Shown: positions 1 to 64,000 of the stretch, one piece after another | Position numbering within the stretch: the stretch's first letter is position 1 | Layout: every line of letters begins with the position of its first letter | From: Blautia parvula | Lineage (GTDB): Bacteria; Bacillota; Clostridia; Lachnospirales; Lachnospiraceae | Length of the DNA stretch: 64,000 bases | NCBI RefSeq assembly: GCF_020215665.1 | Contig: NZ_CP084061.1 | Span: forward strand, 1,674,001-1,738,000 | Direction: 5' to 3' | Made by a program: the position numbers and the translations under genes | Notes under the pieces: model-generated | What the model was told of the DNA's origin: nothing | The model's database searches: none | The model's input: the letters and a program-made list of their open reading frames with translations, nothing else

Positions 1-401
1 TGTTCATTTGTGACGCTCCTCTTATTCTCATTCTGACCATATTCATCATAAATGATTTTTAACAGAACGTCAACTTCTATCCGGACAGCCTTCCCTTGTT
101 ACTGTTCACGGCCCTGCAAAAGCACAGTTCTGTGATCAGTAACACGCTTCGCGATGCACACAAAATGCAATAAATTGCATTTTGGCGCTGGCTAACTCGG
201 GATTTTGATTCGCATCGCGCAGCATCCCCTTGGGGAAAACACCTCCCGGGACATTGGCCGTGAACAGTAACCTTCCCTTATCTATGGCATACACCAGGTC
301 CGCCGGATGCATGGTGGATTTCCTGTCAGGATGTTGAAGACTTCAGGCTGCTGTGCCCTCATATGGGTTCAGGATAGAAAGGTTTTGCATCATTTGTAAA
401 A
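1..401. other. Gene-poor left end with repeat insertion
   Basis: No complete gene is visible here. At the extreme left, a minus-strand ATG (complement of 5-7) preceded by a purine-rich AGAGGAG looks like the start of a gene that leaves the window after two codons. The rest is non-coding or degraded sequence interrupted by the MITE-like repeat described separately. After removal of the repeat, the minus strand has only a very short reading frame with no recognisable product. Confidence 0.4.
98..270 (-). repeat. MITE-like repeat, copy 1
   Basis: A 173-bp element bounded by terminal inverted repeats of about 15-16 bp (98-113 and 256-271, GTTACTGTTCACGGCC and its complement). It is flanked by a 9-bp direct repeat CCTTCCCTT at 89-97 and 271-279, which looks like a target-site duplication. 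An internal hairpin has arms 161-170 and 175-184. Its complement shares blocks with copy 2 at 8053-8193: GAGGTGTTTTC, AAAATCCCGAG, AGCCAGCGC and TGTGCATCGCGAAGCG. It encodes no protein. Non-autonomous mobility is inferred from the ends and the duplication. Confidence 0.8.
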
Positions 402-1379
402 TTATTTTGCATTTGATACCTCATATTCAGCCAGGATTTGTGCATTGCTGTAGTCAGGGTATTGATTCTGCAGTTCCACAATCCTCTCAATATATGCCTT
501 GTCCATATCAAGCCAATGACTGATGGCTGCCGGTGTGAGTTCATTTTTCAGCAATTTGCGGATCACATGAATCTCTTCTTCCATTTTTGCTTCTTCTTTT
601 AATTCTTCCAATGCTCTGCACATAGTAAATTCCTCCTTATCCTTTTCTGCTTTTATATCCCGGCCCAGCATGGTAAGCAGAGCTCTGCTTGCTTTCGCCG
701 ATAATTCTTCCAGTTCTTTTTCATGACTTTCTACATATCTTATCAGATCATCCTTACAGTTTCCGCATCTCAATGTTTCCAGGATCACTTTCCAATCACC
801 CGAAAATTTATCCGGGTCTGTGTTCCTGGCATCGATCAAATGCACTTTATACCCCGGCAGATACTCCTTTAATTCTGCCGTATCATCCGGCAGCAGAATC
901 ATTTCCTCCATGCTGAGCGGTCCGTCCCAGGGACTGTCTCCATAATAAAAAACAACGCTTACTACCGGCATAAGTTTCTCTCCTTTATGAAGACCAGACA
1001 GAAACTCCGCTGATGTTTTCAAGTCTCCGGTTTTCTTATTTTCTCTCTGCCTCTTTTTCATCTGTTCCCCATATTGGACAGAATCGTATAGAAGCATACG
1101 CACCGGCATTCCATAATGCACCTCACTTTGATTTTCACAAATAAAGATCACGTACATTGTATGAAAATATGCCTGTTTCACTGTATCTCTTATCAAGGTC
1201 TTTTGATTTGATCTGCCATCCGTTTCCCAGGGAAGCTGCATGATCAATTCTCTTGGTAACTGTTCTATGTTTTCCGGCCGCAATACCTGTTTTCCTTTAA
1301 AAACAGCACCGTTTATAAAATCACAGAACACAGTAGAGTCCTCAAAATACGGCGTAATGATATTATCTTTTACTCCCAT
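402..1379 (-). CDS. Rpn family recombination-promoting nuclease / putative transposase
   Basis: A 325-residue protein of the PD-(D/E)XK nuclease-transposase type. It has the typical ENQS strand near residues 83-86, followed by MPVRMLLYD. The conserved segment MPVVSVVFYYGD and the HLIDARN segment are also family features. The C-terminal 80 residues are charged and predicted helical, as in Rpn proteins. These proteins cut DNA and promote RecA-independent recombination; some act in anti-phage defence. The start is supported by AAGGAGG just upstream. It stands alone between a non-coding stretch and the repeat at 98-270. Whether it acts on that repeat is unknown. Confidence 0.8.
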   Translation of the reverse strand: MGVKDNIITPYFEDSTVFCDFINGAVFKGKQVLRPENIEQLPRELIMQLPWETDGRSNQKTLIRDTVKQAYFHTMYVIFICENQSEVHYGMPVRMLLYDSVQYGEQMKKRQRENKKTGDLKTSAEFLSGLHKGEKLMPVVSVVFYYGDSPWDGPLSMEEMILLPDDTAELKEYLPGYKVHLIDARNTDPDKFSGDWKVILETLRCGNCKDDLIRYVESHEKELEELSAKASRALLTMLGRDIKAEKDKEEFTMCRALEELKEEAKMEEEIHVIRKLLKNELTPAAISHWLDMDKAYIERIVELQNQYPDYSNAQILAEYEVSNAK

Positions 1380-1664
1380 TTTTCCTCCTTATATCATTTT
1401 TAATTTCTGGAAATCGTCTGGCCGAACGGCCGGAATGGATACATATGCTGCTGGATGCAGCGATTTGATGTTTCCAGAATATCATGCGGAGAAAAAAAGA
1501 GCAAATGAACTTTCTATAAAATTTAATAAGAACAAATAAACATTATTTCTTCTGCTTATACTCCTATTATATAATGCATATTATTACATTGCAATATCTG
1601 TTTTTAATATTGCTCAAGAACAACTATATACCGGTACTCCTATAGACAACAGCACACTTTGAAG
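1380..1664. other. Non-coding stretch
   Basis: Together with the terminator that follows, this makes a gap of about 390 bp without a credible gene. An open frame on the plus strand (to 1539) has no ribosome binding site and no recognisable protein. A short GC-rich palindrome (GGCCGAACGGCC) lies near 1420-1432. The segment 1540-1620 is AT-rich and probably holds the promoter of the Rpn-type gene, but no clear pair of hexamers was identified. Confidence 0.4.
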
Positions 1665-1714
1665 CAAAAAAACAGGAGTATCCGATTCCCAAAGACGGAA
1701 CGATACCCCTGTTT
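1665..1714 (-). terminator. Rho-independent terminator after phosphotriesterase-like gene
   Basis: Arms 1671-1682 and 1702-1713 pair with one mismatch. On the minus strand the stem is followed by seven T residues. It lies about 55 bp downstream of the stop codon at 1770 and closes the minus-strand run that starts upstream of 7.9 kb. Confidence 0.85.
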
Positions 1715-1769
1715 CCTATGCATTATGTAATTTCTTTATACCCTTAACAAAAAAACACAGTGCCCTGAT

Positions 1770-2852
1770 TTAGTATGCAAGAATCCTGGCCGGATTGTTT
1801 ACAGTCATATTGCGGACAGCCAGGTCAGAGACCTCACCGTATTTCTTCAGAGCAGGCACACCGAACTTTGTCAGCCTGCAGTATCCCTCTCCGCCAAACT
1901 GTCTGCACATGGTCTTTACACACATGTCTGTGCCGAGTACGATCTGGCGGCTGTATCCCTGCTGGATAAGACGCACAATGCCTGCCATTTTCATCCAGTC
2001 CGGAATCGGCGCAGTTCCGAGGGCCTCCAGGCCGATGTCACCTGATAAAAATTCCACTGAAAAATTTGCACCTTTATCCAGCACACGTTTTGCCACGTCA
2101 AGATCCAGTCCCCATTTTTCCGGATAGAGGACCATTTCCTTCATGGGTCTTTTCACGGTTGTCTCCATGTGGGCGATAACAATCTTCTCAGGATTCACGC
2201 CTTCTTCCATGAGAATCTCCACGATCTCACCCGGCGTGCCGCCGAAGGCATAATCCGGATGTACGGTAATGGACATCCCCGTGTCTTTTGCCGCCTGGCC
2301 GCCGGCTCTCAGCGCTTTTTCCTCTGCCTCTGTAAAATCGTTTAGTGCAATCTTTACACAGCCCGGCCGGATCTGCGTATCCTCGATTCCGTTTTCAATC
2401 TCATCCATCAGATGGTCATAAAACTGCCGGATACTCCATCCGTCATATTTTCCATTCCAGGAAGTCTCCACATAATAACCGGCAGCGGTAATGACATGGA
2501 CGCCTGTCTTCTCTGAGATCCGTCTGACTGCTTCCACATCCAGACGGATTCCGGGGACACTCAGCTCCACCATGGAATCTCCGCCGGAATCTTTATATTC
2601 CTGCACTTCCCGGGTCATGGCGGCCTCATCGTTCAGATCCATGGCATCCTGCACCAGCGGAAAGTTTCTCTTCAAAAATCCGATATTCTCCAGGGAGACC
2701 TTATCCTCGTATTTGACCGGCAGGTCCGTGGGCATGGCCGGTCTGCAGATTGCCCCCATATCTGCGCCGTTGAACATAATGTGTTCATGCATATCCGTAA
2801 ATCCCAATTCTTCCGGAGCAATATCCCCGCACACGGTTGTTACTCGTTTCAT
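1770..2852 (-). CDS. Phosphotriesterase-related metal-dependent hydrolase
   Basis: A 360-residue amidohydrolase-superfamily protein of the phosphotriesterase/lactonase type. The N-terminal metal motif is DMHEHIMFNG (His22, His24). Later histidines lie in VHPDY and VIAHMETT, and the C-terminal metal aspartate is in LGTDM. Such proteins hydrolyse lactones or related esters; the true substrate cannot be read from sequence. The open frame extends 75 bp further upstream and overlaps the alaX-like stop, but the ATG at 2852 has GGAGGG ten bases before it and gives the family's usual N-terminus, so I chose it. It is the last gene before the terminator at 1665-1714. Confidence 0.82.
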   Translation of the reverse strand: MKRVTTVCGDIAPEELGFTDMHEHIMFNGADMGAICRPAMPTDLPVKYEDKVSLENIGFLKRNFPLVQDAMDLNDEAAMTREVQEYKDSGGDSMVELSVPGIRLDVEAVRRISEKTGVHVITAAGYYVETSWNGKYDGWSIRQFYDHLMDEIENGIEDTQIRPGCVKIALNDFTEAEEKALRAGGQAAKDTGMSITVHPDYAFGGTPGEIVEILMEEGVNPEKIVIAHMETTVKRPMKEMVLYPEKWGLDLDVAKRVLDKGANFSVEFLSGDIGLEALGTAPIPDWMKMAGIVRLIQQGYSRQIVLGTDMCVKTMCRQFGGEGYCRLTKFGVPALKKYGEVSDLAVRNMTVNNPARILAY

Positions 2853-2923
2853 AAATGTAAAACCCTCCAATCCATAAATATACGCCGGAGCGTGTCTGAA
2901 AATTGCTTTCAGCAGCCTGTACG

Positions 2924-4129
2924 TCACACTTTGCTGGAGATTTTCCGGCCCAAAAGCACCTTCTCTACGTCTTTCCGTTTCCCTGTCAAAGACCCCTGTA
3001 CCATGGGTGGTCTGCCGCCGCCTTTTCCGCTGCAGGCCTGATTCATCTCTTTTGCAAGAGCAGTGATATCTCTTCCTGAACTGCCCAAAACATAGCGGTA
3101 GCCCGCCTTGTCACTGCCTACAAATACTCCGCAGATACCCTCAGTGATCTCCATGGCATCATTGACAAAACGACGCATGGCGGCCGGGTCCAGCTCCTCC
3201 TCAAACAGAAGCACTGCCGGTGTATCAGGTGTGACCTCTGACAAACGGCGTTTCAGATAGTGTTCCTGCAGACGTTTGATCTTCTCTTTCTGTCCGGCAA
3301 TCTCTTCCTCCAGGCGGGAAACTGCCTGCACGACCTCCTCCTGTCTGGCTGAAAGTCTGACCGATATGGCTGCCACGCTCTCCTCTTTTCTGTTATAATC
3401 TTCAAGCGCCCGGAAACCACAGAGCATATTCACCCGCATGCCGCCTTTATAATGAATAGCACCGGTGATCTTGATCATTCCCACCGCTCCGGTTGTCTTT
3501 ACATGGGGCGCACAGCAGGCACAGGTATCATATCCCGGAATACGGACAATGCGGACCTGACCCTCGATCTCGATCTTACTGCGGTAGGCCATGGTATCCA
3601 GCTCCTCCTCAGTGGGATACAGGACTTCTATGGGGATATCCTCTGCCACTGCCCGATTGGCTTCCCACTCGATCCTGCGCAGCTCCTCCTCGGTAAGAGG
3701 GCCGTCATAATCCATGGTCACAGCTTCATCTCCCAGATGAAATCCCACATTCCGGTAACCGAAATGCCGGTTTACGATCCCGGATACAATGTGCTCTCCC
3801 GTATGCTGCTGCATTTTGGAAAAACGCTCCTCAAAATCCAGTACCCCCGTAACAGCAGTCCCGGGCTCTGCCGGTCTGTCCGTACAATGAAGGACAATGC
3901 CATCCTGCTCTCTCACATCCAGAACGCGGATCTGCGAATCCGCCAGGCGCAGAACACCGGTATCCGCATACTGGCCTCCCCCCACCGGGAAAAAGGCGGT
4001 TCTGTCAAGAACCACCTCATAGTTTATTCCTCTATTTGTATATTCTTCCTCAGACAGCGGGCTGCAGGAAACCACCTTCGCCTGAAATTCTTTTATCATG
4101 CTGTCTCTGTAAAATAATTTTTCAGTCAT
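2924..4129 (-). CDS. Alanyl-tRNA editing protein (AlaX-like) with DHHA1 domain
   Basis: A 401-residue protein matching the editing half of alanyl-tRNA synthetase. The zinc-binding HxxxH motif is in QQHTGEHIVSG, and the second half-site CxxxH is in CACCAPH around residue 205. A coiled coil (about 255-295) and a C-terminal DHHA1 domain with the GGGRPPM segment follow. These proteins deacylate Ser- or Gly-mischarged tRNA-Ala in the cytoplasm. The length fits the long AlaX class. It follows hom by two bases, so the two are probably co-transcribed. The DHHA1 domain makes confusion with a full AlaRS unlikely, because no aminoacylation domain is present. Confidence 0.9.
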   Translation of the reverse strand: MTEKLFYRDSMIKEFQAKVVSCSPLSEEEYTNRGINYEVVLDRTAFFPVGGGQYADTGVLRLADSQIRVLDVREQDGIVLHCTDRPAEPGTAVTGVLDFEERFSKMQQHTGEHIVSGIVNRHFGYRNVGFHLGDEAVTMDYDGPLTEEELRRIEWEANRAVAEDIPIEVLYPTEEELDTMAYRSKIEIEGQVRIVRIPGYDTCACCAPHVKTTGAVGMIKITGAIHYKGGMRVNMLCGFRALEDYNRKEESVAAISVRLSARQEEVVQAVSRLEEEIAGQKEKIKRLQEHYLKRRLSEVTPDTPAVLLFEEELDPAAMRRFVNDAMEITEGICGVFVGSDKAGYRYVLGSSGRDITALAKEMNQACSGKGGGRPPMVQGSLTGKRKDVEKVLLGRKISSKV

Positions 4130-4131
4130 GT

Positions 4132-5424
4132 TCAGTCTCCATACACGCGGATCAGGGCCGAAACCTTATGTACCACACTCATGCCCTCGATTATCATCAT
4201 GGCATCATTGAAATTGCCTTCCCGCACCTTTGATGTCACGACCACGATCTCAGCCAGATCCCCGTCTTTATTTTTCTGTATCATCTGCGCAATACTCACG
4301 TCGTTATTGCCTAACACACTGGCGATGCTGGCCAGCACACCAGGTCTGTCATCCACCTGCAGGCGCAGGAAGAAGCGGCTGTCCATGTCATCTGCCTTCT
4401 TCACAGGCAGCTCTTTGTAACAGGTACAGCTTATCCTTCCGGTACAGCCGAACCGGATATTCCTTACAATATCAAATACATCCCCAACAATGGCACTGGC
4501 TGTGGGCATTTCTCCGGCACCTCGGCCGTAGAACATGGTATCTCCCACAGCGTCTCCTCTTACGAAGACCGCATTGAAGGAGTCATTCACAGAAGCCAGG
4601 GGATGGCTCTCGGAGATCAGCATGGGCTGTACCCGCACTTCGATTCCCGTCTCTGTGTTCCTTGCAAGTCCCAGCAGCTTGATCAGACAGCCCAGCTCTT
4701 TTGCATAGCGGATATCCTTTGCTGTGATATGAGTGATGCCCTCAGTGGTCACATCCTCAAAAGTCACCCGTGAGTTAAAAGCAATAGATGCCATAATCGC
4801 CATCTTGCGCCCTGCGTCATATCCCCTGATGTCCGCAGTCGGGTCCGCCTCCGCATAGCCAAGCTCTGTGGCAAGAGCCAGCGCCTCGGAGAACTCCATC
4901 CCCTCCTGGGTCATTTTGGTCAGGATAAAGTTGGTAGTGCCGTTTACAATGCCAATGACTTCCTCAATATGATTGCCGGCCAGACACTGCTTCAGCGGCC
5001 GGATAATGGGTATGCCCCCGGCCACTGCTGCTTCAAAAAGGAAATCACACTGGTGCTCAGCCGCACAGTCTAACAGCTCCCCGCCATTGGAGGCCACCAG
5101 ATCCTTGTTTGCCGTCACCACATGCTTGCCTGCCCGCAGCGCTTCCAGAATATAAGTCCTTGCAGGCTCAAATCCACCCATGACCTCGATCACGATCTCA
5201 ATGGACGGATCCTCCAGAATGGCCTTCCAGTCATTGGTCAGTATGGAAGGATCTTCCACCTTGGCAGCCGCTTTCTTCAGATTGCGGACCAGGATCTTCT
5301 CCACCTGCACCACGGCTCCGATTTTTTTCTCCATCTCTTCTCTCTGGTTTTTCAGAACTTTATATACACCGTTTCCAACGGTTCCAAGCCCCAGCAGGGC
5401 AGCTTTTATCACTTTTTCACTCAT
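4132..5424 (-). CDS. hom: Homoserine dehydrogenase
   Basis: A 430-residue enzyme that reduces aspartate semialdehyde to homoserine in the threonine/methionine pathway. The N-terminal Rossmann motif GLGTVGNGVYK (about 12-22) binds NAD(P). The central VTANKDL and the GGIPIIRPLK and GTTNFIL segments are signature regions. The C-terminal 80 residues form an ACT domain (DDRPGVLASIASVLG), which normally gives feedback control by threonine. The length is standard for the Gram-positive single-function enzyme. It is translated immediately after the PHP-domain gene, with 2-bp spacing. Confidence 0.96.
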   Translation of the reverse strand: MSEKVIKAALLGLGTVGNGVYKVLKNQREEMEKKIGAVVQVEKILVRNLKKAAAKVEDPSILTNDWKAILEDPSIEIVIEVMGGFEPARTYILEALRAGKHVVTANKDLVASNGGELLDCAAEHQCDFLFEAAVAGGIPIIRPLKQCLAGNHIEEVIGIVNGTTNFILTKMTQEGMEFSEALALATELGYAEADPTADIRGYDAGRKMAIMASIAFNSRVTFEDVTTEGITHITAKDIRYAKELGCLIKLLGLARNTETGIEVRVQPMLISESHPLASVNDSFNAVFVRGDAVGDTMFYGRGAGEMPTASAIVGDVFDIVRNIRFGCTGRISCTCYKELPVKKADDMDSRFFLRLQVDDRPGVLASIASVLGNNDVSIAQMIQKNKDGDLAEIVVVTSKVREGNFNDAMMIIEGMSVVHKVSALIRVYGD

Positions 5425-5426
5425 AA

Positions 5427-6260
5427 CTATTCTTCTCCGTCCTCCGGCTCCTCCTTTTTGGGTTTCACAACCTGCTCCACCCTCTCGATAAACCCTTTTT
5501 TCATCTTGTTATTCCGTTTAAAGGCCTTGCTCCATCCACCAATCTTGTTGTAGACCCAAAAGGAATGGACCAGAACCGCATTGGCCTTACCTATCTTGTC
5601 CTTGGTGGTCTTATTATAGATCTCGCCGCCGCACTCAAACTTGGTGCCTTTGATAATCTCCGTGATCAGATCCGATTCACAGGTAATAGTGTCCGGCACC
5701 TCTGTGTATGCTTTTCCCACGCAGTCAGCCCTGTGGGCGTCACTTCCGCCCGTGCCTGTCAGATTGTACTTCTCTGCCAGCCTGGCTGCCCTTTCATTGA
5801 CCTCTAAGGATTCACAGGCATTAAAGGTCTCAATAAAATCAAATTCTTTTAAAATATCAGGATTCCTCTTATAGGCCTTGGCATTCATAAAGCTCATATA
5901 TTTTTCCCCGCAGGGATGAGCCGGTCCCAGGATTCCGCCATAGTTGTGTACTATGGGAATCAGCATCTGAATGGGAATCCCCCGCAGCTCCAGCAGACGA
6001 AGCTTGATGCTTTCCGGCATAATGACAATAATATGTCCTGCATCCAGCGTGTCATACTCGATTCCTTTGAGCACCACAAAATCCGAGTATTTCTGACCCT
6101 TGATATTCTTTTTCCAATGGCGGAATCCCCCATAAGAATCATGATCCGTCACGAGCATTCCGCCGAATCCCTGGTTTCTCAGCATACGGATATATTCTTC
6201 GATGCTCACTTTGCCGTCTATAGATCCTTCTTTTGTATGGCAGTGCATGTCAATTTTCAC
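5427..6260 (-). CDS. PHP domain-containing metal-dependent phosphoesterase
   Basis: A 277-residue PHP-fold protein. The metal ligands are visible as IDMHCHTKEGS at the N-terminus, TDHDS near residue 45, the GPAHP segment and a C-terminal GSDAH. The family hydrolyses phosphoesters such as histidinol phosphate or small nucleotides; the substrate here is unknown. The start was set at GTG 6260, which follows GGAAGGAG by ten bases. An upstream in-frame TTG overlaps that ribosome binding site and is unlikely. It sits directly before hom, but no role in threonine synthesis can be claimed. Confidence 0.85.
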   Translation of the reverse strand: MKIDMHCHTKEGSIDGKVSIEEYIRMLRNQGFGGMLVTDHDSYGGFRHWKKNIKGQKYSDFVVLKGIEYDTLDAGHIIVIMPESIKLRLLELRGIPIQMLIPIVHNYGGILGPAHPCGEKYMSFMNAKAYKRNPDILKEFDFIETFNACESLEVNERAARLAEKYNLTGTGGSDAHRADCVGKAYTEVPDTITCESDLITEIIKGTKFECGGEIYNKTTKDKIGKANAVLVHSFWVYNKIGGWSKAFKRNNKMKKGFIERVEQVVKPKKEEPEDGEE

Positions 6261-6305
6261 GACAAAACATCTCCTTCCCAACAGGCTGCAGATCTCAAAA
6301 CAAAT

Positions 6306-7112
6306 CTACAGCTTTAAAATTCGTCTCGCATTCTCCCCCAAAATGGCTTCTTTTTCATCCTCTTTCATATTCATTTCCCGTAAACGGGATAAAAATTCCT
6401 TCTGACCATCCCATGGACTGTCCGTGGCAAACAAAATTTTATCCACGCCGTGTTTTTGGGACAGACGTATGAACTGTTCATCCTCCATATGTCCCAGGCT
6501 GTAAGCGGTATCAAAATAAAGCCTGCTGCCTGCCAGATACTTCTCCACATCCTCCCAGCAGTTCCAGCCGCCCATGTGTGCCATTACCAGGATTCCCCCG
6601 TCTATCTGGCGAAGCACATGTTCCACACGTTTTGGTGTACAGTGTACCACTTCAGGAAGTCCCACGTCCACCCCTGCATGGGCAACGACAATGAGTCCCC
6701 GCTCTGCCGCCCGGTCCATAATACGCATGTACCTGATATCGTCAATAAATACTCTCTGATAGTCCGGATGCAGCTTGATCCCCTTCAGACCCATATCCGC
6801 GATCTGGTCCACCTCTGCCTTATAATTCTCCGTGTCCGGATGGATGCCGCCAAAGGAGAGAAACTCACCGCCGCCGCAGAACTCTTCCGGAGTGATCTCC
6901 CTTGCGTAGCGGTTAATGGACGAAAACTGCTGCGGCTTTGTCACCACCGGCAGGACTACGGATATATCCACCCCGGACTCTTCCATGGATCTTTTAAGTC
7001 CGTCCTTGGTTCCGTCAGTATATGCCGGAGAATCGGATGCTTTTGAAAGCTTTTCTATGGTCGCCCCGGCTATTTTATCCGGGAATATATGTGTATGGAA
7101 ATCTATGATCAT
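6306..7112 (-). CDS. Amidohydrolase family protein (amidohydrolase 2 type)
   Basis: A 268-residue TIM-barrel metal hydrolase starting with the metal motif MIIDFHTHIFPDK. Later ligands are seen in GIKLHPDYQ (about 132), VVAHAGVD, MAHMGG and the C-terminal ATDSPWDGQ. This layout fits the amidohydrolase-2/TIM-barrel decarboxylase-hydrolase group. The reaction is not determined. It shares a direction with the PHP gene downstream and the SseB-like gene upstream with short gaps, and may be part of the same transcript. Confidence 0.83.
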   Translation of the reverse strand: MIIDFHTHIFPDKIAGATIEKLSKASDSPAYTDGTKDGLKRSMEESGVDISVVLPVVTKPQQFSSINRYAREITPEEFCGGGEFLSFGGIHPDTENYKAEVDQIADMGLKGIKLHPDYQRVFIDDIRYMRIMDRAAERGLIVVAHAGVDVGLPEVVHCTPKRVEHVLRQIDGGILVMAHMGGWNCWEDVEKYLAGSRLYFDTAYSLGHMEDEQFIRLSQKHGVDKILFATDSPWDGQKEFLSRLREMNMKEDEKEAILGENARRILKL

Positions 7113-7126
7113 TTTGGATGCCCCGC

Positions 7127-7918
7127 CTATTTGCTTTCTTTCTGGATTCCGAAACGCTTCAGCAGGTTTTCAAACTGTTCACTCATGACAATAAGATTAA
7201 AGCCCTGGGGATTGACCACAACGCCTTTTGCCAGCGGAATTAATATTTTGTCCAGATTTTTAAATTCTACCACGACAGCCTTAAACTTCTTATCTTTGTT
7301 GAACTTTGCGAATTCGCCCGGGTCTGTAAAAATAGGCTGGAATACATCGCCGTTCTTGTTCTTGATATAGGGGACCTGGACATTTTCCTGGCCTTCCTCC
7401 TGCTTCTCCACTGCCACCAGAAATTTGCTCTTTACCAGATTGGCTGCCATCTCTTCTTCCAGCTCATTGATGTTCGCCTTCTCAGACATTTCCACGCCCC
7501 TTCTGAATTCCTGCATGAAATAAATGCCTGTGAGCTGGAGCTGGGGATTAAACAGCGGTCTCTGGTTCTCCGGGAGCTGGGAAAAATCCGGTCTGCGCAC
7601 GATCTCCTCCAGGTCAAATTCCGTGGTCTTATCCTTTTCCACAAAAACCACCTCATTGACACCCAGTGTAAAAAGTGTGGAATAAAAATTCAGGAAACTT
7701 TTGTTCTCCACCTTGATGGAGGCCACAGGATTTTTCTGCTCCATATACGGTTTTGCCTTTTCCTCCAAATCCTTGCTTTCCTCAAAGACCCACACCTGAT
7801 CATTATATGTCTCCGGATCGCAGATGATAAAAGGATTGTTGGTTCCTCTGGAAAAAAGCACGTAAAAGGCTTCCATCTGCTGAATTTTCTTAATTGTCTC
7901 CATTCTTACTTTGTCCAT
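7127..7918 (-). CDS. SseB-like protein
   Basis: A 263-residue soluble protein whose first 120 residues resemble the SseB N-terminal domain (FYVLFSRGTNNPFII, then FESKDLEE-type strands and LGVNEVVFVEK). The second half (ADVFQPIFTDPGEFAKF-like and VVNPQGFNLI) repeats the same fold elements found in two-domain SseB proteins. The molecular role of these proteins in Firmicutes is not known. The ATG start gives a normal N-terminus. It opens the minus-strand run that ends at the terminator near 1.7 kb. Confidence 0.75.
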   Translation of the reverse strand: MDKVRMETIKKIQQMEAFYVLFSRGTNNPFIICDPETYNDQVWVFEESKDLEEKAKPYMEQKNPVASIKVENKSFLNFYSTLFTLGVNEVVFVEKDKTTEFDLEEIVRRPDFSQLPENQRPLFNPQLQLTGIYFMQEFRRGVEMSEKANINELEEEMAANLVKSKFLVAVEKQEEGQENVQVPYIKNKNGDVFQPIFTDPGEFAKFNKDKKFKAVVVEFKNLDKILIPLAKGVVVNPQGFNLIVMSEQFENLLKRFGIQKESK

Positions 7919-8052
7919 TGTTCTATGTTCTCCTGTTGTATATTTTTTTTAACGGCAGAGATCTGCCAGCTTTTTCTTCTTTTAGTATACACCCAAATCC
8001 CGTTCTTGTCCTCAAAAATTTGCATTCTGTGCTATGGCAGGAAATTTACAAA
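7919..8052. promoter_or_regulatory. Upstream region of the SseB-like gene
   Basis: This 134-bp gap should contain the promoter of the minus-strand run beginning with the SseB-like gene. A weakly Shine-Dalgarno-like GGAGAA lies just before the start codon. No clear -35/-10 pair was found with confidence. Confidence 0.3.
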
Positions 8053-8193
8053 TTACTGTTCACACGCCACTGTCCCGCGAGGTGTTTTCAGGCCGAAGGC
8101 ATGAAAATCCCGAGACAGCCAGCGCGATATGGAGCAGAATGCTCCATATCTGTGCATCGCGAAGCGGGTTGCTGGGCACGCAGGGAACAGTAA
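8053..8193 (+). repeat. MITE-like repeat, copy 2
   Basis: A 141-bp element with ends TTACTGTTCAC and GAACAGTAA, related to the complement of 98-270. Its internal hairpin has 11-bp arms 8126-8136 and 8140-8150. The hairpin stands at the same place as in copy 1 but has an unrelated stem sequence. Conserved flanking blocks are GAGGTGTTTTC, AAAATCCCGAG, AGCCAGCGC and TGTGCATCGCGAAGCG. It ends two bases from the stop codon of the MBL-fold gene. No target-site duplication is obvious here. Confidence 0.8.
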
Positions 8194-8195
8194 CC

Positions 8196-9020
8196 TCAAA
8201 ACTCCAGCACCTGTCCGGTCTCCGGCAGGATACAGGAATCTCCAAATGCCGCTGCCATCATGCCTGCTGCCCTTTTTCCCGTACAGTGGACCGGCATGAG
8301 CACCGGGATGTTCATCTTCTGCAGGCTCTCAATCGTCCCTGTGATCTGTTTTTCCCCTGCCCTGCCAAGATGCATACCTGCAAATACACTGTAAACAGGT
8401 ATATCCGGCAAGGCTTCCTCTGCCCGCAGAATGCAGTTGACCACACCTCTGTGGCTGCAGCCCATGAACAGGCACAGTCCTTTTTTTGTGCTCACGGCCA
8501 GTATCTGTTCATCTTCCATCTCATCTGCCCGCCAGCAAAGCCCTCCGTCTTTTTTGTCCCGGATCCAGAAGCCGGCAGGCCGCTTTTCAAAATCCGTGCG
8601 GTACGGGATCTTCCCGATCAGCCAGAAGCCTGGGGCAATCTCTTCCAGGTCTTTGGTATAGCGGACATGGGCCATCCAGTCAGCGTGGCTGTCCGGAATG
8701 CCGATGAAGCGCTTGTCTTCTTCCATACCGCTGTATTTCTTTTCAAAGGCGCTTTTTTGTATGTACACAGGAGGCATCCCGCGGCTGCCATCCAGATATT
8801 CCATGCCTCCGCAGTGGTCATAATGGCCGTGGCTCAGTATGATACCGTTCAGTTTTGTCAGGTCCACACCCAGGGTCTCCGCATTTTTTAAAAACACATC
8901 GCTCTGCCCTGTATCCATCAGAAACCTTCTGTCATTCTCCTCGATCAGAACAGACAGCCCGTGTTCTGCAAAAAGCCCCTGTCTGTAAACTGTATTTTCA
9001 TTCAATATCGTTATCTTCAT
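8196..9020 (-). CDS. MBL-fold metallo-hydrolase
   Basis: A 274-residue metallo-beta-lactamase-fold protein. The zinc motif HxHxDH is present as SHGHYDHCGG around residue 64, and the preceding FLMDTGQSDVFL strand is typical. Further ligands are in MGCSHRGVVNC (about 189) and in a late VLMPVHCTG. The pattern and length match the COG1237 group, which includes proteins annotated as dihydropterin-phosphate synthase-like hydrolases. The substrate is unknown. It is followed 12 bp away by the lipoprotein-like gene upstream and is bordered at its 3' end by repeat copy 2, which may supply a transcript-end structure. Confidence 0.85.
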   Translation of the reverse strand: MKITILNENTVYRQGLFAEHGLSVLIEENDRRFLMDTGQSDVFLKNAETLGVDLTKLNGIILSHGHYDHCGGMEYLDGSRGMPPVYIQKSAFEKKYSGMEEDKRFIGIPDSHADWMAHVRYTKDLEEIAPGFWLIGKIPYRTDFEKRPAGFWIRDKKDGGLCWRADEMEDEQILAVSTKKGLCLFMGCSHRGVVNCILRAEEALPDIPVYSVFAGMHLGRAGEKQITGTIESLQKMNIPVLMPVHCTGKRAAGMMAAAFGDSCILPETGQVLEF

Positions 9021-9032
9021 CTGCTGCTTCCT

Positions 9033-9899
9033 CTACTGCAGGGAAGGCATGGGGAAGGTCTGAAATCCGTATTCCGCTTCCCCGTTGTCCCATTTCACTT
9101 TTACACTGTAGATAAATCCCGGTTCTGCCTGCAGGACACTGCCCTCTTCCCCCGCAGAGACCGCCACGGATTCCCCCTCAGGTTCTGTCCCTGACTCCCC
9201 TGCCTGTCCCTGCATGGAAGAGTCGTACCGGGTCACCGTGATCTCTTCCGGTTCTTTTGAAAACACAAGTTTTACTTCCGTATGCTCCTGTATCTTTATC
9301 TCCTCATACTGGCTCCACTGCAGAATGGAAGGTGCGTCTGTGGTTTCACTGACCGTCTCACCGTCCTCATTTTCATATTCCCAGCGGTAGCCGCCGACAG
9401 TGTTTACTGCTGCTGTGACATTTGCCTGAGGCTGGCTGTACTCCAGATTCAAAAAAGGCAGGGAGGAGGCTTCTTCCTGGAAACTGAACTGCTTCAGAAG
9501 TTCACCGTATTGTTCCAGCAGCTCCCGGTTCTCTTTTTCCATCCTTATGATTTTGGTGATACCCGGATACTGACCCGGATAGGACATGGTCATAGCGCCG
9601 TTGCCGTAGATTTTTACCACGTCGCCGTTTTCAAGCTCCCACGATTCCAGCTCATCTCCCCGTTCATCCAGAACAGCACCCTCCGGAAGAGGGCCTGTAA
9701 AAGGGGTTCCGTTTCTGGTATCTACGAACAGATAGTTTCCCACCGTCTCACCGGTCCCGTCCCGCAAAAACAGGGCTTCCAAAGCCGCAGCTTCTGCCTC
9801 CCTGTCCCTTTTTTCCTTTCCAAACCAGAAAACCGAAACAGCCGCAGCAGCGGCCAGCACACCTGTTACTGCAATTATAATCAATGTCTTTTTTTTCAT
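9033..9899 (-). CDS. Membrane-anchored or secreted protein of unknown function
   Basis: A 288-residue protein with a lysine-rich N-terminus (MKKK) followed by a hydrophobic segment at about 5-25, so it is probably exported and anchored by an uncleaved helix. There is no lipobox cysteine. The outside part has an acidic middle with many Glu residues and a low-complexity linker around 230-255 rich in Glu, Gly and Ser. It ends in beta-rich sequence. I recognise no family. The 12-bp gap to the MBL-fold gene suggests a common transcript. Confidence 0.7.
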   Translation of the reverse strand: MKKKTLIIIAVTGVLAAAAAVSVFWFGKEKRDREAEAAALEALFLRDGTGETVGNYLFVDTRNGTPFTGPLPEGAVLDERGDELESWELENGDVVKIYGNGAMTMSYPGQYPGITKIIRMEKENRELLEQYGELLKQFSFQEEASSLPFLNLEYSQPQANVTAAVNTVGGYRWEYENEDGETVSETTDAPSILQWSQYEEIKIQEHTEVKLVFSKEPEEITVTRYDSSMQGQAGESGTEPEGESVAVSAGEEGSVLQAEPGFIYSVKVKWDNGEAEYGFQTFPMPSLQ

Positions 9900-9981
9900 G
9901 GCGATTTCCTTTCCTGTTTCTATTCCATATTATACCCTAAGTTTCCGTTTATTCCAATGACAGATATAACCATAAAACAAT

Positions 9982-10038
9982 AAAAACACAAAAGCTGCCG
10001 CTCCTTCTCTGCCGGAGCCTGCAGCCTTTGTGCTTTTC
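9982..10038 (-). terminator. Rho-independent terminator after diguanylate cyclase gene
   Basis: A long GC-rich stem with arms about 9983-10006 and 10014-10037 (GCTGC/GCAGC and GCTCC/GGAGC blocks). On the minus strand it is followed by a T-rich run. It lies just past the stop codon at 10061. Confidence 0.85.
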
Positions 10039-10060
10039 TTTTCACAAGTCAGATATTCTT

Positions 10061-11668
10061 TTATTGATAAGCAAATCCGCCGTTGTGGGTGACCTTTGCT
10101 TCATAGAGCGCTTCATCTGCCGCCTTTGCCAGGGAAAGATAGGTATCCCCGTGTCCGGCGATCACAGCGCCTGCTGACAGGGTGATGGACGGCATATTGC
10201 GGCGTTTTGCCTCTTTGCCGATGGTGTTGTTGATATCCTCCATGATCCGTCTGGCAACCGAATAATCGGAGGTGTTGGCAATAAAGATTGCGAACTCATC
10301 GCCGTGAAGACGGGAAGCCAGATCCACGGTCCTGATTCGTCCGATGATCATCTGTGCGGTCAGTTTGATCACCTCATCCCCCACACTGTGTCCGTAGTTA
10401 TCATTGATGCTTTTAAAATGGTCTCCGTCTATCATGACCAGAATACCTCTCTCCTCTTCCTCCATATCATCCAGGGCTGAGGTGATTTCTTTGCGGAAGG
10501 ACTTGAAATTCATCATTCCGGTCAGGTCATCCACTGCCGCAGCCTTCTGGGCCGCGCTCAGGGCGATTTCAAGTCTTCTCTGTGTCTGTCCAAGCTCCAC
10601 ATAGGCATCTCTCAGCTCCCGGTTCTTTATTCCCTTGCTGACACGTCCTATGACGTAGATGAGCAGAAGCTCCGTCAAAAGCAGAGGAATCAGCCATACC
10701 GTCATGGTGGCCTTCACAATGGACATGGCAGGCACCAATACAAGAAAGTTAAAATCCTGCTCCCTGTGCAGGTATCCGAACTGTGACCTGCCGTTCAGGT
10801 TCAGACGGACCGTCTCTTCTTTTTTATCAAGAAGCTTCTCCATCCCGTTCCCCAAATCCTGCCTGAAAGCATAGAATGCCTCTGCTGCTTCCTTCTTATC
10901 TTTGGCCTTTGCCAGTTCCTCCGGGGCACCGGATGCGGCATCCTCCATCTCTTTTTTGGCAGCCTCCACACTGTCTGCTGTTTCATCCAAAGACGCGTAC
11001 AGGCTGCCTCCCAGATACTTTTCTTCCGTGCTTCCTATAACGGTTCCGCTGCCGTCGAATATCATTACCTGTTCCTTCTCATAGCGGTCGAGTCCGGATA
11101 CCAGATTCTGGATATCCCCCATTTTGATATCATAGGCAAAGACAGTCTCCCCGTCAGGCTGAAGCTGTGAGATCGTAGTCAGAATGTAATGGTTTGCGTA
11201 GCTCATATAAGGGGGTGTGAATACAATCTCTCCTTTTCCCTCCACAGCAGCTTTGTACCATGGACGCTCAGTTGCAACATACCCGGTTTCCTCGTACTGG
11301 GAATATGGCGTGTCCCAGCTATAGAGATAGCGGCCTTTGTAATACATATAAAGTCCGTCAAAAGTGTCTCCCTCAATCTCCAGCATTTTAGAATCCATGC
11401 TTTTTAAATAATCCCAGATGGAGTCAGGCTCGGGATGGTTTCCGATCTCCTGGGTCATCATCTCTGCAAACAGCCGGAAGGAGTGCTTGTAATTCTCCAT
11501 GATCTCATGGAAAGCCGTTCCCGTGTCACCTGCATGTTCTGCCAGATTTCCGTCAATTGCTCTTATCTCCCCTCTGCCGATCAGACAGACTGCCAGTATG
11601 TTGACCGCAAGAAAGACGGCTGCCATAACCGCCGTCTTTTTCCGGCCCTCCAGTTTTTTCCGCTGCAT
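10061..11668 (-). CDS. dCache-type diguanylate cyclase
   Basis: A 535-residue membrane sensor that should make cyclic di-GMP. It has one helix near residues 12-30, a large extracytoplasmic sensor domain of dCache type (YSWDTPYSQYEETG and YDIKMGD), a second helix near 310-330 and a C-terminal GGDEF domain. The active-site loop reads RLHGDEF, so the first Gly of GGDEF is His. An inhibitory-site RTVD lies five residues before it. I chose the ATG at 11668 because it follows a G-rich stretch at good spacing and gives a canonical signal-anchor; an in-frame ATG exists at 11701. It appears to be a single-gene unit ending at the terminator. Confidence 0.85.
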   Translation of the reverse strand: MQRKKLEGRKKTAVMAAVFLAVNILAVCLIGRGEIRAIDGNLAEHAGDTGTAFHEIMENYKHSFRLFAEMMTQEIGNHPEPDSIWDYLKSMDSKMLEIEGDTFDGLYMYYKGRYLYSWDTPYSQYEETGYVATERPWYKAAVEGKGEIVFTPPYMSYANHYILTTISQLQPDGETVFAYDIKMGDIQNLVSGLDRYEKEQVMIFDGSGTVIGSTEEKYLGGSLYASLDETADSVEAAKKEMEDAASGAPEELAKAKDKKEAAEAFYAFRQDLGNGMEKLLDKKEETVRLNLNGRSQFGYLHREQDFNFLVLVPAMSIVKATMTVWLIPLLLTELLLIYVIGRVSKGIKNRELRDAYVELGQTQRRLEIALSAAQKAAAVDDLTGMMNFKSFRKEITSALDDMEEEERGILVMIDGDHFKSINDNYGHSVGDEVIKLTAQMIIGRIRTVDLASRLHGDEFAIFIANTSDYSVARRIMEDINNTIGKEAKRRNMPSITLSAGAVIAGHGDTYLSLAKAADEALYEAKVTHNGGFAYQ

Positions 11669-11835
11669 AAACGTATTCCCCCCAGGTATGTAGTCTTCCA
11701 TTACACCTTTATATCCTTTTTACTTTTCCTGCATTTTATGTAATTATATCATATAACAAAGGAAGAGGTAAAGGTGAAGCGTTGTCCCGTTCTGTTCTTT
11801 TTTGTATATTTTTGTCATGTAACTGTGAGATATAT

Positions 11836-11870
11836 ACAAAAACAGCGGAAGGTGTATTTTCCTTCCGCTG
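11836..11870 (-). terminator. Rho-independent terminator of the hut-methylaspartate operon
   Basis: A perfect 10-bp stem (11843-11852 with 11861-11870, CAGCGGAAGG and its complement). On the minus strand it is followed by TTTTTG. It is 15 bp past the last gene at 11885 and marks the end of the 14-gene block beginning at 26612. Confidence 0.9.
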
Positions 11871-11884
11871 TACCGGTTCCTATA

Positions 11885-12421
11885 CTATTTCATTACTTCC
11901 TCATAGAGATTCCTGCCCTGGGAATCAATGACTACGATCACAGGGAAATTCTCCACCTCAAGCCGGCGGATAGCCTCTGTTCCCAGATTGTCATAAGCGA
12001 TGACCTCTGCTTTCTTGATACATTTGGAGAGCAGAGCTCCTGCCCCGCCCACGGCTGCGAAGAACACAGCTCCGTTTCTGACAATGGCATCTGTCACCTC
12101 TTTTTTCCTCTTTCCCTTGCCGATCATTCCGGTAAGGCCCAGGTCGAGAAGCCTGGGCGCGTATTTGTCCATACGGCTGGCCGTGGTCGGTCCCGCGGAA
12201 CCGATGGGACGTCCCTCCCTGGCAGGTGTGGGGCCCATGTAATAGATCACATTGCCTTCCATCTCAATGGGAAGCTTTTCCCCTCTGTCCAGTGTCTGGT
12301 CCATGCGGAGATGGGCCGCATCCCTTGCTGTATAAATAGTTCCCGTAATATACACATAATCGCCTGCCTGGAGTGTCTTCACTTCTTCCCTGTCAAGCGG
12401 CGCTTTCAAATATCTATCCAT
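11885..12421 (-). CDS. Class I fumarase-type hydratase, beta subunit (likely mesaconase)
   Basis: A 178-residue small subunit of a heteromeric class I fumarate hydratase/tartrate dehydratase. The family segments GPTPAREGRPIGSAGPTTA and the GMIGKG loop are visible. With the alpha subunit it binds a 4Fe-4S cluster and adds water across a double bond. In this operon the expected substrate is mesaconate, giving (S)-citramalate, as known for methylaspartate-pathway mesaconases of this same family. Sequence alone does not separate mesaconase from fumarase, so the specificity is inferred from context. It is the last gene of the block. Confidence 0.88.
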   Translation of the reverse strand: MDRYLKAPLDREEVKTLQAGDYVYITGTIYTARDAAHLRMDQTLDRGEKLPIEMEGNVIYYMGPTPAREGRPIGSAGPTTASRMDKYAPRLLDLGLTGMIGKGKRKKEVTDAIVRNGAVFFAAVGGAGALLSKCIKKAEVIAYDNLGTEAIRRLEVENFPVIVVIDSQGRNLYEEVMK

Positions 12422-12453
12422 AGCGTAACCTCCTTACTCTCATCAGATTCTGA

Positions 12454-13299
12454 TCAGATTGTCCTCACAATATGCCGATTTACATGACAGCAGATGTTCA
12501 CTGCCACAGGCAGGCCCGCAATATGGGTGGCATATGTATTGATATTCACGGCAAGGGCAGTGGTGTCTCCGCCCAGACCTGCAGGTCCCAGACCGATACC
12601 ATTGATCTTTGCCAGCAGTTCCTCCTCCAGCGCTTTGATATGCTCCAGCTCTGAATGGGTTCCCACCTCTCTTGTGAGGGCTTTCTTTGCCAGAATGGCC
12701 GCTTTTTCAAAGGTGCCGCCAATGCCCACACCCACAACTACAGGCGGACATGCGTTTGGCCCGGCTTCCCGCACAGCGTTTATAATGGCGTCCTTTACAC
12801 CCTCCACGCCGTCCGCCGGTTTCAGCATATAGATCTTGCTCATGTTCTCGCTTCCGAAGCCCTTAGGTGCCACCGTGATCTCCACCTGATCACCGGGGAC
12901 CAGCTCATAATGGATGATAGCAGGGGTGTTGTCCTTTGTGTTCACACGGATGAGAGGATCCCCCACAACGGATTTCCGAAGATATCCTTCCTCATACCCT
13001 CTGCGCACACCTTCATTTACAGCCTCTTCCACACTGCCGCCCTCAAAATGCACATCCTGTCCGATCTTCAGAAAAACCACCGCCATGCCTGTATCCTGAC
13101 AGATGGGGATCATATCTTTTCCCGCAATATCCAGATTCTCCAGAAGCTGTCCCAGAATCTGTTTTGCCAGCGGTTTTGTCTCCCGCTCACAGGCATTCTT
13201 CATTGCCCTGTCCATATCCGGGGCAAGATAGTGGTTGGCCTGAATGCACATCTCTTTGATGTTATCTGTTAAAAGTTCAACGTTTACACTACGAACCAT
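12454..13299 (-). CDS. Class I fumarase-type hydratase, alpha subunit (likely mesaconase)
   Basis: A 281-residue large subunit of the class I fumarase family. Iron-sulfur cysteines are seen in PICQDTGMAVVF (about 64), GPNACPPVVVGVG (about 187) and the C-terminal AVNICCHVNRH. The GIGGTFEKAA segment is typical. It pairs with the beta subunit 32 bp downstream. The start at ATG 13299 follows GGAGG by eight bases; an upstream in-frame TTG overlaps that site and was rejected. Because methylaspartate ammonia-lyase and citramalate lyase are in the same operon, hydration of mesaconate is the most likely reaction. Confidence 0.9.
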   Translation of the reverse strand: MVRSVNVELLTDNIKEMCIQANHYLAPDMDRAMKNACERETKPLAKQILGQLLENLDIAGKDMIPICQDTGMAVVFLKIGQDVHFEGGSVEEAVNEGVRRGYEEGYLRKSVVGDPLIRVNTKDNTPAIIHYELVPGDQVEITVAPKGFGSENMSKIYMLKPADGVEGVKDAIINAVREAGPNACPPVVVGVGIGGTFEKAAILAKKALTREVGTHSELEHIKALEEELLAKINGIGLGPAGLGGDTTALAVNINTYATHIAGLPVAVNICCHVNRHIVRTI

Positions 13300-13332
13300 G
13301 CCTTTTTCCTCCAAATCTTATTTCTTCCCTGC

Positions 13333-14271
13333 TCAGCTTAACTGCCGCTTCACGTCAATGCGGTTAAAGTCTGACAAATCCTCAGACCTGTGCTTACCGA
13401 TCAGTCCCACCAGCATATAATAGCCGGTTCTGGGATCAATGGGATAGTCTTTTACCAGGGTGAAATCCTCTATTTTTCCTGTGCTGGATACATGCATACG
13501 CGGCCCCAGACACTCCAGGACCATCTCGCCGATCTGCACGTGGTTCTCATCATAGTAGGATACAGATAAATCCTGCTTCACTGCATCCTTCACCTTTTTC
13601 TCCAGCTCATATAAATCCACATCCGGCTTTTCCTCAAACTCCAGCACGAATCCGTGGCGCACATCCGAGCGCGGGCCGTCCTGGGCAAAGCCGTCTCCCA
13701 TATAGTACACGCACAGATCCTCCAGGGTATGGGCCATCTTCCTGTATTTTACGGATTTGTGCACAATATTCGCTATATTCTCCGGCAGAGGGCCGAACAT
13801 GTTCGGTCTGGTGATGATGATCTCCTCGCCAATGCCTACAAGCAGATCCGCATTTCTGTGCAGCATGGGGTAGATCAGATCAAAGTGTTCCACAATGACC
13901 TGTTTCCCGTGATTGGCGGCATCCAGAATGGTGTCCGCCAGCACATGCATCTGGGTAAATGCGGATTCAAAGCGGATATCCAGATGATAAGTATGCGGGG
14001 AGAACGGGTCCGTCAGGTCCTCATGCAGCAGGGGCAGGGGCCTGATATTCACGCCCTCATCGTCATTGGTCAGGTCAATACCGGGAAACATACCTTTTAT
14101 GAGCAGGCTCTTTCCCGCTCCGGCATCTCCTATGATTCCTATAATATGGTCAAAAGGGCTCAAATACATCTGACTGAGCTGCATCCCCAGATCCGCCATA
14201 CGACGGTTTCCTCTGGGCGCAAAATAAAAGCTGTACAGGTTTCCTTCCTGCATCTGTTTTGAATATGCCAT
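13333..14271 (-). CDS. P-loop protein of the methylaspartate operon
   Basis: A 312-residue soluble protein with a Walker A motif GDAGAGKS near residues 48-55. A possible nucleoside-handling strand QVIVEHFDLIYP follows around 124. I believe this is the family labelled alanine-tRNA synthetase second additional domain proteins, often found beside methylaspartate genes, but no aminoacylation domain is present. Its role is unknown. The C-terminal part (residues 200-312) is alpha/beta and ends with a polar tail. It lies between mal and the fumarase alpha gene, in the same direction with short gaps, so a role in glutamate fermentation or enzyme maintenance is plausible. Confidence 0.7.
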   Translation of the reverse strand: MAYSKQMQEGNLYSFYFAPRGNRRMADLGMQLSQMYLSPFDHIIGIIGDAGAGKSLLIKGMFPGIDLTNDDEGVNIRPLPLLHEDLTDPFSPHTYHLDIRFESAFTQMHVLADTILDAANHGKQVIVEHFDLIYPMLHRNADLLVGIGEEIIITRPNMFGPLPENIANIVHKSVKYRKMAHTLEDLCVYYMGDGFAQDGPRSDVRHGFVLEFEEKPDVDLYELEKKVKDAVKQDLSVSYYDENHVQIGEMVLECLGPRMHVSSTGKIEDFTLVKDYPIDPRTGYYMLVGLIGKHRSEDLSDFNRIDVKRQLS

Positions 14272-14360
14272 AGACTGTTCCTTCCCAAAATGCTGAAATA
14301 GCCGGACAATCCTGCAGGCAGAAGCCCGCAGAACCGTCTGGCATAGTCATTCATTTTCAT

Positions 14361-15611
14361 TTAATTTGCTTTTTTCGCATTTCTAAGGGCAATGATCCTC
14401 TGCATTTCATTGTAGACGATCATGTATCCTTCGTCAACACCCATACCCGGTTTTGCCAGGATCTGGTCCGGTTTGGTAGCCATTGCGCAGTTTACGCAGA
14501 CCTGTGCGGAACGGTCTGTCTCGTTGCAGGTACCTCCCTGATAAGCGCCGAAGCCTTTTTCCTTGCAGTAAAGAACAGCTTCCACAATGTTGTTGATGCC
14601 GCCCAGGTCAGGTGTTTTGATCTGAGCCATATGGCCTGCTTTGTTGTCTGCAAAGTATTTTACATCTTCCAGAGTGTTGCACCATTCGTCGGCAACCAGC
14701 TCCACGTCAATGCCTCTTCTGTCTACTTCTTCTCTTAATCCCTTTAAGCAGAGCATCTGTTTTTCTCTCTCCTCTGCGTCCATAGGTCCTTCGATCCTCA
14801 AGTGGAAAGGTTTTGCGGCCTCCTCAAGCTCTGCCAGATAATCTGCCATTGCGGTGTAGTTGTCCACGCCGAAGATAGCGCCGATGGTGCCGTATACGTC
14901 AATGTGGAATACAGGCATGTAATTCTCGTCATTGCGCAGTTTCAGCACACGGTCACTTAACCATTTTACATACTCTTTCAAAAGCTCACCGTGCTCGCCC
15001 AGTTTTGTCTTTACGTTATTGATGAGGGCATGAGGCATAACTGCCGCTCCCTTTAAGATCATCTTGTCAGAGTTGTCATATCTGTTGTCACCGGACTGGG
15101 TAAAGATGGGAATCGGCTCCTCGGAAACGGTTGTGCCGTACTCATCTGCCACTACCTCACACATCAGTCTCTTGGAGGATTTTGCAACAGCATCCAGAAT
15201 TGCCTGGCTTACACCGTAGCGAATGGCTGTGTGCAGTCTCTTACCGTCAACCTGCAGGTTTTCCAGCATTGCACACAGGTCTTTAAAGCTGTCTGCCTCT
15301 CTGCCTACCAGTTCCGGTTTGATATATTTTTCAATGATCGGAATAAAGTCCTCTGCTAAGAACAGCGGGTCTCTTCCGCCTGCGCCGGAATACTGAACAG
15401 CCGCGCAGTCTCCCCATGCGATCTGTCCGTCTTCCAGGATCAGCATAACGGAGATGGCTTCTCCTGCCTGTCTTACGGATTTGAACCCCGGTGTCACAGT
15501 CTCGCCAAAGTACGCGGAACCGTCTGCTACAGCACCTTTTTTGATCGCTCTCTGGTCATCAAAGAAAAAACCTGTTCTTGCTTTGGAACAAACAACGTCT
15601 ACAATTTTCAT
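14361..15611 (-). CDS. mal: Methylaspartate ammonia-lyase
   Basis: A 416-residue enolase-superfamily enzyme that removes ammonia from L-threo-3-methylaspartate to give mesaconate. Strongly typical segments are FFDDQRAIKKGA near the N-terminus, HTAIRYGVSQAILDA, HIDVYGTIG, the metal-binding LRIEGPMDAEE, VELVADEWCN, the lysine-containing QIKTPDLGGINN and GTCNETDRS. The length is that of the clostridial enzyme. It follows glmE by 90 bp and has a small hairpin in that gap. With GlmE/S it carries out the first half of the methylaspartate route. Confidence 0.97.
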   Translation of the reverse strand: MKIVDVVCSKARTGFFFDDQRAIKKGAVADGSAYFGETVTPGFKSVRQAGEAISVMLILEDGQIAWGDCAAVQYSGAGGRDPLFLAEDFIPIIEKYIKPELVGREADSFKDLCAMLENLQVDGKRLHTAIRYGVSQAILDAVAKSSKRLMCEVVADEYGTTVSEEPIPIFTQSGDNRYDNSDKMILKGAAVMPHALINNVKTKLGEHGELLKEYVKWLSDRVLKLRNDENYMPVFHIDVYGTIGAIFGVDNYTAMADYLAELEEAAKPFHLRIEGPMDAEEREKQMLCLKGLREEVDRRGIDVELVADEWCNTLEDVKYFADNKAGHMAQIKTPDLGGINNIVEAVLYCKEKGFGAYQGGTCNETDRSAQVCVNCAMATKPDQILAKPGMGVDEGYMIVYNEMQRIIALRNAKKAN

Positions 15612-15647
15612 GATACACTTCTCCTATTATTGTGATTTTCTGTAACC

Positions 15648-15664
15648 GCCCGGAATGTCCGGGC
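15648..15664. other. Short intra-operon hairpin between glmE and mal
   Basis: A 7-bp perfect stem GCCCGGA/TCCGGGC with a 3-base loop lies in the 90-bp gap between glmE and mal. No T-run follows, so it is not a full terminator. It may affect message stability or the expression ratio of the flanking genes. Confidence 0.45.
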
Positions 15665-15701
15665 AGTTCTGATTTTCTATATTCCGGGTTATGCTGTGAT
15701 T

Positions 15702-17150
15702 TTATTTTGGTTTACCAACCAGTCTGCCTTTGCTGATGGCATATACGTCATCAATGACCATCTGGAAGGATGCTTTTCTCTTCTCCATTTTCGCTCTGTG
15801 CTCAATCTTGCCCTGGTTAAAGTCTTTAAGCTCTCTTGGCAACGGCACGTTGGCTACGTTCAGGTAACGCACAGCGCCTTCAAAGTCACGGGCCGGAAGC
15901 ATCTTGCCTGCATTGTATTTGCTGGGTGCAAACGGAATATCCAGGACACCTGCCTTCACTGCGCGGATGGCGCCCAGTGCCAGATCTCCCATGCCAAGCT
16001 CAAAGCATTTGTCCACGATCGCACAGGTCTCACCTTTGATGATGGCTTTTTCAAGCTCTAAGGCAGAGCTTTTCAGTTCCTGGTCTGCCAAAAGGGAGAT
16101 AGCCTGTTTGGTACAGCGCAGTCCCTGTGCATTGGCTTCCATGGTAGGAACGCCCATAGCTTCATGAGGTGTCTTTACGATCACCTTTGTAGCTTTTGCC
16201 AGGGCCGCCACAGAGCTTCCCCAGGAGATAACCGCAAATGCTTTGGACTCATCCTGCGGGAAACCGCCCATCCACTGATGGAGCACGGAGGTAACGGTCA
16301 CGTCCTCATAGCCGTATTTTTCCAGATATTCCTCTGTCAGCTCCTCTAAAACTCTGAGGGCTGCAACGTCCTGAACCAGGTTACCGCACTGGCCATAGCC
16401 TACTGTCACGTTCTTTACACCCTGTTCTGCCGCCAGCATGGCCTCAATGATAGCCACTGCGTTGGACATGGAGGGCGGAACCAGTGTTCCGGTCAGAGGG
16501 CCGTATGGCTCACGGTTGATGGAAACACCTGCTTCCTCGTAGATGCCTGTCAGACGGTCAACATACATCCAGTCATAAATCGTTCTCTCCAGGGGCACAT
16601 CTTTGGCATAGGGAATATTATAAGAAATACCGCCTCCCTCATAGCTTGTGAAGCCGCCTGCATAACAGATCTCTGTCAGCAGTCTGGCATCCGGTGTGCC
16701 GTGGCGTACCTGTACCGGGGTATCCAGATTCTCGATAATAGAACGGCAGCCGAATACGCCATGGTTTACAGCCGGAAAACCGTTCAGCATGGATTTCTGT
16801 GTGTGGATAGATTCTTTGATCCCCACCTCAGCCTCTTCGTAGCGGTTCTGACGGGTATAGGAATCAATGGTGGTGGGCAGTAAATCTGCCTCGCCCTTGT
16901 CCTGCAGATACTGCAGCAGTTTGATATGCTCGTCAATCAGTGCCACACCGGCTCTTGGCTGGATCAGCGTTTTTCTCTCTTTTTTGGCATTTGCCAGTTT
17001 CCGTGAAAAGCTCTTGCTCTCCGGCATCGCTTTATGGTAATCTATGGCCTCCTCGAAGTTTACTTCTTTTCCGGTAGGCCACTGTTCCATAACCTCTTTC
17101 CGTATTCCATAGAACTCATCATCAGATAATTTCTTATTCCTTATGTCCAT
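15702..17150 (-). CDS. glmE: Methylaspartate mutase (glutamate mutase) subunit E
   Basis: A 482-residue catalytic subunit of coenzyme B12-dependent glutamate mutase. It rearranges L-glutamate to L-threo-3-methylaspartate as a complex with the small B12-binding subunit GlmS. Family segments include [48 protein letters not shown] and [15 protein letters not shown]. The ATG at 17150 follows AAGGAG by ten bases and was preferred over an in-frame TTG nine bases upstream. The start overlaps the end of glmL by 17 bases, which suggests translational coupling. Confidence 0.97.
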
Positions 17151-18522
17151 AATAAGCAATCTCCTTCTTCATGATTTCCAGGGCAGCCTGGGGGTACTGT
17201 TTTGATAGCAGTCCCATGGCAGCCAGGATATACTTTCTATCCACTAAGATTTCCGCTTTTTCCGGCCTTAATGAGGCAGGACTGCTTTCATCAAATAGTG
17301 CATACTTTGCAATTTCTTCTGTGTGTTTTGCATGGATCAATGCGCCCCCCGTAACTACCACGTATTTTACGCGGCGCAGATCCTTTCCGCTCTGTACAAA
17401 GGTCAGCCCGCTGGGGGTATAGACCTGTTCCAGAGAACCGGCATGGCGGGCAACCGCGGTTTCAACGGCTGCACATGCCAGTGCATAATCCATCTTTTCC
17501 ATCTCTTCGCTGTCAGGAATGTAATCTGTGTGGTGTTCCAGATAGTCCACAAGCTCGTTTACCTTGTTCCGGGCAAGTCCCGCGATCTTGGCAAGCTTTC
17601 TGTCTCCTGCTGCTTCCATGATGCCCCTGACGCTGTACCGCATCCCTATGTCACCCTCCACGGTCCGCTTGGTGTAAGGCTCCTGCAGTCCCTTGATAAC
17701 GGTCATAGTGTTGGCCGGGCTTCCTTCTGCCACAGAATATACGTCCGTGGTGGCCCCGCCCAGATCCACGCCCACCAGTTCTCCGATCCCGGGAATCTCG
17801 TCCCAGCCGTCTGAGAGAAGTTCCATGGCTGTCAGCATGGCTGACGGTGTGGGCATGATAATGCCGGACATCAGATCCATGGCCTGGGTCAGTCCCTTTC
17901 CCTGCACAATGCGGTTCAGGAAGATCTCCCGTATCTGCTTCTGCGTGGGTTCAATGTTCAGCTCGCCCAGCCTCGGCATCACGTTCTCACAGATGTAAGT
18001 GGTCCTACCGGCCAGGATCTCCTGGCAGTCATCCGCACAGCAGCGGTTGCCTGCAATGACCACAGGACAGTCATAGCTGAGTCCTGCCAGCATCTTTGCA
18101 TTGTACAGGATGCAGTCTGTATTTCCGCCGTCCGTTCCCCCTGTAAGCAGGATAATATCCGGATGGTATTCCTCAATCTCCTTCATGTCGCCTTTTGTGA
18201 GCTGGAAGGAGTAGGTCTTCCATACCTTTGCGCCTGCACCCAGAGATGCCTCCCTGGAAGCCTGGGCTGTGAGCTCGGGAACCAGTCCGCAGGAAATCAT
18301 TTTCAGTCCGCCGGCTGCGCTGGAACAGGCGTACGTCTCACCGAATTCCAGATGGCCTGTGGTCTTCTCCAGAATCTGTATGGCATCATGAAGACCATTG
18401 TTGATATCTGTCTCTACTGTTGTATATGCCGCCGCCGTTCCCAGAATCTCGCAATTCTCCACGTCAACAGCTGTCGCTTTGGTGTTGGTACTTCCAAAGT
18501 CCACCAAAAGAACTGGTTTCAT
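17134..18522 (-). CDS. glmL: Glutamate mutase accessory protein GlmL (MutL)
   Basis: A 462-residue ASKHA-fold ATPase-like protein. The phosphate-1 motif is [15 protein letters not shown] at the N-terminus and the second phosphate loop is [15 protein letters not shown] near residue 250. The adenosine segment VTGGALIHA is near the C-terminus. These proteins always accompany glutamate mutase and are thought to reactivate or protect its corrinoid. It lies between glmS and glmE, with 15 bp before it and an overlap after it. It should not be confused with the DNA mismatch repair protein MutL. Confidence 0.95.
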
Positions 18523-18537
18523 TTTCCATCGCCCCTT

Positions 18538-18975
18538 TTATTCTGCTGCCTGCTGGTCTTCTTCCGGGATTCCCAGGTCCTCATAAAGCGCTGCAATGGT
18601 TGTCTCCGGTGCAGTGCCCGGCCCGAATACACGGTCAAAGCCCATGGCTTTGAAGCGTCTCTCCACCTCGTCAAAGGGCTGTTTTCCCACTACGATATTG
18701 CCGCCCACATAGAGAAGGATGCCTTTTAATCCGGCCTCATCACATTTGTCGCGAAGACCTCTGCAGTCCAGCTCTCCGTGTCCGTAGAGAGAGGAAACCA
18801 TAATGCCGTCAGCATTGGTCTCGATGGCTGCTGAAATATACTCTTCCTGGGAAACCATAACCCCCAGATTGATCACCTCAAACCCTGCACCCGTAAATGC
18901 ATGTTCCAGAATACTGATGCCTACCGCATGCACATCGGCTCCGATAACACCGATGACTAATTTTTTCTTATCCAC
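18538..18975 (-). CDS. glmS: Methylaspartate mutase subunit S (B12-binding)
   Basis: A 145-residue B12-binding subunit of glutamate mutase. The base-off cobalamin motif DxHxxG is present as GADVHAVG near residues 13-20; the His ligates cobalt. The [10 protein letters not shown]-like and [11 protein letters not shown] segments complete the Rossmann-type cobalamin fold. It forms the active complex with GlmE. The symbol glmS here means the mutase subunit and not glucosamine-phosphate synthase or its ribozyme. It lies 20 bp downstream of citF. Confidence 0.96.
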
Positions 18976-18995
18976 TGTAAACCGCTCCCTTCCAG

Positions 18996-20399
18996 TTATA
19001 TAGTATTTTTAATGGTATCCAAAAGTGTGCCGTCGCGGTACAGGACTTTCGCAACGACCCTGTCTCCCCGTTCTACGGCCTTCGGTACGCCCGCAATCTC
19101 TTCTGCGATCTTCTTTAATTCTTTGATATCTTTTACCGGAAGTCCGGCTTTTTCTAATTTCTCCCTCAGTTCCTTCTGGGCCGGATTGACTGCAATGCCC
19201 CTCTGCGTTACGATCACATCCACGGTGCTGCCCGGTGTGGATTTACAGAGCACCTGGTCCACGATAAGGGGAAGTCTTGCCCTTATCAGGGGAGCCACCA
19301 CGATCGCCAGCTTGGCGCCTGCCGCTGTATCGCAGTGTCCGCCGGAGCCGCCCATAATGTAACCATTGGAGTCTGTATGTACATTTACATTAAAGTCCGT
19401 GTCCACCTGGGTAGCTCCCAGGATCACCACATCCAGGCTGTCTACCGCGGCACTTTTCGCTGCCGGAGAAGCATAGCGCATAGCGGATATCTCCTGATGC
19501 TTTGGATTCTCACGGATGGATTCGATAGCTTTTAAATCAAAGCACTGCACATCCAGAATGGTTTCAAAATACCCTTTGTTCGCCATATCGACCAGATATC
19601 CGGTGATCCCGCCCATGCAGAAGCTGCCTTTGATATGGTCTTTTTCCATCATCTCCTCCACGTATTTGGCAACAGCCAGGGATGCACCGCCGGCTCCTGT
19701 CTGGAAGGAGAATCCGTCTTTTAAGTATCCGGAGTTCTTTACCACCTGCGCGGCCAGTCCTGCGATGCGCAGTCCCACCGGGTCACGGGTGATCTTAGTT
19801 GTTCCGGAGACAATCTTTGTGGGGTCGCCGATCTGCTCCACTTCCACCACATAGTCGATATATCCTTCCGCAATAGAGGTATCTTTCAGTGGGTAGGGCA
19901 CCAGATTGTCAGTCAGAACCACCACCTTGTCCGCATGCATGGCATCAGAGAAGGCATAGCCCAGGGAACCGCAGGCAGACGGTCCGTACTTGCCGCTGCA
20001 GTTTCCCATATTGTCCGCACAGGGTGCGGCGATGAACGCAATGTCAATCTTGGAGGAACCGTTCTCCATGTCCCCGGCCCTTCCGCCGTGGCTTCTGAAG
20101 ATCACGGGCTTTTCCAGGATTCCCCGGGAGATGGCTTTTCCCACCTTGCCGCCCATGTAGTTGCACTCCAGGCCAGTGACAACACCGCTTTCGATGTGTC
20201 CGATAATGGGTTCATGGATATCAAATATGGAACTTGCGTTCACGGTCAGATTCTTGATTCCCATCTCGGCAGCCTGGGCGAGCACCATGTTCAGCACATA
20301 GTCCCCGTTTCTCATATGATGATGGAAGGAAATCGTCATTCCATCCTTCAAACCTGTCTTTTCAATGGCTTCTTTTAATGAACCGAGTAATTTACTCAT
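18996..20399 (-). CDS. citF: Citrate/citramalate lyase subunit alpha
   Basis: A 467-residue CoA-transferase-fold subunit that moves the acyl group to the acyl carrier subunit. Clear segments are [15 protein letters not shown], the [15 protein letters not shown] loop and a C-terminal [11 protein letters not shown]. In the methylaspartate pathway the same three-subunit enzyme works as citramalate lyase, giving acetate and pyruvate, so that is the likely substrate here. The ATG at 20399 follows GGAGGT by seven bases and overlaps the citE stop by eight bases. It is somewhat shorter than many citrate lyase alpha subunits. Confidence 0.93.
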
Positions 20400-21270
20400 A
20401 CTGCGCACCTCCATAAATGGCTTTCTCCATTTCCAGCACCTGGGAGGCGCGTTTTACTATGGGGGCATCTATCATTTTGCCGCGGAGGGAGATCACGCCC
20501 TTGCCCTGACGCTTGCCCTCTTCAATGGCATCCATCACATCGTGGGCATAGGCGATCTCCGCCTCTGTGGGTGAAAATACGGCATTGACTATGTCCACAT
20601 GGCGCGGTGAGATGACTGCCTTGCCGGCAAATCCCAGGCTCTTGGCAAACTCTGTGTCTTTTTCAAGGCCCTCCATATCCTCCACATCCGTGAACGGTGT
20701 ATCGTATGCTTCGATGCCGCAGGCCCTGGCTGCACACACCAGCCTGGTTCTGGCATAGAAAATCTCATTTCCCTCTTTTGTCCGTTTACAGTGCAGGTCA
20801 GCGGTAAAATCCTCACCGCCTAAAAACAGGCCGATCACTCTGGCATCCGCAGTCGCGATCTCAAAAGCCTTCTCCACACCCATAGCAGTTTCAATGAGCG
20901 GAAGGATCTTAACAGTTCCCTCCTCTATTCCTGCTGCCCGTTCCACCTCTGCCATACAGGCAGATACTTCCCGGATCATGGCACCGCCGTTTACTTTTGT
21001 GGGCATGATCACATCCGGTTTCAGGGGAATGACAGCTCTCAAATCCTCTTTCCAGAACGCGGTGTCTGTGGGATTGATCCGCACCACAGTCTCACAGCCC
21101 GGATAGGACTGGTAGCGAAGGGCGTTTCTCACCAGTATTCTGGCTGCGTCCTTTTCATCCGGAGATACCGCATCCTCCAGATCAAAGATGATGGTATCAG
21201 CTCCCAGGGTGTCACCGTTAATCAGCATGTTCGGCGTATTTCCCGGCAAAAACAACATGGTTCGTCTCAT
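20392..21270 (-). CDS. citE: Citrate/citramalate lyase subunit beta
   Basis: A 292-residue HpcH/HpaI-type TIM barrel that splits the acyl-thioester. The N-terminus MRRTMLFLPGN, the metal/CoA region FDLEDAVSPDEK and the VRINPTDT strand are typical. The catalytic and metal-binding acids lie in LPLIETAMGV and GGEDFTADL. In this operon the products would be pyruvate and an acetyl-enzyme from citramalate. It overlaps citD by four bases and citF by eight, so the three subunits are tightly coupled. Confidence 0.95.
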   Translation of the reverse strand: MRRTMLFLPGNTPNMLINGDTLGADTIIFDLEDAVSPDEKDAARILVRNALRYQSYPGCETVVRINPTDTAFWKEDLRAVIPLKPDVIMPTKVNGGAMIREVSACMAEVERAAGIEEGTVKILPLIETAMGVEKAFEIATADARVIGLFLGGEDFTADLHCKRTKEGNEIFYARTRLVCAARACGIEAYDTPFTDVEDMEGLEKDTEFAKSLGFAGKAVISPRHVDIVNAVFSPTEAEIAYAHDVMDAIEEGKRQGKGVISLRGKMIDAPIVKRASQVLEMEKAIYGGAQYE

Positions 21271-21539
21271 GGCTGTTCAACTCCCCCTCTTTTTAATGCG
21301 GTCTCCATACGCGCACGGATCACACAGTCCAATGCGCCTTTGTCCTTGATAAAAACTTTCCCTGTAGACACTTCAAATTCTTTCAGTGTGTCCAGTACAG
21401 CGGCCCGAATGGAATCCATATACTGGTTGGCTACTACAGAGTCAATTTCCAGGATCAGCTCTTTGTCATCCGGTTCGATCTGAATGAACAAATCACTGGA
21501 TTCCAGGGTTCCTGCTACTGCATTCTTGAGAATCTTCAC
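21267..21539 (-). CDS. citD: Citrate/citramalate lyase acyl carrier protein
   Basis: A 90-residue acyl carrier subunit. The conserved GTLESSDLF segment near residues 10-18 carries the serine that receives the phosphoribosyl-dephospho-CoA group. It starts at a GTG preceded by AAAGGAG. The genes that make and attach the prosthetic group (citG, citX) and acetylate it (citC) are not in this window. It opens the second half of the operon after a 132-bp gap that holds a long inverted repeat. Confidence 0.94.
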   Translation of the reverse strand: MKILKNAVAGTLESSDLFIQIEPDDKELILEIDSVVANQYMDSIRAAVLDTLKEFEVSTGKVFIKDKGALDCVIRARMETALKRGGVEQP

Positions 21540-21600
21540 AGGTTTTCTCCTTTCTGCATTACATATTCTTTTCTTTCTTTCCTCCGCGCAAAAATCCGTC

Positions 21601-21671
21601 GACTCCGGCTTTTGCAGAAACCTCCGCGTACACGGAACCTTCTGGAAAAGCCGAAGTCAATCGGCTTTTTC
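21601..21671. repeat. Long inverted repeat in the citD-cyclodeaminase gap
   Basis: Arms 21601-21628 and 21631-21658 form an almost complete 28-bp stem with a 2-base loop (mismatches are mainly G-U pairs). A second, competing hairpin pairs AAAAGCCGA (about 21647-21655) with TCGGCTTTTT (21661-21670). On the plus strand that hairpin is followed by T residues, and it also pairs on the minus strand. The structure splits the hut part from the citramalate/glutamate mutase part of the operon. Confidence 0.75.
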
Positions 21672-22307
21672 TCATTCCTCCACTGTGCTCTTGGAGACAC
21701 CGGCCTGTGCCAGAATCTTTTTCTCGTATGCCAGAGCATTTTTTTCTATGACTGCGACTTCTTTGGCGGTCTCTTCCACAAAAGCCTCGTCTTTGATGGA
21801 TTCCAGATTGATCTTTACATTGAAAAGGGCTCCAAGTACTGCAGTTCTGGCCATCATAGTGGCTACCAGTGCGTCGGTCACTGCTGTCTTGTTGCCTTTT
21901 GTCACCATAACTTCCGCGTAGGGCATAACCTCATAGGCGCGTTTTGCCACAGATAAAGGAACCGCAACGGCTGCCTTTAAGCCGTCCTGCATGGCTTTCG
22001 TACGGGCTGCTTTCTCCTCCTCTGTCTCCTTTGGAAGGGTCAGTGCCTGCATGTAGAGGTCAAAGGATTCGCTGTCGCGCTTGATGTCATCCAGAAGATG
22101 CTCACAGATCTCATGCATGGGAGCAACTGCCTTCTTCATCTCCTCCTCCACTTCCGCGTATTTTTTCTTGCCGATGGTGAGTCCTGCCACCATCTCTGTC
22201 AGCGCTGCCGCCAGGGCACCAGCAAGGGCGGAAATACTTCCGCCCCCCGGTACTGGTTCATTGGAGGCTGTCTGCATGGCAAACTGTTCTACTGTCATAT
22301 TTTTCAT
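21672..22307 (-). CDS. Cyclodeaminase/cyclohydrolase family protein
   Basis: A 211-residue all-helical protein of the formiminotransferase-cyclodeaminase C-terminal family. The N-terminal EQFAMQTASNEPVPGGGSIS is the signature. It should convert 5-formimino-THF to methenyl-THF with loss of ammonia, or act as methenyl-THF cyclohydrolase (FchA type). Its place directly after the glutamate formimidoyltransferase gene favours the cyclodeaminase role in histidine degradation. It is the stand-alone version of a domain that is fused to the transferase in animals. Confidence 0.92.
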   Translation of the reverse strand: MKNMTVEQFAMQTASNEPVPGGGSISALAGALAAALTEMVAGLTIGKKKYAEVEEEMKKAVAPMHEICEHLLDDIKRDSESFDLYMQALTLPKETEEEKAARTKAMQDGLKAAVAVPLSVAKRAYEVMPYAEVMVTKGNKTAVTDALVATMMARTAVLGALFNVKINLESIKDEAFVEETAKEVAVIEKNALAYEKKILAQAGVSKSTVEE

Positions 22308-22363
22308 GTCGTATAACCTCTCTTTATTCCACTCTATATTACGTGCAGTGTCCTGCCGTTTTC

Positions 22364-23257
22364 TTACAGACGTGTCTCCAGAACCTGTTTGGAATCAAAG
22401 CCTTCAAAGCCTAAGTAGTATTCTGCGCAGTCAACGATAGCCTGCAGCGGGATCAGTCCTACTACCTCGCTGCCCAGTACATTGACACCGTAGCGTCTGG
22501 CTTCCATGCGTACGGTTTCAAATACAGTGTAAACAGAAGTCTTTGTATAGTCTGTCAGGTTCATGGATACCTGTGCGATATTTCTGTCTTCCAGCATAAC
22601 GCCCATAGCTTTGCAGAAACGGAAGCCGCCTTTTACGTGACGGATCTTATCTGCGATTTTCTGTGCGATCTCCACATTTGGAGTATCCAGGTTGATGTTG
22701 TAGGCGATCAGAGGCATTCTTGCGCCGATCGCTGTCACACCGCCGGTAGGATGGATGGTGTTCGGGCCAAAGTCCGGTTTCCATTTTTCCTGGTCTTTCA
22801 TTTTCTCAGCCATACCCTCAAACTGTCCCTGGCGAACCTTTGCCAGATTCTCTCTGTGAGGAGCTGTCGCTGATTTTTCATATAAGAAGAACGGCTGTCC
22901 GAATTTCTCAGATGCCTCTTTTGCCACTGCTTTTGCCACTGCGTCAGCGTCTTCCACTGTCACGCCGCGGATGGGGATGAACGGAACAACGTCCACACAG
23001 CCCATGCGGGGATGCTGGCCCTGATGTTTTGTCATGTCGATCAGTTCCACTGCTTTACCGATTGCTGCAACCATTACGTCTTTTAATGGCTCCGGCTCAC
23101 CGATAACGGTTACAACGCTTCTGTTGTGGTCTTCATCGGAAGTGTAGTCCAAAAGTTTAACGCCCTCTCTGTTACGGAAGCAGTCAACGATCTTTTCGAC
23201 TTTCTCTTTGTCTCTTCCTTCACTGAAATTAGGTACGCATTCGATAATTCTATCCAT
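22364..23257 (-). CDS. ftcD: Glutamate formimidoyltransferase
   Basis: A 297-residue enzyme that moves the formimino group from N-formimino-L-glutamate to tetrahydrofolate, releasing glutamate. Signature segments are IIECVPNFSEGRD at the N-terminus, LDYTSDEDHNRSV and GQHPRMGCVDVVPFIP. The ATG at 23257 follows AAGGAG by eight bases; an in-frame extension of 14 codons upstream lacks a ribosome binding site. It joins the hut steps to the glutamate mutase steps in the same operon. Confidence 0.96.
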   Translation of the reverse strand: MDRIIECVPNFSEGRDKEKVEKIVDCFRNREGVKLLDYTSDEDHNRSVVTVIGEPEPLKDVMVAAIGKAVELIDMTKHQGQHPRMGCVDVVPFIPIRGVTVEDADAVAKAVAKEASEKFGQPFFLYEKSATAPHRENLAKVRQGQFEGMAEKMKDQEKWKPDFGPNTIHPTGGVTAIGARMPLIAYNINLDTPNVEIAQKIADKIRHVKGGFRFCKAMGVMLEDRNIAQVSMNLTDYTKTSVYTVFETVRMEARRYGVNVLGSEVVGLIPLQAIVDCAEYYLGFEGFDSKQVLETRL

Positions 23258-23292
23258 GATATTTTCTCCTTTATGTTTTAATGAATTTAGGG

Positions 23293-24546
23293 TTACCACT
23301 CTTTATGATAAACAGTATCGCCATTCTTGATGACCGTCTCCACCAGGTTGATGGCGGTATGATACGGCATGAAATGAATGGACGGGAATTTCAGGAAAAT
23401 AATGTCCGCAGCTTTCCCCGGCTCTATGCTTCCCACTTTGTCAGCGCGGTCAACAGCGGCTGCGCCGTTGATGGTCAGAGCTGTGATGACTTCCTCTATG
23501 GACATATTCATGTAAATGCATCCAAGGGCAACCATCAGGGGGATGGAGTTGGAAAAGCAGCTTCCCGGATTCAGATCAGAAGCCAGTGCAACTGCGCAGC
23601 CCTCGTCGATCATCTTCCTTGCGGGGGCATACTCCTCCTTCAAGCCAAAAGCAGTCAGGGGCAGGATGGTGCTGATCACACCGGCATCCCGCATCTGGCG
23701 GATGCCCTCATCGGATGCCTTCAGCAGATGGTCTGCGGAAACCGCTCCCACTCTCGCCGCCAGCTCAGAGCCTCCAAGCTGGTAGATCTCATCTGCATGG
23801 ATCTTCAGCTTAAAGCCCATCTCCTTTGCTTTTGTCATATAATACTCGGAGTCCTCCACGGTAAACACATTCTTCTCTGTGAAGATATCCGCAAATTCTG
23901 CCAGATTCTCTTCTTTTACCTTTGGCATTACATGGTTTAACTGTTCGTCCAGGAATTCTCTTTCTTTTCCCTTCCACTGGGGAAGTACGCTGTGAGGGCC
24001 CAAAAATGTGGATACAATGTCCACCGGATGGGTCTCATTTAACTTCTTCATGGCACGGAGCATTTTCAGCTCTGTCTCACAGTCCATGCCGTAGCCGCTC
24101 TTGCCTTCCACGGTTGTCACGCCGAATTCCAGCATGCGGTTCAGGCGCTCTTTGCCGGCTTCCATCAGTTCTTCCTCTGAAGCTTCTCTGGTGGGAACCA
24201 CGGTGGCGTTGATGCCGCCGCCGCGTTCCATGATTGACATGTAGCTGTCACCTTTCAGTCTCCAGGAGAATTCATCTGCACGGTATCCGCCGAAAATGAA
24301 ATGTGTATGGGAATCCACGAATCCCGGCATAACGGTTTTGCCCGCTGCGTCGATCACTTCGTATTCTTCCGAATTTACCTGTTTATCCAGTTCCTCTGTG
24401 GTGCCCACAGCGATGATCTTATCGTCATGGATGATCACTGCGCCGTCATAGATCAGGCCGATATCTGACATTTCTTTTCCATGCTTCGGCGCTTTGCCCT
24501 TACAGGTCACAAGCTCGGAGGCATGGCGGATGTAACGTTTCTTCAT
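23293..24546 (-). CDS. hutI: Imidazolonepropionase
   Basis: A 417-residue amidohydrolase that opens 4-imidazolone-5-propanoate to N-formimino-L-glutamate. The metal motif VDSHTHFIFGGYRADEF begins near residue 79. The substrate loop GGGINATVVPTREAS and the later KIHADE and SADHLL segments are typical. The ASDLNPGSCFSNSIPL segment carries the last metal aspartate. It lies between hutU and ftcD with short gaps. Confidence 0.97.
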   Translation of the reverse strand: MKKRYIRHASELVTCKGKAPKHGKEMSDIGLIYDGAVIIHDDKIIAVGTTEELDKQVNSEEYEVIDAAGKTVMPGFVDSHTHFIFGGYRADEFSWRLKGDSYMSIMERGGGINATVVPTREASEEELMEAGKERLNRMLEFGVTTVEGKSGYGMDCETELKMLRAMKKLNETHPVDIVSTFLGPHSVLPQWKGKEREFLDEQLNHVMPKVKEENLAEFADIFTEKNVFTVEDSEYYMTKAKEMGFKLKIHADEIYQLGGSELAARVGAVSADHLLKASDEGIRQMRDAGVISTILPLTAFGLKEEYAPARKMIDEGCAVALASDLNPGSCFSNSIPLMVALGCIYMNMSIEEVITALTINGAAAVDRADKVGSIEPGKAADIIFLKFPSIHFMPYHTAINLVETVIKNGDTVYHKEW

Positions 24547-24569
24547 GTCTTATCTCCTTTTCCTGCTTC

Positions 24570-26612
<2,043 letters not shown>

Positions 26613-26789
26613 TTCACATCGTCTCCTTTACTTTTTTTATGATTTTATCATTGGGACAGTCTAAAAAACGTCTATTTCTGATAAAGTTCTACGATGCTTT
26701 GAATTTTTTTTAGATAATTTAACCGAAATCCCTTCTCCATTTTAGTCTGATAAAGGGAAAATGTACTAATACACCAGAAAGTATTTTGG
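26613..26789 (-). promoter_or_regulatory. Promoter region of the hut-methylaspartate operon
   Basis: This 177-bp AT-rich gap precedes hutU. An extended -10 like TGATAAAAT occurs on the minus strand about 30 bp before the ribosome binding site (26642-26650), with no strong -35. Two identical 10-bp direct repeats TCTGATAAAG lie at 26677-26686 and 26746-26755, 69 bp apart. They are candidates for activator or repressor sites. Confidence 0.45.
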
Positions 26790-28580
26790 CTATTTTTGCA
26801 ACAAATGCGATTTCAGGAATTCTGCTGCGGTCAAAATATACTTTATTCTGTTTTTTTGCTTAATTATCATGTGTCCTTCGTCCTCAAAGCAGAGGTATTC
26901 CACCTCTCTTCCAAGGGCTTTCAGACGTTTTGCCGCGTGCTCCGCCTCGCTCACAGGCACCCTGGTGTCATTGGCTCCGTGCACGATGAGAAGCGGACAT
27001 TCCAGATTCTCAATGACTGCCTCCGGGGAGATGTCTTCCAGTAACTGTCTGTCCTGTTCCAGGCTTCCGTACTCAGCCTCCCTGGCAGCTCTTCGGTATC
27101 CTGCCGTATGCTTCAGGAAGCTTACCAGATTAAACATACCCACAACCTCCACTGCACAGGCCCAGAGCTTCGGCATCCTGGCCGCGCAGGAAAGGGTCAT
27201 ATAACCCCCGTAGCTTCTTCCGAAGACTGCCATCCGCTTTGGATCCGCAGTCCCGTTCTCTGTCAGATGCTTCACCAGCGCCTCGATGTCTCTCACTGCG
27301 TCCAGACGCTTTTCCTTATTGTCAAGATCCTGATAGGTCTTGCCGTATCCTGTGCTTCCCCGCACATTGGGGGCTGCCACTGCAATGCCTTCGCTGACCA
27401 GGTACTGGATGGTCTCCTCGTAGAAGCGTCGGATCTGAGATTCCGGTCCTCCGTGGATATAGACAGCCACCGGCAGATTCCCGGCGGGTATCCCCTTGGG
27501 GATATAGAGCCAGTATGGAATCTCCAGGCCGTCAAAGCTCTTGTAACGGCACAGCACAGGCTCTGTCAAATCCTCCTGCCTTACAGTCATATGTTCATTT
27601 TCCGTCACCTGTTCCAAGATTCCCTTTTCTATGTCCAGCAGCCAGATATTCTGGATCCTGCTGCCGCTTTCAAAGGAAAAAAGCAGCCTGTATCCTTCCT
27701 CTGACCATGTGACAGGCTCCTCATCCCCAATGGTTCCCCTGGGGATACGGGGAATCTCTATCTCTTTTCCTGTCTCTGTCTCCAGAATATGGATTCCGGA
27801 ATCTCCGTCCTCATTGACCACAACAGCCAGATACCGGTCCTTTCCCGACACGGCTATATGCGTGACATCCCAGTTTACCTCATATACCTCCTCCGTCCGG
27901 CCTGTTTCCCTGTCCCAGAACAGAACTCGTTTGAACTCCCGCTCCCTGTCGCTGATAAAATAAAAGCCGCTTCCGTCCCCCAGCCACACCGGGCTGTCCT
28001 CCATGGCGCACTGACGTTTGGGGCTCACCTTTGTCTCCTGATTGGTCAAAAGGTTCCTGCAGTATATCTGCATGTCAGCAAATGAAGTTCTTTTACTATA
28101 TAAAAGGAGTTCTTCATCCGGGCTTACACAAAGAGGAAGACAGACTGCGTCTTTTCCTTCTATTAATATATCCGTTTTTCCGTTCTCCAGATTCTTTCTG
28201 CAGATGTCAAAAATACAGCGCAGCCTTTTGTTGGAGGCATAGTACACCCATTCACTGCCCACATCCCCCAGATGGCTGCGCACGTTTCTCGGATGATATA
28301 CAACAGGCGTGACCTCTTCGCTGTCTGCGCCGATGCTGTATATCTGTTCATTTTCATCCCCGTCCATATCCATGGCGAAGAATATCTGCCCTCTGCCAAA
28401 CTGCATCCGGCTGATCTTATCGCTGTTATGTGTTCTTTTTCTGCTGTTTCCCGTACGCAGGTCCTTTTCCCAGATCTGAGGTGCACCATCCCTGGTATCC
28501 AGGTAATAAATGGTATCCTCCTCTCCCCATACAGGGCAGCTGCATTTTGATGCTGTCAGATAATCTCTTACATTTCCCAT
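26790..28580 (-). CDS. S9 family prolyl oligopeptidase-like peptidase
   Basis: A 596-residue protein with an N-terminal beta-propeller (to about 330) and a C-terminal alpha/beta-hydrolase peptidase domain. The nucleophile serine is in FGRSYGGYM near residue 456. The Asp is in HGANDTRVP and the His is in EDEGHMI near the end. S9 peptidases cut short peptides, often after proline or acyl groups. No signal peptide is seen, so it is probably cytoplasmic. It follows the regulator gene by 12 bp and may help release amino acids for the neighbouring fermentation genes. Confidence 0.9.
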   Translation of the reverse strand: MGNVRDYLTASKCSCPVWGEEDTIYYLDTRDGAPQIWEKDLRTGNSRKRTHNSDKISRMQFGRGQIFFAMDMDGDENEQIYSIGADSEEVTPVVYHPRNVRSHLGDVGSEWVYYASNKRLRCIFDICRKNLENGKTDILIEGKDAVCLPLCVSPDEELLLYSKRTSFADMQIYCRNLLTNQETKVSPKRQCAMEDSPVWLGDGSGFYFISDREREFKRVLFWDRETGRTEEVYEVNWDVTHIAVSGKDRYLAVVVNEDGDSGIHILETETGKEIEIPRIPRGTIGDEEPVTWSEEGYRLLFSFESGSRIQNIWLLDIEKGILEQVTENEHMTVRQEDLTEPVLCRYKSFDGLEIPYWLYIPKGIPAGNLPVAVYIHGGPESQIRRFYEETIQYLVSEGIAVAAPNVRGSTGYGKTYQDLDNKEKRLDAVRDIEALVKHLTENGTADPKRMAVFGRSYGGYMTLSCAARMPKLWACAVEVVGMFNLVSFLKHTAGYRRAAREAEYGSLEQDRQLLEDISPEAVIENLECPLLIVHGANDTRVPVSEAEHAAKRLKALGREVEYLCFEDEGHMIIKQKNRIKYILTAAEFLKSHLLQK

Positions 28581-28592
28581 AATCCATCTCCG

Positions 28593-29903
28593 TTAATCGG
28601 AGATCCGGATGATCTGTTCCGGCCTTCCTCTTGTCTTCCGCTGTTTGGTGCCCACCACCTGCGCGGCGCCTGCAGTCACCATCTTCTGAAGGTATTTGCT
28701 GGCTGCGCGCACTGTGACACCCAGGCTGTCCGCAAGAAGCTGGGCGGTTACGCTTCCTTCCTCCTGCTTCCGGGCCACTGTGCAGATCTTCTGCAGGGTC
28801 AGTGCCGATACCCCTGTCTTTTCTGCCATTTCGGCATACTTCTCAGAAGGGGTTGTGGACAGTACCATACAGTTTCCTGAGACCAGAGGGCCGATCAGGT
28901 TTTCGTTTTCATCGATGGCATAGCTGGCGCCCTGAGGATGCATCATGGACTCCTGGTTGGCGTTCATGGCCTCCAGTCTGGCGCGCGTGGTATCTCTTCC
29001 CAGTCCGTATCCGATGCATACCCGGGCTCCTGTTTTTTTCTCAAGATATATTTTCAGCATGCAGACAGAATATGTTTCCGTGATCCTGTCTACCACACCG
29101 GCACTGGTATAGACCTCATACACAGAGGCATGTCTCTGGAGCATAAAATCGCAGTCATATTCCTTTGAGAACTGCAGGATCGCGGTCTGCATGGCAAGCT
29201 CTCCCAGCTCATCCCGCTCCTGTCCGCCTCTGTCCGCAGTGATATTGATAACTGCAGGCATGCTCTCCTTCATCCTGTCCATCTCAAGGGTCATGAGGAG
29301 CTGCTTTATCACATCCCGCATGTAAGGAATGCCCGGATATACAAAGTGGCAGGGAATCCCCATCTCCTCAAAATCCTTTGCTGCTGTACTGAGCCTTGTG
29401 ATGACCTGGTCGATCCGGCCTGCCTCCCATTTTCCGCGCACATCCTCCACCATCTTAAAGCGGAGTTCTTTTAACTCCTCCAGGCTCATATGTGCCACCA
29501 GACTGCAGAAGTTCTCTCCCTCCGCATCCAGCGTGCCGTTCTCCACAGCTTCCCTGATATTTTTCCCCATCATGAAATCCGCATAGAGGCGCTCTGCCTT
29601 CAGATCCGGCTTCAGCGTCATGAGGCGAAACAGCTCCTGATAATAAGCCAGCATATCCACATGAAAGGTCTCAATGGGCTTCTTTGTATCCGGGCAGGCT
29701 GCGCGCAGCATGGCTCTTGAAATAATGCCGTTTACAATGAATCCGTCATACTTGTCTTCAATGCTTTTATAGATTTCCGGAATCTCCGATGATTTTTTAT
29801 AATAATAGGTGGTAAACGTACAGTGCTCCTCAAAGGGAAGGACTGCCTCCTTCACCCTGGTATCCATAAATTCTGTACTGATAATTGCTGTTCTGTATTT
29901 CAT
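28593..29903 (-). CDS. Putative transcriptional regulator with C-terminal winged helix
   Basis: A 436-residue cytoplasmic protein. The C-terminal 75 residues (SALTLQKICTVARKQ, then SVTAQLLADSLGVT and AASKYLQKMVTAG) look like a winged helix-turn-helix. The first 350 residues form an uncharacterised sensor region with a conserved-looking ADRGGQERDELGELA segment. I do not recognise the family by name. The ATG at 29903 has an AAAGGTGG upstream. It lies between the M20 amidohydrolase (83 bp before it) and the peptidase, and may control this uptake and peptidase group. Confidence 0.6.
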   Translation of the reverse strand: MKYRTAIISTEFMDTRVKEAVLPFEEHCTFTTYYYKKSSEIPEIYKSIEDKYDGFIVNGIISRAMLRAACPDTKKPIETFHVDMLAYYQELFRLMTLKPDLKAERLYADFMMGKNIREAVENGTLDAEGENFCSLVAHMSLEELKELRFKMVEDVRGKWEAGRIDQVITRLSTAAKDFEEMGIPCHFVYPGIPYMRDVIKQLLMTLEMDRMKESMPAVINITADRGGQERDELGELAMQTAILQFSKEYDCDFMLQRHASVYEVYTSAGVVDRITETYSVCMLKIYLEKKTGARVCIGYGLGRDTTRARLEAMNANQESMMHPQGASYAIDENENLIGPLVSGNCMVLSTTPSEKYAEMAEKTGVSALTLQKICTVARKQEEGSVTAQLLADSLGVTVRAASKYLQKMVTAGAAQVVGTKQRKTRGRPEQIIRISD

Positions 29904-29986
29904 CGTCTGCCACCTTTCCAAAGAATATTTTCCTGCGGCCTGCGCAGCAACCGCACAGACCTGCTATCGTTATATTCAGTTTACTA

Positions 29987-31162
29987 CTACTTCACCTTCG
30001 CCGCAAGATATGCTTTCGCACCGCAGGCAAAGGCCGCAGCGCCGCTTACAAGGCTCGTCTCATCATAGCGGACTTTCGGATGGTGTGCTGAGAATTCATA
30101 GCCGTGTTTCCGGTCCCCGCCGCCCACTGCAAAGAACATGGAGGGTACCAGACGGCTCACCTCAGCAAAATCCTCTGAGCCGGAAGTCGTCTGATTGACA
30201 CGGACGGCTGCCTTTCCCAGTGTTTCGGCAAATCCTTTTCCAACAATATCCGCGCATGTCTCATCCACTGTCAGCGCGCTGACTGAGGCGGGTATTTTCA
30301 GTTCTGCCTTTGCCCGGAACATTTCGGCGGTCATCTCCACACAGTTTTTGATCCTTGCCAGCAGATATTCCCTTGTCTCCTGTCTCACGGTTCTTAAAGT
30401 GCCGCCCATGTATGCCGTCTTCGGGATAATGTTCTTGGCATCCCCGCTGTGGAACTCTCCGAAAGTCAGGGCCGCCTGATCCTGGGGGTCTACCTCCCTG
30501 GCGATCAGCTCCTGAAGGGCCAGATGGATATGCAGGCCCACATTGATGGGATCCACCGAGTGATGAGGGCTTGCTCCGTGCCCGCTTTTTCCCTCAATGG
30601 AAATTTCCAGCAGGTCACTGGAATTACACACGACTCCCGCATTGTATCCCACAAATCCGGCAGGAGCCAGAGGCGCCATATGTACTCCCATGGCAGCATC
30701 CACATGGGGCTTTTCCAGGATTCCGTCTGCGATCATGGCTTTTGCCCCTTCCAGGGTCTCTTCGCCCGGCTGGAACATGAGCTTAACACGTCCGGGAAGT
30801 TCTTCCTCCTGCTCTTTTAATATCTTCGCAGCACCCAGAAGCATGGCCGTGTGCATGTCATGGCCGCAGCAGTGAGCAGTATCGCCTTTAGCCGCAAAGG
30901 GAAGGCCGCTCTCCTCCTTCATGGGCAGGGCATCCATATCTGCCCTTAAAAGGAACACCGGGCCATCCTCTTTTTTGCCGATAAGGGCAGTGACGCCGCA
31001 TCCTCCGCAGAGCTTCGGCTCAATGCCCATTTCACGCAGCTTCTCCATGACAAATTCTGTGGTAACCTTCAGGTTCATACCAAGCTCCGGATTCTGATGC
31101 AGAAATCTTCTGTTTGCGGTCATCTCCGGAAGTATTGCTTTTGCTCTCTCTAAATCGTTCAT
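29987..31162 (-). CDS. M20 family amidohydrolase (hippurate hydrolase-like)
   Basis: A 391-residue metallopeptidase-fold amidohydrolase. Metal-binding segments are LLRADMDALPMKEESG (about 92), DTAHCCGHDMHTAML and FQPGEETLEGAKAMI. The GKSGHGASPHHSVDP region is the dimer domain typical of N-acyl amino acid hydrolases. It should release amino acids from N-acyl or short peptide substrates. It is translated just after the two-protein transporter, which fits import followed by hydrolysis. The amino acid released is not known. Confidence 0.92.
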   Translation of the reverse strand: MNDLERAKAILPEMTANRRFLHQNPELGMNLKVTTEFVMEKLREMGIEPKLCGGCGVTALIGKKEDGPVFLLRADMDALPMKEESGLPFAAKGDTAHCCGHDMHTAMLLGAAKILKEQEEELPGRVKLMFQPGEETLEGAKAMIADGILEKPHVDAAMGVHMAPLAPAGFVGYNAGVVCNSSDLLEISIEGKSGHGASPHHSVDPINVGLHIHLALQELIAREVDPQDQAALTFGEFHSGDAKNIIPKTAYMGGTLRTVRQETREYLLARIKNCVEMTAEMFRAKAELKIPASVSALTVDETCADIVGKGFAETLGKAAVRVNQTTSGSEDFAEVSRLVPSMFFAVGGGDRKHGYEFSAHHPKVRYDETSLVSGAAAFACGAKAYLAAKVK

Positions 31163-31173
31163 TTTTTTCTCCT

Positions 31174-31938
31174 TTATTTCTCTGTGATCGTTTCATTTTT
31201 TACGGTATTTGGCTGCTTTTCCTCTGCAGATGGCTGTCCTTCCTGTATGACCTTGACCTGTCCTGACTTAAAGAGCAGCCAGGAGGAGAGGATCATGACC
31301 GGAATGGTGATCAGCACACCGATTCCCCTGTTTAACTTTGTCACAAACACCAGAATAGCCAGCAAAAACAGAATGGGCGGTATCATCATCTTCCACTTTC
31401 CCGTGATCCTGCCGCCTGCCGGGTTCGTCACCATAAGGCGGATGAACATACATCCGAAGAGTGCCGGCAGCATATAAGAGGTTGCCACCTGAACTGTGGG
31501 GGAGCTTAAAAGCGGCTGCAGCGGAACCAGCATCAGCACGCCCACAATGACAACAGCAATGGTGATCAGAGAGGAGACGGCAATGGCTATGGTACAGACC
31601 GCATCCCCCTCGTCGGTATTCTGCTCTGCTTTGGCGATATCAAGGGCATTGAGTGCGCAAGGCAGCTTAATATTTGACACATTTCCGGTGATCAGGCTCA
31701 TGTAAATGGAGGAGCCTAAAATGGGAGTGTAAGTGACAGACTCCACAATCCCCGTGGGAACATACAGAGCCAGAAGGCCGCCGCAGAACATGAGCAGATC
31801 TGCTGCTTTTGGCCACATGTCAAAATCTGTACACATGGTAACCGGAATTCCCAGCATGACCGCAATGGCGATCACGGTTCCGATCCTGCCGATCCGATGG
31901 ACCGAATTGGTGTATTCGCTTAATCCGTTTTTGTTCAT
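31174..31938 (-). CDS. Integral membrane protein, transporter partner
   Basis: A 254-residue protein with about seven hydrophobic segments, a short polar N-terminus and a polar C-terminal tail rich in Glu, Lys and Pro. The pattern of small residues in LYVPTGIVESVTYTPILG resembles pore-forming segments. It is paired with the DUF5058-type gene directly upstream (13-bp gap), and I infer the two form one transporter. The ATG at 31938 follows AAAGGAG; an in-frame codon two residues upstream is not used. Nothing in the sequence gives the substrate. Confidence 0.7.
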   Translation of the reverse strand: MNKNGLSEYTNSVHRIGRIGTVIAIAVMLGIPVTMCTDFDMWPKAADLLMFCGGLLALYVPTGIVESVTYTPILGSSIYMSLITGNVSNIKLPCALNALDIAKAEQNTDEGDAVCTIAIAVSSLITIAVVIVGVLMLVPLQPLLSSPTVQVATSYMLPALFGCMFIRLMVTNPAGGRITGKWKMMIPPILFLLAILVFVTKLNRGIGVLITIPVMILSSWLLFKSGQVKVIQEGQPSAEEKQPNTVKNETITEK

Positions 31939-31951
31939 TCTCAATTCTCCT

Positions 31952-32671
31952 TTATCCCAGAATATTGGTGGCCATGACCGCAGCGATCATACCCATGATG
32001 AGAGCCGCTGACATGATAAAACTGCCAAGCCACTGTATTTTGTATTTTCCCACAATATAGAACATGACAGCCGACACGCAGGCGCTTACGATCAGCACTA
32101 CGATCCCCACGGAACCTCCCAGAATGATGTAGGGGATAAAAGCAGCGACCAGGGCCGCGGCAAATGAAAAATTGAAAACAGCTCCCCAGGCGCCCTTGCT
32201 TTTTCTGTATCTCGTCATGCTCACCTGAATTCTTTTCGCGCAGAAAATATTTGTTATCATTCCCGCCAAAATGCATATACTGGTTACGAACATAATTGCT
32301 CCGAACACCTGGTAATTATTGGCTGCAGCCATGGCTCCCGCTGACTGGAATCCCAGCGCGTCCGACACCATTTCCGCTGCTGTCAGTTCATAGCTCACAG
32401 CTCCCACCACGGAGAGCCGGAACCAGGACCAGGGAACTCCCAGCACTGCGGAGAGGGAGAAGAGTCCGATAATTACAGAGATGGATGGGATCACGGTAAA
32501 CACGGCAGAGGATTTGACAACCTCCAGGATCGTTTTTTTGGGGATTCCAAGTTCCAGTGCCCGCCTCCAGGCTTTGCGCATAAACACCACCACAAGTCCG
32601 GAAATGTACAGCAGCCCTATGCCCACCAGCACGTAGAGCAGTCTGCTGTTCGCCACGTCAAAATAATTCAT
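31952..32671 (-). CDS. DUF5058-type integral membrane protein
   Basis: A 239-residue polytopic protein with about six hydrophobic helices. The N-terminus MNYFDVANSRLLYVLVG and the loop with GIPKKTILEVVKSSAVFTVIPSIS (about 40-65, read in two parts) resemble the DUF5058 family as I know it. Members sit beside a second membrane protein and M20 amidohydrolases, as here, and are suspected amino-acid or dipeptide transporters. Its ATG has AGGAGG upstream. It is the first gene of the run that ends with the peptidase at 26790. Confidence 0.72.
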   Translation of the reverse strand: MNYFDVANSRLLYVLVGIGLLYISGLVVVFMRKAWRRALELGIPKKTILEVVKSSAVFTVIPSISVIIGLFSLSAVLGVPWSWFRLSVVGAVSYELTAAEMVSDALGFQSAGAMAAANNYQVFGAIMFVTSICILAGMITNIFCAKRIQVSMTRYRKSKGAWGAVFNFSFAAALVAAFIPYIILGGSVGIVVLIVSACVSAVMFYIVGKYKIQWLGSFIMSAALIMGMIAAVMATNILG

Positions 32672-32725
32672 TATTTTTCCTCCTGTTGTATTGGGTTCTC
32701 TTTTTTATTAAAAGAACATTTAAAG

Positions 32726-32735
32726 AACGTACGTT
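32726..32735. promoter_or_regulatory. Palindromic operator candidate AACGTACGTT
   Basis: A perfect 10-bp palindrome lying just downstream of the -10 box of the promoter at 32742-32770, near the expected transcription start. A repressor bound here would block the transporter/amidohydrolase unit. A neighbouring AAAGAAC repeat (32711-32728) adds possible half-sites. Confidence 0.45.
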
Positions 32736-32741
32736 AATTGT

Positions 32742-32770
32742 ACAATAAATCATTCCGGCATTTTAGTCAA
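32742..32770 (-). promoter_or_regulatory. Sigma-A promoter of the DUF5058/M20 unit
   Basis: On the minus strand, TTGACT (complement of 32765-32770) and TATTGT (complement of 32742-32747) are separated by 17 bp. It lies 71 bp upstream of the DUF5058-type start codon. Confidence 0.65.
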
Positions 32771-32910
32771 TATGTTTTTATATTTTTCTTCTGTTTCGTG
32801 AATAATATACAATTTTCGGGTGGTTTTTTCGTGGCATTTGCGGGGTAGCCAGAAATCTTTTTTGATGTACAATGGAAATAAAGAACGATTTGATAAAGGA
32901 GACAAAACAC

Positions 32911-33831
32911 ATGATATCACAGGCTTGTCTGCACGATGCCCTGTCCTACGGAAAATGCTTTACAGGACTCGGACAGCCGGCAGATTACATCCCGGAACTT
33001 GCCCGGGTAAACAAACACCAGCTCGGTGTCTGCATTGTAAATCTGGATCAGGAGATTTTAAAAGAGGGGGATTATGACAGGCCCTTCACCATTCAGAGCA
33101 TTTCCAAACTGGTCTCTCTGATCCTTGCCCTGCACGACAGGGGCGGGGAATACCTCTTTCAGGACAAGGTCGGTGTGGAGCCTACCGGTGATCCGTTTAA
33201 TTCGATCATAAAGCTGGAAACAAAGACACGCCCCTTCAATCCTTTCATCAACGCAGGTGCCATCACCGTGGCCAGCTGTATTGACGGTAAGGATACAGAG
33301 GAGCGGTTTGAACGTTTCCTCACCTACATCCGGCATCTGTGCAACAATGACGAGATCTGCCTCAACGAAAATGTCTATCTGTCCGAAAAAAGCACCGGGG
33401 ACCGGAACCGTGCCCTGGCTTACTACCTGAAGGCATCGGGAATTTTGGAGGGAGATGTAGAGGAATGTCTGGATTTTTATTTCCGGATGTGCTCTGTAGA
33501 TGTGACGGCCCTTGACATTGCCAATCTCAGCGCTGTGCTGGCAAACCATGGGACGAATCCTTTTACAGGGGAGAATCTCATTGAACCTTCCTGCGCCAAA
33601 GCGCTCCGTGCGCTGATGCTCACCTGCGGCATGTATGACGGTTCCGGAAGGTTTGCCATGAAGGTGGGATTTCCCGCCAAAAGCGGCGTGGGCGGCGGAA
33701 TCGCGGCTGTGGTTGTGGACCGGATGGGTATCGGAGTGTACGGACCGGCGCTGGATGAGAAGGGAAACAGTATCGGGGGAATTAAAATCCTGGAATATCT
33801 GGCTGATAAGCTTGACTGCAGTCTCTTTTAG
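32911..33831 (+). CDS. glsA: Glutaminase A
   Basis: A 306-residue serine-dependent glutaminase of the beta-lactamase-like fold, turning glutamine into glutamate and ammonia. The nucleophile SxxK is in IQSISKLVSL near residue 62. The FNPFINAGAI, ENVYLSEK and AYYLKASG segments and the late AKSGVGGGIAA are typical. The ATG at 32911 follows AAAGGAG; an in-frame ATG at 32872 has no ribosome binding site. It is transcribed away from the DUF5058 unit. Its glutamate product could enter the methylaspartate route encoded nearby. Confidence 0.95.
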   Translation: MISQACLHDALSYGKCFTGLGQPADYIPELARVNKHQLGVCIVNLDQEILKEGDYDRPFTIQSISKLVSLILALHDRGGEYLFQDKVGVEPTGDPFNSIIKLETKTRPFNPFINAGAITVASCIDGKDTEERFERFLTYIRHLCNNDEICLNENVYLSEKSTGDRNRALAYYLKASGILEGDVEECLDFYFRMCSVDVTALDIANLSAVLANHGTNPFTGENLIEPSCAKALRALMLTCGMYDGSGRFAMKVGFPAKSGVGGGIAAVVVDRMGIGVYGPALDEKGNSIGGIKILEYLADKLDCSLF

Positions 33832-33835
33832 AGCA

Positions 33836-33890
33836 TGTTTGAAAAAAGCCCTCTGCAGATATGATTTCCATACCTGCAGAAGGCTTTTCA
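33836..33890. terminator. Bidirectional terminator between glsA and trxB
   Basis: Convergent genes are separated by a stem formed by AAAAGCCCTCTGCAG (about 33845-33859) and CTGCAGAAGGCTTTT (about 33873-33887). It is flanked by A-rich and T-rich tails, so it can stop transcription from both sides. Confidence 0.8.
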
Positions 33891-33899
33891 TAAAATGAT

Positions 33900-34811
33900 C
33901 TATGCCAGATATTCCTCTATGAAATGGGAGGCCACAGCTCCGTCTGATGCTGCTGTCACAACCTGGCGCAGAGGTTTTGTTCTCACATCCCCTACTGCAA
34001 ACACACCCGGCAGATTCGTTCTGGTCGTCTCATCCGCCAGGATATACCCCTGGCTGTCAAGCTCTGTCTGGCCGATAAACAGTTTGGTGTCGGGAATCCT
34101 GCCTATGGCTGCAAAGACACCGTCACAGAGGATTTCTTTCCGGTGCCCTTTTTTGTCCTCAACCACAACACCTGTCACTTTTTTCTCGTGGAGGATTTCT
34201 TTTACCTGGCTGTTCCAGATAAACTCCACGCTGCTGTTTTTCAGCGGTTCCAGGTAAACTTTGGAGGCCCGCAGCGTGTCTCTTCTGTGGACCAGATAGA
34301 CCTTCTTACATATTTTTGACAGGTACAGGGCATCTGCTGCCGCACTGTTGCCTCCGCCCACCACAACTACCGTCTTATCGCGGTACATCATCCCATCACA
34401 GGTGGCACAGTAGGCAACACCACGTCCGCGCAGGGATGGTTCCTCAGGCAGTCCGATCTCTCTTGGGGATGCGCCTGTGGCGAGGACAACCGCTCTGGCT
34501 TTTACCTGGCCTTTGGATGTCTCAATGGTCTTGATATCCTGTTTCAGATCAACTGCTGTCACATTTACAAAAGATGTCTCAGCGCCGAACCGCTCGGCCT
34601 GACGCTGCATTTTTTCCCCAAGCTCGAATCCGTCGATTCCTTCTTCAAATCCGGGGTAGTTATCCACAACACTGGTGGTTGCCATCTGTCCACCCGGTGA
34701 CATTTTTTCCAGAACCAGAACAGAAAGTCCGCTTCTGGCACAGTAGAGGGCAGCGGTGTATCCGCCGGGCCCTCCGCCGATAACTGCCACGTCGTATATA
34801 TCCCGTTTCAT
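33900..34811 (-). CDS. trxB: Thioredoxin-disulfide reductase
   Basis: A 303-residue FAD/NADPH enzyme that reduces thioredoxin. The FAD motif is GGGPGGYTAALYCAR near residues 12-26. The redox-active CATC is in YCATCDG around 133, and the NADPH motif GGGNSAAADAL follows. The C-terminal FAVGDVR is the second FAD contact. It follows trxA by 19 bp on the same transcript. Confidence 0.97.
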   Translation of the reverse strand: MKRDIYDVAVIGGGPGGYTAALYCARSGLSVLVLEKMSPGGQMATTSVVDNYPGFEEGIDGFELGEKMQRQAERFGAETSFVNVTAVDLKQDIKTIETSKGQVKARAVVLATGASPREIGLPEEPSLRGRGVAYCATCDGMMYRDKTVVVVGGGNSAAADALYLSKICKKVYLVHRRDTLRASKVYLEPLKNSSVEFIWNSQVKEILHEKKVTGVVVEDKKGHRKEILCDGVFAAIGRIPDTKLFIGQTELDSQGYILADETTRTNLPGVFAVGDVRTKPLRQVVTAASDGAVASHFIEEYLA

Positions 34812-34830
34812 TTGTATTCCTCCCTGTTTG

Positions 34831-35157
34831 TCAGATGACCTGATTTGTTTTTAACCACTCTTCTACCGCGTCCTGGGAGGGAGGATTGACCACGCGGTCT
34901 GCTTCCTTTCCGTCTTGAAAGAGGATCAGGGTAGGGATGGTGTCTATCTCGTACTGCCGGGCAATTTCAGGCAGTTCGTCGATGTCCGCTTTTGCCACTG
35001 TGACTTTGCTGCCGATTTCAGCTTCCAGCCTTTCCACCGCAGGGGCAAGCCTGCGGCAGTAGCCGCACCATGGAGCCCAGAAGTCCACGACTACCGGTTT
35101 TTCGGATTCTAATACCTCTGTTTGGAATTTTGTTTTTTCGATTGCGTTTACTGACAT
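34831..35157 (-). CDS. trxA: Thioredoxin
   Basis: A 108-residue thioredoxin. The active site reads WCGYC (about residues 31-35) where most thioredoxins have WCGPC. The cis-proline region DTIPTLILF is normal. The Tyr in the redox loop is seen in some clostridial thioredoxins and should raise or alter the reduction potential. It is paired with trxB directly downstream, so the two are likely cognate. Confidence 0.95.
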   Translation of the reverse strand: MSVNAIEKTKFQTEVLESEKPVVVDFWAPWCGYCRRLAPAVERLEAEIGSKVTVAKADIDELPEIARQYEIDTIPTLILFQDGKEADRVVNPPSQDAVEEWLKTNQVI

Positions 35158-35230
35158 GCTCTATCATCCTTTCGTATTTGATTTCCGGGAGTACCGGAGA
35201 TTGTTTTATCTGTATTGATATTGTTTACAG

Positions 35231-35272
35231 TTCCTTTACTGTCACTATATCAGTTACAGTTAAATTTGTCAA
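35231..35272 (-). promoter_or_regulatory. trxAB promoter with overlapping operator
   Basis: On the minus strand, TTGACA (35267-35272) and TATAGT (35244-35249) are 17 bp apart, matching the sigma-A consensus closely. The -10 box lies inside an imperfect palindrome of ACTGT(A/C)AC and GT(T/G)ACAGT half-sites (35238-35260), with a further similar half-site near 35226-35232. Binding there would block polymerase. Confidence 0.75.
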
Positions 35273-35343
35273 TAGGCAGCATACATTTTTTTGAATGCTG
35301 TGGTAATTTGTCTGTTCTCCTGTCAGGGCAGAACCATGGCATA

Positions 35344-35383
35344 CGAAAACAGACAGGCAAACCAGCCGATTTGCCTGTCTGTT
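35344..35383 (-). terminator. Terminator of the lyase/aconitase-X/MttB unit
   Basis: A perfect 14-bp stem (35348-35361 with 35370-35383) followed on the minus strand by TTTTCG. It lies about 23 bp after the stop codon of the last gene of the unit. Confidence 0.9.
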
Positions 35384-35405
35384 TCTCTATTCGCGTTTTG
35401 CAGTT

Positions 35406-36929
35406 TTACAATTTTACGTCCACACCTGCATTCTGCACTGCCTTCAGGATCTCACCTTCTAAAATCAGGTTCTGCACAGCCTCGATATAAGGCTCCAGTG
35501 CGGCATCTTCATTCAGCGGCGGCATGACCTCCCTGATCTTCGCGTAGACCGCCTCGATAGCCGGGGAAGACTGGTCAGCCGGGTAAAATTCTTTGGCCTG
35601 GGCAGCGCAGATCAGCTCAATGGCAAGGATATACCGGGCAGTCTCCACCGCGTCACAGGCTTTTCTGGCGGCATTGTATCCCATGTTCACATAGTCCTCC
35701 TGGTTGGCGCAGGTAGGCACATTGTCTACCACAGCCGGATGGGAAAGAAGACGCATCTCCCCTGCAAGGCCGGCTGCCGTGTACTGGATCATCATAAGGC
35801 CGTCATTGAAGTCTGCACTGGCATTTAAAAAAGGCGGCAGTTCGCTCAGATGCCGGTTGACCAGCCGGTCTGTACGGCGCTCTGCCATTTTGGTCAGATC
35901 TGTGAGGGCAATGCAGAGGAAATCTGAAGCCATGCCCAGGTATGTGCCGTCCGCGTTGCATCCCATAAGGGCCTCTGCCTCCCCGTTCTCCTCAAAAATA
36001 AGAGGATTGTCCACAGAGGAATTCAATTCAATATCAATGGACTCCAGGCCGTCCTTCAATGTCTTTTTCACTGCGCCGTGAAGCTGGGGCATGCAGCGCA
36101 GGGACAGGGCGTCCTGGACGCGGTAATCTCTGTATTTTTCCGCGATCCGGCTGCCGGACAAGATATGTCTGATATTCTCGGCTGTCTGCATCTGGCCCGG
36201 ATGGGGTCTGGCGCGCATGAGCCTTTCATCCATTGCCTTTAACGTTCCCTTGAGCATTTCCAGGGAGAACGCACCCGACACATCCGCTGTCCTGGCAAGA
36301 ACCGTGCCGTCGTAATAGGCCAGGCAGGCAAGGGCTGTCACGGATGTGGTTCCCGATACAAGGGTAAGGCCTTCTTTTGAGCCAAGGACGGCGGGCTGTA
36401 AGCCTGCGCGTTCTAAGGCTTCCGCGCCGGAAAGAAGTTCTCCTTCATACCAGGCTCTTCCCTCCCCGATCAGTACCATGCCGATGTGTGATTCCAGGCC
36501 GAGGTAGCCCACAGAACCGTGCTTCGGCACCCTGGGCGTGATGTTCCTGTTCAGCAGTTCCTTTATCAGTTCCAGGGTTTCCAGACGAAAACCGGTGTGG
36601 CCGCTTCCAAAGTGAAGGAGCATGACAAACATCATGGCCCTGACCCCCTCCTCACAGAGCGGCTCCCCCACGGAAACCGTATGGGCCAGAATATGGTTTC
36701 TCTGGATCTTGACTCTGTCCTCCTCGGGAATGAATTTCCTGCAGTTGTCCCCCAGGCCCGTAGTGATACCGTAGATTGCTTTTCCTTCCCTGCTGAAACG
36801 CTCCACATGTGCTCTGCACGCATTGACTCTCGCTCTGTATTCTGCGGAAAATTCCACCTTTGCCCCGTATCTGGCTACTGCCACTACCTGCTCCAGGGAA
36901 TTTTTTCCTCCTAATGTAACAAGTTCCAT
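35406..36929 (-). CDS. Aromatic amino acid lyase-fold protein lacking MIO, copy 1
   Basis: A 507-residue member of the histidine/phenylalanine ammonia-lyase superfamily. The lid tyrosine segment AIYGITTGLG (Tyr53) and the QDxxSLRCxPQ and ANQEDYVNMG segments are conserved. The triad that cyclises to the MIO cofactor, normally Ala-Ser-Gly after GSVG, is Tyr-Leu-Gly at 142-144, and the active-site Tyr before SLRC is Leu. Ordinary ammonia elimination by MIO is therefore not expected. Ergothionase, a relative that expels trimethylamine, works without MIO and is the best model. The ATG at 36929 follows GGAGG; an upstream GTG was rejected. Last gene of the unit, after the Ldh-type gene. Confidence 0.85.
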   Translation of the reverse strand: MELVTLGGKNSLEQVVAVARYGAKVEFSAEYRARVNACRAHVERFSREGKAIYGITTGLGDNCRKFIPEEDRVKIQRNHILAHTVSVGEPLCEEGVRAMMFVMLLHFGSGHTGFRLETLELIKELLNRNITPRVPKHGSVGYLGLESHIGMVLIGEGRAWYEGELLSGAEALERAGLQPAVLGSKEGLTLVSGTTSVTALACLAYYDGTVLARTADVSGAFSLEMLKGTLKAMDERLMRARPHPGQMQTAENIRHILSGSRIAEKYRDYRVQDALSLRCMPQLHGAVKKTLKDGLESIDIELNSSVDNPLIFEENGEAEALMGCNADGTYLGMASDFLCIALTDLTKMAERRTDRLVNRHLSELPPFLNASADFNDGLMMIQYTAAGLAGEMRLLSHPAVVDNVPTCANQEDYVNMGYNAARKACDAVETARYILAIELICAAQAKEFYPADQSSPAIEAVYAKIREVMPPLNEDAALEPYIEAVQNLILEGEILKAVQNAGVDVKL

Positions 36930-36983
36930 ATATACCTCCGCTGCTAAATGACGCACGCAGGGACAAGCCGCTGCGTGCGCATT

Positions 36984-38012
36984 TCAGTTCAGTTTTTTAT
37001 TGTTCTCGTATCCGCCTTCCAGGGACACGCTCATGATTTTCAGCCTCCGGTAGACATCTTCCTCCACTTCCGCCTCATCCGACGGAATCTGGCTTATCGG
37101 CCTGCTCCCGAATATTTCACCCGGTACAAACACCTGACCGCCCGGTTTCATAGGCGGGCAGCCGCGCACATCGCCGGCCAGGGCATCCACCTCCTCTGTA
37201 AAGGTATCCAGAGTTGTGAACATCTCCGGGGAAAATGCCACAAACAGGTAACCCAGATCATATTCATCCCTGGCGTTGTAACCCATTTTCGCCCCCACAA
37301 AAGCACCGGTCATCACCTCCAGCGCATAACAGAGGGCATAGCCTTTCGGTCCGCCGAAGGGCACGCCTGCCTCCGCTTTCTCCGGGTCTGTGGTAAAATT
37401 TCCCTCCCCGTCTATAAAACAGTTGTCCGGCAGAGGGCGGTTCTCCACAATCGCCTGACGCACTTCTCCCCAGACCTTCTGGGAGGTGGCAAAGTCAAAT
37501 ACATAGGGCTTTCCCCTGCCGCTTGGGAAAGAAAAACAAAGGGGATTTGTACCGAACATGGCTTTTGCCCCTCCAAAGGGAGCCACACAGGCCGGGCCTC
37601 CGTTGTTGGTGATCATACCCACAAGACCCTCCCCCGATATCTTTCTGGCATAAGGGGTGATCCTTGAATAGCGGCCCACATTTTTCAGCGCCGTGATTCC
37701 CACGCCGTGTTCCTTTGCCGCGGCGATGGCCAGATTGGTGGAATACAGTGCCGCGATATGGCCCAGTTCTCCGTTACCATCTACCTGGGCATAACAGCCC
37801 TTCTGTTTTAACAGCTTCATCTCTCCGCTTCTCCTGGAAAGGCCTGCATCCACCGTCAGGAATTTTGACAGGCCATGGGTCCTGTGCCCCTCCAGCTCTG
37901 ATTCCAGATAATCGGAGATCATGAATTCCGCGTATTCCCCCGTAATTCCCCTTAAAGCCAGAGCCTTTCTCATCAGCTCTTTTATCTCTTCTATTTTTAC
38001 TGTAACACCCAT
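36984..38012 (-). CDS. Ldh2/malate-lactate dehydrogenase family oxidoreductase
   Basis: A 342-residue NAD(P)-dependent enzyme of the LDH2/MDH2 superfamily (unrelated to classical lactate dehydrogenase). Clear segments are SELEGHRTHGLSKFL (substrate His), KNVGRYSRITPYARK and MITNNGGPACVAPFGG. Later come FGTNPLCFSFPSG, DFATSQKVWGEV and GGPKGYALCYALEVM. Known members oxidise 2-hydroxy acids or reduce cyclic imines such as pyrroline-2-carboxylate. It sits between MttB-like copy 1 and the MIO-less lyase copy 1. Either role would fit processing of the carbon skeleton after amine loss. Confidence 0.88.
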   Translation of the reverse strand: MGVTVKIEEIKELMRKALALRGITGEYAEFMISDYLESELEGHRTHGLSKFLTVDAGLSRRSGEMKLLKQKGCYAQVDGNGELGHIAALYSTNLAIAAAKEHGVGITALKNVGRYSRITPYARKISGEGLVGMITNNGGPACVAPFGGAKAMFGTNPLCFSFPSGRGKPYVFDFATSQKVWGEVRQAIVENRPLPDNCFIDGEGNFTTDPEKAEAGVPFGGPKGYALCYALEVMTGAFVGAKMGYNARDEYDLGYLFVAFSPEMFTTLDTFTEEVDALAGDVRGCPPMKPGGQVFVPGEIFGSRPISQIPSDEAEVEEDVYRRLKIMSVSLEGGYENNKKLN

Positions 38013-38060
38013 AACATTTATCCTCTCTGTAACTGTATCGTACCCTCACAGTTACTCTTC

Positions 38061-39446
38061 TCACAGAATTGCCAGAAGCTCATCCAGCATCTGTGTCTGC
38101 CGTTTATCATAGACAGGCAGACAGTAGGCATCCAGACGCTCTCTCACCATATCCTGGGCTTTTAAGATGACAGAGGGCATGCCGAGCTGCTTCCAGTTGT
38201 GGTAGATCTCACTGTTGAACAGCCTGGGGTGAAACAGCTCTTTCTGATACAGCTCCAGTGTCTCATCCTCCAGCATGTAGGTCCCCCCCGGTCCCACTCG
38301 TTTGATCATGTCCATATGAATGGCTTCCTCTGTTATATAATCGCAGTTCTCCACGGAGAATCTGGCTTCCAGCAGCTCCTCGTCCAGCACGTATTTTTCC
38401 AGGCTGAATACATTTAAACAGTCCATCTCACCAAACGCATGGAAAATAAAATCCGTATCACAGTCAAAGGTGGTCATGAGTGACACGGCAGTCTCCGCGC
38501 CGTCCTGCCAGTCAAGCTGCTTTGCGCCTGACAGGGAGCCTCCCACCCGGGAGGGAATACCGTAAAAATCAGCCATGGCCTTAGCGTACTGCATAAACAC
38601 CGCAACCTCCGGCCCCCAGGAAATGGGAACTGCCTTGCGCATGTCCGCGCTGTAAGTCACATTGCCGTAGACCACCGGAACACCAGGATTTACCACCTGG
38701 GTCATAATAATGCCTGCCAGTACTTCCGCATTGTTCTGCACTACAGTCCCGCCCACCGTGATGGGGCTGGTCATGCCGGGTGCGGAACAGCAGGTGATGA
38801 CAACCGGCTGGTTTTGCTTGACATAGGCCAGGGTCGCTGCCACGTCCTCCCTGCTGTATCGAAGCGGGGAGATGACATTCTCCACACCGATCGTAAAATA
38901 TTCTCCCGTCTCACCGTAAAAGTCCCGGATGAATGCAATGGACTCCGCAGCGCTTTTTCCTGTTTCGCAGGACGCGATCAGTGGCTTTTTGGAGTATTTC
39001 AGGCTCAGGACCGTCTTTAACAGTTCCACCTTGCCGTCCGGAAGGCCCGAGGCATAGATACCCGGCACACAGCACAGATTGACAAAACGGCTGGTCTCAT
39101 CCATCTTCGTGGCATCAATATAATCTTTTACTGTCGGGGTACAGATCTCCCCGTCTCTCAATATGGTCATGGCACCTGAGGCAGTGGAGATGGCCTTTCC
39201 TCCATCCCCTATTTTCAGGCTGGCAAAAGGTGTCTCTATGGTAAAGCTGGGTTTCAGTCCTCTCAATATCTCCTCTGCCAGAGAGCGTTCAAAATACACC
39301 CTCTGTCCATCCACCCGGATTCCTCTTTTTTTGAATACCTCCAGAATTTCCCGGTGTTCAAAATTCACGCCCACACTCTCCAGAATTTCCAGAGACTTCT
39401 CATGAATCATCTGCACTTCTGAATCTTTAATCTTCTTCACGAGCAT
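38061..39446 (-). CDS. MttB-family (non-pyrrolysine) methyltransferase, copy 1
   Basis: A 461-residue TIM-barrel protein of the trimethylamine methyltransferase superfamily. Core segments are GDGGKAISTASGAMTILRDG, CCSAPGMTSPITVGG, VVQNNAEVLAGIIMTQ and the SLSGAKQLDWQDGAE region. The reading frame has no internal TAG, so pyrrolysine is absent. Such homologues (MtgB, MtpB, MtcB type) demethylate quaternary amines such as glycine betaine, proline betaine or carnitine with a corrinoid partner. No corrinoid protein gene is in this window. It is close to copy 2 at 46887 (same segment order, similar length), which suggests a duplicated module. Confidence 0.88.
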   Translation of the reverse strand: MLVKKIKDSEVQMIHEKSLEILESVGVNFEHREILEVFKKRGIRVDGQRVYFERSLAEEILRGLKPSFTIETPFASLKIGDGGKAISTASGAMTILRDGEICTPTVKDYIDATKMDETSRFVNLCCVPGIYASGLPDGKVELLKTVLSLKYSKKPLIASCETGKSAAESIAFIRDFYGETGEYFTIGVENVISPLRYSREDVAATLAYVKQNQPVVITCCSAPGMTSPITVGGTVVQNNAEVLAGIIMTQVVNPGVPVVYGNVTYSADMRKAVPISWGPEVAVFMQYAKAMADFYGIPSRVGGSLSGAKQLDWQDGAETAVSLMTTFDCDTDFIFHAFGEMDCLNVFSLEKYVLDEELLEARFSVENCDYITEEAIHMDMIKRVGPGGTYMLEDETLELYQKELFHPRLFNSEIYHNWKQLGMPSVILKAQDMVRERLDAYCLPVYDKRQTQMLDELLAIL

Positions 39447-39514
39447 AGCAGGTTATTCCTCTCTTCCTGTGCCGGCTCTGCCATGGTCCCGGCCTTCAAT
39501 CTATCACTTTTTCT

Positions 39515-39943
39515 TCACTGCGAAGATGTCTTCAGGATCTCCAGCGTGCCTTTTGTTCCGTCAAGCCTCACATAGTCTCCTGTCTTCACCCGCACGCAGG
39601 GGTCATCCTCCTTGGAAAAATCCACCACGGTGGGAATCTGCATAACAGCGCTTGCCACCCCTGCGCTGCTGTCTATTCTGGAAAATGCCCAGCCCTTTGG
39701 CGCAGAACCGGCAGCCCTGGCAGCCCCGAAATAACAGGACCATCCGTTGGACCCCTTGCTGCCCGGCATGATCAGAATCGTGTCTTTTATGCTCTTCCCT
39801 TTGTTGATGTTCTCATAATCTTTTATCACACCGGTTTTAGGGTCAATGCCGCCCCATCCCGTAATACTGTCGGCACACACCAGTGCTTCCCCTTCCACAA
39901 TGCCCGGTATGACGCCTCTGCCCTGCAGAACTATTTTTTCCAC
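39515..39943 (-). CDS. Aconitase X small subunit (swivel domain), copy 1
   Basis: A 142-residue DUF126/aconitase X swivelling-domain protein. The GRGVIPGIVEGEALVC start and the MPGSKGSNGWSCYFGAAR segment are characteristic, and the Ser-Asn rich loop contributes to the active site. It pairs with the large subunit directly upstream, overlapping its end by 13 bases. The GTG at 39943 follows AAGGAGG. Characterised aconitase X enzymes dehydrate cis-3-hydroxyproline or mevalonate 5-phosphate; the substrate here is unknown. Confidence 0.88.
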   Translation of the reverse strand: MEKIVLQGRGVIPGIVEGEALVCADSITGWGGIDPKTGVIKDYENINKGKSIKDTILIMPGSKGSNGWSCYFGAARAAGSAPKGWAFSRIDSSAGVASAVMQIPTVVDFSKEDDPCVRVKTGDYVRLDGTKGTLEILKTSSQ

Positions 39944-41232
39944 CGGTATTCCTCCTTCCACACACCGGAAACTGCCGCATCCATGCAGCGGTATTTATCC
40001 GTATAATAAACACGCTCGGCACAGCCGTCTGAACGCACGCTTCCGGACTGCTTCAGGCTGTCGTAAGCCTGCCCTTTGTAGTGCTTCAGGAAACAGTCTC
40101 CGATGGTGACCGGACAGGTACTTGTCTGTATGGTTCCCCCGGCATCTTCGATGATCTTCGTATATCCGTTTAAATCCGCCATGGCCTTGATCGGATACAC
40201 GGTCCATACCATAAATCTTACACCATCGTGTATTTTTTTTCCACAAATATAATCAGCGACTTCCTTGATCTGATGGATATCATAGTGGGGACAGCCCAGG
40301 CTGACCAGATCCACAGAACCTTCTTCCGTCTCACAGAGCGCCTCATAGGCTGTGCGGATATCCTTTTCTGTCAAAGTAAATTCCTCCTGCACCTCATGTC
40401 CCATGAAAGCCTCCTCCAGTGTATTGGCTTCCGGCGTGATTCCCACAATATGGCACATCCGGCAGTTGGTGGTAATGGCAAGGGCCGTAAAAAAGCTTTT
40501 CAGCTTCACAAAATCCACGCCCTCAAAATTGCCGGTGAGCACCGGTGTACATCCGGTCAGAGGCAGGCGTTTTCCCATGGCCTTGCCGAGCACTTCCCAT
40601 TCAAGTGGAGAGTCAAGCGCTGCATCCACATGTATGAGATGGGTGCCGTAACGGTTTTCCTTCACATGGTATCCCCAGTATGGTGTCCTGCCGCAGATCG
40701 CTGACCAGAAAGCCGCCTCTATCCCATCCGCGTTGCAGCATGCGCCCCAGATGGAGTTGCCTATAATGGTAACCCCTGACTCTGTCGTCACAAAATGCTC
40801 TCCGCGAACAGGCAGCCACCCCATCAGATAAGGGGAACAGGAGCCGGCTATGGTGACCCCCGCTTTTCTGGATTCCTCCAGATAATAGCTGTTCTTGTCA
40901 AACTCCTCCTTCGGCTGGTCAAAGATCTCATAGTCAAACTGATCGCTGGCAGCCACGCAGGACTGCACATAACAGTCCTTATCCACGCTGTCAAAGACGA
41001 TTCTCTCATCGCGTGCCAGATTCATCCTGGTAAATACATCATGGAAATCCCCGCACTCACAGACATTCAGGTAATTGTGATTACCGCAGAATACAGTGGC
41101 TTTCGTCACTTTACAGAGCTTTTCGGCGCCGAGCACCTGAGCATAGCGCACAATATTCTCCAGTGCTGTCTGACGGAGCCTTCCCTCTCTGCCGTCCAGG
41201 ATATCCTGCTCTTCCTTCGTCAATTGAATCAC
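39931..41232 (-). CDS. Aconitase X catalytic (large) subunit, copy 1
   Basis: A 433-residue DUF521/aconitase X catalytic subunit. Conserved segments are LTKEEQDILDG at the N-terminus, AGSCSPYLMGWLPVRGEH, ESGVTIIGNSIWGACCNADG and SLGCPHYDIHQIKEV. A late SCP/TCP motif (TSTCPVTIGDC) supplies a further cluster cysteine. It should bind an iron-sulfur cluster and carry out a dehydration. It overlaps the preceding small subunit (copy 2) by four bases and its own small subunit by 13, so the four genes are closely coupled. Confidence 0.88.
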   Translation of the reverse strand: MIQLTKEEQDILDGREGRLRQTALENIVRYAQVLGAEKLCKVTKATVFCGNHNYLNVCECGDFHDVFTRMNLARDERIVFDSVDKDCYVQSCVAASDQFDYEIFDQPKEEFDKNSYYLEESRKAGVTIAGSCSPYLMGWLPVRGEHFVTTESGVTIIGNSIWGACCNADGIEAAFWSAICGRTPYWGYHVKENRYGTHLIHVDAALDSPLEWEVLGKAMGKRLPLTGCTPVLTGNFEGVDFVKLKSFFTALAITTNCRMCHIVGITPEANTLEEAFMGHEVQEEFTLTEKDIRTAYEALCETEEGSVDLVSLGCPHYDIHQIKEVADYICGKKIHDGVRFMVWTVYPIKAMADLNGYTKIIEDAGGTIQTSTCPVTIGDCFLKHYKGQAYDSLKQSGSVRSDGCAERVYYTDKYRCMDAAVSGVWKEEYRWKK

Positions 41233-41654
41233 TTGCTCTCCTCCGTTTCCTCCAGGATCTCAATGAACCCCCGGTCTGCATCTACCACGATCCTGTCTCC
41301 GTCCTTCACAGTTTCATAAAATGCAGGCTCTACTCTGTCCACCATGGGCACCTCCATGATGATGGCACTGGATACCAGAACGGTTTCGGGGTGCTCAATG
41401 ATCATAGCAGCCGGTGCGTTTTCCTTCAGGTTTAACTGGTAGAGGCCGTCTGCCTGTACCACGGAGCTGCCCTTACCGCCCGGGAAGATAAGCACCTTAT
41501 GGGCAACGGATCTTCCCTCCAGATCATGGGCCTTCTCTATGACGGTGCCTGTGGCAGGGTCTATCAGATAGAACATAATATGGTCTTTTGACACAACGGC
41601 CTGTGCCTCTGCGCGGCCCTCAGAAATTTTATGGCATGTAAATCTTTTTCCCAT
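41229..41654 (-). CDS. Aconitase X small subunit (swivel domain), copy 2
   Basis: A 141-residue DUF126-type protein. The ISEGRAEAQAVVSKD start and the IFPGGKGSSVVQADGLY loop mark the family, although the loop differs from copy 1. It follows its large subunit by one base and overlaps the next large subunit. The divergence between the two small subunits suggests that the two aconitase X enzymes act on different substrates or stereoisomers. Confidence 0.86.
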   Translation of the reverse strand: MGKRFTCHKISEGRAEAQAVVSKDHIMFYLIDPATGTVIEKAHDLEGRSVAHKVLIFPGGKGSSVVQADGLYQLNLKENAPAAMIIEHPETVLVSSAIIMEVPMVDRVEPAFYETVKDGDRIVVDADRGFIEILEETEESK

Positions 41655-41655
41655 G

Positions 41656-42864
41656 TTATTTTACCTCCCCTGTAAGTGCTGCTTCGATACATGTATCCAG
41701 GTCGCGGATGACAAAATGAATGCCTCTTCGCTGGGGATAGTAAGCACATTTCGGTGACTCCGTGATGCCCACCTTGCCCGTCAGGTGACGCCAGCAGGGC
41801 TGGTCCGGACAGCTGTCCGGGACGATAAAGCCCCCTGCTTTCGTGATAATCTCATCAAATCCCATACGGACTGCCATTTCCTTTACATGGCTGGATGTGA
41901 GGATCCACATTTCCTTTTCCAGTTTTTTTCCTGCCAGCTTCTCCGCAATATATTTTACTTCCTCCAGGGTGAAGTGGGGGCATCCGAACATGGCAAAATC
42001 AATTTTTCTGCTGCCGTCCAGAGAGATTTCTTTTAAGATCGCTTCCTTATCTTCATTGGTAATCACAACGGTCCTCTTTGGTGTCCTGCCTCCAAACGCA
42101 GTTTCCAGATCAGGCGCTTCCGGTGTAAATCCCACAATATGATACATGCCGTAGGCACCTGAAGTATTGAGCTGGGCGCCCAGATTTCTCAGTGCTTCCT
42201 TGGTGATAGTCTCTTTCGGAAAGCCGGTGAATACGGGAATCCCCTCCCCGATCTTCTTGCCCAGCATGCCGATGATATGATAGTCAAAATCATTCTTCAC
42301 ATCTGCCCGGATCTCTACCAGAATATCGCCCTTTCTGTTCTCATCAAGCAAAAGGCCGTACTCCGGCACATAGCCTGTGATGGCTGCACAGAGCGCGCTG
42401 TTTGCGCCCTCCCGGTTTGTCCTGGCACCCCACACGGCATTGGCATAAGGTGTGGCGCTGGACTCAGAAAAGGCGATCACTTCCCTGTAATTCGGTACAT
42501 TGGTGTCAATATAAGGGGTACAGTTGTAGGAAAGCTGTGCGCCCAGTGCTTTGTAGGCGTTGTGCGTTCTCTGCATCAGATCCGCATACTCCGGTGCTAC
42601 CATATCCCTGTTTTTGAAAAATTCCAGACAGAAACCCGGATTGACGGTAGGTGTCACGCGGCATTTTGCGCCTCCTGCCAGCATTTTCTCCGCAAACCAC
42701 AGGTCTGCCTCCTGATTTGACAGGGCCACATGTGCCCTGGTGATGGGAACCATCCTCTCTGCTCCGAAGGACTCACCGATGGCCGCCTGTATTTTCATGG
42801 CGTACGCTGTCCCTTTTCCGTATTTTCCATCCAGCATATCCTGCTGGTGCTGTGTTAACTGCAT
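41656..42864 (-). CDS. Aconitase X catalytic (large) subunit, copy 2
   Basis: A 402-residue DUF521/aconitase X subunit. Segments include LTQHQQDMLDGKYGKG, NCTPYIDTNVPNYRE, the FSESSATPYANAVWGARTN loop, FAMFGCPHFTLEEV and PDSCPDQPCW near the C-terminus (cluster cysteines). It is 31 residues shorter than copy 1. It follows the MIO-less lyase copy 2 by 19 bp. Product and substrate are not known; dehydration of a hydroxy amino acid derivative is a reasonable guess from the family. Confidence 0.88.
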   Translation of the reverse strand: MQLTQHQQDMLDGKYGKGTAYAMKIQAAIGESFGAERMVPITRAHVALSNQEADLWFAEKMLAGGAKCRVTPTVNPGFCLEFFKNRDMVAPEYADLMQRTHNAYKALGAQLSYNCTPYIDTNVPNYREVIAFSESSATPYANAVWGARTNREGANSALCAAITGYVPEYGLLLDENRKGDILVEIRADVKNDFDYHIIGMLGKKIGEGIPVFTGFPKETITKEALRNLGAQLNTSGAYGMYHIVGFTPEAPDLETAFGGRTPKRTVVITNEDKEAILKEISLDGSRKIDFAMFGCPHFTLEEVKYIAEKLAGKKLEKEMWILTSSHVKEMAVRMGFDEIITKAGGFIVPDSCPDQPCWRHLTGKVGITESPKCAYYPQRRGIHFVIRDLDTCIEAALTGEVK

Positions 42865-42883
42865 TTAAAAACCTCCGTTTATT

Positions 42884-44416
42884 TTACTTTTCCAGTACAA
42901 CGCGGGCGCTGTTTAAAAGTCCGCCGTCGTGAATCCAGTCTTTTAATTTTTCCAGGTAAGGATAAATATAGATATCCTCCTCCATGACAGGAACCAGATC
43001 TTTCATCACTTCCAGTACGGCTGCTGTTCCCTCACCCCTTGCCAGGGAATCATCCACAAACTGCTGCGCCTGATAAGCGGAGAGCAGTTCGATGGCCAGG
43101 ATATACTCAAATTTTTCCGCTATGCTAAGCGCCTTTTTGCAGGCATTGTATCCCATGGATACATAGTCCTCCTGGTTGGCGCTTGTGGTCACACTGTCCA
43201 CAGATGCAGGGGCGGATAAGATCTTCATATCATTCAGCAGACCTGCCTGCGTATACTGGGGTATCATAAGGCCGGAATTCAGGCCCGGCTTTTTGATCAG
43301 GAAATAAGGGTGCGCAGACAGTTTTTCGTCCAGGAAACGGACATTTCTGCGCTCTGACATTTTCGCTGCCGCTGTGGCTGCGATACAGGCGGAATCCATC
43401 TCGATTCCCACATAGGAGGCATCCGGATTCCCATTGGAGAACACCTGGGGATCGTCCGGCTCTCCGCATACGATCGGATTGTCCGCGCATCCGTTGATCT
43501 CCACCTCAATGGCTGCCCAGGCATCCCTGAGGGTTTTCTTCACCGCGCCGTGAAGCTGCGGAATACATCTGAGGGATAAGGGGTCCTGTACATGAGTCCC
43601 CTCTGCCTTTTTCGTCACCTGGGAACCGCGCAGCATACGCTTGATGATATCCGCAGTCTCCAGAAGCTCCTTCTGGGGACGGCAGTTCAATACTCTCTCG
43701 TCATAGGCGCGCAGAAGTCCGTTCAGCATCTCAAAGGACATGGCAGCCACCACGTCAGCGGATTCCACGGCTTTTAACAGGTCATATATACCGATGGCAG
43801 CAAGGGCAGTGGGGGAAGAAGTCCCGTTAAGAAGTGCCAGGCCCTCCTTATAACTGGGGGCAAAAGGCGCCATTCCCGCTTTGCAAAGCGCTGTTTTACT
43901 GTCTGAGAGTTCTCCTTTGTAATAGGCCCTTCCCTCTCCCAGTAATACCGCCGCAATGTGGCCCTCCGCACACAGATATCCCACAGAGCCTTCCCTGGGC
44001 GTGTAGGGAATCAGATTCCTGTTCAGGAAATCCCGATAATGCTCCAAAAGCTCTATCCGCACACCGCTGACTCCCATGCCGAGACTCTGCAGGACCATCA
44101 GGATAATGGCCCTTACCTCCTCCTCCTTAAAAGGTTCTCCGACACTGGTAGAGTGTGTCAGAATAATATTTCTCTGTAATTTTTCCGCGTCCTCTTTTCC
44201 TATGGTCTTTGTGACCAGAGCACCGAAGCCTGTGGTGGTGCCGTATACTACCCGCGCCTCATTCACACATGTCTCAACGATCTTCCTGGATTTTTCCACA
44301 CGCTCTCTGTACGCTTCCGAAAATTCCACCTCCGCGTGAAAACGTGCCACTGCCATGAACTCTTCTATGGTCATTTTTTCGCCTAATACTACTTTTTTTA
44401 TCTCTTCTGCTTTCAT
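42884..44416 (-). CDS. Aromatic amino acid lyase-fold protein lacking MIO, copy 2
   Basis: A 510-residue paralogue of the lyase at 35406. VVYGTTTGFG carries the lid tyrosine (Tyr58). ALLNGTSSPTALA keeps the Asn that contacts the cofactor in normal enzymes, and ANQEDYVSMGYNA is intact. The MIO triad after GSVG is Tyr-Leu-Cys (147-149), and the segment before SLRC reads QDPL in place of QDPY. It therefore cannot form the usual electrophile. Loss in both paralogues at the same positions argues for a changed reaction and not for decay. Ergothionase-like elimination of a methylated amine is the leading idea. Confidence 0.85.
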   Translation of the reverse strand: MKAEEIKKVVLGEKMTIEEFMAVARFHAEVEFSEAYRERVEKSRKIVETCVNEARVVYGTTTGFGALVTKTIGKEDAEKLQRNIILTHSTSVGEPFKEEEVRAIILMVLQSLGMGVSGVRIELLEHYRDFLNRNLIPYTPREGSVGYLCAEGHIAAVLLGEGRAYYKGELSDSKTALCKAGMAPFAPSYKEGLALLNGTSSPTALAAIGIYDLLKAVESADVVAAMSFEMLNGLLRAYDERVLNCRPQKELLETADIIKRMLRGSQVTKKAEGTHVQDPLSLRCIPQLHGAVKKTLRDAWAAIEVEINGCADNPIVCGEPDDPQVFSNGNPDASYVGIEMDSACIAATAAAKMSERRNVRFLDEKLSAHPYFLIKKPGLNSGLMIPQYTQAGLLNDMKILSAPASVDSVTTSANQEDYVSMGYNACKKALSIAEKFEYILAIELLSAYQAQQFVDDSLARGEGTAAVLEVMKDLVPVMEEDIYIYPYLEKLKDWIHDGGLLNSARVVLEK

Positions 44417-44428
44417 CTGCTTTCCCCT

Positions 44429-44965
44429 TTAAAAATTTCTGCACACTATATTTCCGTCTGCCGCTATGGGCATATATCTTGCCTTTGTCCCTTCCACCAT
44501 ATCTCCATAGATAGCAATGTAAAACGGGCGGTAGACCTTGCGCTCCTCAACGGGCTTTATAGATAAATTCCTGCCCATATGACGCCTCACCATCCGGGTT
44601 GCCATAATGGCGCCGCAGTCGGTGAGTCTCTTGTCTTCGTAATACGTGGGCTGGATATCATTTTCTTCTATTTCTTTTACTTCAGTTTCAATGTCATCTT
44701 CTACATAAGATGCACTGCAGGTGGTAGCTTCCACCATAACACGGATCTTCTGTCTGTCCTCTTCTTTTTTCTTCTTGATCGCCTTTACAATAATATTATC
44801 TTTGTATGTCATTTCATAAGTGATATAACGGCTCTCCAGATACATAACACGGAGGTTGATCTTCTTTCTGCCAAACAGCGCCCGTACAATAGGGTTCTTT
44901 CCTCCTTTTGCGATTCTGAGAGCCTCTTCCTCTTTCATTTTTACAGGAAAACATTCTATTTTCAT
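44429..44965 (-). CDS. Orphan conserved-context protein
   Basis: A 178-residue soluble basic protein with no family I recognise. It has no membrane segments and no cysteine cluster; it holds three cysteines in total. The middle is rich in Lys and Glu (KAIKKKKEEDRQKIRV), and a likely beta-rich end contains YRPFYIAIYGDM. It lies 12 bp before the lyase copy 2 start and behind a 139-bp gap with a hairpin. A role as an enzyme partner or substrate-specific helper is possible, but nothing proves it. Confidence 0.6.
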   Translation of the reverse strand: MKIECFPVKMKEEEALRIAKGGKNPIVRALFGRKKINLRVMYLESRYITYEMTYKDNIIVKAIKKKKEEDRQKIRVMVEATTCSASYVEDDIETEVKEIEENDIQPTYYEDKRLTDCGAIMATRMVRRHMGRNLSIKPVEERKVYRPFYIAIYGDMVEGTKARYMPIAADGNIVCRNF

Positions 44966-45044
44966 AAAGCCATACCTCCGTGCAAATCCTTATCTTCCGG
45001 CCCGCCATGAGCCGCCGTTCCTCTGTTACGTTCTTTATCCTGTA

Positions 45045-45076
45045 CAGGGCTGCGCCTTCTTTGCACTGCAGCCCTG
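45045..45076. other. Intra-operon hairpin
   Basis: CAGGGCTGC (45045-45053) pairs perfectly with GCAGCCCTG (45068-45076). No T-run follows on the minus strand, so it is unlikely to be a full terminator. It separates the symporter genes from the orphan gene and the lyase genes. Confidence 0.55.
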
Positions 45077-45104
45077 CACGAAGCATCTTTGTTTTGTGTT
45101 TTCT

Positions 45105-45383
45105 CTATTCTTTCTTTGACTTATCGCCGCCCTTTTTGCCTGTGGCAAAAGAAAATACCTCTGTACAATATTTCAGGAAAACCCCCACTGTGATGAGGAT
45201 TGCAATTCCCGGGGCCATAATTCCAATGATAAAATCAATGCTGTTCAGCATTCCGTATCCGTAGATACATGCCAGCGCAATATAGAGCAATACCAGGGCA
45301 CCGTCTACTCCCAGCCATTCCACTTTCAGTTCTGATTTTTCCTGCTCAGTCAATTCACTCATATCTTTTTTAGAATCTTTCAT
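45105..45383 (-). CDS. Small membrane partner of the sodium symporter
   Basis: A 92-residue protein with two hydrophobic helices (about 27-47 and 51-72) and charged ends (KDSKKDMSELTEQEK at the N-terminus, KKGGDKSKKE at the C-terminus). Such small two-helix proteins of the YhdT/DUF997 kind sit next to SSS-type symporters. It follows the symporter gene by 12 bp. The likely role is an accessory subunit. Confidence 0.65.
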   Translation of the reverse strand: MKDSKKDMSELTEQEKSELKVEWLGVDGALVLLYIALACIYGYGMLNSIDFIIGIMAPGIAILITVGVFLKYCTEVFSFATGKKGGDKSKKE

Positions 45384-45395
45384 ATTTTTTCCTCC

Positions 45396-46817
45396 TTACA
45401 ACCCTTTCAGCCTGCGTTCTGCGTTCAGATCCTTTCCAAAACGGTTTCCGATCAGGAAAGCCACAAAGGAAAGAGGCAGACCGATGAGAACGGGATCGAT
45501 CGCTACTCCTGATATAGACACAGGGCATACATACTGGAACAAAATCCAGATGACACCGCCCACGACCATACTGGCAACACCTGCCACCGTAGTCTTTTTG
45601 CCGTCATACATAAGAGCTGCAATAATAGGCACAAATAATAGTGTCATACTGATACTGCTTAAAAACAGATATGCATCATACACCCGGTCAAATCTGAATG
45701 CAGTGAAAAGACCGATAATACCAAAGATCACTGCTGCTATTCTCGTTATTGTAATACTGACCTTATCTTTCAGCTTTCTGTCTCCTCTGAGCATATAAAT
45801 AATATCATTGGAGATGATTTCACCGCCAATCAGATAGTAACTGTCCAGAGTTGAGATAATGGCTCCCAGAATACCTACAATGAACAATCCTTTTGCCACT
45901 ACAGGCAGGTATTCCACAACAGTTGCCACATAGGTAACCTCCGGCTGAACAGCCAGTGCAGTATCACGCACGCGGATAATGGTTCCTGTCATAATAGTTA
46001 CAACATCAAAAGAGAGCCAGATAGAGAAGCATAAAAGCATGGCTCTTTTACCTGTTTTCGGAGAGTTGGCTGCTGCAAACCTCTGATAAAATGTTGGGTC
46101 TTTATACAGGTTGATACAGAGAATGATCAGGATTGCCGCCTGCGGAATCGGAATTCCGCCGAATGCAGTGAGCATCTCGGGAGCCGGACCGCTCAGTGCT
46201 GCCTTGATGCCATCCAGTCCTCCGACACTGAAAAACAGTTTTGGAAATGCAGCCGATACACAGGTAACCATCAGGAAGAAGAAAATCATATCCGTTACAG
46301 CTACCCCCATCAGACCACCCAGACAGGTAACCCCAATGGAAAGGGCTACCACGATAGCTGCAACCAGAATCTTATTTGCGTGCCATGCACCCTCTCCTAC
46401 ATACCCGACTGCTGCGATCTCGCCTATAGAAAGACAACTGATAACAATAACAACAGCACCTAAAACAGCAGCAAATTTACCGTAATTAACCCGCAGAAGG
46501 TCCGGAATGGTCCCCTTTGCCTTTACGGAGATTCTGGGCGCCACCCACAGAGCCAGCGGAAAACGCACCGCATGGGCACCGATGGACCAGATAAAGAATC
46601 CCGCAAAGCCCATTGTAGTGGAATATCCAACTGTACCCACAACACCTGCGCCGCCGTACCAGGATGCCATCAGCGTGCCGACTACCAGTGACCAGGGCAG
46701 GGCCCGGTTCGCTTTATAGAAACTGTCCATATCCTGGGATGTTTTGGAAAAATAATACCCTACCAGCAGAATGCCGATGAAGCATACAACAACTACTACA
46801 TTATCAATAATGGTCAT
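45396..46817 (-). CDS. Sodium:solute symporter family transporter
   Basis: A 473-residue SSS-family transporter with about 13 membrane helices. The SSS segments GALLMASWYGGAGVVGTVG-like (about 47-66), FPLALWVAPRI and FIVGILGAIISTLDSYYLIGGE are seen; the STLDSYYL part provides the sodium site. It would import an organic solute with sodium. Its place between MttB-like copy 2 and the lyase/aconitase X genes makes the pathway substrate the probable cargo. Confidence 0.9.
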   Translation of the reverse strand: MTIIDNVVVVVCFIGILLVGYYFSKTSQDMDSFYKANRALPWSLVVGTLMASWYGGAGVVGTVGYSTTMGFAGFFIWSIGAHAVRFPLALWVAPRISVKAKGTIPDLLRVNYGKFAAVLGAVVIVISCLSIGEIAAVGYVGEGAWHANKILVAAIVVALSIGVTCLGGLMGVAVTDMIFFFLMVTCVSAAFPKLFFSVGGLDGIKAALSGPAPEMLTAFGGIPIPQAAILIILCINLYKDPTFYQRFAAANSPKTGKRAMLLCFSIWLSFDVVTIMTGTIIRVRDTALAVQPEVTYVATVVEYLPVVAKGLFIVGILGAIISTLDSYYLIGGEIISNDIIYMLRGDRKLKDKVSITITRIAAVIFGIIGLFTAFRFDRVYDAYLFLSSISMTLLFVPIIAALMYDGKKTTVAGVASMVVGGVIWILFQYVCPVSISGVAIDPVLIGLPLSFVAFLIGNRFGKDLNAERRLKGL

Positions 46818-46886
46818 AGAACAACCTCCCTCTTCTTTTGCTTTTCCTTTTCAGCACACAGCGACAGGCTGTATGCTCTCATTCTG

Positions 46887-48278
46887 TTACAGGTCAAATC
46901 CCTCAAGAGCTTTTTTAAGCACAGCCTTCTGTTTTTCTGTATACTCCGGCGCCGTGTATTCTTTCAGGCGTTTTTCCACCCGTTCCTTTGCTTTCTGCTC
47001 CACGGACACTCTTCCGCTGCGCTCCCACTCCGCATAGTTTTCCATGCTGTAAAGCTCCGGATAGTAAATTTCCGTGCGGTAGCGCAGAATAGTCTCCTCC
47101 TCTGCCAGGTAATTTCCTCCCGGTCCTACTTCCTGAATGGTTTCCAGGTCCATATCTTCCTCTGAGAAAATGTCGATACGCTCCACGGACTTTCTGGCTT
47201 CCATGATCTGCTCATCCAGCACATATTTCTCGAAGCTGAACACATTCAGACCGTCCATCTCGCCGAAGGAGTGGAAAATAAAATCTGCCTTTACATCCAG
47301 GCTGGTCATAAGGGACATGGCTGTCTCCGCGCCGTTCTGGTAATCCAGTTCTTTTCCCATGGACAGGGAGCCGCCGGTACGGCAGGGCACGTGATAGTAA
47401 TCCGCCATTGCCTTTGCGTACTGGATAAACAGTGCCTCCTCACAACCCCAAGAAACCGGCATGGCCTTTCTCATGTTGGAGACATAGGTGGTATTTCCGT
47501 AGATAACCGGGGCGCCGGGGTTGACAAGCTGGGTCATGATGACACCTGCAAGTACCTCTGCATTATTCTGGACAATGGTGCCGCCCAGAGTCACAGGACT
47601 TGTCATGCCGGGAATCGCGCAGCAGGCAATCACCACAGGGAGATTTCTCTTTGTATAGGCAAGCTGTCCTTCTATGTCATCCTTTGCATAGCGCATGGGT
47701 GAGATCACATTTCCCACACCGATGGTATAGTACCCCTCGTCCGTGTCGTAAAAATCTCGGGCGAGCTGTATGGTCTCCTCCGCGTCTGTCTTTCCGAAAC
47801 AGGACATGATGACAGGATGCGTGGAATATTTAAGCGTAAGCGCTCCCTTGATCACCTCTGCCCTCTCCTTTGGAAATGCAGGGATATAGGTAAGCGGTGA
47901 GCTTGACAGATTGATCATGCTGCTTGACGCATCCAGTTTGCGGATATTCACATAATCCTCAGGAGTCGGGTCGTATACCTGATTGTCCCTAAGAATCTTC
48001 CTGGCCCCTGACGCGGAACTGATAGCCTGTCCGCCTTCCCCGATCTTCAGTTCCTCAAAAGGTGTCTTCAGCACAAAACTGGGCGGTACTGTGGACAGTG
48101 CCCGCTCCACTGTCTTTCTGTCGAAATACACACGGTTTCCCTCTGTGCGGATGCCCTGTTTTCTGTACAGCTCCAAAAGCTCGGGATGTTCAAAATCCAC
48201 ACCCATATGTTCCAGCAGATACAGGGTCTTTTCATGAATCGTTTCCAGGTCTGTTTGTTTTATCTGGTTTATTAACAT
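46887..48278 (-). CDS. MttB-family (non-pyrrolysine) methyltransferase, copy 2
   Basis: A 463-residue paralogue of the protein at 38061, with the same segments: GEGGQAISSASGARKILRDN, ACCAIPGMTSPVTLGG, IVQNNAEVLAGVIMTQ and GGSLSMGKELDYQNGAE. No in-frame TAG occurs. It is expected to demethylate a quaternary amine or a related compound and hand the methyl group to a corrinoid protein encoded elsewhere. It is the second gene of the unit, directly after ridA. Confidence 0.88.
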   Translation of the reverse strand: MLINQIKQTDLETIHEKTLYLLEHMGVDFEHPELLELYRKQGIRTEGNRVYFDRKTVERALSTVPPSFVLKTPFEELKIGEGGQAISSASGARKILRDNQVYDPTPEDYVNIRKLDASSSMINLSSSPLTYIPAFPKERAEVIKGALTLKYSTHPVIMSCFGKTDAEETIQLARDFYDTDEGYYTIGVGNVISPMRYAKDDIEGQLAYTKRNLPVVIACCAIPGMTSPVTLGGTIVQNNAEVLAGVIMTQLVNPGAPVIYGNTTYVSNMRKAMPVSWGCEEALFIQYAKAMADYYHVPCRTGGSLSMGKELDYQNGAETAMSLMTSLDVKADFIFHSFGEMDGLNVFSFEKYVLDEQIMEARKSVERIDIFSEEDMDLETIQEVGPGGNYLAEEETILRYRTEIYYPELYSMENYAEWERSGRVSVEQKAKERVEKRLKEYTAPEYTEKQKAVLKKALEGFDL

Positions 48279-48292
48279 ATGCCATCCTCCGT

Positions 48293-48673
48293 TTACAATT
48301 TTACAATGGCTCCCACTTCAATCTTCATACCGCCCCACAGTTCAAGGGCAACGCCGCATCTGGCAGGGGGGCATTCGGTGCCGAAAAATTCTGTATATAT
48401 TTCATTCATGGCATCAAAGTCTTTCATTGTAGATAAAAACACATCACATTTCACCACATCCTCCAGCGTAGCTCCCATCTCCTCCACCAACAGTTTCAGG
48501 TTACTGAGGGCTGCTCTCGTCTCCTCCTGGATGGTTCCGTGAATGATCTCACCGGTCTCAGGATTCAGGGCGATCTGTCCCGAAACAAATGCAAATCCTC
48601 CTGCAATGGCTGCCTCAGCCACAGGTCCCCCGAACACTTTCATTCCTTTTGGGGTGAATACTTCTTTCTTCAT
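48293..48673 (-). CDS. RidA family protein
   Basis: A 126-residue RidA/YjgF-type trimer protein that hydrolyses reactive enamines and imines. AGGFAFVSGQIALNPETGEI and the C-terminal ECPPARCGVALELWGG contain the usual substrate Arg in PARCGV. The ATG at 48673 has AAAGGAG upstream; the longer open frame was rejected. As first gene of the unit, it would clean up 2-enamines made by amino acid lyases or dehydratases such as those downstream. Confidence 0.92.
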   Translation of the reverse strand: MKKEVFTPKGMKVFGGPVAEAAIAGGFAFVSGQIALNPETGEIIHGTIQEETRAALSNLKLLVEEMGATLEDVVKCDVFLSTMKDFDAMNEIYTEFFGTECPPARCGVALELWGGMKIEVGAIVKL

Positions 48674-48793
48674 TTCTGCTGTTACTCCTTTCCGTTTTTC
48701 GTCATCTGACTGATAAACTATTTGTACCAGCAATTCGTCGGAAAACCGTCTGCTGTCCAATATTTTTTTCATAATCTTAAGTTTATCTAACAA
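48674..48793 (-). promoter_or_regulatory. Upstream region of the ridA/lyase unit
   Basis: Transcription must start here, because a terminator separates this gap from the regulator gene upstream. No clear -35/-10 pair is visible. It contains CTGATAAA (48710-48717), the core of the repeat found twice before hutU, and an inverted GATAAAC/GTTTATC pair (about 48712-48718 and 48780-48787). Confidence 0.4.
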
Positions 48794-48795
48794 AA

Positions 48796-48824
48796 GACAC
48801 GAGGATCTTCTCCCCGTGCCTTTC
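48796..48824 (-). terminator. Terminator after the BTAD regulator gene
   Basis: A stem with CACG/CGTG and GGGGA/TCC blocks directly after the stop codon. On the minus strand it is followed by CTTTTGTT. Confidence 0.75.
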
Positions 48825-51680
48825 TTAACTTTCCATGCTCTTCAGTTCTTCCCACAAAAATCTGCTGTCCAGTTTTTTTGCTATCCTGTCCGCAAGTTCC
48901 CGGCGGCGTTTTCCCTCCTCCGGTTCCCCCTGGGCCTCCTTGATCAGCGCATAGCAAAGCTCCGTTTTTGCCTCTCCCCACAGGGATCCTGCCCGGACAA
49001 AACAGGTACGGGCTTTTTCGGCAAATCGCTCTGCCCCGCTGCAGTCTCCCATGCGGCACAGCGCAAGGCTCATATCCGAGTAGAACACCCCCGCCTCACC
49101 GGAAATCATGTATTTTTCCCCGATTTCCACGGCTCGTTTCAGGCACACACAGGCCTTTTCCCACTTTTTCTGACGGATATAGCAGATGCCCATATCGTGG
49201 TGGCAGGCCGACAGCTCCCTTCTGTAGCGTTCCGTACTGCCATCCGTATGGTCCAAACGTTTTACAGCCTCCATAAAAAGCTTCTCCGCCTTCTCATACT
49301 CACCATCTTTCATCATACAGATGCCCAGATACCGTATGAGCATACACTCCTCCTCCAGATGGTGGCGGGTGCAGTCTTTCATAAACTCCATACAGGTCTC
49401 GATCACCTGACGCATATACGCGTTCTGCCCTGTCAGGTCCCCATACAGAATAAGCTGCAGGTAATTATAGAAAATGTAGTCCCTGTCCGGAATCTCCTTT
49501 GCCAGTTCAAGGCTTTTCTCAATGCAGCTTCGTCCTCTCTGAGAGTCCCTGACGAACATCTCATAACGCCCCAGCAGGTATTCCACCCGCATGCGTATGG
49601 GTGTCATCCCGGAATCCGTCTCCTGCAGTGCCCGAATCTCCTCTGCCAGCTCCACAAGTTCATCTTCCTTAGCCGAAAAACCGTCGATATTGCCGCTGAA
49701 CACGGCTTTTCTGGCCAGCATGGGATAGAAATCGTAGGAGATCCGGTAGAACGCCTCCAGATATTCCACCTTATACCAGTACATTTTATACCGGTCATGA
49801 CAGCACTCATAGTGATGGATGACCAGGGAACAGGTTCCCAGATTTTTGTCCTTCCCATACTCCTGTTCGTAATATCTGGCTATGTAATTGTGGTATATGT
49901 CCTTCTTCTCTTTTGACAGGCTGCTGTATACATACTCCCGGATGATCTGATGGCGGAAGCCATAATGCACCTCTCCGCCCGCCAATTTTTCATAGAGAAG
50001 CTTTTTATCCAGCAGCGGTTCCAGTATCTGCAAAAGCTGCTGCTCCTCCATCCCCAGAATCTGATTGATCTCCTCTTTTGTCACGGGCATGGAAAAGATA
50101 GAGATAATATCCAGCATGACCCGCTCCCGCCTTGAAAGGCTCAACAGACGGCTCTGGATCACATTTGTCATCCTGTCTGTAAATGCAGCGCCGTCCTCCT
50201 GCCGTGCAAACAGCCGCAGGGACTCCATAAAAAACAAAGGATTCCCCTGAGTCTTCCTGTATATCTGCTCCACAAGCTGCGGATTGTTTAAAAGACCCGC
50301 ATCTGTCTCCTCTATGATCTGCCTGGACTCTTCCAGGGTAAATGGCTTTAACTCGATCTCCTTTAAGATTCCCCTTCCGATAAGCGGAATCTTAAAACTC
50401 TTGATATCATCACCGTCATCCTCCCGGCTGGCAGCCACCACAAGTATCTGCCCCTGCCCCATCCGGAACAGGAGATTACTCATAAGCCGCATGCTCATGG
50501 AATCCATCCACTGGATATCATCAATAAATAAGAGGATTTTTCTGTCCCGGAAATATTTTGTCAGGTACCGGAACACAGACTCTGTCAGGATCTCAAATCG
50601 CGTCATAAAAAACTGCACGTCTGAGGCATTCTGCCGAAGCAGAATATCGGTCGGGGACTCTACATCCAGCCCGTTTCGCTTACAGTATTCATCCACCTTC
50701 GCCATGATTCCATGCCAGGGCATCAGATACAGGTCCTTCTCCGTCTCACAGCAGACCCAGGTAAACACCAGATAGTCTGAGTCTTCCACCATCCGCTGGA
50801 TCTGTTCCAGGAGCATGCTCTTCCCCACGCCTGGTTCCCCTGTGATCAAAAAAGAACGGCAGCGCCTCTCCGAATCCCCGTCTTTTGTGTTGATTCTGGA
50901 GTAAATATCATAGAGAATATCCGCTCTTCCGAAAAAATACTCTCCTCTCTCTTCCGGCAGGCGTTTCAGCCTGTTTTTCATATCAGATATTTTCTCATAA
51001 AGCTCCTGTGTCTCCTCCTCCGGCAGTTCCTCCACTTCCCTTTCCAGAAATACTTTCAAAGACTGGAAAATCTCCATTGCCTGAACATATCTTCCCGCCT
51101 CCGCCAGTTTTTTCATGATGCTGCGGTACAGTTCTTCATCCAGGACTTCAGACTGTATGAGGATCCTGCCGCTCTCCTCCAGAAAATCAAGGCCCTGTCC
51201 CGTCTTCTGCCCCATGATCTTAAGCTGCAGCGCTTTTAGATAAGTACGTTTCCGTTCAAAACGCTCTCCCTCCGCCCACGCCTCAAACTCATAGCAGTTC
51301 TTCACAAAGAAAAACTGGAGGAATTCTCCCTTCCAGCTTTCCAGCAGGTTTTCCCTTGTGACATGTTCAATGTCGATATCAATATCCATCTGGCGGTTCA
51401 GGACAATCAAGGTGTTGCCTTCCATAGTCAGAATGTCCTGCCCCAGCACTTTTCTTATATTATAGACAGCATCCCGCAGGTTTTTCCTGGCTGTTGCCTC
51501 ACTGCTCCCTGCCCACAAAACACTGATTGCCTGGCTTCTGGATATCTGGTTATTCACACATAAATAATAAAACAGGCCCTCCACCTTTTGATAAGGAAAA
51601 GAGACCTTTTCCCCCAAAAGTAGTACACCCGGCCGTCCTAAAAGCTGAACTTCTATGTCATGAGAATATCTTCTATCCAT
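48825..51680 (-). CDS. BTAD/AAA/TPR transcriptional regulator (AfsR/SARP-like)
   Basis: A 951-residue regulator. Residues about 10-85 form an OmpR-type winged helix (SRSQAISVLW, ARKNLRDAVYNIRKVLG). A BTAD region follows to about 250. An AAA/STAND ATPase module has Walker A GEPGVGKS (about 288) and Walker B ILLFIDDIQWMD. The last 350 residues are TPR-like helices. ATP and a ligand probably switch it between forms. The ATG at 51680 follows AAAGGTG and matches the family N-terminus; a 35-codon extension was rejected. It lies between the 4Fe-4S gene and the lyase unit and probably controls both. Confidence 0.88.
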   Translation of the reverse strand: MDRRYSHDIEVQLLGRPGVLLLGEKVSFPYQKVEGLFYYLCVNNQISRSQAISVLWAGSSEATARKNLRDAVYNIRKVLGQDILTMEGNTLIVLNRQMDIDIDIEHVTRENLLESWKGEFLQFFFVKNCYEFEAWAEGERFERKRTYLKALQLKIMGQKTGQGLDFLEESGRILIQSEVLDEELYRSIMKKLAEAGRYVQAMEIFQSLKVFLEREVEELPEEETQELYEKISDMKNRLKRLPEERGEYFFGRADILYDIYSRINTKDGDSERRCRSFLITGEPGVGKSMLLEQIQRMVEDSDYLVFTWVCCETEKDLYLMPWHGIMAKVDEYCKRNGLDVESPTDILLRQNASDVQFFMTRFEILTESVFRYLTKYFRDRKILLFIDDIQWMDSMSMRLMSNLLFRMGQGQILVVAASREDDGDDIKSFKIPLIGRGILKEIELKPFTLEESRQIIEETDAGLLNNPQLVEQIYRKTQGNPLFFMESLRLFARQEDGAAFTDRMTNVIQSRLLSLSRRERVMLDIISIFSMPVTKEEINQILGMEEQQLLQILEPLLDKKLLYEKLAGGEVHYGFRHQIIREYVYSSLSKEKKDIYHNYIARYYEQEYGKDKNLGTCSLVIHHYECCHDRYKMYWYKVEYLEAFYRISYDFYPMLARKAVFSGNIDGFSAKEDELVELAEEIRALQETDSGMTPIRMRVEYLLGRYEMFVRDSQRGRSCIEKSLELAKEIPDRDYIFYNYLQLILYGDLTGQNAYMRQVIETCMEFMKDCTRHHLEEECMLIRYLGICMMKDGEYEKAEKLFMEAVKRLDHTDGSTERYRRELSACHHDMGICYIRQKKWEKACVCLKRAVEIGEKYMISGEAGVFYSDMSLALCRMGDCSGAERFAEKARTCFVRAGSLWGEAKTELCYALIKEAQGEPEEGKRRRELADRIAKKLDSRFLWEELKSMES

Positions 51681-51709
51681 GTTTTCACCTTTACCTATTT
51701 TCCGTAAGA

Positions 51710-52678
51710 TTACTTCCCGCTTCTCTTCTTCAATGTAATTGCGCCTTTGGGACAGTTTGCGGAACAGATGGTGCAGCCCCAGCATTTTTCAGGGTCAAAC
51801 TTCACTTTCCCTTCTTTGTCTTTATAAAACGCTCCGAAATTACAGATCTTCGTACATTTCCCACATTGAATACAAATGCTTTCATCCCACAGGGTCTCAT
51901 AGTGGGATGTGGGATAGTGAAGCCTTGTTCCCAGTATCCTGGCCATTTTCGTGGGATAACAGTACACGCCGTCACAGTTGCACAGCACGTTATTTTCCCC
52001 TGACTGCATCAGTCCTTTTTTGTTGATCTGGCGGATGAGTTCCTTGGTCTCCTCCAGGGTCAGGATTTTGCCCAGTTTTCTGTCATAGGGAGTGTTCGGT
52101 CCCTTTTCCAGCTTATTGATACACACATTCACAGGCTTTTCCGTACATCTGCCCATGGCTTTGCAGTTACACGGAAGGATCAAAATTTCCTCCCCCAGGG
52201 TATCCATCATGTCATAGGACTCCTGCAGAGTCAGGTACTGTGTCTGGTGCATGGGCACATCCTTTCCTGCCGCTATGTCAAGGGCCGCCTGTGAGGTGCG
52301 ATCCATGTATACCTTCAGATCCCAGGCATTTAACCGGTCCACTGTCTCCTGGGAGAATTCCCCGTAAGCTTCCGGTTCATACTGGGCAAAATACGGATAC
52401 CGGGTATAAAAATCCGTCATTTTGTAAAATGTGCTGCCGCTTTCGTTCCCCTCGCATTTTTCCAGTACATTTCTCTGATAACTCTCGAAAAGCAGCCTCT
52501 CCGGCTCCGCTTTCCCCCATTCCTTCAGCAGTCGGCAGATTTCCTGTCCGGATACGGGATTTCTTCCGAACATGGCGGCAAGCTCCGCTTCATAACCGCG
52601 GTACATGGGAACCGCTGCCTCATAAAACTCTTCCGGGACTTCCCAGACTTCCATTGCTTTTTTGTAATTATCTTTCAT
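51710..52678 (-). CDS. 4Fe-4S ferredoxin-domain protein
   Basis: A 322-residue soluble protein. A cysteine-rich centre (PCNCKAMGRC and VNVCI, about 168-186, and CNCDGVYCY near 233) is followed by two C-terminal 4Fe-4S motifs: CIQCGKCTKICNFGAF and CWGCTICSANCPKGAI. It is probably an electron carrier or a redox or corrinoid-activating partner, but it does not have the size of RamA-type activators. It is 29 bp upstream of the BTAD gene on the same strand, so the two share a transcript starting at the palindromic region. Confidence 0.78.
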   Translation of the reverse strand: MKDNYKKAMEVWEVPEEFYEAAVPMYRGYEAELAAMFGRNPVSGQEICRLLKEWGKAEPERLLFESYQRNVLEKCEGNESGSTFYKMTDFYTRYPYFAQYEPEAYGEFSQETVDRLNAWDLKVYMDRTSQAALDIAAGKDVPMHQTQYLTLQESYDMMDTLGEEILILPCNCKAMGRCTEKPVNVCINKLEKGPNTPYDRKLGKILTLEETKELIRQINKKGLMQSGENNVLCNCDGVYCYPTKMARILGTRLHYPTSHYETLWDESICIQCGKCTKICNFGAFYKDKEGKVKFDPEKCWGCTICSANCPKGAITLKKRSGK

Positions 52679-52718
52679 GCTTCATCCCCCAATTCCTGTT
52701 TTTCATCCGTAAATACAG

Positions 52719-52775
52719 TTGTAACTATTCAGCCGACTGAATAGTTACAAATAGTTAGAAAAAGTTAACAAAAGC
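52719..52775 (-). promoter_or_regulatory. 14-bp inverted repeat and helical-phase half-sites
   Basis: TTGTAACTATTCAG (52719-52732) and CTGAATAGTTACAA (52737-52750) form a perfect 14-bp inverted repeat with a 4-bp spacer. AATAGTTACA-like units then recur at about 10-bp steps (52741-52770), with AGTTAAC at the end. It lies 41 bp upstream of the 4Fe-4S gene start and is a strong operator candidate, perhaps for the BTAD regulator. Confidence 0.8.
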
Positions 52776-52876
52776 GTACCGCCCGATTGTCGGAAAAATG
52801 TCGGCTGGCGTCGGTTGGAAATCTACTCTATTCTACCTGATATCAGCACCTGTGTCTACAGCATAGCCCATGGGCA

Positions 52877-52915
52877 GAAAAAGCCGGGGAAACCTCCTAT
52901 TGATGTCTCCCCGGC
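52877..52915 (-). terminator. Terminator of the AGCS symporter gene
   Basis: GCCGGGGA (52883-52890) pairs with TCTCCCCGGC (about 52905-52914). On the minus strand it is followed by TTTTTCTG. It lies 16 bp past the stop codon at 52931. Confidence 0.85.
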
Positions 52916-52930
52916 CCTGCACGGTTCTTT

Positions 52931-54475
52931 TTATTCTTCTGCCTCTGCTTTCTTATCCCAGAACTCACAGTCATCCCTTCCGATCACCTTTGAAGTAAAG
53001 GGTGTCCCGTCACGTTTCTTATAATGCCTGGTTGCCCGGAATACATACTTTGCCCCCACATATACAATGGGAACGTTGAAATACACGATCAAAATATTCC
53101 CCAGATCTGAGAATGCCCACAGGTTTCCCAGCTCCAGCCCTGCAATGTTGCAGAGGATTCCGAAAGCTGCCACAAAAAGCGCGATACACCGCACGGTATT
53201 CATACAGATTTTATCTTTCCTGATCCTGTTTGCCGCTATCTCGGAGAAGCTGATCATCCCCAGCAGACAGGTAAAGGCAAACAGACAGAAGCACAGCGTC
53301 ACCAGAAATGTCATGACAGCATTCATGGCTGTCCCCGGTGTCAGCACGGCAATGGATTCCGTGAATTTCGGAAGCTTATCAAGCGCTGCCCATGACTCCG
53401 CCCCTGCACCGCTCCAGCAGTGAGCCATGACCACTACAAAGCCTGTCAGTGTACAGATGACCATGGTATCCAGGAACACACCCATGGAGGCGATCATACC
53501 CTGCTCGCAGGGATGCTTTGCATCTGCGGCTGCTGCTGACATGGTGATGGTACCCTGTCCGGCCTCATTGGACATCAGTCCTCTCTTTACCCCCTGCGCC
53601 AGAACAGTTCCGAAGACACCGCCGAAAAAGGCATCCGGCTTAAAGGCGCCGGCAAACACTGCCCGGAAGAAATAGGGAATGGTTTTAACATTCATCACAA
53701 CTAAAACCAGCACCACCACAATATATAAAACTGCCATGACAGGCACCATCTTGTCTGTCCACTTGGTCACCTTCCTGATGCCTCCGAAAGCAATCGCTGC
53801 TGTCAGGAGAATAATGCCTGCCCCCACCAGATAATAGAACAGGGAATCTGTTGAAATGGTGGTATTCGTCACGATTTCTGCCATCCGCCCCACAGATGAT
53901 ACCACATTAAATCCCTGGGCCGGAAGACAGCACAGAGCGTAGAGTATATACAATACAGAGAGAAATATACCGACCCAGACCTTATTGCCCAATAGTCTTC
54001 TTCCATAGAAAGGCAGACCGCCTACGAACTCTTCTTCTTTTTTCTCCTTGAATATCTGTGCCAGCACACCCTCCATATAAGCAACTGCCATTCCGAAAAA
54101 AGCAGATACCCACATCCAGAACAAGGCTCCGGGTCCGCCAACGGCGATGGCTCCTGTCACACCGATGATATTGCCGGGTCCTACACGCATGGCTGAACTC
54201 AGGAAGAACGCTGCAAGCGGAGAAATCCCAGTCTCCACGGAACGCTTCTCTGTGAGAATTTTAATTGCCTTTTTAAAATGCGTGACCTGCATAAATCCAA
54301 GTTTAAAACTGAAAAAGATACCGGACCCTAAAAGCAGGATGATCGCAAACGAAAAACTTCCCAGAACAGGGATGTTGGCATACCACGCAAAGTTCGTGGG
54401 AAAGTCCCACAAAAAATCAGACAGCGGCCCGATAAAACCGAAGACACTGTTGATTCCTTCAAATACTGCTTCCAT
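52931..54475 (-). CDS. Alanine/glycine:cation symporter (AGCS) family protein
   Basis: A 514-residue transporter with about ten helices. Family segments are MRVGPGNIIGVTGAIAVGGPG (near 95, the AGCS signature; shown in part), AFFGMAVAYMEG, GGLPFYGRRLL and QGVKRGLMSNEAGQG. It would import alanine, glycine or a small amino acid with sodium or a proton. Its ATG follows AGGAGG. It forms a separate unit with its own terminator, yet it stands beside the regulator of the lyase unit and may be co-controlled. Confidence 0.93.
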   Translation of the reverse strand: MEAVFEGINSVFGFIGPLSDFLWDFPTNFAWYANIPVLGSFSFAIILLLGSGIFFSFKLGFMQVTHFKKAIKILTEKRSVETGISPLAAFFLSSAMRVGPGNIIGVTGAIAVGGPGALFWMWVSAFFGMAVAYMEGVLAQIFKEKKEEEFVGGLPFYGRRLLGNKVWVGIFLSVLYILYALCCLPAQGFNVVSSVGRMAEIVTNTTISTDSLFYYLVGAGIILLTAAIAFGGIRKVTKWTDKMVPVMAVLYIVVVLVLVVMNVKTIPYFFRAVFAGAFKPDAFFGGVFGTVLAQGVKRGLMSNEAGQGTITMSAAAADAKHPCEQGMIASMGVFLDTMVICTLTGFVVVMAHCWSGAGAESWAALDKLPKFTESIAVLTPGTAMNAVMTFLVTLCFCLFAFTCLLGMISFSEIAANRIRKDKICMNTVRCIALFVAAFGILCNIAGLELGNLWAFSDLGNILIVYFNVPIVYVGAKYVFRATRHYKKRDGTPFTSKVIGRDDCEFWDKKAEAEE

Positions 54476-54685
54476 ACTTTACCCTCCTAAGTTGTCAGCA
54501 CTGCAGAACCCTTCTGTGATTATGGAAGGGGTATTTTCTGTCAGGCGTATAAATCTGTTGTTACTACAAGTATATGGGATATTTTTTGCAATGTAAACCT
54601 TTTGTGTGTTTATTTTATTGCATATCGTGTTGCGTGTTCGGAATTTTCAGACTTGGCAGAAACAGTGTGCAGAGTCCACGATTTA

Positions 54686-54714
54686 TTGACAGACAAACAC
54701 AAACATCGTACAAT
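54686..54714 (+). promoter_or_regulatory. Sigma-A promoter of the repeat-peptide gene
   Basis: TTGACA (54686-54691) and TACAAT (54709-54714) are spaced by 17 bp. The start codon follows 40 bp later with TAGGAGGTG as ribosome binding site, so the leader is short and the gene is probably well expressed. Confidence 0.85.
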
Positions 54715-54753
54715 ATAGATAGAAACACAGGGAAATATAGGAGGTGCGTATAT

Positions 54754-55143
54754 ATGAATAAATCAAAGAAATTTGCTTTGGCTGCCAGTGCTTTTCTGTT
54801 GCTTGCAGCAGGATTTTCTTCCGTCAGCTCCGGAACGACGGAAAAATTTGTACCTTTATCGGAATATAATGAACAGTTTGCCGGCCAGGAACAGATTTTA
54901 ATCCCCATCAATAACTATAATAGACAATTTTCATCCCTGGAGCACAGTTTCGTTCCTATTGCAGAATACAATGATACGTTCTCCGGCCAGATACAGAACT
55001 TCGTTCCTCTCACGGATTACAACAATACGTTCTCCGGTCAGGTACAGGACTTCGTTCCTCTCATGGATTACAATGATAGGTTTTCCAACCGGACTCAGGA
55101 CTTCGTTCCCATCTTCCAATACAACAAAAAATTCTCCGATTAG
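54754..55143 (+). CDS. Secreted small protein with six 17-residue repeats
   Basis: A 129-residue protein I do not recognise. The N-terminus (MNKSKK, then a hydrophobic stretch about 7-20) is a signal peptide. There is no lipobox and no cysteine. Residues 32-129 are six tandem repeats with exact 17-residue spacing (starts at 32, 49, 66, 83, 100, 117; the last has 13 residues). Consensus is FVPLxxYNxxFSGQxQx, with the Pro, Tyr-Asn and Phe almost invariant. Copies 3-5 are nearly identical at DNA level, which points to recent duplication. The ATG at 54754 has a consensus ribosome binding site; an upstream frame extension was rejected. It stands alone between the AGCS gene and the defence locus. 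Confidence 0.8.
   Translation: MNKSKKFALAASAFLLLAAGFSSVSSGTTEKFVPLSEYNEQFAGQEQILIPINNYNRQFSSLEHSFVPIAEYNDTFSGQIQNFVPLTDYNNTFSGQVQDFVPLMDYNDRFSNRTQDFVPIFQYNKKFSD
54847..55140 (+). repeat. 51-bp tandem coding repeat
   Basis: Six in-frame units (the last shortened to 39 bp) encode the 17-residue repeats of the secreted protein. The regular spacing could support copy-number change by slippage or recombination. Confidence 0.9.
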
Positions 55144-55237
55144 GCTCATGAATATCCGGCTGCACCCAAACACTCAAGTTACACCCATGCCGCCCCATTA
55201 TGACACAGCGCCACCATGCACACCGTCCAAATTTCAT

Positions 55238-55266
55238 TTGACAAAGCTGCACGCATATGCTATAGT
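55238..55266 (+). promoter_or_regulatory. Sigma-A promoter of the leader peptide/ABC-F unit
   Basis: TTGACA (55238-55243) and TATAGT (55261-55266) are exactly 17 bp apart. Transcription would start near 55273, about 466 bp before the ABC-F gene, giving an unusually long structured leader. Confidence 0.88.
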
Positions 55267-55295
55267 TGTCCGCATCAACAGTAAGGAGATTCAAA

Positions 55296-55403
55296 ATGGG
55301 TTATCATTTATCAAACCAACCAAAACCAGTTGCCAAGACCATCTCTGTACCATCCGCACCGATGAAACATTGTACAGAGTATGGCATATCATATACGCTA
55401 TAG
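55296..55403 (+). CDS. 35-residue leader peptide upstream of ABC-F gene
   Basis: A short open frame beginning MGYHLSNQPKPVAK and ending GISYTL, with TAAGGAG upstream of its ATG. It lies just behind the promoter and is followed within 8 bp by a long stem. The position and the paired hairpins downstream match attenuator leader peptides of ribosome-targeting antibiotic resistance genes. The peptide has three prolines and ends in several bulky residues, where a stalled ribosome could change RNA folding. The function is inferred. Confidence 0.7.
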   Translation: MGYHLSNQPKPVAKTISVPSAPMKHCTEYGISYTL

Positions 55404-55410
55404 ATTTCAT

Positions 55411-55656
55411 CGGGAAATAAAAGAATAAAATTTCAGAAGAAGGGACTGCCCTGCCGGGTCAGCGCTCTCTTGTTTTATTGCTTTATTTCCCGTTATATAC
55501 TGCGTAAAAGGCTATGGACAATGTTTTGTCTGTAGCCTTTTGCTGTTTTACAGAGATATGCGTGCAGACGCAAGCAGATCATTTCTGCTTCCCACAATCT
55601 GTGTCATCAGCAGAAGGCGGATACATGAGAATGTATCACTGCCCTCTGCTTTTTTT
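55411..55656 (+). promoter_or_regulatory. Attenuator-type structured leader with terminator
   Basis: Three structures follow the leader peptide. Stem A: 55411-55430 with 55473-55492 (11 bp plus 7 bp with a 2-bp mismatch). Stem B: 55506-55521 with 55526-55541 (16 bp, two G-U), then a T-rich run. Stem C: 55609-55617 with 55642-55650 enclosing GATACAT/ATGTATC, then seven T, an intrinsic terminator. TTCTGCT at 55583-55589 can pair instead with AGCAGAA at 55609-55615, opening stem C. This matches transcription attenuation of the ABC-F gene, which starts 83 bp later. Confidence 0.75.
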
Positions 55657-55738
55657 GTCACCCAAACACGGCTGCAGACAGACCGGATCACACAACTTAG
55701 AATTTCAGACTGTAAAAAAAGAAAGGAAACATATAACC

Positions 55739-57280
55739 ATGAGTTTACTGGAAATCACCGGCCTGACACACACCTTCGGCGAAGGCCGGCTGTTTAAAGA
55801 TGCCGAAATGACACTCAACAAAGGAGAGCACATAGGAATCGTCGGCCAAAACGGTGCCGGGAAAAGTACCCTGATCAAAATCTGCACAGAACAGCTCATC
55901 CCAGACGCAGGCCGGATCACCTGGCACCCGAAGACAACCGTGGGCTATCTGGACCAGTATGCACAGATCGACCCCTGCATGACCATGGAGGATTTTCTCC
56001 GCTCCGCGTTTCACTCCCTTTATGTTTTGGAAGATAAAATGAACAGCCTCTATGAGCAGGCTGCCGGGGACATGGACGCGTTAAAGGCAGCAGCAGGCTG
56101 CCAGGAAGAACTTGAAATAAGCGGATTCTATACCATAGATACCCGCATCGAACAGGTAGCCTCCGGCCTCGGCCTTTTATCCCTGGGCCTTTCCCGACCG
56201 GTGTCACAGATGAGCGGCGGTCAGCGTGCAAAGGTCATTCTGGCAAAACTGCTGCTCCAAAAACCGGACGTCCTCCTTCTGGATGAACCCACCAATTTTC
56301 TTGACAAAGAACATGTTGCCTGGCTGGCAGACTATCTCTCAGCCCTTGATAATGCCTTCCTGATCGTATCACACGACTATGATTTTCTGGAAAAGACAGC
56401 AAACCGGATCTGTGATATTGACAACAGCAGAATATCCAAATACTATGGCACCTATTCTGAGTTTTTGAAGAAAAAGATTCTGCTCCGTGAGGATTATATC
56501 CGTCAGTATTCCGCACAGCAAAAAGAGATCAAAAAGACCGAGGAATTTATCCGGAAAAATATAGCCGGCCGCAAATCCCGGATGGCCCGGGGCAGACAAA
56601 AACAATTGGACCGTATGGATAAAATGGAAGCGCTTGATTTAAAAGAACTGAAACCATATTTCCGTTTTTCCGGCCTTCCGCTCACTGCAGCGGAGCATCT
56701 GTCTGTACATCGCCTGTCCGTGGGATACCATTATCCCCTTTTATCTGATCTGGATTTTTCCATTACAGGCGGACAGAAAACCGTAATTACAGGATTCAAC
56801 GGTATCGGTAAATCCACACTGCTCAAAACACTGCTGGGACAAATCCCCGCAAAAAAGGGCAGCTATACCTTTTCCGAACAGGTAAAGACCGGATATTTTG
56901 AACAGGACCTGCTCTGGCCAAACAGCACTCTCACTCCGGTCCAGATCGTATCTGACGCGTTTCCCGCCATGAACGTAAAAGAGATCCGAAAACACCTTTC
57001 CCTCTGCGGCATTACAAGCAAACACGCATCCCAGGCCATCGGGACACTGAGCGGCGGCGAACAGGCTAAGGTCAAACTATGCCTGCTCACCCTCACCCCC
57101 TGCAATTTTTTGATCCTGGACGAGCCCACAAATCATCTGGATATCCAGGCCAAAGAATCCCTGCGAACTGCCCTTCTCGACTTCCCGGGCAGTATTCTTC
57201 TTGTCTCCCACGAAGAATCCTTCTATGGGGGCCTGGTCCACAGAACCATTGACATTGAAAAAATCATGCGTAAAAAATAA
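55739..57280 (+). CDS. ABC-F family ATPase (ribosomal protection type)
   Basis: A 513-residue soluble protein with two ABC domains and no membrane segment. Walker A1 is GQNGAGKST (near 38) with signature QMSGGQRAK. Walker A2 is GFNGIGKST with LSGGEQAK. Both have the LLLDEPTNFLD/LILDEPTNHLD pattern. The linker between the domains (about residues 245-300) is long, basic and helical, as in ABC-F ribosome-binding proteins. These displace antibiotics or rescue stalled ribosomes. The ATG at 55739 follows AAAGGA; a longer in-frame extension from 55514 was rejected. The leader with terminator argues for antibiotic-inducible expression. Confidence 0.88.
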   Translation: MSLLEITGLTHTFGEGRLFKDAEMTLNKGEHIGIVGQNGAGKSTLIKICTEQLIPDAGRITWHPKTTVGYLDQYAQIDPCMTMEDFLRSAFHSLYVLEDKMNSLYEQAAGDMDALKAAAGCQEELEISGFYTIDTRIEQVASGLGLLSLGLSRPVSQMSGGQRAKVILAKLLLQKPDVLLLDEPTNFLDKEHVAWLADYLSALDNAFLIVSHDYDFLEKTANRICDIDNSRISKYYGTYSEFLKKKILLREDYIRQYSAQQKEIKKTEEFIRKNIAGRKSRMARGRQKQLDRMDKMEALDLKELKPYFRFSGLPLTAAEHLSVHRLSVGYHYPLLSDLDFSITGGQKTVITGFNGIGKSTLLKTLLGQIPAKKGSYTFSEQVKTGYFEQDLLWPNSTLTPVQIVSDAFPAMNVKEIRKHLSLCGITSKHASQAIGTLSGGEQAKVKLCLLTLTPCNFLILDEPTNHLDIQAKESLRTALLDFPGSILLVSHEESFYGGLVHRTIDIEKIMRKK

Positions 57281-57368
57281 TGCCAAAGCGTTATAGAAAC
57301 GTTATCTTTTCATGCTACGATTCTTCCTGTAAAAGAAACAGCCCCATTACAAGAAAGGATAAATACAC

Positions 57369-58088
57369 ATGAAAAATTTAATTCTTGAAACTGAAAACTT
57401 ATCCAAACAATATGGAGAACAAATGGCTGTCCGCAATGTTTCCCTGCAAATTGAACGAGGCAGTATTTACGGTCTCCTCGGACCGAACGGCGCCGGAAAA
57501 TCCACAACGCTGAAAATGCTGGTTGGCCTTCTCCGCCCCACAGGCGGCCGGATTATCCTGGACGGCAGGCCGTGGCAAAGGGAATCCCTTTCCAAAATCG
57601 GTTCTCTCATTGAGTCCCCTGCCCTGTACGGCAACCTGACAGCGGAAGAAAACCTTCTGGTGCATACCAGACTTTTGAAGATCCCCAAAACTAAGATCAC
57701 AGAGGTTCTGGAAACCGTCAATTTAAAAAACACCGGCAAAAAGCGTGTCTCGCAGTTTTCCATGGGTATGAAGCAGCGGCTTGGCATTGCAGCCGCCCTT
57801 CTCAATGACCCGGAACTTCTGATCCTGGATGAGCCCACCAACGGGCTTGACCCTTTCGGCATTCAGGAGCTGAGAGAGCTGATCGTCTCTTTTTCCGAAA
57901 AAGGCATGACCGTAATCCTCTCCAGCCATATTTTATCCGAGGTTTCCCAGGTTGCGGACACCATCGGCATCATCAGCGGCGGAAAGCTTTTATTTCAGGG
58001 AATGCCGGATTCCGATGAAAATCTGGAGAACTTCTTCACAGAGGTTATACTGAAAGGAGGGAAAAACTGTGAGTGGACTGAAATCTGA
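57369..58088 (+). CDS. LanF/CprA-type antimicrobial peptide ABC transporter ATPase
   Basis: A 239-residue ABC ATPase. Walker A is GPNGAGKST and Walker B is LLILDEPTNGLD, with signature SMGMKQRLG. The loop that normally holds Gln reads LIESPALYGNLTA, so Glu replaces the Q-loop Gln. That E-loop is the mark of lantibiotic-immunity transporters (LanF) and of CprA/BcrA-like proteins. It drives export of peptides from the membrane. It lies 88 bp after the ABC-F gene and overlaps the start of the first permease. Confidence 0.92.
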   Translation: MKNLILETENLSKQYGEQMAVRNVSLQIERGSIYGLLGPNGAGKSTTLKMLVGLLRPTGGRIILDGRPWQRESLSKIGSLIESPALYGNLTAEENLLVHTRLLKIPKTKITEVLETVNLKNTGKKRVSQFSMGMKQRLGIAAALLNDPELLILDEPTNGLDPFGIQELRELIVSFSEKGMTVILSSHILSEVSQVADTIGIISGGKLLFQGMPDSDENLENFFTEVILKGGKNCEWTEI

Positions 58089-58839
58089 GCTTTTAAAATA
58101 TAAAAGAACATTTATGGGGAAACTGATTATATTCATTCCTGTATTTTTCGCCGTATACGCCCTGGTCACCCAGACATCCCTTATGGAAAATCCCATGTCT
58201 GAGAGCAGTTCCTGGAAATGGGAGAGTCTTTTAGCCCTTATTTTTAACTGGTGGCCCTTTGTGTTCCTGCCCCTGGGCTATGCGCTCTTCGCCGCCCTGG
58301 CTGCTGCCCAGGAAAAAAAATCCGGTGATTACCGTGCTCTGCGTGCCCGCAATATCCATCCTATGGCACTCTGGATCAATAAGATCACAGCTATGGCTTT
58401 CTTTGGCCTGCTTTCCACTCTTGTCCTCATGGCTGCGGCTGTCACGGCCGGCCTGCTTACAAATGCGGGAGCCCTGCCCTTCGGGAAGATTTTTACAGCC
58501 GGCATGGTCTGTTGGCTCTCTTCCCTCACACTGATTCCCATCCAGCTATGGGCTGCTGTGTGGAAGGGATTATTTCTCAGTATGGGAATCGGATTCCTGG
58601 GTATGATCACAGGAGTCCTGGCAGCGCCAATGTCTTTTTGGATGGCAGTTCCCTGGAGCTGGGCCACAAGAATGATGTGTCCCCTGATCGGTGTACATCC
58701 AAACGGCATCCTTTTACATGCAGGTGATCCCCTTCTGGATTTTTCTGTGATTCCTGTGGGACTTGCTGTTTCTCTGGCTGCGTTTTCTGCATTTACACTG
58801 CTCACTGCAGCCTGGTTCGCAAGAAGGGAGGCGAAATGA
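58069..58839 (+). CDS. Lantibiotic immunity ABC transporter permease, MutE/EpiE type
   Basis: A 256-residue membrane protein with six helices, beginning at GTG with AAAGGAGGG upstream. LKSELLKYKRTFMGKLI at the N-terminus and the WWPFVFLPLGYALFAAL helix are typical of the LanE-like permease. It overlaps the ATPase gene by 20 bases and the next permease by four, so the three subunits are made together. It would help remove cationic antimicrobial peptides from the membrane. Confidence 0.9.
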   Translation: MSGLKSELLKYKRTFMGKLIIFIPVFFAVYALVTQTSLMENPMSESSSWKWESLLALIFNWWPFVFLPLGYALFAALAAAQEKKSGDYRALRARNIHPMALWINKITAMAFFGLLSTLVLMAAAVTAGLLTNAGALPFGKIFTAGMVCWLSSLTLIPIQLWAAVWKGLFLSMGIGFLGMITGVLAAPMSFWMAVPWSWATRMMCPLIGVHPNGILLHAGDPLLDFSVIPVGLAVSLAAFSAFTLLTAAWFARREAK

Positions 58840-59615
58840 TGCGCTTTTTATGGTCAGAATGGCTCAGGACAAAACGGACGGCGATCCGTTTTCTCACATT
58901 CTGTATGCCGGTCCTTTTTTCCCTTTGTGCAGCCGCCTACCTCATATCACATCCCGGCAGTACACAGGCATTTGCCTTTGAAGGATTTTTTACCATATGG
59001 ACCGTATTTTTCATTCCCATAGGGGCAGGTGTCTTCGCAGGATTTCTTGTACATGAGGAAGAGCTTGCCGGCAGTTTTAACGGATTTTTAGGAACCGGTA
59101 TTTCCAGAATCAAACTTTATATGGGAAAGTTCTCGCTTCTGCTGTTCTGCCTGACCGCCTGTACCTTTACAGCGGTGCTGACACTTTGCGTCTGCGTAAA
59201 GCCGATAATGCCGGAAGTTGTCTCATTCCGGCTGTTTCTTCCGGCTGCTGCCCTTATGGTGGTGGGAACACTTCCCCTCCTTGCCCTCCACCTGTGGATA
59301 AGTTTTGCATGGGGCATGGGCGCTTCCATCGGCATCAGCATGGGCGGTCTGCTCATGGCAGCCATTCTGGGACTCACCGGCATAGGATCCCGGATCTGGC
59401 CCCTGATTCCCTGGACATGGCCGGTAAAATTAGGTATGCTGCCGGGTGCTCTGATTCTGGAAGAAAGCGCTGCCATCCGATCCACAGAGATTTTTTCCGG
59501 TATCATGCACACAGCCGCCGTGGGATTCAGTGCAGCCGCAGCCGGCCTGCTTCTCTTCCTGGCAGGCGGAATGATGTGGTTTCATTTATGGGAAGGAAGG
59601 AAAAACTGCGAGTAA
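58836..59615 (+). CDS. Lantibiotic immunity ABC transporter permease, MutG type
   Basis: A 259-residue membrane protein with six helices. MMRFLWSEWLRTKRTAIR at the start and EELAGSFNGFLGTGISR around 70 (after the first loop) fit the LanG-like partner. It is translationally coupled to the MutE-type gene by a 4-base overlap. Together with the ATPase it forms a LanFEG/CprABC-type defence transporter. Confidence 0.9.
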   Translation: MMRFLWSEWLRTKRTAIRFLTFCMPVLFSLCAAAYLISHPGSTQAFAFEGFFTIWTVFFIPIGAGVFAGFLVHEEELAGSFNGFLGTGISRIKLYMGKFSLLLFCLTACTFTAVLTLCVCVKPIMPEVVSFRLFLPAAALMVVGTLPLLALHLWISFAWGMGASIGISMGGLLMAAILGLTGIGSRIWPLIPWTWPVKLGMLPGALILEESAAIRSTEIFSGIMHTAAVGFSAAAAGLLLFLAGGMMWFHLWEGRKNCE

Positions 59616-59639
59616 CCAAAAAAAGAAAGGAAAACTATC

Positions 59640-60332
59640 TTGAGCAGAATACTGATCATTGACGATGAGACAGACCTGGTCATGCTGCTGGAGGACGAGC
59701 TGCGCGCAAAAGGCCATGACGTACTCACTGCCTATGACGGACAGACCGGCATAGAGCTCTCCAAAAAACAGCCTGATCTTATTATACTGGACATTATGAT
59801 GCCCGGAACTGATGGATTTGAAGTCTGCCGGGCAATCCGGGACGAGGTCCTGTGCCCCATTATTTTTTTGAGTGCCAGGCAATCCGAGACGGATAAAGTC
59901 AGGGGACTGACCCTTGGCGGTGACGATTACGTGACAAAACCCTTTGGTCTTCGGGAACTGATGGCACGGATTGACGCCAATCTGCGAAGGGAAAAGCGCT
60001 CACAATATATCAATGCAGAGCATAAACGCTCCAAACTCTATTTCGGAACGCTCTGCCTGTACCTGAAAGAACGCGCTGTCAAAATTGAGGGCAGCAGGAT
60101 CGATCTGACCAGACGGGAATACGACATTGTGGAGCTCCTTGCCCTCCACGCAGGCCAGGTCTTCTCAAGAGAACAGATCTATGAAAAAGTCTGGGGCTAT
60201 GATTCCGAGGGGGATTCCGCAACGGTTGTGGAGCGGATCAAAAATATACGCGCAAAATTTGCCGCAGTGACCCCCGGCAGAGAATACATTTCCACAGTCT
60301 GGGGGATCGGATATAAATGGAACAAAATGTGA
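59640..60332 (+). CDS. OmpR-family response regulator (CprR-like)
   Basis: A 230-residue response regulator. The receiver has acid pocket DDET at 9-12, phospho-acceptor Asp in LIILDIMMPGTDGFE (about 52) and Lys in DDYVTKPFGLREL. The C-terminal winged helix contains the SREQIYEKVWGYD and VVERIKNIR segments. Its start is TTG at 59640 with AAAGGA upstream. It lies 24 bp after the permease gene and overlaps the first possible start of the kinase. It likely turns on the transporter in response to antimicrobial peptides. Confidence 0.93.
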   Translation: MSRILIIDDETDLVMLLEDELRAKGHDVLTAYDGQTGIELSKKQPDLIILDIMMPGTDGFEVCRAIRDEVLCPIIFLSARQSETDKVRGLTLGGDDYVTKPFGLRELMARIDANLRREKRSQYINAEHKRSKLYFGTLCLYLKERAVKIEGSRIDLTRREYDIVELLALHAGQVFSREQIYEKVWGYDSEGDSATVVERIKNIRAKFAAVTPGREYISTVWGIGYKWNKM

Positions 60333-60349
60333 AAAGGCGGGAAAATAAA

Positions 60350-61777
60350 ATGAAGAACAAATCACTTGCCGCCCAGTTCAGGCATACATTTCTTATGACC
60401 CTGGCAGCCTGCCTGACAGCCACCGTGCTGACCTATGTGCTGGCTGCCGCCCTGTTTGCCTATGCTCTTGACAGGTATATTTTACCGGCAAATTATTATC
60501 AGCAGCAGGTTTCCGATGTGGCCGCATATGTCCGTGAAAAAAACAGGGCACTGCTGTCCCCATCAGAGGAAAATGGATTAAAACATTCTTTTCAGGGGAA
60601 CGGCATGCTCTATCAGGTGGTGGATTCCCGGGGTAATCTCCTGTACGGCACCAATGCTCAAAAACCCTTTGCCTCAGCTGAGGAACTTTTTGACAGCTTC
60701 GCGGATGAAACCGTCATCCGTCAGGGGTATTACATTTATACAGTCCCCATCACAGAGGAAAGCGGGGAACACGCAGGTGCTGTACTTCTCTTCTACCATA
60801 TAAGCCCCACATTTGCCAATCATAAAGGATGGGTGGTCTCTGCCGTTCTTCTTCTGGCTCTGCTCTCTCCGTTTTTCTACATGATTGGTTTTACCCTGCT
60901 GTTTTCAAGAATCTTTGCTAAAAATGTAAATGCGCCTCTGCAGCTTTTGACGGAAGCCTCTAAAAAGATCAAAGAAAAAAATCTGGATTTTGAAATCAAC
61001 TATTCTTCAGACAATGAACTTGGCAGGCTGTGCAGTGCCTTTTCAGAGATGAAGGAGGAACTGAAAAAATCCCTGTCCGCCCAGTGGGAAATGGAACAGG
61101 AACGTGTCTGGATGGCGGAATCCCTGGCGCACGATTTAAAATCCCCCCTTTCAATCATACTGGGGTATACAGACTCCCTGCTTGAAAACACACCGGACGA
61201 CACGGAAAAGCTCCGCAGATACCTGACTGTCATCAGGGACAATACAAAGAAAAGCACTGCTCTGGTCCAGCAGATGCAGTATGCCTCCGATCTTGAAAGA
61301 TCCGGCCTCCGACTGGAGCCGTCCCCACTTGATATCGCTGTATTTCTCACACAAAAAGTTCAGGACTATCAACTGCCGGCCCGGCAAAAGGGAATCACCC
61401 TCTCCCTTCACCTTCCTGAGCGGATACCACGTTCTGTCTGCACTGACGCGGATAAACTGGCACGTATCCTTGACAACGTCATCTCCAACAGCCTGCAGTA
61501 TACCCCGCAGGGCGGCAGAATAGACATTTCCGTAAAGGCGGAAAAAAACCGGCTGCGCTATATTGTCTGCGATACAGGAAGCGGCTTTGGCCCGAAAGAT
61601 TTGAAAAAGGCACTGGATAAATTTTACCGCGGTGACGAATCCCGGCAGAGTAAAGGAGGCCACTCCGGCCTGGGCCTGTACATTGCCGCGCAGCTGGCCG
61701 GGCAGCTTGGCGGATCTGTTGAAATCGGAAACACCAAAGCCGGCGGCGCATGTGTGACCTTCTGGCACAGCATTTAA
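60350..61777 (+). CDS. Sensor histidine kinase (CprK-like)
   Basis: A 475-residue membrane kinase. Two helices (about 15-40 and 155-180) enclose a moderate outside loop. HAMP-like linker sequence follows, then the H-box ESLAHDLKSPLSIIL (about 260). The N-box DNVISNSLQYTPQ and the G-boxes DTGSGFG and GHSGLGLYIA complete the ATPase. The ATG at 60350 follows AAGGCGGG and gives a short N-terminus with positive charge; an in-frame ATG at 60317 is weaker. It is the last gene of the defence operon. Confidence 0.92.
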   Translation: MKNKSLAAQFRHTFLMTLAACLTATVLTYVLAAALFAYALDRYILPANYYQQQVSDVAAYVREKNRALLSPSEENGLKHSFQGNGMLYQVVDSRGNLLYGTNAQKPFASAEELFDSFADETVIRQGYYIYTVPITEESGEHAGAVLLFYHISPTFANHKGWVVSAVLLLALLSPFFYMIGFTLLFSRIFAKNVNAPLQLLTEASKKIKEKNLDFEINYSSDNELGRLCSAFSEMKEELKKSLSAQWEMEQERVWMAESLAHDLKSPLSIILGYTDSLLENTPDDTEKLRRYLTVIRDNTKKSTALVQQMQYASDLERSGLRLEPSPLDIAVFLTQKVQDYQLPARQKGITLSLHLPERIPRSVCTDADKLARILDNVISNSLQYTPQGGRIDISVKAEKNRLRYIVCDTGSGFGPKDLKKALDKFYRGDESRQSKGGHSGLGLYIAAQLAGQLGGSVEIGNTKAGGACVTFWHSI

Positions 61778-61785
61778 TCATAAGA

Positions 61786-61821
61786 AGAAGGCTGATCTTC
61801 GCGGGACCAGCCTTCTTTTTC
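61786..61821 (+). terminator. Terminator after the sensor kinase gene
   Basis: AGAAGGCTG (61786-61794) pairs with CAGCCTTCT (61808-61816), followed by TTTTTC. It separates the plus-strand operon from the converging sugar transporter genes and can act in both directions. Confidence 0.88.
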
Positions 61822-61844
61822 TGTTCTGCTGTGCGCAGATATTT

Positions 61845-62693
61845 TTATGCTTTTGTACCTGTCAGCGCAATGCCCTCAATGAACTGTTTCTGGAAAATCA
61901 GATAGATCACGATCATAGGCACCATAGCCAGCACAGACCCTGCCATCAGGTTGGGGTAATTCACGGAAAACTGTCCGCGAAGCGTCGACAATCCTGAGGA
62001 AAGCGTCAGCATATCCAGCTTGGTATTTACGATCAGCGGCCACATCAGGTCCGCATAGGCAAACAATGCCGTGAACACTGCGAGTGCCGCGATCGCCGTC
62101 TTCGTAAGCGGAAATGCAATGCTCACAAAGGTTCTGAACTGCCCGCATCCGTCTATTCTGGCTGCCTCGATCAGATCATCCGGGATTCCCATATACGTCT
62201 GCCTGAGGAAAAAGGTACCAAAGGCACTCACAAGTCCCGGGAACACCAGCGCGAAGATGGAATCCGTCCTGCCTATGGCAGAGATCATTTCATACTGGGG
62301 TAGAATAAACACCTGCGCCGGGAACATAAGCTGTGATACCACCAGCGCAAAGCACAGATTCTTCATGGGAAAATGTACCTTTGCAAAGGCGTATGCCGCC
62401 ATGGACGAAAATACGACTGCACAGACCACGCGGATGAAGATCATCATCAGCGTATTATAATACAGCTTCAAAAACGGGAGACTGTTCGTCACCTGTATAT
62501 ATGCCGCTGTATTCTGAAACGACTCCGGGAAAAATGTAGGCGGCACCAATGTCGTCTCCGGTACACTCTTAAAACTTGTCAAAATCATCCATAAAAATGG
62601 AAAAATCATTATTACACTGCCGAGTATCAGCACAAGATATATAAAAATATTGGCTTTGCTGATCTTTCTGCCATTTCTGCTTGCTCCAGCCAT
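61845..62693 (-). CDS. Carbohydrate ABC transporter permease (MalG type)
   Basis: A 282-residue inner membrane permease with six helices. The EAA loop EAARIDGCGQFRTFVSIAFPL (about 185-205, seen in part) contacts the ATPase. The start ATG at 62693 follows AGGAGG; a GTG one codon before it is possible. It works with the MalF-type permease 22 bp upstream and the binding protein beyond it. No ATPase gene is in the window; such transporters often share an MsmK-type ATPase. Confidence 0.92.
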   Translation of the reverse strand: MAGASRNGRKISKANIFIYLVLILGSVIMIFPFLWMILTSFKSVPETTLVPPTFFPESFQNTAAYIQVTNSLPFLKLYYNTLMMIFIRVVCAVVFSSMAAYAFAKVHFPMKNLCFALVVSQLMFPAQVFILPQYEMISAIGRTDSIFALVFPGLVSAFGTFFLRQTYMGIPDDLIEAARIDGCGQFRTFVSIAFPLTKTAIAALAVFTALFAYADLMWPLIVNTKLDMLTLSSGLSTLRGQFSVNYPNLMAGSVLAMVPMIVIYLIFQKQFIEGIALTGTKA

Positions 62694-62714
62694 CACCTGT
62701 AACCTCCTCCTGCA

Positions 62715-63632
62715 TCACACATCGTAAGTAACCCATTTTTTCTGTCCGATAAACTGAATGATCGTTATAACGGCGATCAATATCACACACCAGACAACCA
62801 GCGCAGAACCGTATCCCTTATTATTTTTCACAAATGTTTCCTGATAGAAATTATAAAGGATCGTCTCCGCACTGCGGATCGCAGGGTTTGTCTTCTCAAT
62901 CATCATATAGACAATATCGAATACTTTCAGGGATGCCATCACACGCATCATCAGGACAAAAAACAGGGTTGGTGAAACCAGGGGAACCGTGATCTTCCGA
63001 AACTGCTGGAATCCCGTGGCGCCGTCTATCCTTGCCGCCTCATAATAGGTTCTGGATATACTCTGCAGCCCTGAAAGAAGCAGGATGGCATCATATCCCA
63101 CGCTGCTCCAGATCGTCACGATGGCGCAGGTCAGAAGCGCTGTCTTAGGGTCTGCGATCCAGTTGATATCCGAGGGAAGATGCAGCGCCCCAAGTACGGT
63201 ATTGATGATTCCGTACTCAGAGTTAAACAGCCACTTCCACACCATGGCTACCGCCGCCGGAGCAACTACCATGGGGAGAAAGTAAATGGCTCTGAATACT
63301 GTTTTTCCCTTGATCTTCTGGTCCAGCAGAACCGCGATGATAAGGCCGAAGATCACGGTCACCGGAACCGTAAGGACCATAAATACCAGTGTATTTTTCG
63401 TGATGGTCCAGAAGCCGGCGCTCTGGAACATTTTAATATAATTGTCCAGTCCCACAAATGTCCACTTTCCGAAGGCTCCTGATTTGAAAAAGCTCATATA
63501 AACCGTCCGAAGCAGCGGATAAATGTTCAGGATGATCAATCCGATGACGGTTGGCATCACCATAAAGAATCCCGTTGCCGCACCTTTGCTGTATTTTGTC
63601 TTTGTTTTCTGCTGTCTTGCCACCTCGTCCAC
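62715..63632 (-). CDS. Carbohydrate ABC transporter permease (MalF type)
   Basis: A 305-residue permease with six helices. The EAA loop is YYEAARIDGATGFQQFRKI, near residue 200. It starts at a GTG (63632), or possibly at the GTG three codons later, because the upstream signal is weak. It sits between the binding protein and the MalG-type gene. The sugar is not known. Confidence 0.9.
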   Translation of the reverse strand: MDEVARQQKTKTKYSKGAATGFFMVMPTVIGLIILNIYPLLRTVYMSFFKSGAFGKWTFVGLDNYIKMFQSAGFWTITKNTLVFMVLTVPVTVIFGLIIAVLLDQKIKGKTVFRAIYFLPMVVAPAAVAMVWKWLFNSEYGIINTVLGALHLPSDINWIADPKTALLTCAIVTIWSSVGYDAILLLSGLQSISRTYYEAARIDGATGFQQFRKITVPLVSPTLFFVLMMRVMASLKVFDIVYMMIEKTNPAIRSAETILYNFYQETFVKNNKGYGSALVVWCVILIAVITIIQFIGQKKWVTYDV

Positions 63633-63641
63633 CTCTCATTC

Positions 63642-64000
63642 TCAGTGTTCTGTAGCCAGGCTCTCATCCACTTGCTGCTGACACTGTTTACATGCATCCT
63701 CAAAACTCATATTTCCGCTGTATACCTCCAGAAGTGTTGCCTCAACCTCCGGGAACCAGGTGGATTTTGTCTTGGAATAGGGATACTGTACGCTGTACGC
63801 AAGCTGGTCTACATATGCCTGTACATTCTTACCCTCATAGTTTTTGGACCAGGATTCGCCTGTTCCGTTGAAGGCCGGGATCGCTGCTCCGTTTTCTCCG
63901 TGGATAATGGCTGCCTCCTCGGTTCCCAGGAATTTCAGGACATCTTTTACCACATCCAGGTTCGGGTTATCTGCTGCTGTGGCGTATGCAAGTCCGTTGG
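63642..64000 (-). CDS. Extracellular sugar-binding protein, C-terminal part (partial)
   Basis: Only the last about 119 residues are in the window; the frame stays open to the right edge, so the 5' end lies beyond it. The visible part (NGLAYATAADNPNLDVVKDV, then KFLGTEEAAII and the AYVDQLAYSVQYPYSK segment) fits the C-terminal domain of family 1 solute-binding proteins. It delivers the sugar to the two permeases downstream. Confidence 0.88.
   Translation of the reverse strand, partial: NGLAYATAADNPNLDVVKDVLKFLGTEEAAIIHGENGAAIPAFNGTGESWSKNYEGKNVQAYVDQLAYSVQYPYSKTKSTWFPEVEATLLEVYSGNMSFEDACKQCQQQVDESLATEH

What the first reader, a model, noticed from the sequence alone, without database searches (positions are those of the whole stretch)
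35406..44416. Two ammonia-lyase-fold enzymes that have both lost the MIO cofactor triad
Seen: after GSVG both paralogues have Tyr-Leu-Gly or Tyr-Leu-Cys where Ala-Ser-Gly is needed, and the active-site Tyr before SLRC is Leu in both. The other core segments (lid Tyr, SLRC Arg, QED Glu) remain. Known: histidine, phenylalanine and tyrosine ammonia-lyases need MIO, whereas ergothionase, a relative, removes trimethylamine without it. Inference: these are quaternary-amine lyases or another new elimination activity.
Basis: partly seen in the sequence, partly recalled or inferred. Interest (0 to 1): 0.93.

Follow-up and report, generated by a model that had tools for sequence, protein, structure and literature searches.

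The report
MIO-free histidine-lyase relatives, probable trimethylamine lyases
Two enzymes built like the histidine-degrading ammonia-lyase have lost its essential built-in cofactor but kept its histidine-ring pocket, and their gene neighbours suggest that they split trimethylamine off a naturally trimethylated histidine, a possible further route to trimethylamine in bacteria.

Summary
Observation confirmed. Both lyases (35406-36956 and 42884-44416, minus strand) are intact PF00221 proteins without Ala-Ser-Gly. The change is larger than stated: Ala becomes Tyr and the next three residues are deleted. They belong to a coherent family, here called GSVGY. In 46 distinct sequences this change and a new Glu are constant, and 44 have Leu for the catalytic Tyr280. 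All 46 keep the histidine-lyase (HAL) lid Tyr, carboxylate Arg and imidazole pocket (His83, Met382, Glu414). Selection is purifying (dN/dS about 0.05).

In relatives a betaine-type (BCCT) transporter lies nearby in 20 of 35 loci, and ergothionase in 4 of 35, against 0 of 14 ordinary HAL loci for either. The genome separately encodes two ergothionase-like lyases and two ordinary HALs.

Best reading: MIO-free trimethylamine lyases for a histidine betaine (hercynine), giving urocanate for the neighbouring Hut pathway. The operon also holds two aconitase-X enzymes, an MttB-type demethylase and an Ldh2-type dehydrogenase that I only partly explain. Whether MIO was lost once or twice is unresolved.

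The parts
35406..36956 (-). HAL1: MIO-free lyase, motif GSVGYLGLESH, Ser at the PpHAL Asn195 position; last gene of the tight operon. Real start probably 27 bases inside.
36984..38012 (-). Ldh2-family NAD(P)-dependent dehydrogenase (2-hydroxyacid or imine type)
   Evidence: beside HAL1 also in L026, L027, L028, L029
38061..39446 (-). MttB1: non-pyrrolysine MttB-family (quaternary-amine demethylase type) methyltransferase
   Evidence: best PDB match glycine betaine methyltransferase
39515..39961 (-). AcnX small subunit 1
39931..41232 (-). AcnX large subunit 1 (aconitase X family, divergent)
41229..41654 (-). AcnX small subunit 2
41656..42864 (-). AcnX large subunit 2; by eye keeps Fe-S Cys and carboxylate/3-OH residues of the AcnX fold, lacks the hydroxyproline landmark Asp
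42884..44416 (-). HAL2: MIO-free lyase, motif GSVGYLCAEGH, keeps Asn195
44429..44965 (-). 178-aa protein without Pfam match; homologue near the lyase and an SSS carrier in L007, L008, L064, L067
45396..46817 (-). SSS-family sodium/solute symporter, probable uptake system
46887..48278 (-). MttB2: second MttB-family methyltransferase
48293..48793 (-). RidA-family enamine/imine deaminase; in L028/L029 next to AcnX large subunit 2
48825..51785 (-). large BTAD/AAA/TPR (SARP-STAND) transcriptional regulator
51710..52678 (-). 4Fe-4S protein; homologues in lyase or MttB clusters L008, L061, L070, L106, L107
24570..26612 (-). urocanase, predicted next enzyme for the urocanate produced
23293..24546 (-). 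imidazolonepropionase-like amidohydrolase (Hut pathway)
22364..23299 (-). glutamate formiminotransferase (FTCD N part)
21672..22307 (-). formiminotransferase-cyclodeaminase C part

Best explanation
HAL1 and HAL2 belong to an unnamed family of MIO-free lyases on a histidine-ammonia-lyase scaffold. They probably catalyse 1,2-elimination of trimethylamine from histidine betaine (hercynine) or a very close imidazole betaine. Imported by a BCCT or SSS carrier, the substrate is held by the unchanged HAL imidazole pocket (His83, Met382, Glu414) and by Arg283 (carboxylate), and loses its beta proton to the lid Tyr53. The quaternary nitrogen is already a good leaving group, so no electrophilic MIO is needed; its place is taken by a new Tyr and a new Glu that could cradle the trimethylammonium. 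The products would be trimethylamine and urocanate, the latter entering the Hut pathway encoded about 9 kb away. Shown: MIO triad lost, pocket kept, purifying selection, gene contexts. Inferred: leaving group, substrate, roles of the new Tyr and Glu. HAL1 (Ser195, as in most ergothionase-like rows) is the likelier trimethylamine lyase; the HAL2 type was found only in genomes that hold another family member and may act with it or on a related betaine.
For: Triad replaced by Tyr plus a 3-aa deletion; HAL ring pocket His83/Met382/Glu414 in 46 of 46 distinct rows, whereas plant PAL 1w27 has Leu/Lys/Gln there (aligned by eye). The GkHAL paper ties His82 (SH motif), Glu411 and a conserved Met to histidine recognition or activity (PMC11432326 passages). 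Tyr280-to-Leu is shared with ergothionase-like rows, 44/46 and 6/6. A carrier lies nearby in 28 of 35 loci (BCCT 20, SSS 8) against 0 of 14 canonical HAL loci; ergothionase in 4 of 35 against 0 of 14. A sigma-54 promoter precedes the transporter or lyase gene in 17 of the 18 loci tested, of 20 with a regulator hit; about 0.014 expected per stretch. Urocanase is in 24 of 26 family-positive genomes against 18 of 38 negatives that I chose; within family f1 outside the genus 4/4 against 0/17. Removing MIO abolishes ammonia elimination in a PAL (PMC3903478 passage). dN/dS about 0.05.
Against: No assay and no substrate seen. The window operon also carries AcnX, Ldh2 and MttB genes that a one-step route to urocanate does not need. 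SSS specificity is unknown. Two family-positive genomes lack a urocanase hit (G015, G140); in family f45 the correlation runs the wrong way (1/2 against 6/6), and in the own genus the negatives are 5/5. The HAL control is imperfect: two of its 14 stretches (L111, L113) were cut at 8.5 and 12 kb, and the adjoining stretches (L107, L106) hold MttB, AcnX, a sigma-54-type regulator and, by eye, a betaine-type ABC importer next to an ordinary HAL. Loci are not independent: many come from one genus. HAL2 keeps Asn195 and position 329 is Ala or Pro in 40 of 46, so the pockets are not identical to HAL. The model has low confidence at the active site, so the Tyr/Glu role is a guess.
Confidence: 0.5

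Rival explanations
1. They are MIO-free quaternary-amine lyases, but for another betaine: an ergothioneine derivative (S-methyl, sulfonate, seleno) or a betaine of another ring amino acid.
For: Same BCCT, MttB and ergothionase contexts; at least two family lyases in all 13 genomes with the HAL2 type suggest more than one substrate.
Against: The full HAL pocket including Met382 is kept in 46 of 46, while ergothionase-like rows have Gly (4) or Ser (2) there; the own genome already has two ergothionase-like genes.
Confidence: 0.23
2. The leaving group is not trimethylamine: the enzymes dehydrate imidazolelactate, or release dimethylamine from dimethylhistidine made by the MttB enzymes; the new Glu acts as the acid for the leaving group.
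For: Ldh2 lies directly before HAL1 in five loci; MttB lies nearby in 5 of 35 loci.
Against: The commonest neighbour is a BCCT carrier, a family named for betaine, carnitine and choline; many loci show only carrier, regulator and lyase among the genes I tallied, with no MttB or Ldh2.
Confidence: 0.13
3. One of the pair (HAL2 type) is a non-catalytic or helper subunit of a mixed tetramer with the Ser195 type.
For: The HAL2 clade occurs only in genomes with another family member (13 of 13). HAL active sites are shared between subunits (recalled).
Against: The catalytic positions are kept in HAL2 as in HAL1, with similar purifying selection; in L061 and L062 HAL2 stands without a second lyase on the retrieved stretch.
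Confidence: 0.09
4. They are still ammonia-lyases that work without MIO, or decayed HAL copies.
For: Best sequence and fold matches are HALs.
Against: Below the NCBIfam HAL cut-offs, MIO triad deleted in 46 of 46 with dN/dS about 0.05 for the window genes, and two canonical HALs are present besides.
Confidence: 0.05

Closest known systems
Histidine ammonia-lyase (HutH; PDB 1gkj/1b8f, 7tqr)
   Same: Fold (best Foldseek matches 1gkj and 7tqr); lid Tyr53, His83, Gln277, Arg283, Met382, Glu414 in 46 of 46.
   Different: No Ala-Ser-Gly (Tyr plus 3-aa deletion), Tyr280 is Leu in 44 of 46, new Glu at Leu149, Phe329 mostly Ala or Pro; below curated HutH cut-offs.
Ergothionase (Treponema denticola, PDB 6s7j/6s7q)
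   Same: MIO-free member of PF00221; Tyr53, His83, Leu280, Arg283, Glu414; Ser195 in 5 of 6 ergothionase-like rows and 29 of 46 here; BCCT carrier in 3 of 5 ergothionase loci looked at.
   Different: Its loop is GE(A/G)-D with a 1-aa deletion and it lacks Met382; separate clades, each 100/100, although one common MIO loss is not rejected (p-AU 0.527).
[quoted passage not shown] mevalonate-5-phosphate dehydratase)
   Same: The neighbouring AcnX pair 2 by eye keeps the Fe-S Cys, Glu, Ser, Lys, Tyr set described in PMC8184944.
   Different: Lacks the hydroxyproline landmark Asp203 (numbering mapped by me); perhaps one of the subclasses IIc-IIf that the paper calls uncharacterised.
MttB/MtgB-type quaternary-amine methyltransferases
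   Same: PF06253; best PDB match of MttB1 is a glycine betaine methyltransferase.
   Different: Substrate unknown; MttB1 far below the pyrrolysine MttB cut-off, 211.7 against 525 bits.

Membership tests
MIO-dependent ammonia-lyases/aminomutases | PF00221 fold | tested here: met
   540.6 and 509.8 bits against cut-off 27.3; HAL1 model Foldseek E 8e-26 to HAL
MIO-dependent ammonia-lyases/aminomutases | Ala-Ser-Gly triad that forms MIO | tested here: not met
   Tyr plus 3-aa deletion in both window proteins and all 46 rows
MIO-dependent ammonia-lyases/aminomutases | catalytic Tyr280 | tested here: not met
   Leu in both window proteins and 44 of 46
Histidine ammonia-lyase | imidazole pocket His83, Met382, Glu414 | tested here: met
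   46 of 46; PAL 1w27 differs at all three (by eye)
Histidine ammonia-lyase | curated HutH score | tested here: not met
   508 and 486.2 against 539.15 (TIGR01225); 510.1 and 501.7 against 524 (NF006871)
Ergothionase | sequence clade and GE-D loop | tested here: not met
   separate clade 100/100, motif absent
Ergothionase | shares one MIO-free ancestor with the window lyases | tested here: inconclusive
   AU test p 0.527 on 31 rows
Ergothionase-like trimethylamine lyase (function) | releases trimethylamine without MIO | not testable with these tools
   needs purified protein
cis-3-hydroxyproline dehydratase (AcnX neighbour) | Asp203 landmark binding the proline nitrogen | tested here: not met
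   absent in the alignment of AcnX large subunit 2 to 7d2r/7cnp; residue numbering mapped by me
BCCT-linked catabolic operon | BCCT carrier near the lyase | tested here: not met
   true for 20 of 35 family loci and 0 of 14 HAL loci, but the window stretch has an SSS carrier instead

The most novel reading that the evidence does not exclude
The window holds a complete, undescribed route for trimethylated and hydroxylated histidine derivatives that all converge on urocanate. A paired MIO-free lyase (possibly a mixed tetramer) releases trimethylamine from hercynine, while an aconitase-X enzyme dehydrates imidazolelactate, made by the Ldh2 enzyme from imidazolepyruvate, to urocanate. The second part is hinted at by G1033, whose Hut operon contains AcnX pair 2 while no PF00221 lyase was found in its genome, listed as 100% complete in about 50 contigs.
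Probability: 0.17. Interest if true: 0.82.

Novelty: new variant of a known kind. Interest (0 to 1): 0.64.

Why it matters
Ergothionase is the only MIO-free lineage of this superfamily known to me (recall) or met in the paper listings and passages seen. A second family with the full histidine pocket but no MIO makes it directly testable what MIO is needed for: the leaving group rather than the ring chemistry. If the substrate is hercynine, which a review names among the main metabolites found after volunteers took ergothioneine (PMC7653990 passage), these bacteria may hold an uncounted source of trimethylamine. Annotation pipelines would probably call such genes histidine ammonia-lyases (inference).

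Tried and rejected
Rejected: simple ergothionase membership (scores, motif, separate own-genome ergothionase-like genes). Rejected: pseudogenes (dN/dS about 0.05). Considered and dropped: AcnX plus Ldh2 as a hydroxyproline-betaine route, because AcnX pair 2 lacks the landmark Asp and its homologues lie with Hut genes in 3 of the 4 other genomes found among 398 searched; the fourth (L105, contig edge) has a histidinol-dehydrogenase homologue instead. Thioredoxin and its reductase (33900-35157) were considered as partners and dropped: 248 b gap, and separated from HAL1 in G009. Two independent MIO losses could not be claimed (AU p 0.527), although the trees draw the clades apart. The AlphaFold model (pLDDT 69.5, pTM 0.77, stretches at the active site under 50) confirmed only the fold. 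A first sigma-54 pattern had the wrong spacing; corrected. No such site was found before the window operon. Papers: ten searches of a library that lacks most subscription journals. I saw listings with abstract openings (searches listed 20 of 959 and 12 of 862), passages of PMC13405746, PMC11432326, PMC7653990, PMC3903478 and PMC9002059, and five sections of PMC8184944. None of that describes this family or a hercynine lyase; the searches for hercynine with urocanate and lyase, and for hypaphorine with trimethylamine and lyase, returned nothing. The ergothionase structure and thiourocanate desulfhydrase papers are not held.
Full report
WHAT IS THERE. They score below both curated HutH cut-offs. 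The DNA shows GSVG-YLG-LESH and GSVG-YLC-AEGH. In the alignment with P. putida HAL, Ala142 is Tyr and Ser143, Gly144, Asp145 are missing. The genome (6.25 Mb, one contig, organism not named to me) has six PF00221 genes: two canonical HALs with GASGD, these two, and two with a GE(A/G)-D loop. One of the last two scores 522 bits against T. denticola ergothionase; the other falls in the same clade.

A FAMILY, NOT AN ACCIDENT. Close hits, at differing thresholds and with the own genome counted in the first three: 15 of 61 near relatives, 5 of 391 genomes of the class, 7 of 397 of the family with HAL2 as query, 5 of 59 and 2 of 22 in two further families (overlapping). Of the 63 lyase rows, 54 carry GSVGY; the other nine are P. 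putida HAL, the two own HALs, T. denticola ergothionase and five ergothionase-like genes. The tree used 54 of the 63 rows (nine dropped beforehand: partial copies of genes also held in longer form, except L053_9, a G455 lyase); 45 rows form one clade with 100/100 support, apart from the six ergothionase rows and three HALs. dN/dS of the window genes against two near relatives is 0.045-0.065; a third comparison (G011) was saturated.

ACTIVE SITE. The 54 GSVGY rows reduce to 46 distinct ones. Of 60 columns invariant in them only three differ from both P. putida HAL and the own HAL L001: Tyr at Ala142, Glu at Leu149, and a Lys at 426. Tyr53, His83, Gln277, Arg283, Met382 and Glu414 are 46 of 46; Leu280 44 of 46; position 195 is Ser in 29, Asn in 16, Thr in 1; position 329 is Ala 22, Pro 18, Phe 4, Cys 2. 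The residue before His83, Ser in HAL, is Thr 23, Ser 16, Ala 7, so the 'SH' motif of HAL is only partly kept. Ergothionase-like rows (6): Glu142, Leu280 6 of 6, Ser195 5 of 6, Phe329 6 of 6, Gly or Ser at 382. Plant PAL has Leu, Lys and Gln at the positions of His83, Met382 and Glu414 (aligned by eye). In Geobacillus kaustophilus HAL, His82, Glu411 and a conserved Met are linked to histidine recognition or activity (PMC11432326, passages only). So this is a histidine pocket with the electrophile removed. A PAL without MIO loses ammonia elimination (PMC3903478, passages), so the leaving group is probably better than ammonia. Ergothionase lacks MIO and releases trimethylamine (PMC13405746, passages).

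CONTEXT. In 35 family loci (several truncated, many from one genus; genes called by BLAST on non-overlapping ORFs at E 1e-20, so genes under a longer antisense ORF can be missed) a BCCT carrier is present in 20, an SSS carrier in 8, a sigma-54-type activator in 20, AcnX in 8, MttB in 5, ergothionase in 4, urocanase in 4. In 14 canonical HAL loci: BCCT 0, SSS 0, ergothionase 0, AcnX 0, MttB 1, sigma-54-type activator 1, urocanase 4. In one of the 14 (L150) the HAL itself was hidden by an antisense ORF, and two (L111, L113) are cut short; the stretches next to these two (L107, L106) hold urocanase, a sigma-54-type activator, AcnX, MttB and, by eye, a betaine-type ABC importer, so an ordinary HAL can also sit in a quaternary-amine setting. 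The seven family loci without either carrier are L010, L028, L029, L039, L062, L063 and L078. BCCT and Sigma54_activat were checked with Pfam for one member each, the rest by BLAST. A -24/-12 sigma-54 site lies in the 350 b before (or just inside) the first gene in 17 of 18 loci tested (the 20 with a regulator hit less L008 and L009); background expectation is about 0.014 per stretch. The BCCT proteins beside these lyases in L068, L077, L079 and L080 are 60-61% identical to the one beside the own-genome ergothionase; in L069 and L070 58 and 55%, in L071 and L081 44 and 49%, in L065 31%. In L069, L071 and L081 ergothionase, xanthine-dehydrogenase-like subunits, BCCT and a family lyase share one cluster. 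Urocanase (PF01175) is present in 24 of 26 family-positive genomes (all positives with a handle except the own) and in 18 of 38 negatives that I chose by hand from the same searches; outside the genus in family f1 4 of 4 against 0 of 17, in f64 5 of 5 against 7 of 10, in f45 1 of 2 against 6 of 6, in f55 1 of 1, in the own genus 13 of 14 against 5 of 5. So the association is strong in one family and absent or reversed in others.

THE WINDOW OPERON. 178-aa protein, HAL2, AcnX large 2, small 2, large 1, small 1, MttB1, Ldh2, HAL1 are packed with gaps of -31 to 68 b, with an SSS carrier and MttB2 upstream. The gene set rearranges between genomes: HAL1-Ldh2-AcnX2-RidA (L028, L029), MttB2-HAL2-AcnX1-MttB1 (L061), HAL2-AcnX2-AcnX1 next to a regulator and urocanase (L062). 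In Acidaminococcus an AcnX small subunit is fused in frame to an ergothionase-like lyase in the same cluster as HAL1. AcnX pair 2 homologues sit with Hut genes in L106, L107 and L108; in G1033 (L108) no PF00221 gene was found although its genome is listed as 100% complete. This suggests that AcnX pair 2 supplies urocanate by dehydration, perhaps of imidazolelactate; the chemistry would differ from the C2-H/C3-OH removal described for AcnX (PMC8184944, sections read), so this is a lead only.

MECHANISM PROPOSED. Shown by sequence: loss of MIO, kept pocket, kept lid Tyr. Inferred: uptake of histidine betaine, deprotonation at the beta carbon by Tyr53, departure of trimethylamine assisted by the new Tyr/Glu pair, urocanate to Hut. 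My odds that the family eliminates a quaternary amine: about 0.7; that the substrate is hercynine: about 0.5.

ONE OR TWO LOSSES OF MIO. The trees draw ergothionase and this family apart, but holding them together costs 0.37 log units and is not rejected (p-AU 0.527). I therefore make no claim of independent loss.

HAL1 AND HAL2 TOGETHER. The HAL2 clade has 13 rows from 13 genomes, each of which also holds another family member. Genomes with family members but no HAL2 type seen exist (G712, G742; G140, G285, G853). Why two lyases are kept is unexplained.

STRUCTURE. An AlphaFold model of HAL1 from six aligned sequences (pLDDT 69.5) matches HAL best (1gkj E 8e-26; 6s7j ergothionase E 5.8e-21) but stretches at the active site are unreliable.

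VERDICT. A real MIO-free branch of the HAL fold, not described in anything I saw, with a well-supported quaternary-amine context; substrate predicted, not shown.

Noticed in passing
24570-26612 and G000:C1:1740327-1742369 (L040): Two urocanase genes about 40 kb apart, one in the Hut cluster and one in the ergothionase cluster, are 99.5% identical in DNA over the gene and not in the flanks, while the genes differ by about 6.6% between species and the two copies in G009 are again 99.6% identical over the 1041 b compared: gene conversion or repeated duplication.
   Followed up: partly
L108 (G1033) 5045-11395: A Hut operon with urocanase, imidazolonepropionase-like gene and AcnX pair 2 in a genome listed as complete in which no PF00221 lyase was found; AcnX may be an alternative source of urocanate.
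   Followed up: partly
L103 (G000:C1:811500-818500): A second AcnX pair 2 homologue (78% identical) with a TRAP-type transporter (named by eye), a lactate-racemase-like (Lar_N) protein and a URO-D-family protein, suggesting a hydroxyacid substrate.
   Followed up: partly
L007 14932-16872: In-frame fusion of an AcnX small subunit with an ergothionase-like lyase in Acidaminococcus massiliensis.
   Followed up: no
L106, L107 (with L113, L111): Clusters with Hut genes, an ABC transporter resembling quaternary-amine importers (by eye), two MttB homologues, a probable corrinoid protein (by eye) and AcnX pair 2, but an ordinary HAL: possibly demethylation instead of lyase chemistry for the same betaine.
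   Followed up: no
L110 (G000:C1:5553000-5570000): BCCT, AcnX pair 1 homologue (44%), two MttB homologues and a 2-oxoacid:ferredoxin-oxidoreductase-like set (by eye): another betaine pathway in the same genome.
   Followed up: no
14361-20414: Methylaspartate ammonia-lyase, glutamate mutase (MutE, MutL) and a citrate-lyase-type alpha subunit: the methylaspartate route of glutamate fermentation downstream of Hut.
   Followed up: no
L065 3522-17627: Three MIO-free GSVGY lyases, xanthine-dehydrogenase-like subunits, BCCT, urocanase and a thiamine-diphosphate enzyme in one cluster; one lyase keeps Tyr280 and Phe329.
   Followed up: no
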